In this document: in pieces, positions 1-37,351 of the stretch | Layout: each line of letters begins with the position of its first letter | Position numbering within the stretch: the stretch's first letter is position 1 | The notes under the pieces: generated by a model | The model's database searches: none | Told to the model about the DNA's origin: nothing | Seen by the model: only the letters and a program-made list of their open reading frames with translations | IMG/VR virus record: IMGVR_UViG_3300037882_001661 | Location: 1-37,351 of that record | Source: a virus | DNA length: 37,351 nucleotides | Direction: 5' to 3' (one strand) | Program-made: the position numbers and the translations under genes

Positions 1-145
1 GCTTGCCGTCCTTGTCCAGCGCCTGCGGTTGCAGCGTCATGCGCCAGCAGCCGTTCAGCCACTCGGTGCGGGCCACGCACACGCCAGCAAAGCCGCTCAC
101 GGTGTCGCGGGCCTTGTCGCCCAGTTGCACATTCACCTTGGTCAT
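1..145 (-). CDS. Small conserved phage protein, N-terminal part (continues at 37351)
   Basis: The ATG is at 145-143 and the frame runs off the left edge. The first 48 codons read MTKVNVQLGDKARD, then a GFAGVCVARTEWLNGC segment and end LDKDGK. This resembles short phage proteins of about 70-90 residues of unknown function. The missing C-terminal part (EAQTFDDFQLEV) is found on the same strand at 37351-37223. The sequence upstream of the ATG on the minus strand contains ACTGGAGAACGACG, with GGAG as a ribosome site. The gene lies between two attC-like elements (199-260 and 37162-37222). Gene reality is fairly certain; function is unknown. Confidence 0.75.
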   Translation of the reverse strand, partial: MTKVNVQLGDKARDTVSGFAGVCVARTEWLNGCWRMTLQPQALDKDGK

Positions 146-198
146 CGTCGTTCTCCAGTTGTGCCCATGCGGGCGGTTGGTTTGTCGGCCACCAGTGA

Positions 199-260
199 GG
201 CCGAACTGTCGGTTCAAGCGCGACCCGCCTACGGCGGGCCGCTTAACCTGGCGTTCGTGC
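199..260 (+). repeat. attC-like site A (integron recombination site)
   Basis: The left box GGCCGAAC is at 199-206 and the right box GTTCGTGC at 253-260. The left arm GGTTCAAGCG (211-220) pairs with the right arm CGCTTAACC (240-248) except for one extra base in the left arm, the extrahelical-base feature of attC. The centre is a hairpin, CCCGCC-tac-GGCGGG (224-238). The left box is the exact reverse complement of the right box of site C (GTTCGGCC, 37215-37222), as expected for the two ends of one cassette. The arm sequences resemble known attC arms. The assignment is by eye; no covariance model was run. Confidence 0.7.
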
Positions 261-383
261 GGGCCGTTGTGCCCGCCTCAATTCAATCGTTACGAATAAA
301 AAGGGCTGCATCTCTGCTGCTGCTAGCAAGCTCTTGCGAGCGGTTTGGGAGGAGGTTGCGGACTAGCAGCGCCCGTAAAACTG
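261..383. other. Intergenic spacer between ERF gene and attC-like site A
   Basis: This is a non-coding gap on the minus strand between the ERF stop codon and the next gene. It contains a short GCGGGC/GCCCGC hairpin around 260-277 and an A/T-rich stretch near 290-302. I see no convincing gene, and no U-tract terminator. Confidence 0.4.
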
Positions 384-947
384 TCAGGCCGTTTGCTTGC
401 TAAGTTGGCGAAGCTTGTCGCGTTCAGGAGTCGAAAGACCGGCCCACACGGAGCGGGCCATATCGTCATCCTCGCGGGCAATTTCCCACTCTTGCAAAGC
501 GCCAAGCTCACGATCATTCGCAAGATGGTCTTTTATCGAGTTGGTGATCTTCATGACCTTCGTCCTGTTTGGCCAAGGTTTCGCGGAGTTCCCATCGTCA
601 TCCTCTGTAGCAATGCCACACGCGGCCATTAGTGAATAGCGGCGGGCGTAGGTAAGGGCCGATCCGTATCCTTGCGGGTCTTGCTTCGACGCAGGCAAAG
701 ACAATATGCCAGCACTCAAGGTTTCGCCGGATTCGTGGACGAACACCGTTTCAACAGACACACCACCTTCGCTTGGGTGCTGCTTCTGAATCAGCGCGAT
801 CCCGTTTTCATTCAGTGCGTCAATCACAGCTTCAACACAAGCGGCCAAGTCGGCGTACTTGCTTTTGAAGTGCGGGTTTGTGCTGCTCTTGAGAGCTGGT
901 GCAAAGCCCTTTTGAGCCTTGACGAGTGCGGATGCGATTTTGTCCAT
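384..947 (-). CDS. erf: ERF family single-strand annealing recombinase
   Basis: This 187-residue protein matches the ERF (essential recombination function) superfamily typified by P22 Erf. An N-terminal YADLAACVEAVIDALNENGI segment is followed by the family hallmark GSALTYARRYSLMAACGI and an acidic EDDDGN. ERF proteins anneal complementary single strands during phage recombination and genome circularisation. The ATG at 947 (MDKIAS) is preferred to a TTG two codons upstream. The C-terminal part ends in a short basic/polar tail (LRQLSKQ). It belongs to the leftward early operon, as recombination genes do in lambdoid phages. Confidence 0.9.
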   Translation of the reverse strand: MDKIASALVKAQKGFAPALKSSTNPHFKSKYADLAACVEAVIDALNENGIALIQKQHPSEGGVSVETVFVHESGETLSAGILSLPASKQDPQGYGSALTYARRYSLMAACGIATEDDDGNSAKPWPNRTKVMKITNSIKDHLANDRELGALQEWEIAREDDDMARSVWAGLSTPERDKLRQLSKQTA

Positions 948-1066
948 GACCAAAATGGTGTAGGTTGAAGTGCAAGGGACACAGCGCGAACTGCTGACGC
1001 AAACGGGTTGAACCCGTCGAGGCGGCTTGCGCGGTACTCATAGCGAAGTTGCTGGATTCGTGTCAC
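824..1066 (-). CDS. Small basic protein, doubtful, overlapping erf
   Basis: A GTG start at 1066 follows AAGGA by six bases, a strong ribosome site. The protein begins MTRIQQLRYEYRASR and is basic. Its last 124 bases overlap the start of erf in another frame, which is unusual, and its C-terminal half looks like frame-shadow composition (Ser/Thr/Arg-rich). The real product may be only the N-terminal 35-40 residues, with a lesion in this genome, or the start signal may drive a leader peptide. No family is recognised. Confidence 0.4.
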   Translation of the reverse strand: MTRIQQLRYEYRASRLDGFNPFASAVRAVSLALQPTPFWSWTKSHPHSSRLKRALHQLSRAAQTRTSKASTPTWPLVLKL

Positions 1067-1147
1067 GATCTATCCTTGATTGGGTGCCCCTCCGCCGTGG
1101 TTTGCAGCCGACCCAAAAAGTTAAGGGATGGCGAAGGGGCGGAACGG

Positions 1148-1345
1148 TTACGGGGTGAACTTCGGTGCGGCCAGGAAGTCGAACAGCGCTTGCCAGAATC
1201 CCGGCTCAGGCTCCGGCTCCACGCAGGCCATCTCAGCCACTGGCCGACCGTCAACTACACAGCCGAAACCTTCCGCCTGACACATGCCGGAGTCGTTGGG
1301 CGCGTTGCTCATGTGGGGCAAGTCCCAGGGTTCAAAGTCGGTCAT
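1148..1345 (-). CDS. Small phage protein of unknown function
   Basis: It has 65 residues. It starts with an ATG overlapping the stop of the upstream gene (ATGA at 1345-1342), so translational coupling is likely. The composition is acidic with a proline/glutamate run (EPEPEPGFWQALFDFLAAP) near the C-terminus. That run could form a short amphipathic helix. No domain is recognised. It is a member of the leftward early operon. Confidence 0.6.
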   Translation of the reverse strand: MTDFEPWDLPHMSNAPNDSGMCQAEGFGCVVDGRPVAEMACVEPEPEPGFWQALFDFLAAPKFTP

Positions 1346-1575
1346 GCTTGATCACCGGTTGCTTTAGCGATGGCGGAAAGGCATTGCTCCGCATTGACGC
1401 TGTGAATCCACTGTGCGCGGCTTGTTTGCAGCGCCTCCAGCAACTCAGGTGCTGCTGCTATGAGGCGGGCGTTTGCCGTATGGGTGCCATCTGCTGTCTG
1501 CGGCACTTGAGCTATTCCAGCTACTGATATACACGTTCCCCACTCAATTCCCCAAAGCCCCGGCGTATAGCTCAC
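1342..1575 (-). CDS. Small phage protein with ANARLIAAAPELLEAL motif
   Basis: It has 77 residues. The GTG at 1575 is chosen because GGAGGGG lies six bases upstream and because the GTG overlaps the stop of the upstream gene (GTGA). The C-terminal half carries TANARLIAAAPELLEALQ, a motif very common in short hypothetical phage proteins of proteobacteria. Its role is unknown. A longer reading frame opens further upstream but overlaps the neighbour and lacks a start signal. Confidence 0.7.
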   Translation of the reverse strand: MSYTPGLWGIEWGTCISVAGIAQVPQTADGTHTANARLIAAAPELLEALQTSRAQWIHSVNAEQCLSAIAKATGDQA

Positions 1576-1718
1576 AGCGACCCCTCCAACAACGCAGTCA
1601 GGCCAAGCCAAGCTGCAACGATGACGATTGCCAAGGCAAGGTTTCCCAACGTCAGAGGCGGGTCGCACTGCTCGCGCTGCAAGCGCTGATACTCGGCTTC
1701 TGTTTTGATGTGGTTCAC
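1572..1718 (-). CDS. Small single-pass membrane protein
   Basis: It has 48 residues, with a GTG start at 1718 that overlaps the preceding stop codon (GTGA). A charged N-terminal half (NHIKTEAEYQRLQREQ) is followed by one hydrophobic segment, LGNLALAIVIVAAWLGLTAL, long enough to span the membrane. No family is recognised. A single membrane protein in an early operon could act on superinfection or host physiology, but that is only inference. Confidence 0.6.
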   Translation of the reverse strand: MNHIKTEAEYQRLQREQCDPPLTLGNLALAIVIVAAWLGLTALLEGSL

Positions 1719-1963
1719 TTCACATCCCCCGCTTTGTTGATGGCTGCGCGGGAAATGCAGCAAGCCTCATAGAGGCGAGAAGTAAGCTCACCGATAGATG
1801 CCTTATAGTCGTACATGGATTCAATTGACTTCAGCGCCTCCAGCAGTCCACCATTCACAGCATGAAGGCGGCGAAGCTCTGCGGCTGCCCCATGCGGCTC
1901 ATCGAATCGATCCCGATCAAGCGCATCAGCCAGCCTGAGCGCCTCCTCCGGTTGCTTGCTCAT
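1715..1963 (-). CDS. Small phage protein, helical, unknown function
   Basis: It has 82 residues, starting MSKQPEEALRLADALD, and contains the segment AAAELRRLHAVNGGLLEALK. Closely similar wording recurs in many short proteobacterial phage proteins. It is predicted to be largely helical. The ATG overlaps the stop of the 42-residue gene upstream (ATGA), placing it in the coupled chain of leftward early genes. Confidence 0.7.
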   Translation of the reverse strand: MSKQPEEALRLADALDRDRFDEPHGAAAELRRLHAVNGGLLEALKSIESMYDYKASIGELTSRLYEACCISRAAINKAGDVK

Positions 1964-2088
1964 ACAGCCTCCAAATCAACATGCACGAGGTTTCCGAAGT
2001 CATCCACCACAGCGGCGAACCTCTCAACAACAGATGACACGAGGTAGAAGCGCGTTTGATGCACGCGCTTGAAGGTGTAGGAGGTCAT
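1960..2088 (-). CDS. 42-residue phage protein
   Basis: A short gene, ATG at 2088 and TGA at 1962-1960, that overlaps both neighbours through ATGA. It starts MTSYTFKRVHQTRFYL and ends VDDFGNLVHVDLEAV. The alternating hydrophobic/polar pattern suggests a small beta-rich fold. Its support is the double ATGA coupling in the operon; no family is recognised. Confidence 0.6.
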   Translation of the reverse strand: MTSYTFKRVHQTRFYLVSSVVERFAAVVDDFGNLVHVDLEAV

Positions 2089-2573
2089 GCTTGCCCCCGA
2101 ATCGAAGGGAAGCCAAGCGAGTCCATCAGCGCATCGCGGCGCTCAATGAAGCGATCAATCCGCGCCTGTTCGTGCGACTCGCGCCCGGCGTTCTCAGCAG
2201 CCCAGAAGTGGGCCGACTCAGCCACCGACTTGAACCGGTCGCCGATAACGTCAGTCACATCGACGCCACCGACAAACACGCTCACGTAGTCGTCACTGTC
2301 AGCCGTGGTCTGGTACTCCACATCGTTGTAGGTGTGGCCGAACACGCAGTCGGGATCGAGCTTGCTTGTTGCGTCGGCGTCCGCGATCTTCTTGAGTCGC
2401 TTCTCAGCAGATGCAAGGCGCGATGCCGTTGCTTGGCAATGCAACTCAACCCGAGTCGCGTATGTCGCCCAACCCCTCATCGTGGCGTCAGTCACGCCAG
2501 CATTGATGTCAGCCTCAATCTCAGAATCGCGCATCTTCTTGAACTGCGCAATCTTTGCCGTTGTGTCAGTCAT
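2085..2573 (-). CDS. First gene of leftward early operon, unknown function
   Basis: It has 162 residues, mostly helical and charged. The N-terminal region (TAKIAQFKKMRDSEIEADI) and the middle (LASAEKRLKKIADADA) are coiled-coil-like. The C-terminal region carries HFWAAENAGRESHEQARIDRFIERRDALM. The ATG is preceded by GGGGGTAGCGGA on the minus strand. It is the promoter-proximal gene of the leftward operon, facing the rightward operon across 136 bp. In lambda this position holds N, but no arginine-rich N-like motif is visible, so no function is given. Confidence 0.7.
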   Translation of the reverse strand: MTDTTAKIAQFKKMRDSEIEADINAGVTDATMRGWATYATRVELHCQATASRLASAEKRLKKIADADATSKLDPDCVFGHTYNDVEYQTTADSDDYVSVFVGGVDVTDVIGDRFKSVAESAHFWAAENAGRESHEQARIDRFIERRDALMDSLGFPSIRGQA

Positions 2574-2709
2574 TCCGCTACCCCCGTCAGTCGCCGCTTC
2601 GTTGAAGCCGTCGCGCTGCCATGTCGTGTATTTTCGGCCTGTCGGGTGTTTTTTGCACTAGGGGAAACCCTAATTGCAGCGATCTTAGTCTTGGGGTCGA
2701 ATTCGGCCT
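2574..2709. promoter_or_regulatory. Divergent early control region
   Basis: This 136 bp gap separates the leftward and rightward early operons. It contains an interrupted palindrome, TAGGG-gaaa-CCCTA (2659-2672). Immediately to its right is a rightward sigma70-like promoter, TTGCAG (2674-2679), a 17 bp spacer and TCGAAT (2697-2702). A leftward promoter is less clear; the A-rich stretch around 2630-2655 is the likeliest place. The palindrome next to the -35 box is a candidate operator for an early repressor. Confidence 0.5.
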
Positions 2710-2892
2710 ATGACATCACACACAGACCCTCCCGAAAGTGAGCAAAACTTGCAAAATAATATAGCCCTTGCAGCAGAGCGAAGGCTCAGAGCTGTAAGGT
2801 GGATTGCCGCAAGGCTACTTATAGACAGCGGCGCAGACATTAGGCGTGTTGCGAGTGACGAGCTGCTGGCTCTGATTGGTGATAAACAATGA
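2710..2892 (+). CDS. First gene of rightward early operon, small putative regulator
   Basis: It has 60 residues. The N-terminus is polar (MTSHTDPPESEQNLQNNI) and a helical C-terminal part contains RRLRAVRWIAARLLIDSG and VASDELLALIGD. No Shine-Dalgarno sequence precedes the ATG, and the predicted start of transcription falls at or next to it, so the message may be leaderless. The position is where lambdoid phages carry cro. A DNA-binding role is possible, but no clear HTH consensus is seen. Confidence 0.6.
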   Translation: MTSHTDPPESEQNLQNNIALAAERRLRAVRWIAARLLIDSGADIRRVASDELLALIGDKQ

Positions 2893-3128
2893 TGACCCAC
2901 TTTGCAACCCGCGAGTCTTTGGTCGAGGCACTCAAAGCCATCGGCCTGGGCGATCAAACCGACATCGTGTACCCGCATGTGAGCAAAACGCAATTCAGCG
3001 TGGCGCGCTACTCGGGCGGGGCTGTTGTCAATGGCCGGTACTACGCCTACCTGCCTGCGTTCGATTGGCTGGTGCGTGCTGACGCGCACAAGGACGCTGT
3101 GAAGTGGGCCAAGGGGGCCAAGCAATGA
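2889..3128 (+). CDS. Small phage protein of unknown function
   Basis: It has 79 residues. The ATG at 2889 overlaps the upstream stop (ATGATGA; a start at 2892 is equally possible). It contains EALKAIGLGDQTDIVYPHV, an aromatic strand NGRYYAYLPAFDWLV, and ends KDAVKWAKGAKQ. No family is recognised. The tight coupling to both neighbours supports it as a real gene. Confidence 0.65.
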   Translation: MMTHFATRESLVEALKAIGLGDQTDIVYPHVSKTQFSVARYSGGAVVNGRYYAYLPAFDWLVRADAHKDAVKWAKGAKQ

Positions 3129-3718
3129 GCCAATCAAAGCTAGTCGGTGTGGTTGAGACAGCGGTACACGGCTGCCGTGGTTTCCATGTGCGGCTTGATC
3201 CTAATTCTGAAATGCCGAATGTCGGGACGCCTCTCTATGCCGCCCCCCAGCCTCACAGCCATATTGTTGACGCCAACAAAATGGTTGAACCATTCGGCTA
3301 CTTCCGGCCTGAGCCATTCGGCTGGACTGACTGCGCCGAAACGGACGAGGGCGCGATTCCACTGTATGAGCATCCGCACATATCACACGCAAAACCGGAA
3401 AACCAAGCCGATCACAATAACGGCGTGGCTTGTGTATCACAGACGGTGGCTGCGCAATGCAGACTTGATCGTATTAGATCAGAGATTGAAATGCTTGCTG
3501 TGAGTGACGGGTCACATATAGCCCATCGGATCGACAGATTGGAGATGTTGTTCCACCAGCCAATCAAGCGCGAGCCTCTGACTGATGAGCAGATCGACAA
3601 GCTGCGTTATCAGTCTGTTCAGATATTGAGAAAAGCTATCGACAACAGGGAGACGTCTGACCTGTATTTATTCGCCCGGTTGATCGAGCGAGCTCACGGT
3701 ATTGGGGGTGAATCATGA
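3125..3718 (+). CDS. Phage protein with PLYAAPQ motifs, unknown function
   Basis: It has 197 residues. The ATG at 3125 overlaps the stop of the upstream gene. The N-terminal half carries two related segments ending in GTPLYAAPQ and AIPLYEHP, each preceded by a GF(H/Y)-type strand. This repeat pattern is typical of phage hypothetical proteins that fuse short modules. The C-terminal half is helical and charged (EPLTDEQIDKLRYQSVQIL). Its role is unknown. Confidence 0.65.
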   Translation: MSQSKLVGVVETAVHGCRGFHVRLDPNSEMPNVGTPLYAAPQPHSHIVDANKMVEPFGYFRPEPFGWTDCAETDEGAIPLYEHPHISHAKPENQADHNNGVACVSQTVAAQCRLDRIRSEIEMLAVSDGSHIAHRIDRLEMLFHQPIKREPLTDEQIDKLRYQSVQILRKAIDNRETSDLYLFARLIERAHGIGGES

Positions 3719-3960
3719 CCGCCCCCCAATGGTTCAGCGGCCCGCCTCCTGCTGTTGGGTGGTGGCCTGCTTCTACCCACGGGACACTTGGCTATTACAG
3801 GTGGTGGAACGGCGCATCTTGGTCATGGATTGCTATTGCAAGCGACTCAAAAGCGGATGCTGGACGTATTGCAAAGCGTCTGGATTCAGAAAAAAGAATT
3901 ATTTGGCGTCACTGGTCAATCGACATCGACGGCACGGATGGAAGGGGGGCGCACGAATGA
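3715..3960 (+). CDS. Tryptophan-rich small phage protein
   Basis: It has 81 residues. The ATG at 3715 overlaps the upstream stop (ATGA). It is very rich in tryptophan and proline at the N-terminus (PQWFSGPPPAVGWWPAS, YYRWWNGASWSW). This suggests a small beta-sheet module of a type often found in phage accessory proteins. A longer overlapping reading frame starting at 3702 was not chosen because its first half is out of frame with this coupled start. Confidence 0.6.
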   Translation: MTAPQWFSGPPPAVGWWPASTHGTLGYYRWWNGASWSWIAIASDSKADAGRIAKRLDSEKRIIWRHWSIDIDGTDGRGAHE

Positions 3961-4208
3961 AAAGAGCAGAAGTTGTCGAGCTGGCTCGCAAGGCTCAAAT
4001 GTGCGCTCCTTGGGTCGAGCCTCACCCTGGCGTAGTGCAGCAGCTTGAGCGATTCGCGGCGCTTGTCGAGGAGGCGGAGCGCAGCAAGTGCGCGACTGTT
4101 TGCCGTGATATTGAGGCCCCTCCTAGCTGCAATGACATTGAGCGGATTCTTTGGGGCGTTGCTGTCCGCAAATGCTCACGAGAAGTTGCAGACAGGATCG
4201 ACACATGA
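3957..4208 (+). CDS. Small helical phage protein
   Basis: It has 83 residues, starting MKRAEVVELARKAQM. The ERFAALVEEAERSKCATVCRD segment is of a kind widespread in short phage proteins (ELERFAALV...AERE.CA.VC). Two cysteines follow the helix. Both ends overlap neighbours through ATGA. Function unknown. Confidence 0.7.
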   Translation: MKRAEVVELARKAQMCAPWVEPHPGVVQQLERFAALVEEAERSKCATVCRDIEAPPSCNDIERILWGVAVRKCSREVADRIDT

Positions 4209-4399
4209 GCGACACCGCCACACAAAAAGGCCCAGACCTGACCGGCGTGCAGCGCTTTGCTGGTGTTGGCCACTTAAGCGCTTGGCGCTGCCCCCACTGC
4301 GCAAAGCCTAAGCCGACTCTTGGCAGGCGTCTGAAGTTCCTCAAGAAGTGGGGGCGTACATACATCTGCGCGGACTGCGCGAAGGAGATTGAGAAATGA
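4205..4399 (+). CDS. Small zinc-ribbon-like protein
   Basis: It has 64 residues. Two CxxC pairs, CPHC at residues 30-33 and CADC near residue 58, flank a basic stretch (GRRLKFLKKWG), the layout of a small zinc ribbon. It may bind nucleic acid or a protein partner. The ATG at 4205 is chosen by its overlap with the upstream stop codon. It sits in the replication-proximal part of the rightward operon. Confidence 0.65.
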   Translation: MSDTATQKGPDLTGVQRFAGVGHLSAWRCPHCAKPKPTLGRRLKFLKKWGRTYICADCAKEIEK

Positions 4400-4680
4400 A
4401 CATCGCAATCGTCAGAAACAGCGACCCGATCTCAATTCACCAAGCTGCTGACATGGCCGCAAGCCTGCGCGAGCGCCACAAGCGGCTGATCCTGGCCGAC
4501 CTGAACGCCAACGGCCCAGCCGGTAAAGACCGCATCGCGGCACGCGTCAAGCTGGATGGCGTCCAAGTTTGTAGGAGGCTCAGCGAGCTTGAGCGCCTGA
4601 ACCTCGCCCGTCCAACTGAGCGCATGGAGCGATCCAACTCGGAGCGCTGGGAGCGTGTTTGGGAGGTGGTCGCGGAATGA
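4396..4680 (+). CDS. Winged-helix-like DNA-binding protein
   Basis: It has 94 residues. The central part (RHKRLILADLNANGPAGKDRIAARV, then GVQVCRRLSELERLNLA) has the pattern of a winged helix: a helix, a turn-rich glycine, a recognition helix and a wing with arginines. It lies directly upstream of the replication gene and overlaps it (ATGA). It could regulate or assist replication initiation. The exact family is not identified. Confidence 0.6.
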   Translation: MNIAIVRNSDPISIHQAADMAASLRERHKRLILADLNANGPAGKDRIAARVKLDGVQVCRRLSELERLNLARPTERMERSNSERWERVWEVVAE

Positions 4681-5462
4681 AGCATTACCCGCACCACATT
4701 GGCGACTTCGACAAGGCAACAAGACACCTTAGTCGCCTTGAGCGCAGTGTTTACCGCGACTTGATCGACCTGTATTACGACACCGAGCAGCGCCTTACTT
4801 TGGACATGGCCGCACTGTGTAGGCGTGTTGTCGCCCGTTCCAACGAAGAAGCAACGGCTGTTCAACAGGTGTTGAACGAGTTTTTCATTGAAACGCCAAC
4901 AGGCTGGTATCACGACCGATGCGAAGCAGAGATTGAGGCCTATCACGCCAACACAAGTCAGAAGGCACTAGCCGGTAAGGCCTCAGCGGAGGCAAAAAGG
5001 CTGAAAAGGCAACGGGCGCTCAACGGCGAATCAACAGCCGTTGAACAGCCGTTGAATTCCGTTGCAACAGAAGCCCAACGAAATTCAACTAACCATCAAC
5101 CAATCAACCAATCAACCAATCAACCAAGTAAGAAAGAGCGCGAGCGCTCGCAAGCTATCGCTTGCCCTCCCGTTCCGCCTGAAGGTCTTGATCCAGTTGC
5201 ATGGGATCGATGGGTCGCATATCGCAGCAAGATCAAAAAATCGATCAAGCCGGTATCTGTCGAAGCCGCTCAGGCGCAGATGGCTCGCTATGGGTCTGAT
5301 CAGCAAGCGGTTGTTATGCAGTCAATCGCGATGGGTTGGACTGGCTTGTTTGACCTCAAGGACAACCTGAAAACAAAACCACCTCCGCCACCACCAGCGG
5401 TACGGAATGACGAGGCGAAGCGGTTGTTGTTTGGCGAACAGGGGGAAGTGATCGATGCGTAG
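4677..5462 (+). CDS. DUF1376-type replication protein
   Basis: It has 261 residues. The N-terminal domain begins MKHYPHHIGDFDKAT and continues HLSRLERSVYRDLIDLYYD, the signature of DUF1376 (YdaU-like). This domain is found at the N-terminus of phage replication initiation proteins. A low-complexity linker (NHQPINQSTNQPSKKERE) is encoded by tandem DNA repeats (5093-5124). The C-terminal region has a conserved-looking WDRWVAYRSKIKKSIKP segment and a proline run. It probably recognises an origin located within its own gene, as lambda O does. The ATG at 4677 overlaps the upstream stop. Confidence 0.75.
   Translation: MKHYPHHIGDFDKATRHLSRLERSVYRDLIDLYYDTEQRLTLDMAALCRRVVARSNEEATAVQQVLNEFFIETPTGWYHDRCEAEIEAYHANTSQKALAGKASAEAKRLKRQRALNGESTAVEQPLNSVATEAQRNSTNHQPINQSTNQPSKKERERSQAIACPPVPPEGLDPVAWDRWVAYRSKIKKSIKPVSVEAAQAQMARYGSDQQAVVMQSIAMGWTGLFDLKDNLKTKPPPPPPAVRNDEAKRLLFGEQGEVIDA
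5033..5165. repeat. Iteron-like repeats and palindromes, candidate replication origin
   Basis: Inside the replication gene lie two tandem copies of AACAGCCGTTG (5033-5043 and 5044-5054), with an inverted copy upstream (4852-4862). They are followed by four 8-base repeats, CCATCAAC then three CAATCAAC (5093-5124). A perfect 12-bp palindrome GCGAGCGCTCGC (5140-5151) and a hairpin GCAAGC-tatc-GCTTGC (5150-5165) come next. Iterons plus dyads within an initiator gene is the lambda-type origin plan. Period-8 repeats are not a multiple of three, so they are unlikely to reflect protein selection alone. Confidence 0.55.
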
Positions 5463-6219
5463 GGAAGACTTCGACGAGTTTTCGTCAATGCTGGATGGCG
5501 TGTGCAGCTTGTTGAGCCGTGGGGCATACACCCCGAACGCTCAAAACACGGCGCTCTTCTTCCGCGCCTTGGCTCGGTTTGACATTGCAGCCGTGCGGGC
5601 CGGATTCGATGCTCACGTGAGCGACCCAAAGAATGGGCGGTTCGTGCCAACGCCCGCCGACATCATCGGCCAGATCGAAGGCATCGCCGCCAAAGACGGA
5701 CGGCCCGAGTCTGACGAGGCGTGGGCACTGGCCCTGAAGTGCATCGACGAAATGCAGACGGTCGTATGGACCGCTGAGATTGCGCACGCCTGGGGCATCG
5801 CCAAGCCGGTGCTTGACATTGGCGACAAGGTGGGCGCTCGGATGGCTTTCAAGGCAGCCTACGAATCAGCCGTGGAAAAAGCGCGTGCAGCACGCGAGCC
5901 GCTGTCTTGGTCGGTATCGCTTGGCTTTGACCCAAAGACAAGGAACGCAGTGATTAGCGAGGCTGTGGCGCTCGGTCGCGTTTCCAACACGCTATTGGAG
6001 GCACCCAGCGGCCCCGTGGCTGGACTTTTGGAGCTTACCCAGGCACACGGGTGCCCGCCACACATCAGAGAGCGCCTGTTGCAGATTAAGGCGGAAATCG
6101 CCTCCCCCATCGACTTCGACCAGCAAGAACCACTGCGCATTGACACGCGCACCGATGCGCTCAAGGCGAAACAAGCTGAGGCAGTGAAGCGGTACGAGCA
6201 AGGAAAGGGTAGGGCATGA
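5455..6219 (+). CDS. Putative helicase loader / replication accessory protein
   Basis: It has 254 residues and overlaps the replication gene by 8 bases. The N-terminal part (ALFFRALARFDIAAVRAGFDAHV, then GRFVPTPADIIGQIE) has the pattern of helicase-loader N-domains: helices followed by a basic residue and a PTxADI motif. The middle is helical. The C-terminal region carries charged segments (LKAKQAEAVKRYEQGKGRA). Position after the initiator is that of lambda P or a DnaC-like loader. No Walker motif is seen, so it is not an AAA+ DnaC type. The function is inferred from context and pattern. Confidence 0.55.
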   Translation: MRREDFDEFSSMLDGVCSLLSRGAYTPNAQNTALFFRALARFDIAAVRAGFDAHVSDPKNGRFVPTPADIIGQIEGIAAKDGRPESDEAWALALKCIDEMQTVVWTAEIAHAWGIAKPVLDIGDKVGARMAFKAAYESAVEKARAAREPLSWSVSLGFDPKTRNAVISEAVALGRVSNTLLEAPSGPVAGLLELTQAHGCPPHIRERLLQIKAEIASPIDFDQQEPLRIDTRTDALKAKQAEAVKRYEQGKGRA

Positions 6220-6413
6220 GCGCAGATCAACGCCTAGCCCTTATCAAGCCCGTCATCGAAGCGCAGCAGGACCAGCGAGAGTGGGCATATCGACTGCGCA
6301 ACCGTGAGATCAACGGCACTGGGCTGACCAAATTCCAGCGCGATGCGTGGCGCGAAGCCTTGGGCCTGCCATTGACGGCACCAGCAAGAACAAAAACGGG
6401 AGAGCAAGCATGA
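6216..6413 (+). CDS. Small phage protein
   Basis: It has 65 residues, starting MSADQRLALIKPVIEAQQ, and is charged and helical, with GTGLTKFQRDAWREALGLP in the middle. It overlaps both neighbours by ATGA. No family is recognised. Confidence 0.6.
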   Translation: MSADQRLALIKPVIEAQQDQREWAYRLRNREINGTGLTKFQRDAWREALGLPLTAPARTKTGEQA

Positions 6414-6976
6414 GCGGAATCAAAACACTGGAAGACATACGCCAGCGTTGCAGGATAGACCAGGACTCGAAGTGCTGGGATTGGGGTGGCGGAATCACGG
6501 TGATTCGGGGATCAGAGGTTGCATACCTGCACTACAGCCCGGATGGGACGAAGGAGACGCGAAAGCAAATGCCCGCCGGTCGGGCGGCATGGATTGCCAG
6601 CGGACGCAAAGCCGAGAAAGGCCAAGTCGTCTATCGCTGCTGCAATACCAAGCTGTGCTGCAACCCAGCCCACATGAAATGCGGGACGAAGAAAGAGGCG
6701 GGCGCTTTCTTGTCTGAATCTGGCAAATTCAAAAACCAGCCGACTCGCATCAAGGCCAATATCAAAAGCTGCATGAAGCAGATGATCCCGCTTGAACGAG
6801 TGCGCGCAGTGGAACATGCTATTGCATCTGGGATGCTCAGAAAAGACATTGCCGCAGCGCTGAATATCAACGAGGCAACAATCACCAAGATTTCAAGCGG
6901 GCGGCATATGTACTCATCAGGAAGGCAACCAGTTATAAAACAGGCGTCAATCTTTTCAATGGGGATGGCAGCATGA
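6410..6976 (+). CDS. HNH endonuclease
   Basis: It has 188 residues. The segment VVYRCCNTKLCCNPAHMKCG followed by TKKE is the HNH_3-type core (C..LC.NP.H...GT...N), with the histidine of the CNPAH motif as metal ligand. An N-terminal CWDWGG precedes it. A C-terminal helix-turn-helix-like stretch (GMLRKDIAAALNINEATITK) probably binds DNA. This is the arrangement of free-standing phage homing endonucleases. The start is set by ATGA overlap, so it is embedded in the operon without disrupting it. Confidence 0.75.
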   Translation: MSGIKTLEDIRQRCRIDQDSKCWDWGGGITVIRGSEVAYLHYSPDGTKETRKQMPAGRAAWIASGRKAEKGQVVYRCCNTKLCCNPAHMKCGTKKEAGAFLSESGKFKNQPTRIKANIKSCMKQMIPLERVRAVEHAIASGMLRKDIAAALNINEATITKISSGRHMYSSGRQPVIKQASIFSMGMAA

Positions 6977-7476
6977 GCAAGAACAAAAAGCCTGCGAAGA
7001 AGTACCGGCCGCGCCTTGTCAATCCGGCGATGATTCTGAATCAAGTCTTGATGCGTGCTCAGGCATTGGCAAGCACCGACAAGCTCGAAGACAGCCAGCA
7101 AACCGCTTTAAGCCTGCGCAATTGGGCTAGCTTCAACGCTATCACAAAAGGAAATGGCGAAGAGTTTCACGCCAATGATTTGGTGAACGCCGCAAATGTG
7201 GCGCTGGTTATGGCTGAGGCCGGCCTAGGCCGCGAGTTCATTCCGCATATTCGCGCAGCTCAAAGATCAATCGTCACGATGGGTGCAAGGCACGAGCAGC
7301 GCGGTAAATGGCTGTTCACCGGGCAGGAGATTCAACTCGTCCGCGAAATGCTTGAGATTCACGACGCGCAATTGCAGAGCGACGATTGCACCGAGGGATA
7401 TTTGATGAAGTGCATCGAAGAAGTGAAGGCGCGAATTGTGCGTGGGCAGGTTGATAAGCTGGAGGCGTTAGCGTGA
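6973..7476 (+). CDS. Conserved phage protein of unknown function
   Basis: It has 167 residues. It begins with a lysine-rich segment (MSKNKKPAKKYRPRLVNP) and continues as a helical protein (LNQVLMRAQALASTDKLEDS; VNAANVALVMAEAGLGREF). It lies between the HNH gene and ninB and overlaps both. The basic N-terminus suggests nucleic-acid contact, but no domain is recognised. Confidence 0.65.
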   Translation: MSKNKKPAKKYRPRLVNPAMILNQVLMRAQALASTDKLEDSQQTALSLRNWASFNAITKGNGEEFHANDLVNAANVALVMAEAGLGREFIPHIRAAQRSIVTMGARHEQRGKWLFTGQEIQLVREMLEIHDAQLQSDDCTEGYLMKCIEEVKARIVRGQVDKLEALA

Positions 7477-7925
7477 AGCTGACGATCAAGCTCCTTGACG
7501 CGCAGCGAGGATACAAAGCCTTCACCCAGCTATGGCAAGACATCAAGCCTGTGTTGATGGCGGGTAAGCTGATAACAGTAACAGCAAAATCCGACACGCG
7601 AACTATTGAGCAGAACTCTTTGATGTGGAGCTGCCTTACTGATTTATCGATTCAAGTCACATGGCCAGATGGTAGAAGAATGACACCAACAGGATGGAAA
7701 GATTATTTCACTGGTCATATTGATGGGCAAGAAATGTTTCCCAATATGGAAGGCAACGGGTTTATAATAGTCGGGCGTGGGAAATCAACCAGCGATATGA
7801 CAATCCGTGAAATGTCGCATGTTATAGAGCTTGCGCATTTATTCGGCGATAAGCAGCAAATCAAATGGTCGAAAACCTCTCTCGGTCGTGATTGGCCTGA
7901 AGAAGTATGCGAGCCCCAACGCTGA
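7473..7925 (+). CDS. ninB: NinB recombination protein
   Basis: It has 150 residues, matching the NinB (lambda Orf) family: TRTIEQNSLMWSCLTDLSIQ, then GWKDYFTGHI, EGNGFIIVGRGKSTSDMT and MSHVIELAHLFG. NinB/Orf binds single-stranded DNA and SSB and substitutes for RecFOR functions in phage recombination. The GTG start at 7473 overlaps the upstream stop (GTGA). Base composition is more A/T-rich than its neighbours. It pairs with NinG downstream, as in lambda. Confidence 0.88.
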   Translation: MKLTIKLLDAQRGYKAFTQLWQDIKPVLMAGKLITVTAKSDTRTIEQNSLMWSCLTDLSIQVTWPDGRRMTPTGWKDYFTGHIDGQEMFPNMEGNGFIIVGRGKSTSDMTIREMSHVIELAHLFGDKQQIKWSKTSLGRDWPEEVCEPQR

Positions 7926-8491
7926 AGGCTAAGAAATGCAAGGTGTGCCGGGATGAGTTCATTCCGCGCAACCCGATGCAGACAGTTTGCGGGCCTGCCT
8001 GCGCTTACGAGATAGTCAAGCGGGCAGCAGACAAGAAGGCCAAGCAAGCCCAGGCCGCAGAGCGCAAGGCCGACAAGGCGAAGCGGAAGCAGCTAAAGAA
8101 CATCAGCCAGCTCGAAGAGGATTGCCGCAAGATCGTGCAGAAGATGGCGCGAATCCGTGACCGAAACGATGGGTGCATCTCATGCCATGTCGGCCCGAAC
8201 TACGGTGGCCAGTGGCACGGGTCGCACTACCGCTCACACGGCGGCTGTTCTTCGCTGCAATTCCACCTTTGGAATATTCACAAGTCCTGCGCTCAGTGCA
8301 ACTGGTTCAAGGGCGGAAACCGTGAGGGCTACATACAAGGGCTTCTCTCAAAGCCGGGGTATGACCGAGAGCGCATCGAATGGCTAGACAGTCAGCCAAA
8401 GTCAAAGAGGTTCAGCCGCGAGTATTTGGCGCGGTTCAAGGTGGTGATGAGTAAAAGGCTTCAACGCATGGAGAAGGCAAAACATGGATGA
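7907..8491 (+). CDS. ninG: NinG / Rap recombination endonuclease
   Basis: It has 194 residues, matching the NinG family (lambda Rap). The N-terminal zinc-binding part has KCKVCRDEF and VCGPACAYE. A long basic coiled-coil-like stretch (KKAKQAQAAERKADKAKRKQ) follows. The C-terminal nuclease-like domain has CISCHVG, QWHGSHYRSHG, NIHKSCAQCNWFKGGN and a final YLARFK. Rap is a structure-specific endonuclease that cuts D-loops and branched DNA. The ATG overlaps ninB by 19 bases. Confidence 0.9.
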   Translation: MRAPTLKAKKCKVCRDEFIPRNPMQTVCGPACAYEIVKRAADKKAKQAQAAERKADKAKRKQLKNISQLEEDCRKIVQKMARIRDRNDGCISCHVGPNYGGQWHGSHYRSHGGCSSLQFHLWNIHKSCAQCNWFKGGNREGYIQGLLSKPGYDRERIEWLDSQPKSKRFSREYLARFKVVMSKRLQRMEKAKHG

Positions 8492-8738
8492 TCTTGCAAA
8501 ACAAGAGAGTGAAATTGCGATTCTGGTCGCTCGCATCAAGTCCTCATCATTGCTCAGTGCTTGTGATTCCAAAGAGCCATTTGACCGCACCATCAATGGG
8601 ATTCCTCTTGCGTATGCTTTCTTTCAGGTGCTTGTCGAAGTTGGTGAATGCAGCGGGAATGATCAATCCTGGAACGAGTTTCTTGTAGATGCCTTGCACG
8701 AGGTAATACAAAAATCTGAAGAGAGCTACACAAACTGA
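8484..8738 (+). CDS. Small acidic phage protein
   Basis: It has 84 residues, starting MDDLAKQESEIAILVARIK, and is acidic and helical with one cysteine pair region. It overlaps ninG by 8 bases. No family is recognised. It ends 20 bases before the antiterminator candidate. Confidence 0.6.
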   Translation: MDDLAKQESEIAILVARIKSSSLLSACDSKEPFDRTINGIPLAYAFFQVLVEVGECSGNDQSWNEFLVDALHEVIQKSEESYTN

Positions 8739-8758
8739 CGGCTAGAGAAGGAGAGAGC

Positions 8759-9136
8759 ATGACAGACGAAACCGCACGGATCATTGACGATCTCTTAGCC
8801 CGCTGGCATCGCTGGTGCGACAGGCCGCCGATTGATGGTGGCTACCCAACCGAGTGCCCCTCCTGCCGTGGATACCGCACATCAAAGCAGTACGACGACA
8901 CCAACGGCGCGCTAGACACCGATATTGAGGGACGCATGATGATCGGTCTGGACACACTCATTCACGGCACGCTAGAGGGCCAGCACCTCGCGGCAATTCA
9001 GTGCAACGCCCGCAATCTGGCTATCGGCGCATCTGTCTTCCGCACTCCACGCATCTCAGCCGAGGACATGCAGGCGCGTATCGGTGAGGCTCGCTCAATG
9101 CTGGCTTGTGCGCTGAGTAAGTCGGGGATCATTTAG
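8759..9136 (+). CDS. Candidate late-gene antiterminator (Q-like)
   Basis: It has 125 residues. AGAAGGAGAGAGC precedes the ATG, a strong ribosome site. The N-terminal segment IIDDLLARWHRWC resembles the start of several Q-type antiterminators. A zinc-ligand-like GYPTECPSCRGYRTS follows. The function is inferred mainly from position: last gene of the rightward early operon, followed by a promoter and terminator of pR'-tR' type (9664-9743). Its 3' end overlaps the convergent HTH gene by 8 bases. It could instead be another small zinc protein. Confidence 0.55.
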   Translation: MTDETARIIDDLLARWHRWCDRPPIDGGYPTECPSCRGYRTSKQYDDTNGALDTDIEGRMMIGLDTLIHGTLEGQHLAAIQCNARNLAIGASVFRTPRISAEDMQARIGEARSMLACALSKSGII

Positions 9137-9302
9137 CCGTCTTAAGCTTGAAAAGCTCCCAGAAAGCTGGGTCCATTCGCCTGTTTCCGGCTTCCCATTC
9201 TTGCCAACCTCGCAGCGTCTTGTAAATGAGCGCAGCGGCGGCGGTTTGGGAAAGGTCCGCAGCTTGGCGGGCGGCCCTGATTTGCTCAGGGGTCGGATTA
9301 AT
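9129..9302 (-). CDS. HTH transcriptional regulator (XRE-like), ATT start
   Basis: It has 57 residues. TPEQIRAARQAADLSQTAAA, LIYKTLRGWQEWEAGNRRM and FWELFKLKTAK form a helix-turn-helix of the type common in Burkholderiales phages. The family normally begins M-N-P-T, and here the matching codon is ATT (9302-9300). There is no ATG, GTG or TTG in frame nearby, and GAGGAG lies ten bases upstream. The ATT overlaps the stop codon of the upstream gene. It probably binds the palindrome at 9600-9612 in its own promoter. Its transcript runs antisense into the Q-like gene. Confidence 0.65.
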   Translation of the reverse strand: MNPTPEQIRAARQAADLSQTAAAALIYKTLRGWQEWEAGNRRMDPAFWELFKLKTAK

Positions 9303-9525
9303 ACAGCAGCGCCTCCTCGCTGCTGTACGCGCTGTGCGCGTCACAGGGCGCAAGCCCTGTCCAGCAGGTCCAATAAGGACCTGCTGAGCCCGTGAGCTGC
9401 CCGAACTCGGGCTGCCCGAGCGCCAAGCGCTCAACGAGCGGGCGGGCTGCCCACTCGTTTAAATGAGACGACACCATTTCGGCGTCGTCAAATGAAAGGC
9501 CGGAGAATGCTTGCTTTGCGGTCAT
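9298..9525 (-). CDS. Protein upstream of HTH regulator, C-terminal half made of hairpin DNA
   Basis: It has 75 residues, starting MTAKQAFSGLSFDDAEMVSS. The HLNEWAARPLVERLALGQPE segment looks like ordinary coding sequence. The remaining residues are encoded by an almost unbroken chain of perfect hairpins (9302-9489), so this part may be an insertion or an RNA element rather than a selected protein sequence. It is expressed from the leftward promoter at 9594-9621 and overlaps the HTH gene. No family is recognised; a partner role (antirepressor or toxin/antitoxin-like) is possible only from context. Confidence 0.55.
   Translation of the reverse strand: MTAKQAFSGLSFDDAEMVSSHLNEWAARPLVERLALGQPEFGQLTGSAGPYWTCWTGLAPCDAHSAYSSEEALLY
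9302..9489. repeat. Chain of consecutive hairpins
   Basis: Consecutive inverted repeats: TACAGCAGCG/CGCTGCTGTA (9302-9327, 10 bp), ACGCGC/GCGCGT (9327-9341), ACAGGGC-gcaa-GCCCTGT (9343-9360, GNRA-type loop), CAGCAGGTCC/GGACCTGCTG (9362-9386, 10 bp), CTCGGG/CCCGAG (9406-9420), GAGCGC/GCGCTC (9418-9432), CGAGcGGGC/GCCCaCTCG (9435-9457) and GACGAC/GTCGTC (9467-9489). None is followed by a U-tract. The chain covers most of a leftward gene. Confidence 0.85.
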
Positions 9526-9593
9526 GATGTTGCTTCACTTCTAGACCCGGAGCCGCCGGGGCGGTGGACAACTTGCTGCTGTCCATGGGCTCT

Positions 9594-9621
9594 ATTATGC
9601 ACGCATTGCGTGTGATGTCAA
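9594..9621 (-). promoter_or_regulatory. Leftward promoter with internal operator palindrome
   Basis: On the minus strand a consensus -35 TTGACA (9621-9616) and a -10 CATAAT (9599-9594) are separated by 16 bp. The spacer holds the 13-bp perfect palindrome CACGCA-a-TGCGTG (9600-9612). A protein bound there would block RNA polymerase, the usual autoregulation layout. The promoter drives 9525-9129. Confidence 0.75.
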
Positions 9622-9663
9622 CAACCACACAAAGCACTCAGGTATTGGCCGCAAGCTGGCCTA

Positions 9664-9692
9664 TTGACACATACGAAAAACAGTGATTGAAT
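9664..9692 (+). promoter_or_regulatory. Late promoter, pR'-like
   Basis: The -35 is TTGACA (9664-9669), followed by a 17 bp spacer ending in TGA (extended -10) and a -10 TTGAAT (9687-9692). Transcription should begin near 9699 and meets a terminator about 10 bases later. This is the arrangement of lambdoid late promoters controlled by Q antitermination. Confidence 0.7.
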
Positions 9693-9709
9693 AACCCCCG
9701 AGTAATTGC

Positions 9710-9743
9710 GCCCGCACGGTCTGACATGCGGGCGTTTTCGTTT
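9710..9743 (+). terminator. Intrinsic terminator, tR'-like
   Basis: Stem GCCCGCA (9710-9716) and TGCGGGC (9727-9733) with a 10-base loop is followed by GTTTTCGTTT. It lies just downstream of the predicted late transcription start and upstream of the terminase genes. A short RNA of about 40 bases would be made unless antitermination occurs. Confidence 0.75.
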
Positions 9744-9791
9744 CTGCGACTTGCTGGCGCTTTCCAGCATGAGAGCCGAAAGGCGAGCGAT

Positions 9792-10064
9792 ATGGACACA
9801 GTGACCAAAAGTGCCAGCAAGCGAAAGCCGCCTGCAAAGGGCGGGTCACGCAAGGGCATCCCCAACAAAATGACGCGCGAAGTCAAGGAAATGATCCTTG
9901 AGGCGCTTGGTGACGCTGGTGGTGTTGACTACTTGACGCAGCGAGCCCTAGACCCGCGCACGGCGTCGGCATTTCTGGGGCTGGTTGGAAAAGTGTTGCC
10001 GATGCAGGTTCAGGGCGACCCGAATAACCCGCTGCGGCATCATCTGACCATCAGCTTCAAGTGA
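9792..10064 (+). CDS. Terminase small subunit-like protein
   Basis: It has 90 residues. The ATG at 9792 follows AAGGCGAG. A basic N-terminus (ASKRKPPAKGGSRKGIPNKM) is followed by EVKEMILEALGDAGGVDYLT and ASAFLGLVGKVLPMQVQ. This pattern is common in short phage proteins encoded directly before the large terminase, where they act in DNA recognition. The 3' end overlaps the large subunit (GTGA). The reading frame is open further upstream, but the extra part overlaps the terminator hairpin. Confidence 0.75.
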   Translation: MDTVTKSASKRKPPAKGGSRKGIPNKMTREVKEMILEALGDAGGVDYLTQRALDPRTASAFLGLVGKVLPMQVQGDPNNPLRHHLTISFK

Positions 10065-11326
10065 ATATCGAGTTTCCGGCAAAGCTGAAGCCACTGTTTC
10101 GGCCGTGCCGGTACAAGGTCTATCACGGTGGGCGAGGGTCTGGAAAGTCTTGGGGTGTTGCCCGTGCGCTGCTGATTCAGGCTGCTAGTCAGAAACTCCG
10201 TGTACTTTGCACTCGTGAGGTGCAGAAAAGCCTAAAAGAATCGGTCCACGCACTGTTGAGTGATCAGGTGGAAGCGATGGGTCTATCCGGCTTCTATGAG
10301 GTGCTTGAAAGCGAGATACGCGGCAAGAACGGCAGCGTGTTTCTATTTGCTGGCTTGCAGCAGCACACGGTTGACTCGATCAAGTCATTTGAGGGTTGTG
10401 ATCGTGTGTGGGTTGAAGAAGCTCAGTCAGTGAGCGGCAAGAGTTGGGACGTTCTGATTCCGACGATTCGCAAGCCTGGGTCTGAGATTTGGATCACGTT
10501 GAATCCACAGTTGGACAGCGACGAGACTTATCAGAGGTTCATCGCCATTCCGCCGCCAGATGCGACGGTGGTTGAGATGAACTACAGCGACAACCCATTC
10601 TTCCCTGCTGTGCTAGAGACTGAACGGGCACACGCGCAAGCCACGATGAAGGCCGAAAAGTACGCGCACATTTGGGAAGGCAAATGCATGCCTGCGGTCG
10701 ATGGCGCGATTTACTTCGATGAAGTGTCGAAGGCTCAGGACGAAGGGCGGATCACACGGGTATCGCCTGACAAGCTGCTGAGAACACATGTGGTGTTCGA
10801 CTTGGGCTGGAATGATGCAATGTCCATCATCATGGTGCAGCGGTCTGCATCAGAGTTGAGGGTGGTGGACTACATCGAGGACAGCCACAAGAAGCTGTCG
10901 GACTACTCGGACATGCTAAAGGCCAAGCCGTACAACTGGGGCAGCGTTTGGCTACCTCACGACGGCTTCAGCAAGGACTACAAGACCGGCAAGAGTGCGG
11001 AAGAGATGATGAAGGCGATGGGCTGGAAAGTCTCACGCACTCCAAACATGGACATTGAGGGCGGCATTAAAGCGGCCCGCGAGGTGTTCGACAGGGTTTG
11101 GTTAGACAAGGAAAAAGCCGCTCGCTTGGTCGAGTGTCTGAAGCGCTACCGGCGCAACATTGGGCAGAAGACCGGCGAGGCTGGATCACCTATACATGAT
11201 AAGTTCAGTCACGGCGCGGATGCTTTCCGGTATCTGGCGCTGTGTGCTGACCAGTTGACTAACACTGACAAGAAGCGAACAAAGGTCAATCTAGACGAGC
11301 CTTCGGGCTCTTGGATGAGCAGCTAA
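10061..11326 (+). CDS. Terminase large subunit, PBSX/XtmB type
   Basis: It has 421 residues, the usual length for the family. The N-terminal ATPase has Walker A GGRGSGKSWGVA (residues about 22-33) and Walker B DRVWVEEAQ (near residue 116), then the coupling motif ITLNPQ. The C-terminal RNase H-like nuclease has acidic residues at HVVFDLGWNDAMS, VWLPHDG and HDKFSHGADAFRY. It cuts and pumps concatemeric DNA into the prohead through the portal. It is of PBSX type rather than the P22 gp2 type. The GTG start at 10061 overlaps the upstream stop. Confidence 0.93.
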   Translation: MNIEFPAKLKPLFRPCRYKVYHGGRGSGKSWGVARALLIQAASQKLRVLCTREVQKSLKESVHALLSDQVEAMGLSGFYEVLESEIRGKNGSVFLFAGLQQHTVDSIKSFEGCDRVWVEEAQSVSGKSWDVLIPTIRKPGSEIWITLNPQLDSDETYQRFIAIPPPDATVVEMNYSDNPFFPAVLETERAHAQATMKAEKYAHIWEGKCMPAVDGAIYFDEVSKAQDEGRITRVSPDKLLRTHVVFDLGWNDAMSIIMVQRSASELRVVDYIEDSHKKLSDYSDMLKAKPYNWGSVWLPHDGFSKDYKTGKSAEEMMKAMGWKVSRTPNMDIEGGIKAAREVFDRVWLDKEKAARLVECLKRYRRNIGQKTGEAGSPIHDKFSHGADAFRYLALCADQLTNTDKKRTKVNLDEPSGSWMSS

Positions 11327-11616
11327 TGAAAATAGGACACATTCGGATGATGGCGATTGATTGCGGAATTGGTGCGCCGCTTGTGCGCATCGACACGCTT
11401 CTACCGAAAGAAATAAAAGTCTCGTACTTTAAAAAGCGGCAGCATCACAAGCCCATTGGATCTCCAGATGATGTATCCAGTGCAATCCATGCTTTAAATG
11501 AAGACCTTAAGTCATTCGGCATCAATGTTTCTGATTGCACTGCTCCTGAGATGCTTCCTTCTTGCATTGAGCCGCCCGCAGACATGGCAAAAGCTTTTCA
11601 GGCCGCAATGGCATAA
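11326..11616 (+). CDS. Phage protein between terminase and portal, unknown
   Basis: It has 96 residues. The ATG at 11326 overlaps the terminase stop (TAATG). It starts MKIGHIRMMAIDCGIGAPLV and has VSYFKKRQHHKPIGSPDDVS. A few short strands and helices are likely. Composition is more A/T-rich than its neighbours, which fits a later insertion. No family is recognised. Confidence 0.6.
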   Translation: MKIGHIRMMAIDCGIGAPLVRIDTLLPKEIKVSYFKKRQHHKPIGSPDDVSSAIHALNEDLKSFGINVSDCTAPEMLPSCIEPPADMAKAFQAAMA

Positions 11617-11619
11617 GAC

Positions 11620-13824
11620 ATGGCAAAAGACAATCTATTCCAACGCGCAAAGGCGCGGATCGAAGAGGCGAAAGACATCGCCCGCGATCAGCACGAGCGC
11701 ATAAGGGAAGATTTGCGTTTTTCCAATCCGGCGAACCCTGAGCAATGGCGGCAGGACGATTCAAAGCTGCGCGATGGTCGCCCGACTCTGACGCTTGACC
11801 GGACAAACCAATTCATCTCCCAAGTGGCCAACGACGCAAGGCAGAACAATCCTGGCATCCAAGTTATCGGCGTTGACAACAAGGCTGACCCCAAAGCTGC
11901 GGAAATTTTGAGTGGGATGATTCGGCATATTGAGTACCGCTCACGCGCTTCTCATGCTTACGACACCGCTATTGAGTACACGGCCCGGTGTGGTTTGAAT
12001 TGGCTCATTGTTCGCCCAAAGGTGGTTGACAAAGCCACGAACGAACAAGAGATTGAAATCGGTCGCGTGATCGACCCGACAGCGGCTGGCCTTGACCCCA
12101 ACTCGACAGAAGTCGATGGGCGCGATGCTGATTGGGGCTACATCGAAACCCGTGTTCATGAGAAGGTGTTTAAGCAGCAATACCCGAAGGCCGCGGTCGT
12201 GCCTGCTGGTGATACGTGGAGTTCTGATGGCTTCGTGACTCTGTGTGAGTACTTCGAGCGCGAGACATACACTGAGAACAGAATCACATACATCGACGAA
12301 GATGGCAACGAGCAAAAGTCCACTGAGGAGGAGTATTGGAAGCTCGCCGAAGGTCTTGGCTATCAGCCTCAGATCATCGCCACGATGCAGGCCGAATGCC
12401 CGCGTGTGCGTTGGGTCAAGATGACTGGTTCCGAGGTGCTGGAGGAGACTGTCTTCCCCTCCAAGTACCTGCCGCTTGTGCCTGTGGTCGGCTATGAATT
12501 GTGGGTTGAAGGCAAGCGCTATTTGTGCGGTTTGACTCGTCGCTTGATGGACGGACAGCGCCTGCACAATTTCCAAATGTCGGCAATGGCTGAGTTCTTG
12601 GCCAGTCAGCCAAAAGCGCCGTTCATCGTCCCGGCTGAAGGGATCGAGGGTTATGAGGATCAGTGGCGCAAGCTCAACAAGGGCAATCCGACGCACCTCC
12701 CTTACAACGCCTTTGATGACAACGGCAACCCGATTCCTGCCCCATCTCGCTTGGCTCCGCCTGCAATGCCTGGAGCGTATGCGCAGATGGCGCAATTCGC
12801 GACCCAAGAAATGGAAGCATCGGTTGGCATGTATAAGGCCAACTTGGGCCAGCAGGGAAACGAGACTTCAGGCCGTGCGATCCGTGCGCGTCAGATGGAA
12901 GGCGACACCGCGACATTCCATTTCATCGACAACTTGGGTCGCGCAATTGAGCAGCTAGCTCGCGTCGTGCTGGACATGATCCCGCGCATTTACGACACCA
13001 AGCGCATCAAGCACATTCTTGGCGTAGATGGTCAGCGCGATACGGTCAAGATCGACCCGAACATGGTCGAGCCGGTTAAGAAGGACGAGAAGGGTAAGGT
13101 CATTGCGATCAATCCAAACATTGGCGAGTATGACGTTCGCGTCAAGGCTGGCCCGTCTTACACATCGGTTCGCGAAGAGACGGCGCAGCAGTTGGCCGAC
13201 ATGATCCAAGCTCAACCGCAGCTTGCACCGATCCTAGGCCCGATGTGGGCGCGCATGAAGGACATGCCGGAGTCTGACCGCATCGCCCGCTTGCTGCTGG
13301 CTATGGCTCCGCCTCAAGTGCAAGCGATGGAGAACGAAGAGGACGACATCCCGCCTCGAGCCAAGATGCAAATTCAGCTGCTTGAGCAGCAAATGCAGCA
13401 GATGCAGCAGGCTATGGATATGGCCTCTCAGAAGCTGCAAGAGTATCAATCTGCTGATCGTGAGATGACGCTCAAGTATCTGGCTGAGTCTGCAAAGATC
13501 GAGAACGACAGCTACAAGGCCGAGACTGATCGCCTCAAGGCTTTGCAGCCTGCAATCACGGTTGAGCAAGTCGCCCCAATGGTTGAGCAAGTGATTGCAC
13601 AGATGATGGCGCGCGAACCCTTGCAAGGTAACGAAGAGCTTGAACACACCACACAAGGAATGGCCGGTTTGCCTGACGCTGACCCGATTGGCGGAGGCAT
13701 GGAGTACGACCCAAGCGAAATTCCTGAAATGATGGAGCCTGATGAGCCGCTAGAGGCTATAGGACAGCAAGACAACCAACCCGCTCAGGCGGGTTTTTTT
13801 ACGCCTGAAGGGGCTCAAGAATGA
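11620..13824 (+). CDS. Portal protein, P22 gp1-like
   Basis: It has 734 residues, close to P22 gp1 (about 725). Family-type features are the N-terminal IREDLRFSNPANPEQWRQDD and LTLDRTNQFISQVANDARQN, then IEYTARCGLNWLIVRPKV, a central RRLMDGQRLHNFQMSAMAEF and GNETSGRAIRARQMEGDTAT. A glutamine-rich coiled-coil region (LLEQQMQQMQQAMD) follows near residue 590. The portal is the dodecameric DNA channel and packaging sensor. The last codons contain an intrinsic terminator. Confidence 0.93.
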   Translation: MAKDNLFQRAKARIEEAKDIARDQHERIREDLRFSNPANPEQWRQDDSKLRDGRPTLTLDRTNQFISQVANDARQNNPGIQVIGVDNKADPKAAEILSGMIRHIEYRSRASHAYDTAIEYTARCGLNWLIVRPKVVDKATNEQEIEIGRVIDPTAAGLDPNSTEVDGRDADWGYIETRVHEKVFKQQYPKAAVVPAGDTWSSDGFVTLCEYFERETYTENRITYIDEDGNEQKSTEEEYWKLAEGLGYQPQIIATMQAECPRVRWVKMTGSEVLEETVFPSKYLPLVPVVGYELWVEGKRYLCGLTRRLMDGQRLHNFQMSAMAEFLASQPKAPFIVPAEGIEGYEDQWRKLNKGNPTHLPYNAFDDNGNPIPAPSRLAPPAMPGAYAQMAQFATQEMEASVGMYKANLGQQGNETSGRAIRARQMEGDTATFHFIDNLGRAIEQLARVVLDMIPRIYDTKRIKHILGVDGQRDTVKIDPNMVEPVKKDEKGKVIAINPNIGEYDVRVKAGPSYTSVREETAQQLADMIQAQPQLAPILGPMWARMKDMPESDRIARLLLAMAPPQVQAMENEEDDIPPRAKMQIQLLEQQMQQMQQAMDMASQKLQEYQSADREMTLKYLAESAKIENDSYKAETDRLKALQPAITVEQVAPMVEQVIAQMMAREPLQGNEELEHTTQGMAGLPDADPIGGGMEYDPSEIPEMMEPDEPLEAIGQQDNQPAQAGFFTPEGAQE
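13778..13800 (+). terminator. Intrinsic terminator inside the portal gene end
   Basis: Stem AACCCGC (13778-13784), loop TCAG, stem GCGGGTT, and a run of seven T (13794-13800). It is a complete terminator by sequence, but lies about 20 bases inside the portal stop codon. It probably reduces transcription of downstream genes unless the complex is antiterminated. Confidence 0.75.
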
Positions 13825-14126
13825 CGATGCTTATCTCTCTGTCTGTGCCGTCTGGTGCGACTGGCCGCGCTATGGCTGTCAGCACCACAAGCGCACAAAG
13901 CGTAACGCTCGGCGGCGGCAATGTTGTCGTTAAGTCTGATGTTGAGTGCTTTGTGACCCGTGGCGCGAATCCGACCGCAGTTGTCCCAACGACGGGCGGC
14001 ACTAATGGCGGCGTTTTGCTGGTGGCTGGTGCTCAATACCGCCTGACAGGAGTTAAAGATGGCGAGAGGCTCGCTTTCATCACAGCCTCAGGCAGCGGAA
14101 CTGTTTACTACGCTGAAGGCGTGTAA
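13821..14126 (+). CDS. Small beta-rich virion protein candidate
   Basis: It has 101 residues. The ATG overlaps the portal stop (ATGA). It has regular beta-strand patterning: TMLISLSVPSG, QSVTLGGGNVVVKSD, VLLVAGAQYRLTGVKDGERL, GSGTVYYAEGV. Small beta proteins of this type in head operons are often decoration or adaptor proteins. No family is confirmed. Confidence 0.55.
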   Translation: MTMLISLSVPSGATGRAMAVSTTSAQSVTLGGGNVVVKSDVECFVTRGANPTAVVPTTGGTNGGVLLVAGAQYRLTGVKDGERLAFITASGSGTVYYAEGV

Positions 14127-15007
14127 TGACTTTGCGCATTGACGGGGCAGGCTTCAATCTGGGATTGAATGTTGGACGTAACCCGTTTGGTGTACTCGAC
14201 GAGCTGAGTATCGACGCTGTTGGATTCTACGGACGCCGTGGGCGTGTTGCTGCATCGGAGTGGCTGCATGTGCGCCGGTCTGTTGATAATGCTTATGCAG
14301 TGATCGGATTCACTGCCAACGGTGAAGCCGATACTGCAGCGCTAATGACATTCGCCCAAAGCGGATCAGTGTATGTTTCGATTTTGTACGATACATCTGG
14401 CTTGGGTAACCACTTTACCCAGCCTACACCAACAAACCAACCCCTGATTGTTATTGCTGGCGTGCTTGTTACCCAAAACGGCCGCCCTGCCATTGTTTCG
14501 CAGAACGCGAATCAATACATGACGTGTACCACCGGGACACTACTTGGTAGTACGGTGGGAACTTTGGCCGAGAATTTCGTTAGCCTTGTCGCAAGGGCTG
14601 ATGGGGCTATCTCGCACTCCATTATTTCAAACGACTCGCCTGGGTCTTATGGTCATGGTATTGGAAATGCATCTGGCGGTGCTTTTTACGCAATGCAAGA
14701 CCGAGCCTTCTTTACAGGATCTGCTGGTAGCTTCCAGTTCTCAGTATTGACCGTAGTATCTACAGCGTTTTCCACAACCAAAGGCAATAAAGCGTGGGTT
14801 AATGGGGGACAAGTTTGGAACGGGGGCAACGATTCAGGCAACGGAGGGGCTGCAACAGTAACCCTGTTCGGGTTTAAGCCGGGGGTTCGGCCAAGTTTCC
14901 CAGTTTACTTGTCAGAGATGGCGATAACAAAAACTGCATTGTCTACAGCTACAAGACAGGCACTCGAAAGAAACCAAGGGCAGTATTTTGGTATCGCTGT
15001 GGCCTAA
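14126..15007 (+). CDS. Arabinofuranosidase-B-like (concanavalin fold) virion protein candidate
   Basis: It has 293 residues. WLHVRRSVDNAYAVIGFTAN, TAALMTFAQSGSVYVSILYD, TSGLGNHFTQ and QPLIV follow the conserved pattern of the alpha-L-arabinofuranosidase B catalytic-domain family (VRRSSDN..DIGF...LDTAAL...G..FVTTWYDQSGNGNHA.Q). This lectin-like fold also occurs in phage surface proteins. Position between portal and scaffold suggests capsid decoration or glycan binding. The usual WYDQSG motif is altered to LYDTSG, so catalysis is doubtful. The start overlaps the upstream stop (TAATG). Confidence 0.65.
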   Translation: MTLRIDGAGFNLGLNVGRNPFGVLDELSIDAVGFYGRRGRVAASEWLHVRRSVDNAYAVIGFTANGEADTAALMTFAQSGSVYVSILYDTSGLGNHFTQPTPTNQPLIVIAGVLVTQNGRPAIVSQNANQYMTCTTGTLLGSTVGTLAENFVSLVARADGAISHSIISNDSPGSYGHGIGNASGGAFYAMQDRAFFTGSAGSFQFSVLTVVSTAFSTTKGNKAWVNGGQVWNGGNDSGNGGAATVTLFGFKPGVRPSFPVYLSEMAITKTALSTATRQALERNQGQYFGIAVA

Positions 15008-15031
15008 CCTAAATCATCATGGAATAAAACT

Positions 15032-15352
15032 ATGCGAGTCATCCAATTTACCTGCGAGACTGACCCTCCATTAAGCCAGTTGCAGGGCGTTGCTCTTGAT
15101 CTGATTAATCTCTTGTCGCGTATAAAGTGGCTTGCTAGTGACCCAGAATATGCCACTGCACCTTTTGGCCCCGAGCAGTGGCATCAGCACACGCAAGACC
15201 CGACCTTGTATTGGGCTGATTGGAGTTCAATCTATGAGCACCTTGGCGATGACGGAAGAGCTAGCGCAGACCTCTTGATCGGCACGCCTTTGGCCCCCCC
15301 GGCCCTTTGCTGCGCACTTCCCTGCTGCCACAGTTTGGCGGGGCGTTTTTGA
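15032..15352 (+). CDS. Small phage protein
   Basis: It has 106 residues. It starts MRVIQFTCETDPPLSQLQGV and has WADWSSIYEHLGDDGRAS. The last 20 residues are cysteine- and leucine-rich (PALCCALPCC) and may be a read-through of what was a shorter gene. No family is recognised. A weak GGA ribosome site precedes it. Confidence 0.5.
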   Translation: MRVIQFTCETDPPLSQLQGVALDLINLLSRIKWLASDPEYATAPFGPEQWHQHTQDPTLYWADWSSIYEHLGDDGRASADLLIGTPLAPPALCCALPCCHSLAGRF

Positions 15353-15515
15353 GGTTGATAGATGTGTCTGACATGGTGGCGGAAGGCTATTTGCCGGCAC
15401 AGCAACCGTAAACAAAGCAAACAAAACAAGGGCCCGCTATGGCGGGCTTTTCCGTTTCCTGGCTTGCCCGAGCCAAAGCGACTAGCGGCGCTTCTTCCGC
15501 TTGCCTCATCTACAG
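15353..15515 (+). other. Gap before scaffold gene, with tiny ORF
   Basis: An ATG at 15362 opens a 54-residue frame (MCLTWWRKAICRHSNRKQSK...) running through the terminator at 15432-15451 into the scaffold start. The cysteine/tryptophan/lysine-rich beginning resembles other very short phage ORFs, but passage through a terminator argues against a normal gene. Confidence 0.3.
15432..15452 (+). terminator. Intrinsic terminator before scaffold gene
   Basis: Stem GCCCGC (15432-15437) and GCGGGC (15442-15447), loop TATG, followed by TTTT and CCGTTT. It lies between the accessory head genes and the scaffold/coat genes, so scaffold expression depends on read-through. Confidence 0.7.
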
Positions 15516-16247
15516 ATGACCACTGAAACAAACGACCTCGCTGGCGCAGGGTCGGAAATCGTCGCGCCTGAACACGTCGAAACCCCGGAAGTCACGACAC
15601 CGGAAAGCAATCAGGAAGAGCAGCAGCCGAAAGAGGACACCGCTAAGGACGACTCTGACAAGACGCTGAAACGACTGCAACGCCGGATTGATCGCGTCAC
15701 AGCAGCCCGATACCAGGCAGAAGCCGAAGCCCGACAGCTTCGTGAGCTTGTGTCACGGTTTGAGCAGCGGACGCAACCCGAGGAAGTACAGCAGCAAATC
15801 AAGCCGGAAGACATCGACAGGCTTGCAACTCAGCGAGCGCAAGAGATTGCGCAAACGCGAGAGATGCAGGCCCGCGTGAATTCTGTACTTGAGCAAGGCC
15901 GCGCTGTGGCTGGGTTCGATGACCTTTGCAACACGGTAAACGAGGAAGTCGCCTTCTATGAAGACGGCAAGCCGACCGCGTTTCTTGAGGCCGTCTTGGA
16001 CTCAGACAAGCCGCATGAGTTGCTGACCTACCTCGGGCAGAACCCAGACATCGCCGAGAGCCTCAGTGGCCTATCGGCGGCACGCCTTGGACGAAAGCTC
16101 GAAGCGATTGAACGCGAGATGAAGTCGGCCAAGGTTTCCAAAGCACCCGCACCGCTGGCACCCGTCAAACCCAAGGGCGCAAGCGTAGCAAAGCCGGACG
16201 CTCAGATGAGCGATGCGGAATGGTACGCACAGCGGCGCAAACGATAA
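15516..16247 (+). CDS. Scaffolding protein, P22 gp8-like by position
   Basis: It has 243 residues, acidic N-terminus (PEVTTPESNQEEQQPKEDTA), then a long coiled-coil (TLKRLQRRIDRV, AEARQLRELVSRFEQRTQ). The C-terminus is short and basic (AEWYAQRRKR), matching the basic coat-binding tail of P22 scaffold. It directs coat assembly and exits before packaging. The ATG at 15516 is preferred; a TTG at 15501 is in frame but not better supported. Confidence 0.8.
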   Translation: MTTETNDLAGAGSEIVAPEHVETPEVTTPESNQEEQQPKEDTAKDDSDKTLKRLQRRIDRVTAARYQAEAEARQLRELVSRFEQRTQPEEVQQQIKPEDIDRLATQRAQEIAQTREMQARVNSVLEQGRAVAGFDDLCNTVNEEVAFYEDGKPTAFLEAVLDSDKPHELLTYLGQNPDIAESLSGLSAARLGRKLEAIEREMKSAKVSKAPAPLAPVKPKGASVAKPDAQMSDAEWYAQRRKR

Positions 16248-16257
16248 GGATTGAATC

Positions 16258-17460
16258 ATGCCCAATATCACTCTGACCCATTCGATGGTGGCTCGTGAAG
16301 CTGCCGCTATGCTGGAAGAAGCCAGCCCTTTTATCCGCAACGTTAACAAGGCTCGTCAAGACGAGTTCGGTGAAGACATCAGCGGTTACAAAAAGGGCGC
16401 ATCCGTTCGCATCAAGATTCCGCCCACTGGCGTGGTCTATGACGGCGCAACCTTTGCCGGTGGCGGTTCTGCCCCTGACTTTGTGGAATCGTTCGAGACC
16501 CTCTCGCTCGACACCCAGCGCCATGTGCCACTGACCTTTACGGCAAAAGAAAAGCTGCTTGAGGTGACCGAGTTCCGCGATCGCATCTTGCGCCCGCAGA
16601 TTCTCACTTTGGCCGCGAATATCGAAGCCTGGGCTGTTCAGAACGCCGTGCAAGCGACCCCTAACAAGGTCGGCACTGTCGGCACCCTTCCGACAAGCAT
16701 GAAGACATTTGCCCTGGCCCGAGCCAAGCTGCAGCGCAGCTTGACCCCTGCTGATCAGCGGTACTGCTTCTACACCGATGAAGTCGGCCCCGAGTTGATC
16801 GACGGCAGCAAGGCGCTGTTCAACCCGGTGACGGAAATCGAGAAGCAGTATTACGAAGGCTCCATTGGCAAGGCCGCAGGCGCTGGTTGGTACGAGTGCG
16901 TCAACATGCCTACCCAAGTGGTCGGCACTCGCGCAGGCGCTGTCACTATCTCCGGTGCAAACCAGACCGGCGCAAGCTTGACCGTGGGCTGCACGAGTGG
17001 CGACACCTTCAAGAAGGGTGAAGTTGTGACCCTGGCGGGGGCTCTTGAAGTGCATCCGCTGACCGGCGTGGCTTACACCACCTTGCGTCAGTTCGTGATC
17101 ACTGCCGATGTGACTGCTTCTGGCTCTACCGCTTCGCTGCCGATCTACCCGAGCATCGATACGGCTATGCCAAATCAGACCGTGAGCGCCTCGCCCACCA
17201 ACGGCGGCGCGGTCACGTTCTACGCATCGGCATCTCACAAGGAAAACCTGATGTGGCACAAGGATGCCTTCACGATGGCGTTTGCTCCGCTGCCTGTCCT
17301 GGCTTCTTGCGAGGGCTACACCGCCCGCCTACCTTCCGGCATCTCTGTCCGTGTGATGACTTTCGGTAACGGCCTGACCGACACCGAAAACACACGTATC
17401 GATGTGCTGATGGGCCAGAGCAAAGTGCGCTCGCTGCACGCTTGCAGAATCGCGCAGTGA
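16258..17460 (+). CDS. Major capsid protein, P22 coat-like (gp5)
   Basis: It has 400 residues. N-terminal LTHSMVAREAAAMLEEASPF and GASVRIKIPP are typical of the P22 coat family (P22 gp5 is about 430). HVPLTFTAKEKLLEVTEFRD and a mid-protein insertion-domain-like beta region (VVTLAGALEVHPLTGVAY) follow, with a C-terminal GISVRVMTFGNG. It forms the HK97-fold shell. It is followed by a strong terminator. Confidence 0.92.
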   Translation: MPNITLTHSMVAREAAAMLEEASPFIRNVNKARQDEFGEDISGYKKGASVRIKIPPTGVVYDGATFAGGGSAPDFVESFETLSLDTQRHVPLTFTAKEKLLEVTEFRDRILRPQILTLAANIEAWAVQNAVQATPNKVGTVGTLPTSMKTFALARAKLQRSLTPADQRYCFYTDEVGPELIDGSKALFNPVTEIEKQYYEGSIGKAAGAGWYECVNMPTQVVGTRAGAVTISGANQTGASLTVGCTSGDTFKKGEVVTLAGALEVHPLTGVAYTTLRQFVITADVTASGSTASLPIYPSIDTAMPNQTVSASPTNGGAVTFYASASHKENLMWHKDAFTMAFAPLPVLASCEGYTARLPSGISVRVMTFGNGLTDTENTRIDVLMGQSKVRSLHACRIAQ

Positions 17461-17468
17461 TGAGTAAC

Positions 17469-17495
17469 GGGGAGGGCTTCGGCTCTCCCCTTTTC
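17469..17495 (+). terminator. Intrinsic terminator after coat gene
   Basis: Nine-pair stem GGGGAGGGC (17469-17477) and GCTCTCCCC (17482-17490) with one G-T pair closes a stable TTCG tetraloop and is followed by TTTTC. It probably sets high coat expression relative to the downstream tail genes. Confidence 0.85.
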
Positions 17496-17508
17496 ATTTG
17501 GAGGCCAC

Positions 17509-17778
17509 GTGAGCCACGAATACCCCAAAGCACTCTACAAGGGCGGCTTGCTGCTTGTGGATGCAGACCCAGACACGGTGACGGTCAATAGCGCGGAAGA
17601 AGAGGCGAAAGCTGCTGAATCTGGCTACCTGCCTTTCAACCGCGAGAAGTCAAACGCTGCTGTGTCTGCGCCTGCCGAATCGTCTGATGAAGTAGACGAT
17701 CAAGGCGAAGAACAAAGCGAATCCGCTCAGGGTGAAGCGCCCAAGAAACGCGGACGCCCACGCAAGACGGCGGAGTAA
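17509..17778 (+). CDS. Small acidic protein with basic RGRPRK tail
   Basis: It has 89 residues. The GTG start is preceded by GGAGGCCAC. The N-terminal part (YPKALYKGGLLLVDADPD) is compact. The middle is highly acidic (SDEVDDQGEEQSESA). The end, KKRGRPRKTAE, resembles an AT-hook. Similar short proteins follow coat genes in other podoviruses. Role unknown. Confidence 0.65.
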   Translation: MSHEYPKALYKGGLLLVDADPDTVTVNSAEEEAKAAESGYLPFNREKSNAAVSAPAESSDEVDDQGEEQSESAQGEAPKKRGRPRKTAE

Positions 17779-17780
17779 AC

Positions 17781-18479
17781 ATGGCCGTCAAAGCACTTGA
17801 GATCATCAAGCCTGCATTGCGCAGGATCGGCGCTATTGACGCCGAAGAAACGCCTTCGGCCATTCAAACCGAAGTCGCGCTTGAGTGCCTGAACGGCATC
17901 ATTGATACGTGGTCTGCTACCTCTGGCGCGGCTGTCAACAATCAAGAGATGGTTGTGACGCTGCCTGCTATGACGCAGTACATGACCATCGGCCCAGGCC
18001 AGCAGATCAACCTAGAGCGGCCCTTTCGGATTGAGTCTGCCTACGCTCGGATTCAAGGCATTGATCGCTCTATCGCAGTCGGTGACAAAGCCGATTACGA
18101 CGCGGTCAACCTGAAGACGATGGGCACGAGCTGGCCGGAGTTGCTCTGGTATGACGCAGGTCTACCAACAGGCAAGGTCTATTTCTGGCCCTTGGCGTCT
18201 AGCAGCGTCGAGCTTCACTTGACGGTGCTTCGATACCTGCACAGCTTTGCAGATTCCAACGCAGAGCAAGAGCTACCCCACGGCTACAAGCGGGCGTTGA
18301 CTTTGACCCTTGCTGTCGAGGTCGCGCCTGAATTCCAGCTTGATCCGTCCGCATCGCTCGTCAAGCAACAAGCCCTTGCCTATCGGGCAATCACACGAAT
18401 GAACCATGTCGTTCAAGACATGGACAACAGCCAGCGAGTTAGCTCGCGCATCGGTCAATTTTTATCAGGTGGCATGTAA
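17781..18479 (+). CDS. Head-to-tail adaptor, P22 gp4-like
   Basis: It has 232 residues. ALEIIKPALRRIGAIDAEET, ALECLNGIIDTWSA and YNP-free but typical LELHxTVxxYL-type strand pattern (VELHLTVLRYLHSF), then LPHGYKRALTLTLAVEVAPEF. These match the P22 tail accessory factor gp4 family, which binds the portal and closes the head. P22 gp4 has 166 residues. It is also right after the coat gene, as in P22. Confidence 0.85.
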   Translation: MAVKALEIIKPALRRIGAIDAEETPSAIQTEVALECLNGIIDTWSATSGAAVNNQEMVVTLPAMTQYMTIGPGQQINLERPFRIESAYARIQGIDRSIAVGDKADYDAVNLKTMGTSWPELLWYDAGLPTGKVYFWPLASSSVELHLTVLRYLHSFADSNAEQELPHGYKRALTLTLAVEVAPEFQLDPSASLVKQQALAYRAITRMNHVVQDMDNSQRVSSRIGQFLSGGM

Positions 18480-19981
18480 TGGCAACGTTCAATCGCGGCA
18501 CGACGCCAATCATCATCAGCCCAGAAGATTGGGTCACGATCACCGCTGGCCAGAACACCTCCGGCTTAATCACCATCGCTGGCGAGGCTGTCACACAAGC
18601 CATTGCGTCGAGACAGAAGTACAACTACGGCGGCTACTCCAAAGTGCGAGAAGTCGTCATCACGGTCAACGCTGGCAGCGTTGAGGTGAACTTGAGCCAG
18701 GATGGAGCGGTTCCGTTAGATGTGGCGACGGCTCAGGCGCGGATCGATGGCGAGGTGTGGGTGACTGACCCGGAGTTTGGTGGCATTGGTGACGGCACTA
18801 CAGATAATTTTTCTGCAATATCTGCTGCTAAAACAGCGGCTAATGGTGGATTTTTTAACATCCCAGTAGGTACATACTACTACAGTGGTGCAGACTCGAC
18901 CTTAGACGTAAGGGCGCAAGGCAGAGGCCAGATCAAAACGGGCAGCAACAAGCACGCGCCGAATGTTTCTTATGTAGCGTCGGCACCATCGTCGGCTGGT
19001 GATGAATCATCAGTTTTGACGGCATTCAATGGAGACTTATCCAAGGTATTCATTCCAATTGAGCACCGGATAACTGGTGCAGCAACGCTTGGGCAGCCAA
19101 CCAGCGGCTACAAATACACCCCTGAAGCGTATGCAATATACGGATACTTATTCAATCAAAGTGGGTATAACCATTCAACCACAACAAACGAAGGGAGAAC
19201 TGCCGCTGCTTTCTCGCGTGTGAAGGTATTCCAAGCTGGTCAGGGCGATGCCGTTGCATATAACGCAAGTGCTTTTGTCACTGGCGCAAAGGCTGGGGCT
19301 ATTTCTTTCCTCGCAAACCCAGCGGCGTCTTTATTGAACGGTGATATTGGCGCGGGTCAAGCTGGCGTGTATCTAAACCCGTTTGAAGTCATGATGCAAG
19401 ATAACGGTTATGACGTTGCTGCTGTGGGTTGGGTTGTTAACTCTGCAAGAACGGTCAGCACTGGCAGCCTCGATGTTTTCTGGGCTGGATACCTATCACA
19501 GTCAAAAGGCACTGCACAGATAGATGCCCATTTCTCAGGCAACGGTAAGGCTAGGATTGGTCTCGATCTTGTTGGGACTGTGTTTGATTCGGAAAAAATT
19601 GCTGTTGCCATTAAAGCAAATGACAGAATTTACCTTGATTGCCAAAACCTTCTGGCTACGTCATACCCTGACGGCGTGCAAGCAACATCCCAAACATACA
19701 TCGATTACGACGCATCTGGCGGAATCCGCTTAGTGCAGGGCGGTGTAGCGGCGCTACAAGTCAAATCCAATCAAGTAACAGTAAATACCGCAAACGGTCT
19801 TTCGCTTGCATCAACAGGTATTATCAGGTTTGTCGGGTCAGGTCAGTTTGGTGTTGGTACTAGCTCTGCAACATTCACTGCCACAAATAAGCCTGGAGCA
19901 ACAACAGGACAAGGGCCGTCACAATGGCTCAAAGTTAACCTAAATGGGTCTGAGCAATACATTCCAACTTGGGCAGCATGA
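18479..19981 (+). CDS. Tail fibre/spike-type receptor-binding protein 1
   Basis: It has 500 residues. The N-terminal ~90 residues are beta-rich (WVTITAGQNTSGLITIAGEA, KVREVVITVNAGSVEVNLSQ). WVTDPEFGGIGDGTTDNFSA is the classic entry to a parallel beta-helix or depolymerase-type domain of tail spikes. The C-terminal part is repetitive beta (NGLSLASTGIIRFVGSGQFG). It sits between gp4 and gp10 homologues, where P22 has no spike, and is A/T-richer than its neighbours, so it is probably an acquired module. The ATG overlaps the upstream stop. Confidence 0.75.
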   Translation: MATFNRGTTPIIISPEDWVTITAGQNTSGLITIAGEAVTQAIASRQKYNYGGYSKVREVVITVNAGSVEVNLSQDGAVPLDVATAQARIDGEVWVTDPEFGGIGDGTTDNFSAISAAKTAANGGFFNIPVGTYYYSGADSTLDVRAQGRGQIKTGSNKHAPNVSYVASAPSSAGDESSVLTAFNGDLSKVFIPIEHRITGAATLGQPTSGYKYTPEAYAIYGYLFNQSGYNHSTTTNEGRTAAAFSRVKVFQAGQGDAVAYNASAFVTGAKAGAISFLANPAASLLNGDIGAGQAGVYLNPFEVMMQDNGYDVAAVGWVVNSARTVSTGSLDVFWAGYLSQSKGTAQIDAHFSGNGKARIGLDLVGTVFDSEKIAVAIKANDRIYLDCQNLLATSYPDGVQATSQTYIDYDASGGIRLVQGGVAALQVKSNQVTVNTANGLSLASTGIIRFVGSGQFGVGTSSATFTATNKPGATTGQGPSQWLKVNLNGSEQYIPTWAA

Positions 19982-20202
19982 TGTCAGCACAAATTTTAGT
20001 GAAAGAACTTTGCGCACAGAGAAACGCGGCAATGGATGCTGTCGTCAACTGTAGGGTTCAACTTGAGGTAGCAACTGCAAATTGCGATAGTGCATACAAG
20101 ATTCTCAAAGACCTGATTCGCTCTGGCGCGATATCCGACCATCAAGTTCAGGATATTTTAAGCAATCAAGATTTTGCGGACTGGTATAAGAGCAACCCGT
20201 AG
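19978..20202 (+). CDS. Small protein linked to tail fibre gene
   Basis: It has 74 residues. The ATG at 19978 overlaps the tail gene stop (ATGATG). It is helical: ILVKELCAQRNAAMDAVVNC, then LIRSGAISDHQVQDILSNQD. Small helical ORFs directly after tail fibre genes often act in fibre assembly. This is by context only. Confidence 0.55.
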   Translation: MMSAQILVKELCAQRNAAMDAVVNCRVQLEVATANCDSAYKILKDLIRSGAISDHQVQDILSNQDFADWYKSNP

Positions 20203-20215
20203 CCACCACACCCCA

Positions 20216-20238
20216 AGCCCGCCCGCAGCGGGCTTTTC
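20216..20238 (+). terminator. Intrinsic terminator
   Basis: Stem AGCCCGC (20216-20222), loop CCGCA, stem GCGGGCT (20228-20234), then TTT and CC. It separates the inserted tail gene pair from the gp10-like gene. Confidence 0.75.
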
Positions 20239-20258
20239 CATTTCTGAGCCTCTAGCAC

Positions 20259-21656
20259 ATGCCTAACCTGAAACTCGTCGGTTCATCGTCGGCCCTGCGT
20301 AGTATCAAGGCCGACTCACGCCGGGTGGTTAACTGGATGCCAGTGCCGATTGAGGGTGGGGCCGGTAAAGATGGCGCGCAAGGCTACTTAAAGCAGTGCC
20401 CAGGCTTGATGCTCAAAGCGACGGGCTCGGGTGCTGTGCGTGGCCTGATGACAGCTCGCGGGGTGCTTTACGCTGTGATCGGTGGTGGGCTTTACCGCGT
20501 GTCGTCGGCCTTCGCGCTAACCCACCTCGGCAACGTCACGGCATCCGGAGCTGTGTCAATGCGGGGCAACGAAACGCAGCTTTGCGTAGTCTCTGGCGGC
20601 GACGGGTTTGTGTACGACCTGGACACTGGTGTTTTCGCACAAATTAGCGATAATTGGCGCGGGTCAGTGTGCGCGGAATATCTGGACGGCTGGGGTGTAT
20701 TTTCAGAACCCGGCGCGGCTCAGTTCTATCTGAGCGACAACCAGGATTTCAGCAAGTTCGACGCGCTGAACTTCGCAACTGCTGAAGGATCGCCCGGCGA
20801 GATTGTCGGCGCGCTGGTCAAGCACCGCGAGCTGCTGATTCTGAAGGATCGCACTGGAGAAGTCTGGTACTCCTCCGGCGATCCTGATTTCCCTCTCTCT
20901 CGCAACTCTGGCGCAAGCATTGAAGTCGGTTGTGTTTCTGGCCGCACGCTGCGCAAAGTGGCGGGTCAAGCTGTATGGCTGGGGCGGGATGAAAACGGCG
21001 CTTCGGTGGTGTTCTCGATGGCTGCGTACCAGCCCATTCGGATCAGCCCGTTTGCGCTGGAGGAGCGGTTAACCGCGCTGCCTGACCTGACCTCGGCCTA
21101 TGCGTTTGTGTACGTCCAAGAGGGGCAATCCTTCTACTTGCTGCAAGTGCCGGGTCTTGAGACAACGTGGGTCTATGACCTAGCCGCTAACTCATGGCAC
21201 GAGCGCGGCGAGTGGAATGGTCAATGGTCTCGCTGGCGTGCTGAGTGCCACGCATATGCCTACGGCTTGAATATCGTCGGCGATGCGAGCGGGAAGCTGT
21301 ACCAGCTCGATCCTCTGAGCAACAAGTACGGGTCTGATGTGATGTGCCGTGATCTGATCACGCCTCACACACCTAACGACACGCTGAAGCGCATCCGGTT
21401 TGGGTCTGCACAGTTTGATTGCGATGTTGGCGAAGGCTTGCCGGATTCATCGGAAGCCCGTTTGATGCTGCGGTACTCGGACGACGGCGGCGCGAATTGG
21501 TCGAATTGGAAGCACCTCACGCTAGGTGCAATCGGTCAGACAAAGGCGCGGGCGCGGGCTGCAATGCTTGGCTCGGCGCGCGATCGCGTGTGGAATGTCC
21601 GCGTTACTGACGATGTGGCCTGCAATCTGTTGGCCGTGGTGATCAACGAGGTTTGA
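20259..21656 (+). CDS. Packaged DNA stabilisation protein, P22 gp10-like
   Basis: It has 465 residues, close to P22 gp10 (472). VGSSSALRSIKADSRRVVNW and MPVPIEGGAGKDGAQGYLKQ near the N-terminus match the family start. The rest shows repeated beta-propeller-like strands (AYLDGWGVF-type: CAEYLDGWGVFSEPGAAQFY; FVYVQEGQSFYLLQVPG; TWVYDLAANSWHERG). gp10 forms a hexameric ring beneath gp4 and retains DNA. Confidence 0.9.
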   Translation: MPNLKLVGSSSALRSIKADSRRVVNWMPVPIEGGAGKDGAQGYLKQCPGLMLKATGSGAVRGLMTARGVLYAVIGGGLYRVSSAFALTHLGNVTASGAVSMRGNETQLCVVSGGDGFVYDLDTGVFAQISDNWRGSVCAEYLDGWGVFSEPGAAQFYLSDNQDFSKFDALNFATAEGSPGEIVGALVKHRELLILKDRTGEVWYSSGDPDFPLSRNSGASIEVGCVSGRTLRKVAGQAVWLGRDENGASVVFSMAAYQPIRISPFALEERLTALPDLTSAYAFVYVQEGQSFYLLQVPGLETTWVYDLAANSWHERGEWNGQWSRWRAECHAYAYGLNIVGDASGKLYQLDPLSNKYGSDVMCRDLITPHTPNDTLKRIRFGSAQFDCDVGEGLPDSSEARLMLRYSDDGGANWSNWKHLTLGAIGQTKARARAAMLGSARDRVWNVRVTDDVACNLLAVVINEV

Positions 21657-21657
21657 T

Positions 21658-22041
21658 GTGTCTGAACTGAACGCGCAGCCAAATCGGGTTCCGCTGGTTG
21701 ACAAGGATGGTCGCGTCACTCGGGAATGGCAGGTATGGTTAGAGCAACTGAATAGCCGCGTAGGTGGGACAAAAGCCCCGACGATCAAAGAAATTGACGC
21801 ATCAGCCACAGCGGCCAAAGACGCAGCAGACGCTGCGGCAAGCACTGCGGACGAGGCGAAGCAAACCGCTATTTCTGCTGAGATGCTGGCTCACTTTGCT
21901 CATTCAATTCCGCGTGACAAGGGGCTGACGGTCGATGACCTGATCCCGATCATTCTCAGTCTGCAATCGTCCGTGGCCAATCTATCTCAAGAGGTCGCGA
22001 GGCTTCGGAACTTGGAAACATACAGCATGGTGACTCGATGA
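21658..22041 (+). CDS. Short coiled-coil virion protein, possible tail plug (gp26 position)
   Basis: It has 127 residues, GTG start right after gp10 (GATGTG). The N-terminal part VPLVDKDGRVTREWQVWLEQ is widely shared among podovirus tail-region proteins. A coiled-coil stretch (ATAAKDAADAAASTADEAKQ) and a second helix (SLQSSVANLSQEVARLRNLE) follow. Its position is that of the P22 tail needle gp26, but it is much shorter. Confidence 0.55.
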   Translation: MSELNAQPNRVPLVDKDGRVTREWQVWLEQLNSRVGGTKAPTIKEIDASATAAKDAADAAASTADEAKQTAISAEMLAHFAHSIPRDKGLTVDDLIPIILSLQSSVANLSQEVARLRNLETYSMVTR

Positions 22042-22373
22042 CATTCAGCGTAATCAAGGCCTTTGAGCCGCTCCAACTTGCGGCCACGGCTGGCGACATC
22101 TACACCGTACCGGCAACGCCTGCGAGCAAGACCGTTAACTTCCGTGTTCGCTTGGTCAACACCGACACATCGACCCAGGCTGTCACGCTCTACGCTGTTC
22201 CGTCCGGTGGCTCGGCTGGTGTGGGGAATAGCTGCTTCCAGCGCACTCTAGCAATTGGTGAAGTGGTCGATGTTGATGTGCCAGTACTGAAGTCAGGAGA
22301 CAAGCTCCAAGGGCTTGCTGGCACTGCGAACAAGGTAACTGTCCACCATCTATCTGGGCTGCTGGATCAGTGA
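22038..22373 (+). CDS. Small beta-sandwich virion protein candidate
   Basis: It has 111 residues; the ATG overlaps the upstream stop. Strand-rich: DIYTVPATPASKTVNFRVRL, VNTDTSTQAVTLYAVPSGGS, GEVVDVDVPVLKSGDKLQGL. It resembles small adhesin-like or tail accessory beta domains. No family is confirmed. Confidence 0.55.
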   Translation: MTFSVIKAFEPLQLAATAGDIYTVPATPASKTVNFRVRLVNTDTSTQAVTLYAVPSGGSAGVGNSCFQRTLAIGEVVDVDVPVLKSGDKLQGLAGTANKVTVHHLSGLLDQ

Positions 22374-22723
22374 TCACCTTCGACCCTGCCCGCCGTGCTG
22401 AAGCGGTGGAGGCGGGGTGGCGTGCGTACTCTGAGCGAGTGCCTACCCTGCGGGGTGCTTATGACGATGTGTGCCGGCGCTACCGCGTCATTGCCATCTG
22501 CAAGGATTCCGAAGTCATCGGCGCACTGTTCCAGCGCGCTGGCGAGATTCATGTCGGCGTGATACCAGAGTGGCGCGGTCGGTGGATCACTCGCGGGGTG
22601 ATCAAAGAGGCTTTGTCATACGGCAAAGCTACGCGGGTGCTTGATAGCGAGCCCGACTGTATTGATTTTGTGACCCGCCTAGGGTTTGAGAAGCAAGGGA
22701 ATTTGTATGTCTCTCATCGGTGA
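22370..22723 (+). CDS. GNAT-like protein, P22 gp14-like
   Basis: It has 117 residues; GTG start overlaps the upstream stop (GTGA). It shows a compact GNAT fold pattern: VIAICKDSEVIGALFQRAGE, IHVGVIPEWRGRWITRGVIK and TRLGFEKQGNLYVSHR. The P22 head assembly protein gp14 belongs to such a family (DUF2824). Position between gp10/gp26 and gp7 homologues supports this assignment. Confidence 0.7.
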   Translation: MITFDPARRAEAVEAGWRAYSERVPTLRGAYDDVCRRYRVIAICKDSEVIGALFQRAGEIHVGVIPEWRGRWITRGVIKEALSYGKATRVLDSEPDCIDFVTRLGFEKQGNLYVSHR

Positions 22724-23348
22724 TATCTACTCTGCGAATCAGCAGTCAAAGGCTGTTGATCGCGGGTTGTCTGCCCAATCTGCCGCGACTGATAAGCAGA
22801 TCGGTTTGCAAAAGGAGATGTACGACACGACCCGTCAAGATAATCTCCCGGCACTCCAGGCGCGCAACAAGTCGCTTGAAATGCTGCTGGGGATGCTTGG
22901 GCCTGAAGGTCAGTACGGAAAGCCTGTTGAGGTCGGTGATGTGACTCAGGAGCCGGGTTATCAGTTCGGCATGACTCAAGGCCAGAACGCGCTGAACAAC
23001 CAGCTTGCGGCGCGTGGCATGAGGAACAGCGGCGCGGCTATCAAAGCAGGTCAGCGTTACGCCCAAGACTACGCAGGGACAAAGTACAACGATGCTTGGA
23101 ACAGGTTGCAGGCTGGCCGGTCGGCGCAGTTGAACCCTCTTCTGTCTCTGGCTGGTGCTGGTCAGGTTGGAGCCTCGACGATTGCGGGCGCTGGAAGTCA
23201 ATACGCCAATGTTTCAGGCAATGCACTGAGTCAGTTCGGAGACGCACAGGCAAATGCAGCATTAGCGAAGGGATCAATTTATCCAAACATGCTCAACAAG
23301 TGGCAGGGTCAGGCCATGAGCGCACTGACTGGCGGGTTTGGGGGCTGA
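22707..23348 (+). CDS. DNA transfer/ejection protein, P22 gp7-like
   Basis: It has 213 residues (P22 gp7: 229). ATG at 22707 overlaps gp14-like by 17 bases. LIGDIYSANQQSKAVDRGLS, then a coiled region and GYQFGMTQGQNALNNQLAAR, GMRNSGAAIKAGQRYAQDYA and glycine/alanine-rich GAGQVGASTIAGAG. This pattern fits the small ejection protein, which leaves the virion with DNA. Family assignment is by pattern and position. Confidence 0.75.
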   Translation: MSLIGDIYSANQQSKAVDRGLSAQSAATDKQIGLQKEMYDTTRQDNLPALQARNKSLEMLLGMLGPEGQYGKPVEVGDVTQEPGYQFGMTQGQNALNNQLAARGMRNSGAAIKAGQRYAQDYAGTKYNDAWNRLQAGRSAQLNPLLSLAGAGQVGASTIAGAGSQYANVSGNALSQFGDAQANAALAKGSIYPNMLNKWQGQAMSALTGGFGG

Positions 23349-23349
23349 T

Positions 23350-24705
23350 ATGGCGGACGCATCAATCTATAACGCTCTTGCTCGGCCTCCCAAGTCTGCG
23401 ATGGAGTACGCAGGCGAGTACAACGCATTGGCGGCCCAGCGTGAGCAAATGGCCGCAGCGCGTGACATGCGCGCCAAGAACGCGCTTCTCATGCGTCAGG
23501 CTCAACAAGAGTTTGACGACGACCAAGCAGTGCGCCGAACGCTGTCAGGCTTGGCACCTACCGCCACGGCTGATGATCGTATGTCGGCCCTTCGTGCTAC
23601 TGGCTTGCCGGGTGCGCTGAAGCAGGCTGACGCTTTGCAGGCGGCGCAACTCAAGGCGCAGCAAGATCAAGCATCGCTTGGCAAGACCAAAGCAGAGACC
23701 GACAAGCTCAAAGCCGAGCAGGCAACCAAGATTCACGGCGAAATCAAAAAGGGCTTGGGCTTCGTCTTTTCTAACCCAAGCCGTGAAGCCGCAGAGTCAG
23801 CAATCGGTCAGATTGAACAAATGTTCGGCGTGCCGATGGACTCATATCGGCAGCAGATCGCAAACCTACAAACGCCTGATCAGTTCAAGCTGTGGGCGGC
23901 AGGTCACTCTATCGATGCTGACAAGCAGTTGACCTCATTCACAACGCGCAACACTGGCGGTTCTACCGACACACTCGCTCAGAACCAGGTTCTTGGGACT
24001 GTCAAGGTTGCCAACTCAACCCGCAACACCCAAAGCCCAGACAACGCGGCCACGGTGGCGACTCAGATTCGCGGCCAGAACATGACCGATTCGCGGGCGC
24101 GTGAGGCGATCGCAGAACAACGTCGAGCAAATGCCAGCGTTTATGACCCTGAGCGCGGCGTGATCGTCAACAAGGCAACCGGGCAAGTTATCCCGGCATA
24201 TCAAGACGGAAAGCCGATTGGGGCGAAGGAGAAGCCACTGAACGACACGCAATCTAAAGCGCTGTTGTTTGGTAGCCGGATGCAAGAGGCGGACAAGATT
24301 ATTGGCGACATCGCAGAGTCTGGAGTTAACCGCCCCGGCAACATAAAGACCGCCGTAGAGTCTGTGCCGCTTGTTGGTGGGGCTCTGGGATCGATATTCA
24401 ACTTCACGCAATCTTCGGCCCAGCAAGGCGTAGAACAGTCCAAGCGGGATTTCATCAATGCGGTGTTGCGTCGTGAGTCTGGGGCGGCAATCGCTGCTTC
24501 TGAGTTCGACAGCGCAGACAAGCAGTATTTCCCGCAAATCGGCGACTCTGATGAGGTTATTGAGCAGAAAGCCTTGAATCGTCAGCTTGCGATCCAAGGC
24601 ATCATGGCTGAGGTTCCAAGTGGGCGAGAACTACCGAAAAGGCCACGAAAGCCAGCCGCAGACAGTGACGTTGATGCACTGGTGAACAAGTACCGGAGCA
24701 AGTAA
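23350..24705 (+). CDS. DNA transfer/ejection protein, P22 gp20-like by position
   Basis: It has 451 residues (P22 gp20: 471). Highly helical with alanine- and glutamine-rich coiled coil (QADALQAAQLKAQQDQASLG) in the first third. The C-terminal part has RDFINAVLRRESGAAIAASE and FDSADKQYFPQIGDSDEVIE, a motif shared by many podovirus ejection or tail-region proteins. It ends basic (RELPKRPRKPAAD). Start MADASIYN at 23350; an in-frame start four codons earlier overlaps gp7. Confidence 0.75.
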   Translation: MADASIYNALARPPKSAMEYAGEYNALAAQREQMAAARDMRAKNALLMRQAQQEFDDDQAVRRTLSGLAPTATADDRMSALRATGLPGALKQADALQAAQLKAQQDQASLGKTKAETDKLKAEQATKIHGEIKKGLGFVFSNPSREAAESAIGQIEQMFGVPMDSYRQQIANLQTPDQFKLWAAGHSIDADKQLTSFTTRNTGGSTDTLAQNQVLGTVKVANSTRNTQSPDNAATVATQIRGQNMTDSRAREAIAEQRRANASVYDPERGVIVNKATGQVIPAYQDGKPIGAKEKPLNDTQSKALLFGSRMQEADKIIGDIAESGVNRPGNIKTAVESVPLVGGALGSIFNFTQSSAQQGVEQSKRDFINAVLRRESGAAIAASEFDSADKQYFPQIGDSDEVIEQKALNRQLAIQGIMAEVPSGRELPKRPRKPAADSDVDALVNKYRSK

Positions 24706-26894
24706 TGGCGACCATTGCAGAGCTGCAAGACGCGCTTGTAAACGCGGATCGAGCTGGCGACACTCAGGCCGCGCAAAAGCTGGCTGATGCGATTGTGGCG
24801 GCCAGGTCGGTGCAGACTGAGAAGCCGCTTTCTGTCAGGGCTGGCGAGGGCGTTAGAGAGTTGGGGCGTCAGTTCGGATTGACGGCGCGATATGGCCTTG
24901 AGGGCTTGGCTGGCGTGGCTGACATCTTTCACGAGCCAATCCGCGCAGTCGTAAACATCGGCTCTGGTGACAATCCTCGTGCTACGTTGTCAGCGACTCA
25001 AATGGCGACCAATCTGGCTGATGAGGTCGGATTGCCGTCCCCAATCGGTGCAAATGAGCGTGTCGTCGGTGATGCAACACGAATGCTTGCGGGCGCTGGT
25101 GGTTTGGCTGGCCTTGCGGGTGCTGGTGCTAAGGCCACCATAGGCACCACTCGCGCCGTGTTCAATCAACTCGCTGCAAGCCCTGGCAAGCAGGCTGTAG
25201 CGGCTGTCACTGCTGGTGTGTCCGGTGGCGCTGTCAAAGAAGCCGGAGGCGGGCCGCTTGAGCAGTTCTTGGCCGCTTTGGGTGGTGGTTTGGCTGGCGG
25301 CAAGATGGCCGACCTCGGCACCAAAGGCGCAGCCGCACTGAAAAGCGCACTGACACCGCAGGCGACAAAGCTTGTTAACGCAGATCAGCAGATCGCGCTG
25401 ACACTCCAGCGTCAGGGCATCAATTGGGCCGAAGTGCCTGAGCGTGTGCGCCAGTCGATGCGTGCTGAAGCGGCAAAGGCAATCAACGATGGTTCGGAGT
25501 TGAGCCCTGACGCCTTGCGCCGATTGCTTGTGATGCAGCGCGCAGGCGTGCAGCCTACTGTCGGCCAACTGACGCAAGACCCCGGCGCAATCACACGAGA
25601 GATGAACCTCGCCAAGACGGCGGCGAACAGCACAGACCAAAGCCTCCAGCGCCTGCCGATGCTTCAGAACCAGAACACGGCCACGCTTCTCGGGAACCTC
25701 GACAACCTCGGGGCTCCTAACGCACTGAATCCGTTGGATGCTGGGGCGCGTGTCACGAACGCGCTAGAGGGTGTGATCAACCGCAACAAGGGCGAGATCA
25801 ACAACCTCTATTCCGCAGCCCGCGACACCAAAGGCCGGAGCCTGCCGCTTGATGGTTACGCGTTCACCTCTCGCGCCAATCAGTTGCTTGATGATGCGAT
25901 GATCGGCGGCGCTCTTCCGCCTGGAGTAGCTAACACCATGAACAAGGTGGCGACGGGTGAAATCCCGCTGACCGTCGAGATTGCCGAGCAACTGAAGACC
26001 CAGATCGGCAAGATTCAGCGCGCAACCAATGACGGGCAGGCGCGGATGGCGCTGGGCATCGTTCGCCAAGCGCTTGATGATGCGCCGCTAGTCCCCGTCG
26101 CTAAACAGCAGAGCTTTGCAGGCGCTCCATCGATGCAAGACATAGCTAGCCGCCGAATGGTCGGACAGAATGTTCCAAGGCTTGAGGGGCCTAGCGGATC
26201 AGCTAACGCAGGTCAACAGTCTATCGACGCATTCAACGCTGCCCGCGCAGCAAACCGGCAATTTATGAACCGGGTCGAAAGCAGCCCGGCACTGAAAGCT
26301 GTGATGGATGGCGCGGAGCCTGATCAATTCCTGAATCGCTTCCTTGTGAGCAAGCAGGCCAGCGCTGGCGATGTGCGCATGTTGCGCTCAGACCTTGACC
26401 CGCAAGGCGTCCAGGTTGTGCGCGACTACCTTGTTAAGCATCTCCGCGATGCGGCCACGAACAGCACCGACGATGCGGTCACGTTCGGCAATAAAGCGTA
26501 TAGAAAAGCTCTGCGTGATCTTGGTGACGATAAGTTGGCGGCGTTCTTCAATGCCGACGAAATCAGGATTCTCAAGGATACCGGCGAGGCTGCGAAGTAC
26601 ATGCAATTCCAGCCAGCCGGATCAGCCGTGAACAACAGCAATTCCGGCGCGCTACTGTTGGGGCGCGGCCTTGAGATGCTTGACGCTGTATCTCAGAAGC
26701 TTCCGCTTGGCTTGCGTGATGTGATCAGCGGGACGATTCAAGGCCAACAGCAGCGGCAAGTATTGACGCCCGCAAACGCACTTCGATTGAATCAACCGAA
26801 CACAGGCGGTCCGAATGTCCCAATGAATGCGCTACTTCTCTCCCCCATCACCGAGAAGGGCGGCGAGGATGATAAGCGCAACAAACGTCCCTAG
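24705..26894 (+). CDS. Large ejection protein, P22 gp16-like by position
   Basis: It has 729 residues (P22 gp16: 609). TAATG overlap with the gp20-like gene. Glycine/alanine-rich hydrophobic stretches at about residues 124-150 and 166-200 (MLAGAGGLAGLAGAGAKATI; FLAALGGGLAGGKMADLG) are suited to membrane insertion during DNA ejection. The rest is helical. It should act with the gp7-like and gp20-like proteins to form a conduit for DNA entry. Confidence 0.75.
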   Translation: MATIAELQDALVNADRAGDTQAAQKLADAIVAARSVQTEKPLSVRAGEGVRELGRQFGLTARYGLEGLAGVADIFHEPIRAVVNIGSGDNPRATLSATQMATNLADEVGLPSPIGANERVVGDATRMLAGAGGLAGLAGAGAKATIGTTRAVFNQLAASPGKQAVAAVTAGVSGGAVKEAGGGPLEQFLAALGGGLAGGKMADLGTKGAAALKSALTPQATKLVNADQQIALTLQRQGINWAEVPERVRQSMRAEAAKAINDGSELSPDALRRLLVMQRAGVQPTVGQLTQDPGAITREMNLAKTAANSTDQSLQRLPMLQNQNTATLLGNLDNLGAPNALNPLDAGARVTNALEGVINRNKGEINNLYSAARDTKGRSLPLDGYAFTSRANQLLDDAMIGGALPPGVANTMNKVATGEIPLTVEIAEQLKTQIGKIQRATNDGQARMALGIVRQALDDAPLVPVAKQQSFAGAPSMQDIASRRMVGQNVPRLEGPSGSANAGQQSIDAFNAARAANRQFMNRVESSPALKAVMDGAEPDQFLNRFLVSKQASAGDVRMLRSDLDPQGVQVVRDYLVKHLRDAATNSTDDAVTFGNKAYRKALRDLGDDKLAAFFNADEIRILKDTGEAAKYMQFQPAGSAVNNSNSGALLLGRGLEMLDAVSQKLPLGLRDVISGTIQGQQQRQVLTPANALRLNQPNTGGPNVPMNALLLSPITEKGGEDDKRNKRP

Positions 26895-26973
26895 CCATAT
26901 CGGGTCAATACTCAATCTCTTCTCCCTGTCCGTTGGCTTCTCGCAGTTGCCAGCAATTCTAGGCCCCACCTAA
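26869..26973 (+). CDS. Tiny hydrophobic ORF ending in terminator
   Basis: It encodes 34 residues: MISATNVPSHIGSILNLFSL and SVGFSQLPAILGPT. It overlaps the end of the gp16-like gene in another frame and its TAA lies in the loop of the terminator hairpin. The single hydrophobic segment looks like a membrane peptide and the composition is unlike random out-of-frame sequence. An AAGGG lies upstream. Uncertain. Confidence 0.35.
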   Translation: MISATNVPSHIGSILNLFSLSVGFSQLPAILGPT

Positions 26974-26993
26974 CCCGTGGGGCCTTTTCTTTT
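26961..26993 (+). terminator. Strong intrinsic terminator before tail spike gene
   Basis: Stem AGGCCCCAC (26961-26969) and GTGGGGCCT (26977-26985) with a 7-base loop is followed by TTTCTTTT. It is the strongest terminator in the window and separates the ejection genes from the tail spike. Confidence 0.9.
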
Positions 26994-27005
26994 GGGGTCT
27001 CATAA

Positions 27006-28970
27006 ATGCCAGTTCAGTTCACAGCAGGCCGGTTCAAGGCTGACGACAACTCAGGCGATCCGCTTGTTGGAGGCTTGCTCTACACCTACGCAAGCGGCAC
27101 CACCACACCCAAGGCCACGTACACGAGTTCAACGCTCGGCACGGCCAATACAAACCCGGTGGTGCTTGATGCGCGTGGAGAGGCTCAGGTATGGCTAGGC
27201 TCTGGCTCATACACGATGCTTCTTCAGACGTCTGCTGGCGTCACTATTTGGAGCGCTGACGGCATCACTGACGGGGCGCGAGCCGATCAGCTCACGGTAG
27301 ATGATGGCTCTTCGGGATCGCTGTTTACGACCCTTCAGGGATTCATCACCTACCTGAAAAGCTCACTCGGCTCGGCTTTTGTCGGGTTCCTGCAATCTGG
27401 CGGCGGTGCTGTTGCTCGCACGGTTCAAGACAAAGCGCGTGAGATCGTTGTGACACCGGCCGACTTCGGCGGCGGCGCTGCCGGTGTTCAAGCTGCACTC
27501 AATGCCGCTGCCGGCCGGACTGTTCGCCTTGTCGGTGAGTTTGCAATGGGGTCAACAGCTTTAACCGTACCTGCTGGGTCATCTATTGATGCATCAGGCG
27601 CTGTGCTCACATGGACCGCTCACTGTATTGGCGTGACATTCTTAGGCTCAACATCAGTGCGAAGCCGATGGACTGGCGGTAAGCTGGTCGGTAATGGATC
27701 ATCGCTCTACACGATCAACTCTATCGCGATGCTGGCCTCTGGGACTGACAACAGCCCTTCTGCGCCTACGTATGTCCTTGGTCCTGAAATATCGAATGTC
27801 GAAATCGACGGCTGGGGTGAATATGGTTTCTTCGGTGCGTATCTGAACGGCGGGCACTTCCGCTGCTCTGAAGGTGTTAAAAACATCTCATACGGTGGTG
27901 TTTGCGGTGTTTCCTGTAATGACTTTGAGTTGTTTGGAAACGTCATCGAGTCGATTGGCCCCGGCTTCTCCGGTGACGCTTACGGGACATTCTTTGACCG
28001 CAAAGACAACCCGAGCGAAACCGCACAGCCGCGCAGCTATCGAATATCTGTTATCGGCAACACAATCAAGAATGTGGTGTCTTCAGGTGTGAATGGGCAA
28101 GGCATAGACACGCACGGCGGTATTGGATTCACGATTGTCGGCAACAACGTTCTTAACTGCCAAGCCGGGATTTACGTCACCTCGTCTTCTATATCTGGAA
28201 GCCAAACGCTCGGGCCAAAGCATTGCACCGTGTCAGGCAATACAGTTAAATCAACGTACCGCGTAAATTACGGAATCTATATCGGCGGCGCGGTGAACGC
28301 TGGTGTTGTCGCTGAGTACGCTGATACATGCACAGTAACCGGAAACACGATTGAAGGTCACGGGATTTCTGGGAGTGCCGTCAGTGGAGCGCTTCGACTT
28401 CAAGCAACAATCGGATGTTCGGTTGCAGCTAACACCATCATCAATCCAAGCTGTAACGGCTACATCATTGAAGCCGACAACATCGGGTTTTCAATCTGCG
28501 GCGGCTCTGTCGTTGACCCGTTCGATAACTCTTACGCAAGCCCTAATTGCGTTTTGGTGGCCGGTAACAACAACAGCGGGTATCTCGGCGGCGTGTCGAT
28601 GATCTACCGAAATGCGGGTCTTGGCACTTACGTTGCCATCGGTTCAATCCGCGTCAATACAGGGCTTACCGGCCTTGATATTGATTTCGACAGATGCCCA
28701 CATGTCGGGATCGACGCTACACATTTGCAGTATTTGCCGATCACGACGACAGGGGTAAACTCCTCTGGTATCTGCCAGCTTTCTGGATCGTCTGCGCTTG
28801 TTGGCGGAAATGTCACGGTGACATTTTCAAAGCGGTTTCCTGCTACGCCAAAGGTGCTTGTCGTCAATAAGTCGGACAACAACACAATCCGAGTCGCTGC
28901 GGCCAGCCCGACACAAGTAACTTTTGGCGGTACTGGTACATCTTCGTTTGACTGGTTCGCTACTTTGTGA
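27006..28970 (+). CDS. Tail spike with beta-helix domain
   Basis: It has 654 residues. N-terminal particle-binding domain (about 1-95): GDPLVGGLLYTYASGTTTPK, NPVVLDARGEAQVWLGSGSY, then WSADGI; this is a shared head-binding module of podovirus spikes. From about 155, VVTPADFGGGAAGVQAALNA starts a pectate-lyase-type right-handed beta-helix with repeated turns (VIGNTIKNVVSSGVNG; TIVGNNVLNCQAGIYV; CTVTGNTIEGHG). It should bind and possibly cleave surface polysaccharide. The short C-terminal domain is beta-rich. Confidence 0.85.
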   Translation: MPVQFTAGRFKADDNSGDPLVGGLLYTYASGTTTPKATYTSSTLGTANTNPVVLDARGEAQVWLGSGSYTMLLQTSAGVTIWSADGITDGARADQLTVDDGSSGSLFTTLQGFITYLKSSLGSAFVGFLQSGGGAVARTVQDKAREIVVTPADFGGGAAGVQAALNAAAGRTVRLVGEFAMGSTALTVPAGSSIDASGAVLTWTAHCIGVTFLGSTSVRSRWTGGKLVGNGSSLYTINSIAMLASGTDNSPSAPTYVLGPEISNVEIDGWGEYGFFGAYLNGGHFRCSEGVKNISYGGVCGVSCNDFELFGNVIESIGPGFSGDAYGTFFDRKDNPSETAQPRSYRISVIGNTIKNVVSSGVNGQGIDTHGGIGFTIVGNNVLNCQAGIYVTSSSISGSQTLGPKHCTVSGNTVKSTYRVNYGIYIGGAVNAGVVAEYADTCTVTGNTIEGHGISGSAVSGALRLQATIGCSVAANTIINPSCNGYIIEADNIGFSICGGSVVDPFDNSYASPNCVLVAGNNNSGYLGGVSMIYRNAGLGTYVAIGSIRVNTGLTGLDIDFDRCPHVGIDATHLQYLPITTTGVNSSGICQLSGSSALVGGNVTVTFSKRFPATPKVLVVNKSDNNTIRVAAASPTQVTFGGTGTSSFDWFATL

Positions 28971-28977
28971 GGTTCAC

Positions 28978-29082
28978 ATGATTCGCTTTTTACAATGGCT
29001 CGCCGCCAAGCTGTTTGGACCCAAAGAACCAGACCCAAAGCGCATGCCAAAGTCAGGCCCAAAAGACCCTGACCCGAAGTGA
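28978..29082 (+). CDS. 34-residue amphipathic proline/lysine-rich peptide
   Basis: ATG at 28978, eight bases after the spike stop, preceded by GAGG. MIRFLQWLAAKLFGPKEPDP is an N-terminal amphipathic helix; the tail repeats GPKEPDPK and GPKDPDPK. The stop overlaps the GTG start of the next gene, which supports it as a real coupled gene. It could be a membrane-active lysis peptide; function unproven. Confidence 0.55.
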   Translation: MIRFLQWLAAKLFGPKEPDPKRMPKSGPKDPDPK

Positions 29083-29444
29083 AGCCTCGTCAATTTGGCG
29101 TTTTAGTCCTTGTCCTGGCTTGTCTCCATGAGTTTTTCTGGTGGTGGCTCAGGGACTATGCGCCGGGTGAGGCTGGATCAATTAGAGCCGTCTTAAGGTG
29201 GCCTTTGATCGCGGTACTTTGCTGCGGGTTAGCAAGGTTTGGACGGGACAAATGGTTGTCCGCAGTGTGTGCGGCGGTGGTTGTTTTCTCCGCGACATCC
29301 TCGGCTTGTGAGTTGGCATGGCTGCTTGATCCGTGGCCATTCAACCCAGACGATGAGCTTTGCTCTAAGAATTGGGGAGTACCGATGACTTTGGTATCGG
29401 CTTTCGTGGCGCTATTCACCGTCGCGAGGTGGCGAGATGACTAG
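29079..29444 (+). CDS. Membrane protein of lysis region
   Basis: It has 121 residues; GTG start overlaps the upstream stop. Hydrophobic segments at FGVLVLVLACLHEFFWWWL, WPLIAVLCCGLA, LSAVCAAVVVFSATSSACEL and MTLVSAFVALFTVA suggest four spans. Position before holin and lysozyme suggests a role in lysis or superinfection exclusion. No family is recognised. Confidence 0.6.
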   Translation: MKPRQFGVLVLVLACLHEFFWWWLRDYAPGEAGSIRAVLRWPLIAVLCCGLARFGRDKWLSAVCAAVVVFSATSSACELAWLLDPWPFNPDDELCSKNWGVPMTLVSAFVALFTVARWRDD

Positions 29445-29811
29445 CGATCCCATCTCATCCGTGGCCGCAGTCCTGGCAATCTTTGTTGGGGCTGCTATTG
29501 CTAACGCTATCGCGCCGCATCTGGTGGTTTTTGCCGGTGGCGTCCTTGGTGGCTACTTCGGCCTGATGCGCTGGCGTAACTCAACTCGTGTTGAAGCGGC
29601 TGTCTACATCGCCATGTGTGTTGTAGGGTCGTGGCTCTTTACCGGGACTGCGATTGCGGCTTGCAGGGGCTTTGGCCTTGAGATTGAGGATCGCTGGCTA
29701 GTCGCGCCTGCTGCCGCTGCAATCTCAGCCATTGGGCATCAGTGGCTCGATATTGGCCGGTGGGCCGTTGACCTGCTCGGGCGCTTGATTGAGCGAAGGA
29801 CATCCGTATGA
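29437..29811 (+). CDS. Membrane protein, holin candidate
   Basis: It has 124 residues with about three hydrophobic segments: SVAAVLAIFVGAAIANAI, LVVFAGGVLGGYFGLM and AAVYIAMCVVGSWLFTGTAI. Ends basic (LLGRLIERRTS). Overlaps both neighbours. The layout is compatible with a class I or III holin. Confidence 0.55.
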   Translation: MTSDPISSVAAVLAIFVGAAIANAIAPHLVVFAGGVLGGYFGLMRWRNSTRVEAAVYIAMCVVGSWLFTGTAIAACRGFGLEIEDRWLVAPAAAAISAIGHQWLDIGRWAVDLLGRLIERRTSV

Positions 29812-30107
29812 CCTATGCACTCATGACTGAGTTTGCACTGTCCGGCGCTGTTGTGTGGTCGCTGATCTGTCGGGCGCGGCTGATGGACCATGAAACCCGT
29901 TTCGGCGTCAGGATTCAGCATGGCGCACTCATGGCTGCGGCTGTCTTCTCCCCATTTGTGGGGGAGTTCTCTACCCTCTTGTGGGGGGCTGGGATCGCGT
30001 CATTCTTGATCCTTGAGCGGCGCAGCCCGGTGCGGCAAGAGGTGGCGCGGAGTGATCTTGAGTATGTCCATATCCTGCCGCGTGATTTCAGGGGGGTTCC
30101 GAGATGA
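29808..30107 (+). CDS. Small membrane protein
   Basis: It has 99 residues with hydrophobic stretches FALSGAVVWSLICRA and ALMAAAVFSPFVGEFSTLLW, then a polar C-terminal tail (LEYVHILPRDFRG). ATGA coupling on both sides. Could be a holin/antiholin partner; no family known to me. Confidence 0.55.
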   Translation: MTYALMTEFALSGAVVWSLICRARLMDHETRFGVRIQHGALMAAAVFSPFVGEFSTLLWGAGIASFLILERRSPVRQEVARSDLEYVHILPRDFRGVPR

Positions 30108-30568
30108 GCGGCATCCTTTCATTCATCGGAGGAACGGCCTTTCGCTGGCTTTTCGGCGAGATCATGGGCTTCTTCAAAGCCAAGCAAGAGCACGCGCAAG
30201 AGCTTGAAATGCTGCGCCTGAGCCAAGAGCACGAAGCCCAGCGCGCACAGTGGCGCAAAGATGAGATTGCAGCCCAGGCGGCGGCGGGCGTGCAGGTCAT
30301 CGAGGCTAAGGCTGAAGCGGACGACAGGGGATTCGCCAACTCCATGACGCTGGAGGCACTTCGCCAGATCGGCCAGAAAAGCGGCATCGCCTGGGTGGAC
30401 GCATGGAATCAGTCGATTCGCCCGCTGCTTGCCACGGTGGCCATCATCCTGATTGTCGGCAATGCCATTGCCCCGGCCCATGTTGTCCTGAGCGGAGTAG
30501 TGCTGGAGGTCGTCTGCGGCATCCTGGGCTTGTTCGTCGGCGGGCGCATCCATGCCACTGGGCGCTGA
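30104..30568 (+). CDS. Holin-like protein (3TM holin type)
   Basis: It has 154 residues. A short hydrophobic N-terminus (ILSFIGGTAFRWLFGEIMGF) is followed by a coiled-coil (KAKQEHAQELEMLRLSQEHE) and two C-terminal membrane spans (LLATVAIILIVGNAIA; VVLEVVCGILGLFVGGR). This resembles the 3TM holin family encoded before endolysins in many proteobacterial phages. It overlaps the lysozyme gene by 17 bases. Confidence 0.7.
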   Translation: MSGILSFIGGTAFRWLFGEIMGFFKAKQEHAQELEMLRLSQEHEAQRAQWRKDEIAAQAAAGVQVIEAKAEADDRGFANSMTLEALRQIGQKSGIAWVDAWNQSIRPLLATVAIILIVGNAIAPAHVVLSGVVLEVVCGILGLFVGGRIHATGR

Positions 30569-31031
30569 ACGGGCGACTATTCAGGCCGAAGCCTGGGGCC
30601 TGCTACGGCCCCTGCTGCTGCGGTTTGAGGGTCTATACCTGCGGCCCTACATCTGCCCCGCTGGCGTGCCCACCATCGGCTTGGGCAGTCTGCGCTATCT
30701 GGATGGGCGGCGGGTGACGCTGCGGGATAAGCCCATCACATCTGATCACGCTTGGATGCTGGCGCGGCATCAGGTCATGACAGAGTACATGCCGCAAACC
30801 TTAGCGCTGTGCCCTGGCATCACAACGGCGCAGCAGTTGGCGGCAATCACCGACTTCTCTTACAACCTCGGACTAGGGGCTTTGCGCTCAAGCACGCTCC
30901 GCAAGCGGATCAACTCCGATAGCTGGGAGGATGTACCGCACGAGCTGGCTAAGTGGGTTAGAGGCGGCGGGCGCGTTCTTCCTGGGCTTGTTGCACGCAG
31001 GGCCGCTGAGGCTGCATTGTTGACGCTATGA
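30552..31031 (+). CDS. Endolysin, GH24 lysozyme
   Basis: It has 159 residues, GH24 (T4/P22/lambdoid lysozyme). The catalytic motif RFEGLYLRPYICPAGVPTIG gives E26, C35 and T41, with the spacing of T4 E11/D20/T26. The aspartate is replaced by cysteine, a natural variant common in phages of this kind. TDFSYNLGLGALRSSTLRK and LPGLVARRAAEAALL complete the fold. It has no signal or SAR segment, so it depends on a holin for release. It cleaves peptidoglycan at the end of infection. Confidence 0.9.
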   Translation: MPLGAERATIQAEAWGLLRPLLLRFEGLYLRPYICPAGVPTIGLGSLRYLDGRRVTLRDKPITSDHAWMLARHQVMTEYMPQTLALCPGITTAQQLAAITDFSYNLGLGALRSSTLRKRINSDSWEDVPHELAKWVRGGGRVLPGLVARRAAEAALLTL

Positions 31032-31309
31032 CCACACCAAGCACTGATAACACCGTCACCATGATAGACGGTCGCCAAGTCTCCAGCGCTTCGCCCGAGT
31101 GGCGCGACGAGTGCCTACAGCGTCACAACCACATCCAAACGATGGGCAAGCTACGCGGCACGTTTGACCGGCGCGAGTACATCGCAGCCGTGGCGCGCAA
31201 AGAAGGACCGGAAGCGGCTGAGAGGCTCAAGCGCGATTTTCTGCGCGTGTGGGATGAGCGGAAGGCTCAAAACAGCGCCTCCCCCAGCGCCTCAAGCTCT
31301 GCCCGCTGA
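31028..31309 (+). CDS. Small phage protein after lysozyme
   Basis: It has 93 residues; the ATG overlaps the lysozyme stop. VTMIDGRQVSSASPEWRDEC, LQRHNHIQTMGKLRGTFDRR and EYIAAVARKEGPEAAERLKR resemble a short family frequent in proteobacterial phages, of unknown function. It is the last gene of the late operon and overlaps a leftward gene by 43 bases. Confidence 0.7.
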   Translation: MTTPSTDNTVTMIDGRQVSSASPEWRDECLQRHNHIQTMGKLRGTFDRREYIAAVARKEGPEAAERLKRDFLRVWDERKAQNSASPSASSSAR

Positions 31310-31407
31310 TCCTGCGCAAGCTGTGCAGCGGTAGGTGGTACGGGGCGACCGTGGGGCGGGAATGGCCAGCCGACAGGAAGGCGATCGGGTTCGGTGTGTT
31401 CAGTCAT
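31267..31407 (-). CDS. Short proline-rich protein, end of second leftward operon
   Basis: It has 46 residues. ATG at 31407 overlaps the upstream stop (ATGA). It starts MTEHTEPDRLPVGWPFPPHG and ends in a helix (DQRAELEALGEALF). The first seven residues equal those of the upstream gene because both starts lie in a 20-base repeat. The 3' end overlaps the last late gene, tail to tail. Confidence 0.55.
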   Translation of the reverse strand: MTEHTEPDRLPVGWPFPPHGRPVPPTAAQLAQDQRAELEALGEALF

Positions 31408-31697
31408 TCGGATTTTATACGTTGAATTTTCTTTGCCCACCTATGCGCAATCTGATCAGGCCAAAATCCATCCACACCGTATTGCGCAGTGTTTGTCTCC
31501 CTAGTCCCTTGATACCTAACAATCCTAGCGCACCGCTTACGCTCTGCCTTCACGGCCTCATCAATGGCCTTCTGGGCCTCGGCAAAACAAGCGTTCCAGC
31601 CGTCTCTATAGCTCGGGTCGATGTGCGATGCTTGCCGGTGGAATGGCAAGAACTCGTTTCCGCTTTTCCAGCGCTCTGGTTCGGTGTGTTCGGTCAT
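31404..31697 (-). CDS. Small phage protein with conserved WNAC motif
   Basis: It has 97 residues: MTEHTEPERWKSGNEFLPFH, then SYRDGWNACFAEAQKAIDEA and a basic helix KAERKRCARIVRYQG. The RDGWNAC...A motif is common to short phage proteins. ATG overlaps the upstream stop. Confidence 0.65.
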   Translation of the reverse strand: MTEHTEPERWKSGNEFLPFHRQASHIDPSYRDGWNACFAEAQKAIDEAVKAERKRCARIVRYQGTRETNTAQYGVDGFWPDQIAHRWAKKIQRIKSE

Positions 31698-31984
31698 TTG
31701 CCAACTTTCATCGCTGCGTCAATCGCATCGCGCAATGTTGGGCCTTGCAGGCTGCGCAGCTTGTGGTTTGCAAGGTTCCAAGGATGCTGGCCGTCCATGT
31801 AAATAGTGCAAGTGCGCGCTTGCCACTGAAGCCAATCAAGGCGAGCGGCATCAGCTTTCACGGCCTTCTCAACCTCTGCGAGTGCGTAGGCTCTCAACTT
31901 GCTTTGAGTCCAGACTTCAACGTAGTTTTGGGCGCACTCGACTAGCATGTCATGCTTAGGCAGCGGCCCTAGTTCGTGCGTCAT
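31694..31984 (-). CDS. Phage protein with RLDWLQWQ motif
   Basis: It has 96 residues. ATG at 31984 is preferred because GGAAGGG lies upstream and because a longer frame overlaps the neighbouring gene. It contains VEKAVKADAARLDWLQWQAR and LRDAIDAAMK; AARLDWLQ...LR.AIDAAM is a widespread pattern of short phage proteins of unknown function. Confidence 0.7.
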   Translation of the reverse strand: MTHELGPLPKHDMLVECAQNYVEVWTQSKLRAYALAEVEKAVKADAARLDWLQWQARTCTIYMDGQHPWNLANHKLRSLQGPTLRDAIDAAMKVGK

Positions 31985-31988
31985 ACAC

Positions 31989-32213
31989 TCAACCCTTCCG
32001 GTTGTATGGCCCAAGTCGCTCGTCATGGCCTGACTTGAGCTTTTCAATATCTATTTTCGCTTTGTCTAGTTGATTGCTTGCGCTGATGTAAGCAAAACTC
32101 ATCATCTTGAAGGCGATTCGAGCATCTTCAATGTCATCAGAAGTACGGGACTTTTGATATGCCGCATGAGCATCTTTTGCAAGCTCTTGGTGTGTCTTGG
32201 CTAGTAGCGTCAT
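31989..32213 (-). CDS. Small helical phage protein
   Basis: It has 74 residues, fully helical and charged (KTHQELAKDAHAAYQKSRTS; DIEDARIAFKMMSFAYISAS; KAKIDIEKLKSGHDERLG). A/T-rich compared with the genome. No family recognised. Confidence 0.6.
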   Translation of the reverse strand: MTLLAKTHQELAKDAHAAYQKSRTSDDIEDARIAFKMMSFAYISASNQLDKAKIDIEKLKSGHDERLGPYNRKG

Positions 32214-32216
32214 AAG

Positions 32217-32402
32217 CTATTCCGGCGGTGGTGGCAGTGGCATCCAGTGGGTAGGATGCCACTCAAGGTAATCAGCGCGAACGTAAACCGGCTTGCCGTA
32301 ATCTTCCCAGCCTACCCATGTTTTATCCATGAGGCCGTCTTGCCAGCCAAGAAACTCATTGTCCAAGCCTCTTGGCGCTGTCGCTATAGGTTGCCAAGTC
32401 AT
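32217..32402 (-). CDS. DUF551-like protein
   Basis: It has 61 residues. MTWQPIATAPRGLDNEFLGW at the start and WHPTHWMPLPPPPE at the end give the DUF551 signature (W.PI.TAP ... WMPLP.PP). The family is common in phages and prophages; function unknown. Confidence 0.8.
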   Translation of the reverse strand: MTWQPIATAPRGLDNEFLGWQDGLMDKTWVGWEDYGKPVYVRADYLEWHPTHWMPLPPPPE

Positions 32403-32407
32403 TAGCT

Positions 32408-32614
32408 TTAATCTTGGACCAGTTTTTCATCACCCAGAAACAGCCGTCTCATATTGTCCTCGCATGAGCGTTCTGCAAGCTCGTAGCCGCCTTCAGCGTG
32501 TCCGGCCGCTGCAATGACGGCCTCTCTCGCAGCGACGGCACGAACGTATTGCATCAGCGACTCAAGCTGCTCTTCAGTCATAATACTGACGTAAGCAAAA
32601 TACTCTTCAGTCAT
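32408..32614 (-). CDS. Small acidic phage protein
   Basis: It has 68 residues. ATG at 32614 follows AAGGGGATCGT and overlaps the upstream stop (ATGA). MTEEYFAYVSIMTEEQLESL and LAERSCEDNMRRLFLG; helical. No family recognised. Confidence 0.6.
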   Translation of the reverse strand: MTEEYFAYVSIMTEEQLESLMQYVRAVAAREAVIAAAGHAEGGYELAERSCEDNMRRLFLGDEKLVQD

Positions 32615-32781
32615 ACGATCCCCTTCTTTTTCGCATCTTCGCGGATCAGCTCCCGCGCCATGTCTGTGCCAATGGCCTTTGTAGCGGCCCAATCGGCATC
32701 ATCCATGCGGATCACCCTGCGCTTCATCGGCTGGCCGGTCGGGCTCTTGGGCTTGGGGCCTCGGCGTTTCACAGCTTGCAT
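32611..32781 (-). CDS. Small basic protein, possible RHH/AT-hook-like regulator
   Basis: It has 56 residues: MQAVKRRGPKPKSPTGQPMK, RRVIRMDDADWAATKAIGTD, then a basic helix ending AKKKGIV. A basic RRGPKPK N-terminus followed by a beta-strand and two helices is the outline of small ribbon-helix-helix DNA-binding proteins. Coupled downstream by ATGA. Confidence 0.6.
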   Translation of the reverse strand: MQAVKRRGPKPKSPTGQPMKRRVIRMDDADWAATKAIGTDMARELIREDAKKKGIV

Positions 32782-32784
32782 GGC

Positions 32785-32991
32785 CTACTTGGCGTTAGCG
32801 AGGATCGCCCTCGCAAAATCAATGCGTTTGTGGCCTTGCGCATCTCCGAACCGAAACTCACCAAACGGCTCTGAAATCTCAAGAATCTTGGCGTCAGTCA
32901 GTTCCTTCGCTGCTAGACCTCGCTTTAGTCCAAGTGAATAGGCGTGGTCTTGTGCCGCTTTGGTCAGTTCATTAAGGTCTTGCTGGTTCAT
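32785..32991 (-). CDS. First gene of second leftward operon
   Basis: It has 68 residues. ATG at 32991 is chosen because AAAGGACATGGAGC lies just upstream. NQQDLNELTKAAQDHAYSLG and ISEPFGEFRFGDAQGHKRID; mixed fold, no family recognised. The longer open frame upstream covers the GTGTCCGGACAC palindrome and is unlikely to be translated. Confidence 0.6.
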   Translation of the reverse strand: MNQQDLNELTKAAQDHAYSLGLKRGLAAKELTDAKILEISEPFGEFRFGDAQGHKRIDFARAILANAK

Positions 32992-33066
32992 GCTCCATGT
33001 CCTTTCTTTTGGATTTTCATCAATTGAAGATGGCCGCCATGAATCCAGCACAGCACCCCGCCCGTC

Positions 33067-33078
33067 GTGTCCGGACAC
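33067..33078. promoter_or_regulatory. Perfect 12-bp palindrome, operator candidate
   Basis: GTGTCCGGACAC is a perfect palindrome about 75 bases upstream of the first gene of the second leftward operon. The position suits an operator for this operon. No clear -35/-10 pair was recognised beside it. Confidence 0.4.
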
Positions 33079-33120
33079 TTCGCGGGAAAAGTTGTCAGGG
33101 CTTTCGCCTTTCGGGTTTGA

Positions 33121-33235
33121 CCATCACGACTGCGCCCTAGTCCCGACCGACCCAGCAATAGAGCGTTTGCAACCGCTCATGTCTTGCCTTATGGGCCGCA
33201 GGGAGTCGAACCGCTGTAGGGCGCATGCGTGATGG
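33121..33235. repeat. Long inverted repeat, 17 of 19 bp
   Basis: Left arm 33121-33139 and right arm 33217-33235 are reverse complements except for two central bases (CCATCACG-xx-TGCGCCCTA). They enclose 77 bases that include a further dyad, GAGCG-tttgcaac-CGCTC (33161-33178). No target-site duplication is visible outside the arms. It could be a structured RNA, an integrase/excisionase binding structure or a small mobile element. Confidence 0.85.
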
Positions 33236-33421
33236 CCCCCGCTACTTTCCCGGGGTGGTCATCATCAGGTGTGCCGGGCTTGATTCCGGCTTATCGTTGT
33301 AGCCTGCGTGCGCAGCAAGGCCCGCCCGATATTGCTACCAACCGCCTGCGCCGCTGAGTTGGATTCCTTTCGTCGCTAGCGTGTCCAATCCACGCCGCCA
33401 CCTAATGAGCCTCTATTGTGC

Positions 33422-33650
33422 AGCGACAAATTAGCGACAGCAAGCACAATCACGCGCCTAAGTGCCTGTCGTTAATACACTTTTGCTATAAGTCCGACTC
33501 CTTTCTCCGGCACCAAGACATAAGACAGTTTAGCACCGCTTTGCACCGCTTTTACCTGCTGAACACCCCTAATCAGACACCGCTTAACACCGCTTTTTGT
33601 CGCTTATCGTCACCTCCCAGGTGAGACAGCAAAGCGACACGAAAGCGACA
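33422..33650. repeat. Repeats upstream of int, candidate attP arm sites
   Basis: AGCGACA occurs at 33422-33428, 33433-33439, 33633-33639 and 33644-33650 and inverted at 33598-33604 (variant at 33467). A second motif, CACCGCTT, occurs at 33534-33541, 33545-33552, 33578-33585 and 33588-33595 in the same orientation. Paired short direct repeats next to a tyrosine integrase gene are typical of arm-type integrase and excisionase sites. Confidence 0.6.
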
Positions 33651-33662
33651 GGGTGAGAGACG

Positions 33663-34675
33663 GTGGCATACATCAGGAAACGCGGCAAAACGTGGCAGGC
33701 AATCGTCAGGGTCAAAGGGCATCCAGACGTAAGCGCGACACGACCGACAAAGGCTGAAGCAACGTATTGGGCGCAGGCCGAAGAGGCGGCGATTCGGGCA
33801 GGCCAGCGCGGGCAGTACCCGGTGAAGACTTTCGCCGATGCACTCGATAGGTACGCCCTGGAAATCACTGCACTGAAAGCCACACACGGCAAAGAAACGC
33901 TGCGCTTGATGGCAATGAAGCGAGACTTCCCCAAGCTCGCGGCTATGCAGTTCTCAGAGGTCAAGTCATCCGACCTCGCCGCTTGGCGCGATTCCCGCCT
34001 GCGTGAAGTCACCCCAGGCTCAGTGCAGCGCGACATCAATCTCTTTCGCAACGTCTGGACAGTGGGCCGCAAGGAATGGGGCTGGTGCGGTGACAACACC
34101 CTTGGTCGAATCTGCGGATGCCTGGGCAGAATCGCCCGCGTGAAACGGTTTGGCGCTGGCAGGACATCCGGTGTGTCTTGCGTCACATGCACTACAGAAC
34201 CGGCCTAGTCCCATGTTCGGCCATTCATGAGCTTGCGTACATGTTCCTCATCGCACTCACAACAGGCATGAGAGCTGGCGAAATCATGGGCCTGAAGCGC
34301 TCAGACATCGACCTTGACCGGCGCGTGATCCTGCTCGAATCTCACAAGACCTCTCGCCTTGTCGGGGCTCGCCGCGTGCCGATCTACAAGCGGGCCGCGA
34401 AGATCATCAAGGCCGCAATGCAAGGCGAAGGCGGCAAAGACGGCGCTTTGTGGGCCATGTCGGAGAAGTCACGCGACACCCTGTTTCGGCGCTACTCTCG
34501 TGCAGCCGGTGTGTCTGGCCTGACGTTTCACGATGCTCGCGCTACCTTTGCCACGCTCACGGCACGCAAGACAGACCCGCTAACGCTTGCCAAGATTTTG
34601 GGGCATCGTGACATGACTCAGTTGGTCAAGACGTATTTTCGGGAAGACGAGGCGCAGATAGCGGCGCGGCTCTAG
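33663..34675 (+). pseudogene. int: Tyrosine integrase, split by a frameshift
   Basis: The GTG at 33663 is preceded by GGGTGAGAGAC. The first frame encodes the N-terminal arm-binding (MAYIRKRGKTWQAIVRVKG) and core-binding domain (AAWRDSRLREVTPGSVQRDI). After GWCGDN (about 34097) the homologous sequence continues in another frame (PWSNLRMPGQNRPRE, open from 34094 to 34675). One missing base would restore a protein of about 337 residues, normal for the family. The catalytic residues are all present: R (34271-34273), H-x-x-R (34529-34540), H (34604-34606) and Y (34634-34636). It may be a sequencing error, a real lesion, or less likely a recoding site. Confidence 0.85.
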
Positions 34676-34854
34676 GCCAGATTCCGCACCCCAAGCAGCG
34701 GCACTAGCTCTGCCTGTACCTTGCGCCAGATACGCTCAAGCCCGCCACTTTCAAACGGCTTGCCGTCGCGGTACGCAAGCCATCGGCGGCAATCTCTAGG
34801 ATGCGGCCTCAACTCCAAGTCAAAGCGCTGGCCGTTCACATCCAGCACAAGCAC
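34672..34854 (-). CDS. Small protein convergent with int
   Basis: It has 60 residues, GTG start at 34854: LVLDVNGQRFDLELRPHPRD, CRRWLAYRDGKPFESGGLER and ending LLGVRNLA. It is the last gene of the leftward early operon and overlaps the integrase stop by four bases. The RDGKP...GLERIW pattern recalls short phage proteins of unknown role. Confidence 0.6.
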   Translation of the reverse strand: MLVLDVNGQRFDLELRPHPRDCRRWLAYRDGKPFESGGLERIWRKVQAELVPLLGVRNLA

Positions 34855-35035
34855 ACCCGTAGAGCGCAGCGGTATCAGCTTCTGCGTCCTCTGCCGCGAT
34901 CATGGCATTAGCCGCCTTGTCGGTGGCTTCCGTGCCGGACCATCCGGCGCGGCGGTACGGCAGGAACTCCTCCATCGAGAGGAACACGCCGCGTTCCGCG
35001 ATCTTGCAGTCTTCGATTCGTTCAGCGTAGAACAT
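34820..35035 (-). CDS. Small acidic phage protein
   Basis: It has 71 residues. ATG at 35035 preceded by AAAGGAGAGGTGAGTC, a strong site. FYAERIEDCKIAERGVFLSM, EEFLPYRRAGWSGTEATDKA, then an acidic helix (AMIAAEDAEADTAAL). It overlaps the next gene by 35 bases. No family recognised. Confidence 0.55.
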   Translation of the reverse strand: MFYAERIEDCKIAERGVFLSMEEFLPYRRAGWSGTEATDKAANAMIAAEDAEADTAALYGCACAGCERPAL

Positions 35036-35080
35036 GACTCACCTCTCCTTTCGATTGTTCCGCCAACAAGCCGGTGGAGG

Positions 35081-35305
35081 TTACGGCGTTCCGCCGAACC
35101 TCACCTCCGGCGGGTTCGACTGCTTCCACTCCGGGTCTGGGTGCAGCCCGTTTGGGCCGTAGATGTCCACCAGCTCCCAGCACTCGCCGCCGCACTTGGG
35201 GCAATAGCGCGTGTCTGTCATGGTTTCATCGCCCTGCCAAGCGCACTCAACACACTCCACGGTGATGCCTCGGATGTTGTTTGCCATGTCAAACTCTGCT
35301 ATCAA
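35081..35305 (-). CDS. Zinc-binding small protein
   Basis: It has 74 residues from the ATG at 35305, which overlaps the stop of the Lar-like gene (ATGA); an internal ATG at 35287 (MANNIRG) is an alternative. VECVECAW and YCPKCGGEC form a four-cysteine zinc ribbon, followed by DIYGPNGLHPDPEWKQSNPP. Two zinc proteins in a row suggest related or cooperating functions in the early operon. Confidence 0.65.
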   Translation of the reverse strand: MIAEFDMANNIRGITVECVECAWQGDETMTDTRYCPKCGGECWELVDIYGPNGLHPDPEWKQSNPPEVRFGGTP

Positions 35306-35520
35306 GCTGCCTGTTCGGCGTCGTCGTCATCGACCACGGTTGCCGGTTCATCGTCGTGGTAACGGCGGTTCCAGTTGGCAATCGCACCAGGGCGCGTTGG
35401 GTCACTCTCTGCATCACAGCCACACTCTTCGCAGCGCACCCAGCAGGCGTGGTGGTTGGTGCGGCAAATTTTTACCTCGTGGCTACCGCAAAACGGGCAG
35501 CACTTAATAGCTTCTGTCAT
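35302..35520 (-). CDS. Lar-family restriction alleviation-like protein
   Basis: It has 72 residues. CCPFCGSHEVKICRTNHHAC, WVRCEECGCDAES, then GAIANWNRRYHDD match the Lar family pattern (CPFCG...V.C..CG.....T...AI..WNRR). Rac prophage Lar modulates type I restriction of incoming DNA; the role here is by family only. The C-terminus is acidic (DEPATVVDDDDAEQAA). Confidence 0.8.
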   Translation of the reverse strand: MTEAIKCCPFCGSHEVKICRTNHHACWVRCEECGCDAESDPTRPGAIANWNRRYHDDEPATVVDDDDAEQAA

Positions 35521-35601
35521 GTCATTTCTCCGCTGTTGTGGTCCGCTTAGTGCTGTGTTAGGGCGCTTCCTGGCGCATCACATCGGTGTATACCGACGAC
35601 T

Positions 35602-35790
35602 TTATGCTGCGCGCGGTGTAGTGCGGCACCGCCATGTTAGCCATGCAAAGAGCAGCGCAAATGCTTGATCCCAGCTTTGACTAATGGCCTCGCCCCAGTT
35701 AGGCGTAACTTTGAAAAAATACTGGTATGCAAAGTTTCCAATTGACATACCTAAAATTGTTCCCGTCACTTGACGCCAGTTATTCATCAT
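35602..35790 (-). CDS. Small membrane protein
   Basis: It has 62 residues; GGAG lies nine bases before ATG ATG. TGTILGMSIGNFAYQYFF and AFALLFAWLTWRC are likely membrane spans, separated by a polar loop. A/T-rich. Function unknown; an early-operon membrane protein may serve in superinfection exclusion. Confidence 0.6.
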   Translation of the reverse strand: MMNNWRQVTGTILGMSIGNFAYQYFFKVTPNWGEAISQSWDQAFALLFAWLTWRCRTTPRAA

Positions 35791-35900
35791 GCTTTGTATC
35801 TCCGTATTCGTGCCAAACTATCCGCTCAAAATGACGCGGAACGGCATGGTTTTTTAATCTTAGCTTGGGAGCGCCGCGCCCATTAGCTCCACTTTGGGCG

Positions 35901-36062
35901 TCATTCCTTCACCCGGTCTATCCAGTCCCGCAGCCGCTGGTGGCCTATTCGTTGCAGCTTCGCTTTCTGCGCGTCGTTCAGACGCACCGGAACCGGCCGC
36001 AGCTTTTCCTCGGGCGGCAGCGCAGGCCGCCCGGTGGTCTTCGGTTCGGCCTTGGCTCTCAT
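35901..36062 (-). CDS. Small basic helix protein, possible regulator
   Basis: It has 53 residues: MRAKAEPKTTGRPALPPEEK, LRPVPVRLNDAQKAKLQRIG and HQRLRDWIDRVKE. A basic N-terminus, then a strand (RPVPVRL) followed by helices is the outline of small ribbon-helix-helix proteins. ATG at 36062 overlaps the upstream stop. Confidence 0.65.
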   Translation of the reverse strand: MRAKAEPKTTGRPALPPEEKLRPVPVRLNDAQKAKLQRIGHQRLRDWIDRVKE

Positions 36063-36370
36063 TCCGCCCACTCGCTCACGTCGGCAGCAACGGCCACGCG
36101 CACGTCACCCAGGTCGATCACGGTCAGTTCGCGGCGCGTGTCACCCTTGCGGGCCTGCACCTCGCCGAAGTACACGCAGCGCAGGCCAGCCACGCGGCAT
36201 TCACGCACGCAGCCCAGTTCGTTCCAGCCTTCGCTGGCCGCCACGAACTGGTCCAGCGTGTCGGCAGTCTCTGTGGCCGTCACCATCCAGGTGCCGCCTT
36301 CGTACTCGGCGTCGTACAGGTCGCCGCCAGTGGCTTGGTGCAGGGCTTGCAGGGCTTCGGTCTTGGTCAT
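36059..36370 (-). CDS. Phage protein of unknown function
   Basis: It has 103 residues. GGAGAGCAAG precedes the ATG. MTKTEALQALHQATGGDLYD, WMVTATETADTLDQFVAASE and ELTVIDLGDVRVAVAADVSE; alternating helices and strands. No family recognised. It is the first gene in the operon beyond the attC-like array. Confidence 0.65.
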   Translation of the reverse strand: MTKTEALQALHQATGGDLYDAEYEGGTWMVTATETADTLDQFVAASEGWNELGCVRECRVAGLRCVYFGEVQARKGDTRRELTVIDLGDVRVAVAADVSEWAE

Positions 36371-36495
36371 CTTGCTCTCCGGTGGGTTGCTGCGCTTCGT
36401 GCTGCAGTGGAGTTAATGTAATACAACAACGCGCAGCATGCCAGTGATTTCCGTAATACCGTATCGGCGAGCATGGTCTTTCTCGCTTCGGGCGC
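36371..36495. other. Spacer left of attC-like site D
   Basis: Non-coding. It contains an 8-bp inverted repeat TGCTGCGC (36388-36395)/GCGCAGCA (36431-36438) enclosing an A/T-rich TTAATGTAATACAACAA stretch, which could carry a leftward promoter or be the remnant of a primary attachment site. Confidence 0.35.
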
Positions 36496-36557
36496 AGCCG
36501 AACAAAAATTGCTGAAGCGGATTGCCTTCGGCTCCTGCTTAGATCAAGCATTCGGCC
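36496..36557 (+). repeat. attC-like site D, core triplet altered
   Basis: Left box AGCCGAAC (36496-36503), right box ATTCGGCC (36550-36557). The arms TGAAGC (36513-36518) and GCTTA (36537-36541) pair with one extra base on the left, and GCC-ttc-GGC lies in the centre. The right box would pair 7 of 8 with the left box of site B (GGCCGAAC). The core GTT is ATT here, which should abolish or reduce recombination. The stop codon of the gene at 36560 follows two bases after the box. Confidence 0.55.
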
Positions 36558-36559
36558 TC

Positions 36560-36835
36560 TTACTCCACGCGCCGCGCAGAAGCCGCCGCCGCCATGCATA
36601 TGTCCACCATCGCAATGGGCATCCATAACATATTTGAAAGCACTTCGACCATTTCGTCACGGGTTGGATCAACCCCGCGCAAAGTAACTTTGTACTCCGG
36701 GACTTTGCAGAAGTCGAGAGTCCATTCGCGGCCCGGCTTGTTGTGCTGAAGCACAAGGGGCGAATAAGTAATGGGGCCAAATGTAGGTGGTGGCGAAACC
36801 TCAATTCCGCTCATGTCGATGGCGCTCATGTTCAT
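36560..36835 (-). CDS. Conserved-type small phage protein in cassette D-B
   Basis: It has 91 residues. ATG at 36835 chosen because AAAGGA lies ten bases upstream. NMSAIDMSGIEVSPPPTFGP, YSPLVLQHNKPGREWTLDFC and YKVTLRGVDPTRDEMVEVLS. Beta-rich with a C-terminal helix; no family recognised. It occupies the interval between attC-like sites D and B. Confidence 0.65.
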   Translation of the reverse strand: MNMSAIDMSGIEVSPPPTFGPITYSPLVLQHNKPGREWTLDFCKVPEYKVTLRGVDPTRDEMVEVLSNMLWMPIAMVDICMAAAASARRVE

Positions 36836-36859
36836 CACTATCCTTTCGCTTCGGCACCG

Positions 36860-36916
36860 GGCCGAACTGGTCAATCAAGCCGACCTAAGTCGGCGGCTTA
36901 GCTCAATCGTTGGGGC
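36860..36916 (+). repeat. attC-like site B
   Basis: Left box GGCCGAAC (36860-36867), right box GTTGGGGC (36909-36916). The arms TCAAGCCG (36875-36882) and CGGCTTA (36894-36900) pair except for one extra C on the left. Central hairpin CCGAC-ctaa-GTCGG (36880-36893, sharing bases with the left arm). Its right box is the exact reverse complement of the left box of site C, not of its own left box. The segment from TCAAGC to the GTT box reads very like known attC sites (TCAAGCCGAC ... GGCTTAGCTCAATCGTT). Confidence 0.75.
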
Positions 36917-36922
36917 GCTCAT

Positions 36923-37138
36923 TCACTGCGGTGATTCTTTTTTCACAGTCACGGTGTACTTCTCGCCTCCGCCTTGAATCTCGAATGTTCCGCCGTGAAA
37001 CTCAGCCTTCTCAATCACGGCCCGCAGTACGTCGCTTGTGATGTCCTGCTTCTCGCCAACGAAAGAATTTCCGTCCTTGTTCACACGGCCACGGAACACG
37101 CGTCCCGTCAGCGGTGAAACTCCAATTCTTGCGGTCAT
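36923..37138 (-). CDS. DUF7446-like small phage protein in cassette B-C
   Basis: It has 71 residues. ATG at 37138 follows AAGGAAACCT. TARIGVSPLTGRVFRGRVNK, KQDITSDVLRAVIEKAEFHG and GGEKYTVTVKKE match a short phage family I recall as DUF7446 (GVSPLT...G...K.G..F...KQDVT.....V). Role unknown. It lies between attC-like sites B and C; its stop codon is six bases from site B. Confidence 0.75.
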   Translation of the reverse strand: MTARIGVSPLTGRVFRGRVNKDGNSFVGEKQDITSDVLRAVIEKAEFHGGTFEIQGGGEKYTVTVKKESPQ

Positions 37139-37161
37139 AGGTTTCCTTGTTTCCAACTAGC

Positions 37162-37222
37162 GCCCCAACTCTGCGTTGCAGCGCGACCAGCTACGCGGGC
37201 CGCTGAACTCCGGTGTTCGGCC
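37162..37222 (+). repeat. attC-like site C
   Basis: Left box GCCCCAAC (37162-37169), right box GTTCGGCC (37215-37222). Arms GTTGCAGCG (37175-37183) and CGCTGAAC (37201-37208) pair with one extra base on the left. The segments CTGCGTTGCAGCG and CCGCTGAACTCC are close to known attC arms. Left box pairs perfectly with the right box of B; right box pairs perfectly with the left box of A. Confidence 0.75.
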
Positions 37223-37351
37223 TCACACCCGCGCCGGGTCACGCGGCCGGGCAGGGGCATCGCGCGGGCCGCCGGTTTCCTTGCTGCCCACCGGCTGCAG
37301 CTTCGGCTCGGTCACTTCGAGCTGGAAGTCATCGAACGTCTGCGCCTCGCA
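37223..37351 (-). CDS. Small conserved phage protein, C-terminal part (start at 145)
   Basis: On the minus strand the frame enters from the right edge with CEAQTFDDFQLEVTEPKLQP and ends at TGA (37225-37223). It is the expected C-terminal half of the gene at 145-1 (LDKDGK then EAQTFDD). A direct join of the two ends is two bases short of an open frame, so a few bases are missing at the contig ends or the join contains an error. The stop abuts attC-like site C. Confidence 0.75.
   Translation of the reverse strand, partial: CEAQTFDDFQLEVTEPKLQPVGSKETGGPRDAPARPRDPARV

Follow-up and report, generated by a model that had tools for sequence, protein, structure and literature searches.

Probable integron-type gene cassettes between erf and int in the early operon of a temperate phage

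We conclude, with a probability of about 0.83, that a region between erf and int in the leftward early operon of a temperate phage is an array of gene cassettes delimited by integron attC sites. The phage is represented by record IMGVR_UViG_3300037882_001661, and "the window" refers to this whole stretch of 37,351 nt. attC sites are the recombination sites through which bacteria exchange antibiotic-resistance genes. Phage early regions are known mosaics in which one can seldom see what exchanges individual genes. In this case the sites of exchange are defined at single-base resolution, which makes it possible to predict and test how early and anti-defence genes come and go. The array ties phages to the pool of integron genes in their hosts, and viral genes are apparently traded as mobile cassettes, with different genes in the same slot of related viruses.

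attC sites in a phage early operon

The window encodes a portal, a coat protein and a terminase together with an integrase and Erf (PF16510, PF11651, PF04466, PF00589 and PF04404), as expected of a temperate P22-like phage, and the host order is probably Burkholderiales. The erf gene lies upstream of the array and within the same operon. One frameshift divides the integrase into two ORFs (33663-34208 and 34118-34675). Its homologue in G001 (IMGVR_UViG_3300019776_000579), the nearest relative as judged by Erf, is an uninterrupted 336-aa ORF; the frameshift is either a sequencing error or the mark of a broken integrase. Parts of the window had no match in INPHARED by megablast or blastn, and an Rfam scan of the window returned zero families at the gathering threshold. 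A Lar-like restriction-alleviation gene (PHROG 599, 35302-35520, - strand) lies in the same operon just past the array, an anti-restriction neighbourhood.

384..953, - strand: Erf-type ssDNA annealing protein gene (PF04404 E = 5e-25, PHROG 2324 E = 1.5e-45)
33663..34675, + strand: phage tyrosine integrase, not IntI (PF00589; no TIGR02249 match)

The record is classed as linear, and joining its ends leaves the gene across the junction shifted by 2 nt. We infer that the ends are adjacent, with a join that is off by about 2 nt (a base or two), because of the continuity of this gene, the Erf-int synteny and the 8/8 pairing of attC sites C and A across the junction; terminal repeats were not the basis. 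The cassette that the initial annotation had drawn across the junction is upheld by the pairing and the adjoining ends, but in a linear record and with an inexact join.

To build a covariance model (R1), we took five plasmid-borne attC sites of class 1 integrons (aadA1 in two contexts, a DUF1010 cassette, aadA16 and aadA5) and aligned them with their R/L box structure, without any window sequence. When the 37-kb window was searched with R1, sites D, B, C and A were the four best matches, all on the + strand, and site E was the fifth candidate. A second, phage-trained model (R2) had D in its training set and E outside it. The E-values derive from short model calibrations and are hence rough.

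36496..36557, + strand: attC site D, the first clear array site in the attC direction, with an ATT core in R'' (R1 16.5 bits, E = 0.02)
36860..36916, + strand: attC site B (R1 34.2 bits, E = 1.3e-7)
37162..37222, + strand: attC site C (R1 19.9 bits, E = 0.002)
199..260, + strand: attC site A (R1 26.0 bits, E = 3e-5)
35811..35900, + strand: site E, a probable degenerate attC with R'' TTTGGGCG (R1 14.0 bits, E = 0.12 in 37 kb)
271..296, + strand: right half only of a further attC, with L''-like GCCTCAATT and core GTTACGAA (alignment with G001)

Because the independent model recovers all four, we take D, B, C and A to be attC sites. The initial annotation had placed four sites here and had named a covariance-model search as the check; both the position check and the R1 matches agree with it. 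All four have the R' (RYYYAAC), L', L'' and R'' (GTTRRRY) boxes and the extra L' base. A, B and C have full GTT cores; the core of D is ATT. When A was aligned with aadA5 the arm layout was the same, and class 1 attC sites (aadA1, aadA5 and aadA16) share the R'/L'/L''/R'' layout, the TTCAAGCSGAC arm, the length of 57-62 bp and the extra L' base. The cargo of class 1 integrons is resistance genes, whereas that of the window is small phage genes. Chromosomal integrons of Burkholderiaceae/Acidovorax have the same attC class: the identity between A and Acidovorax attC sites is 84-89%, with 89% reached over 45 bp of a site in an integron of an Acidovorax MAG. Site C shares 24 bp at 96% identity with the G001 attC at 1007-1094.

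R2 gave 37.2 bits for D, a member of its training set, and 19.9 bits for E, outside that set (E-value 0.03, 374 kb searched). Site E abuts the stop codon of gene 35901-36071. The half site at 271..296 forms the Erf-side end of the array and is homologous to a complete G001 site at 382-471 (R2 E = 0.003). Over about 0.75 Mb of related phage loci, R1 matched, beyond the class 1 controls, only TJE1 243-294, and TJE1 is a phage with attC sites already published. Across 40 sites, the L-box helix showed 82 double-change cells against 24 in shuffles, in an alignment that had been fitted to the structure, and sliding the helix abolished this signal. The identity of the window sites as integron attC is thus supported, and recombination by IntI at G|TT would be predicted from their sequence.

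Cassette ends, genes and direction

Integron recombination cuts R'' between G and TT. One end of a cassette therefore carries the R' that belongs to it and the opposite end the TT-half of the R'' it came with, and this TT-half ends up inside the R'' of the preceding site. In the window, R'' of B pairs with R' of C at 8/8 positions, R'' of C with R' of A at 8/8 and R'' of D with R' of B at 7/8, just as had been read from the sequence at the outset, and such pairing is general across arrays. In a test set of 37 sites from 9 phage and prophage arrays, R' matched the preceding R'' at 4.18 of 5 outer bases, its own R'' at 3.11 and the next R'' at 3.18; when R'' was shuffled within arrays the mean was 3.29 (sd 0.14), and the observed value was reached in 0 of 5000 shuffles. 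The Acidovorax MAG integron, as a bacterial control, displayed the same signature as the phage arrays (4.14 preceding, 3.00 own, 2.71 next), with complementary cassette ends likewise, and the pattern was stronger in phage contig G361 (IMGVR_UViG_3300044990_001033; 4.80, 2.17 and 1.40). Since R' matches the preceding R'' best, we read the intervals as gene cassettes. The earlier statement that the boxes do not pair within a site was too strong, as 3-4 of 5 outer bases do pair, plus AAC with GTT in A, B and C.

36551..36909, no strand: cassette D-B, 359 bp from R'' core to R'' core, ends complementary at 5/5 outer bases
36910..37215, no strand: cassette B-C, 306 bp (R'/R'' neighbour pairing)
37216..37351, no strand: cassette C-A, first part (R'' of C with R' of A, 8/8)
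1..253, no strand: cassette C-A, second part, across the contig junction (whole about 389 bp; same 8/8 pairing)
36560..36835, - strand: cassette gene in D-B, about 91 aa, no Pfam or PHROG family (codon score +13.6 on -, -4.1 on +)
36836..36859, - strand: leader next to attC, with RBS GGTGCCGAAGCGAAAGGATAGTG, common to the Ideonella prophage and Accumulibacter arrays
36923..37138, - strand: cassette gene in B-C, 71 aa, DUF7446 / PHROG 1578 (Pfam PF24233 E = 8.6e-19)
145..1 and 37351..37223, - strand: cassette gene in C-A, PHROG 16275 (N-half E = 2.6e-10; joined protein 4e-14)
36059..36370, - strand: gene between E and D, 103 aa, no family (codon score)
36362..36429, - strand: conserved promoter/RBS-like block at the int-side array end (83% to G044 8132-8198)

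A single ORF together with one attC was found in each of D-B, B-C and C-A, and the R'/R'' signature and ORF scoring both bear out the proposal of three cassettes with one small gene each. The C-A protein was joined by hand with one placeholder residue at the junction, and its halves were retested separately. The gene at 36059..36370 is probably the first cassette. When a partner was sought for R' of the first site, the relative G044 (IMGVR_UViG_3300006802_000313) showed a match at 8/8 positions; in the window, GTTCGGCC, 8 bp past the stop codon of this gene, matches the R' of D at only 4/5 outer bases, which is suggestive only. No IMG/VR relatives were found for this gene or for the D-B gene. 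The conserved block at 36362..36429 adjoins D and has the motif order TATTACATTAA...CACTGCAGCA...GGAGAGCAA-ATG, and its G044 counterpart lies just outside the int-side attC at 8013-8071. This block is possibly a promoter or an array anchor.

Gene direction was assigned by codon scoring trained per record on its own long genes; a plain stop-codon test was too noisy in this GC-rich DNA and was replaced. In 34 of 35 phage intervals the cassette genes were antiparallel to attC, and the sole exception was a G001 interval with an ORF overlapping the sites. The ORF on the attC strand that is usual, if not universal, for bacterial cassettes is therefore not a feature of the phage arrays. Curated families or deposited annotations point the same way for the window's DUF7446 gene, the methyltransferases in G044, DHH in G361 and the genes of MW202573 and PH101. 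On the coding strand each unit reads attC, RBS, gene and stop, with the stop codon at, or a few bases from, the R'' of the next site. In some arrays (window B, Ideonella and Accumulibacter) a conserved leader, GGTGCCGAAGCGAAAGGA, starts each gene immediately after attC. As a search pattern the full exact leader, GCCGAAGCGAAAGGAYAGTGATG, was too specific, and a shorter leader gave matches. Since the genes are antiparallel to attC, they would be read by the phage operon, and in a bacterial integron they would face away from Pc. If this is true, the cassettes would be active from a phage promoter and silent in a host integron.

DNA matches between arrays covered almost only attC and the leader, and the gene bodies differed. 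The cargo includes known phage families (DUF7446, PHROG 16275, Mom-like and DHH), and the only gene shared between arrays was a Dcm methyltransferase, in G044 and G361 (54%). The initial annotation had also expected the window cassettes to be sought in host integrons; none was found there or in other arrays, in the small samples searched. DUF7446 homologues at loci L081-L084 had no flanking attC, and DUF7446 was not found in 300 genomes of the host order.

Related arrays and sources of integron integrase

Most of the relatives are metagenome contigs. G001 is 91% then 96% identical to the window on the Erf side and 84% on the int side, and everything between differs; its attC sites lie at 1007-1094, 1382-1483 and 1900-1959, with a fourth at 382-471.

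289..386, no strand: Erf-side flank (96% identical in G001; the array beyond differs)

On the Erf side the homology reaches window position 289, the G of core GTTACGAA, past which there are five mismatches, a 9-bp L''-like stretch in common with G001 and no homology after it. The int-side border at 34875 has no attC. The expectation that breakpoints in relatives would fall at the GTT core is thus borne out at the Erf-side border, beyond which G001 has another array, but not at the int-side border. From sequence comparison, the difference between the two arrays could also be compatible with ordinary phage mosaicism.

G044 has 12 attC sites at 319-8071, their intervals each containing one or two genes, and four DNA methyltransferases of three Pfam families are among its about 13 cassette genes. 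MW202573, a complete and circular genome and the best catalogued match to the window portal (38% identity), has clear attC sites at 2068, 2280 and 2618, plus weaker ones. Searching with a pattern derived from attC turned up Ideonella livida TBM-1, the Acidovorax MAG, whose integron has nine attC sites, and a Candidatus Accumulibacter contig, which has eight. In I. livida TBM-1, a region that IMG/VR classes as prophage has three attC sites beside a phage integrase and a Mom-like gene. This DNA modification gene (2979-3524; PHROG 1384, E = 3e-35) lies between two attC sites. R1 found no attC in coat-protein relatives (up to 84% identical), and R2 gave one marginal match (L104, E = 0.08); the array is therefore not constant within the structural lineage. 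The early regions of these relatives were unrelated to that of the window and offered no clean empty site.

A TIGR02249 search of the window found no IntI, and no attI was recognised there. The window thus holds at least two consecutive attC sites with no intI nearby (a CALIN) and not the intI and attI of a complete integron. G361, however, encodes a full IntI at 6645-7661 (- strand; TIGR02249 466 bits, cut-off 265) that is 60% identical to an Acidovorax IntI, followed about 0.4 kb away by the start of an array of six attC sites (8019-10495). The same contig encodes TerL, a minor tail protein, a head-tail joining protein and a primase, and its cassette genes, which include a PHROG 4771 DHH gene, are antiparallel to attC and in the same direction as intI. 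G361 apparently carries a phage-borne complete integron, in a metagenome contig where an assembly fault is possible. Host integrons have intI, and the Acidovorax cassette genes are all on the attC strand, whereas the phage arrays have reversed genes and, except for G361, no intI. The consistent reversal and the intI in one phage contig point to a phage-adapted integron and not to chance capture of host DNA.

IntI was present in 4 of 4 bacterial genomes reached via the attC pattern, and R2 found attC in 110 of 151 genomes of the Ideonella family, the host family, with host sites of up to 67 bits. This frequency of attC and IntI in host genomes makes IntI in trans plausible. A review describes SOS control of intI (PMC8876359), which would couple IntI supply to prophage induction. 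In Vibrio cholerae experiments, excision is governed by how attC is oriented with respect to the fork (PMC11023631), and by analogy replication may be relevant to phage cassette dynamics too.

Turnover, alternatives and published phage integrons

We propose that a unit of attC, RBS leader, one small phage gene and stop would be inserted as a circle by integron integrase with a cut at G|TT, and that the phage early promoter, not the integron Pc, would express the cassettes as an operon. IntI would most likely be supplied in trans from host chromosomal integrons, SOS-inducible like prophages, and in some relatives a phage-borne intI at the array end may be its source. More broadly, and tentatively, since we put it a little below even odds, temperate phages of Burkholderiales and relatives may keep an integron system of their own: reversed cassettes (attC-RBS-gene) would form a pool specific to phages, IntI from the host or the phage would reshuffle them within the early operon, and the pool would supply exchangeable early and anti-restriction genes (methyltransferases, Mom-like and others). 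The cassettes may also confer a selective benefit through their anti-restriction cargo.

The most serious competitor, which we regard as unlikely, is that the array is real but dead: the sites would be relics of old captures, and the differences between phages would stem from homologous or illegitimate recombination and not from IntI. The ATT core of D, the degenerate E and the truncated last site fit such decay, yet A, B and C retain full cores, L-box folds and cassette ends matched at 5/5, and the L-box helix covaries. The window has no IntI, but an intact intI is present in one related contig. The int-side border with G001 lies away from any attC, as the dead array would allow; against this, the array content has been wholly replaced between flanks of 84-96% identity.

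We consider it very improbable that the hairpins are phage regulators (a terminator, an anti-terminator or translation control before each RBS) with a convergent likeness to attC. On the coding strand each is indeed closely followed by a conserved RBS leader and an ORF, and attC hairpins can affect expression. Weak terminator activity of attC hairpins is cited in Qi et al. 2023 (PMC9892861). However, sequence and structure match integron attC down to the extra left base, identity to a bacterial attC reaches 89%, and R' pairs with the neighbour's R'', for which regulation has no need. Misassembly, or host integron DNA falsely joined to phage, is hardly credible: the record is metagenomic, linear and offset in frame at the junction, but the same layout occurs in several independent records, including the circular, complete MW202573 and the I. 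livida genome, with known phage families in the cargo (DUF7446, PHROG 16275, Mom-like, DHH) and genes opposite in direction to those of host integrons.

Active cassettes remain our preferred reading, and the claim of a new mode of phage modular evolution holds in part, as the cassettes are present here but attC clusters in phages have been published. Qi et al. 2023 (PMC9892861) described 17 CALINs in phages along with a small number of complete integrons, found that 5 of 6 tested phage attC sites recombined with attI1 and noted methyltransferase cargo; their report of phage integron cassettes therefore partly pre-empts this claim. The phage CALINs in that study (TJE1, PH101, P12002L and MW202573) are likewise attC clusters without intI, with one or a few small genes per interval and, as in the arrays described here, DNA methyltransferase cargo. 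The present arrays differ in reaching 12 attC sites, in lying between erf and int of temperate phages and in carrying recognised phage gene families in antiparallel orientation. Complete integrons are known from Vibrio anguillarum p16, P1 L-II and Shewanella M16-3 (PMC9892861), in which, as in G361, intI is followed by an attC array; their arrays have host cargo and trace back to host or clinical integrons, whereas G361 has reversed cassettes that include phage genes.

In PMC9892861 and the open-licence PMC papers searched, preprints aside, the following are not described: arrays of up to 12 attC sites in temperate-phage early operons, consistently antiparallel genes, the attC-RBS leader, cassette cargo from recognised phage families, statistics on R'/R'' neighbour pairing in phage arrays, full array replacement between conserved phage flanks and intI beside a reversed array. 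By our model MW202573 and PH101 are antiparallel and TJE1 is parallel, and PMC9892861 reports no antiparallel arrangement. In Pseudoalteromonas phage H101 (PH101, KR534323), at 76528-77988, two published attC sites lie opposite the annotated genes.
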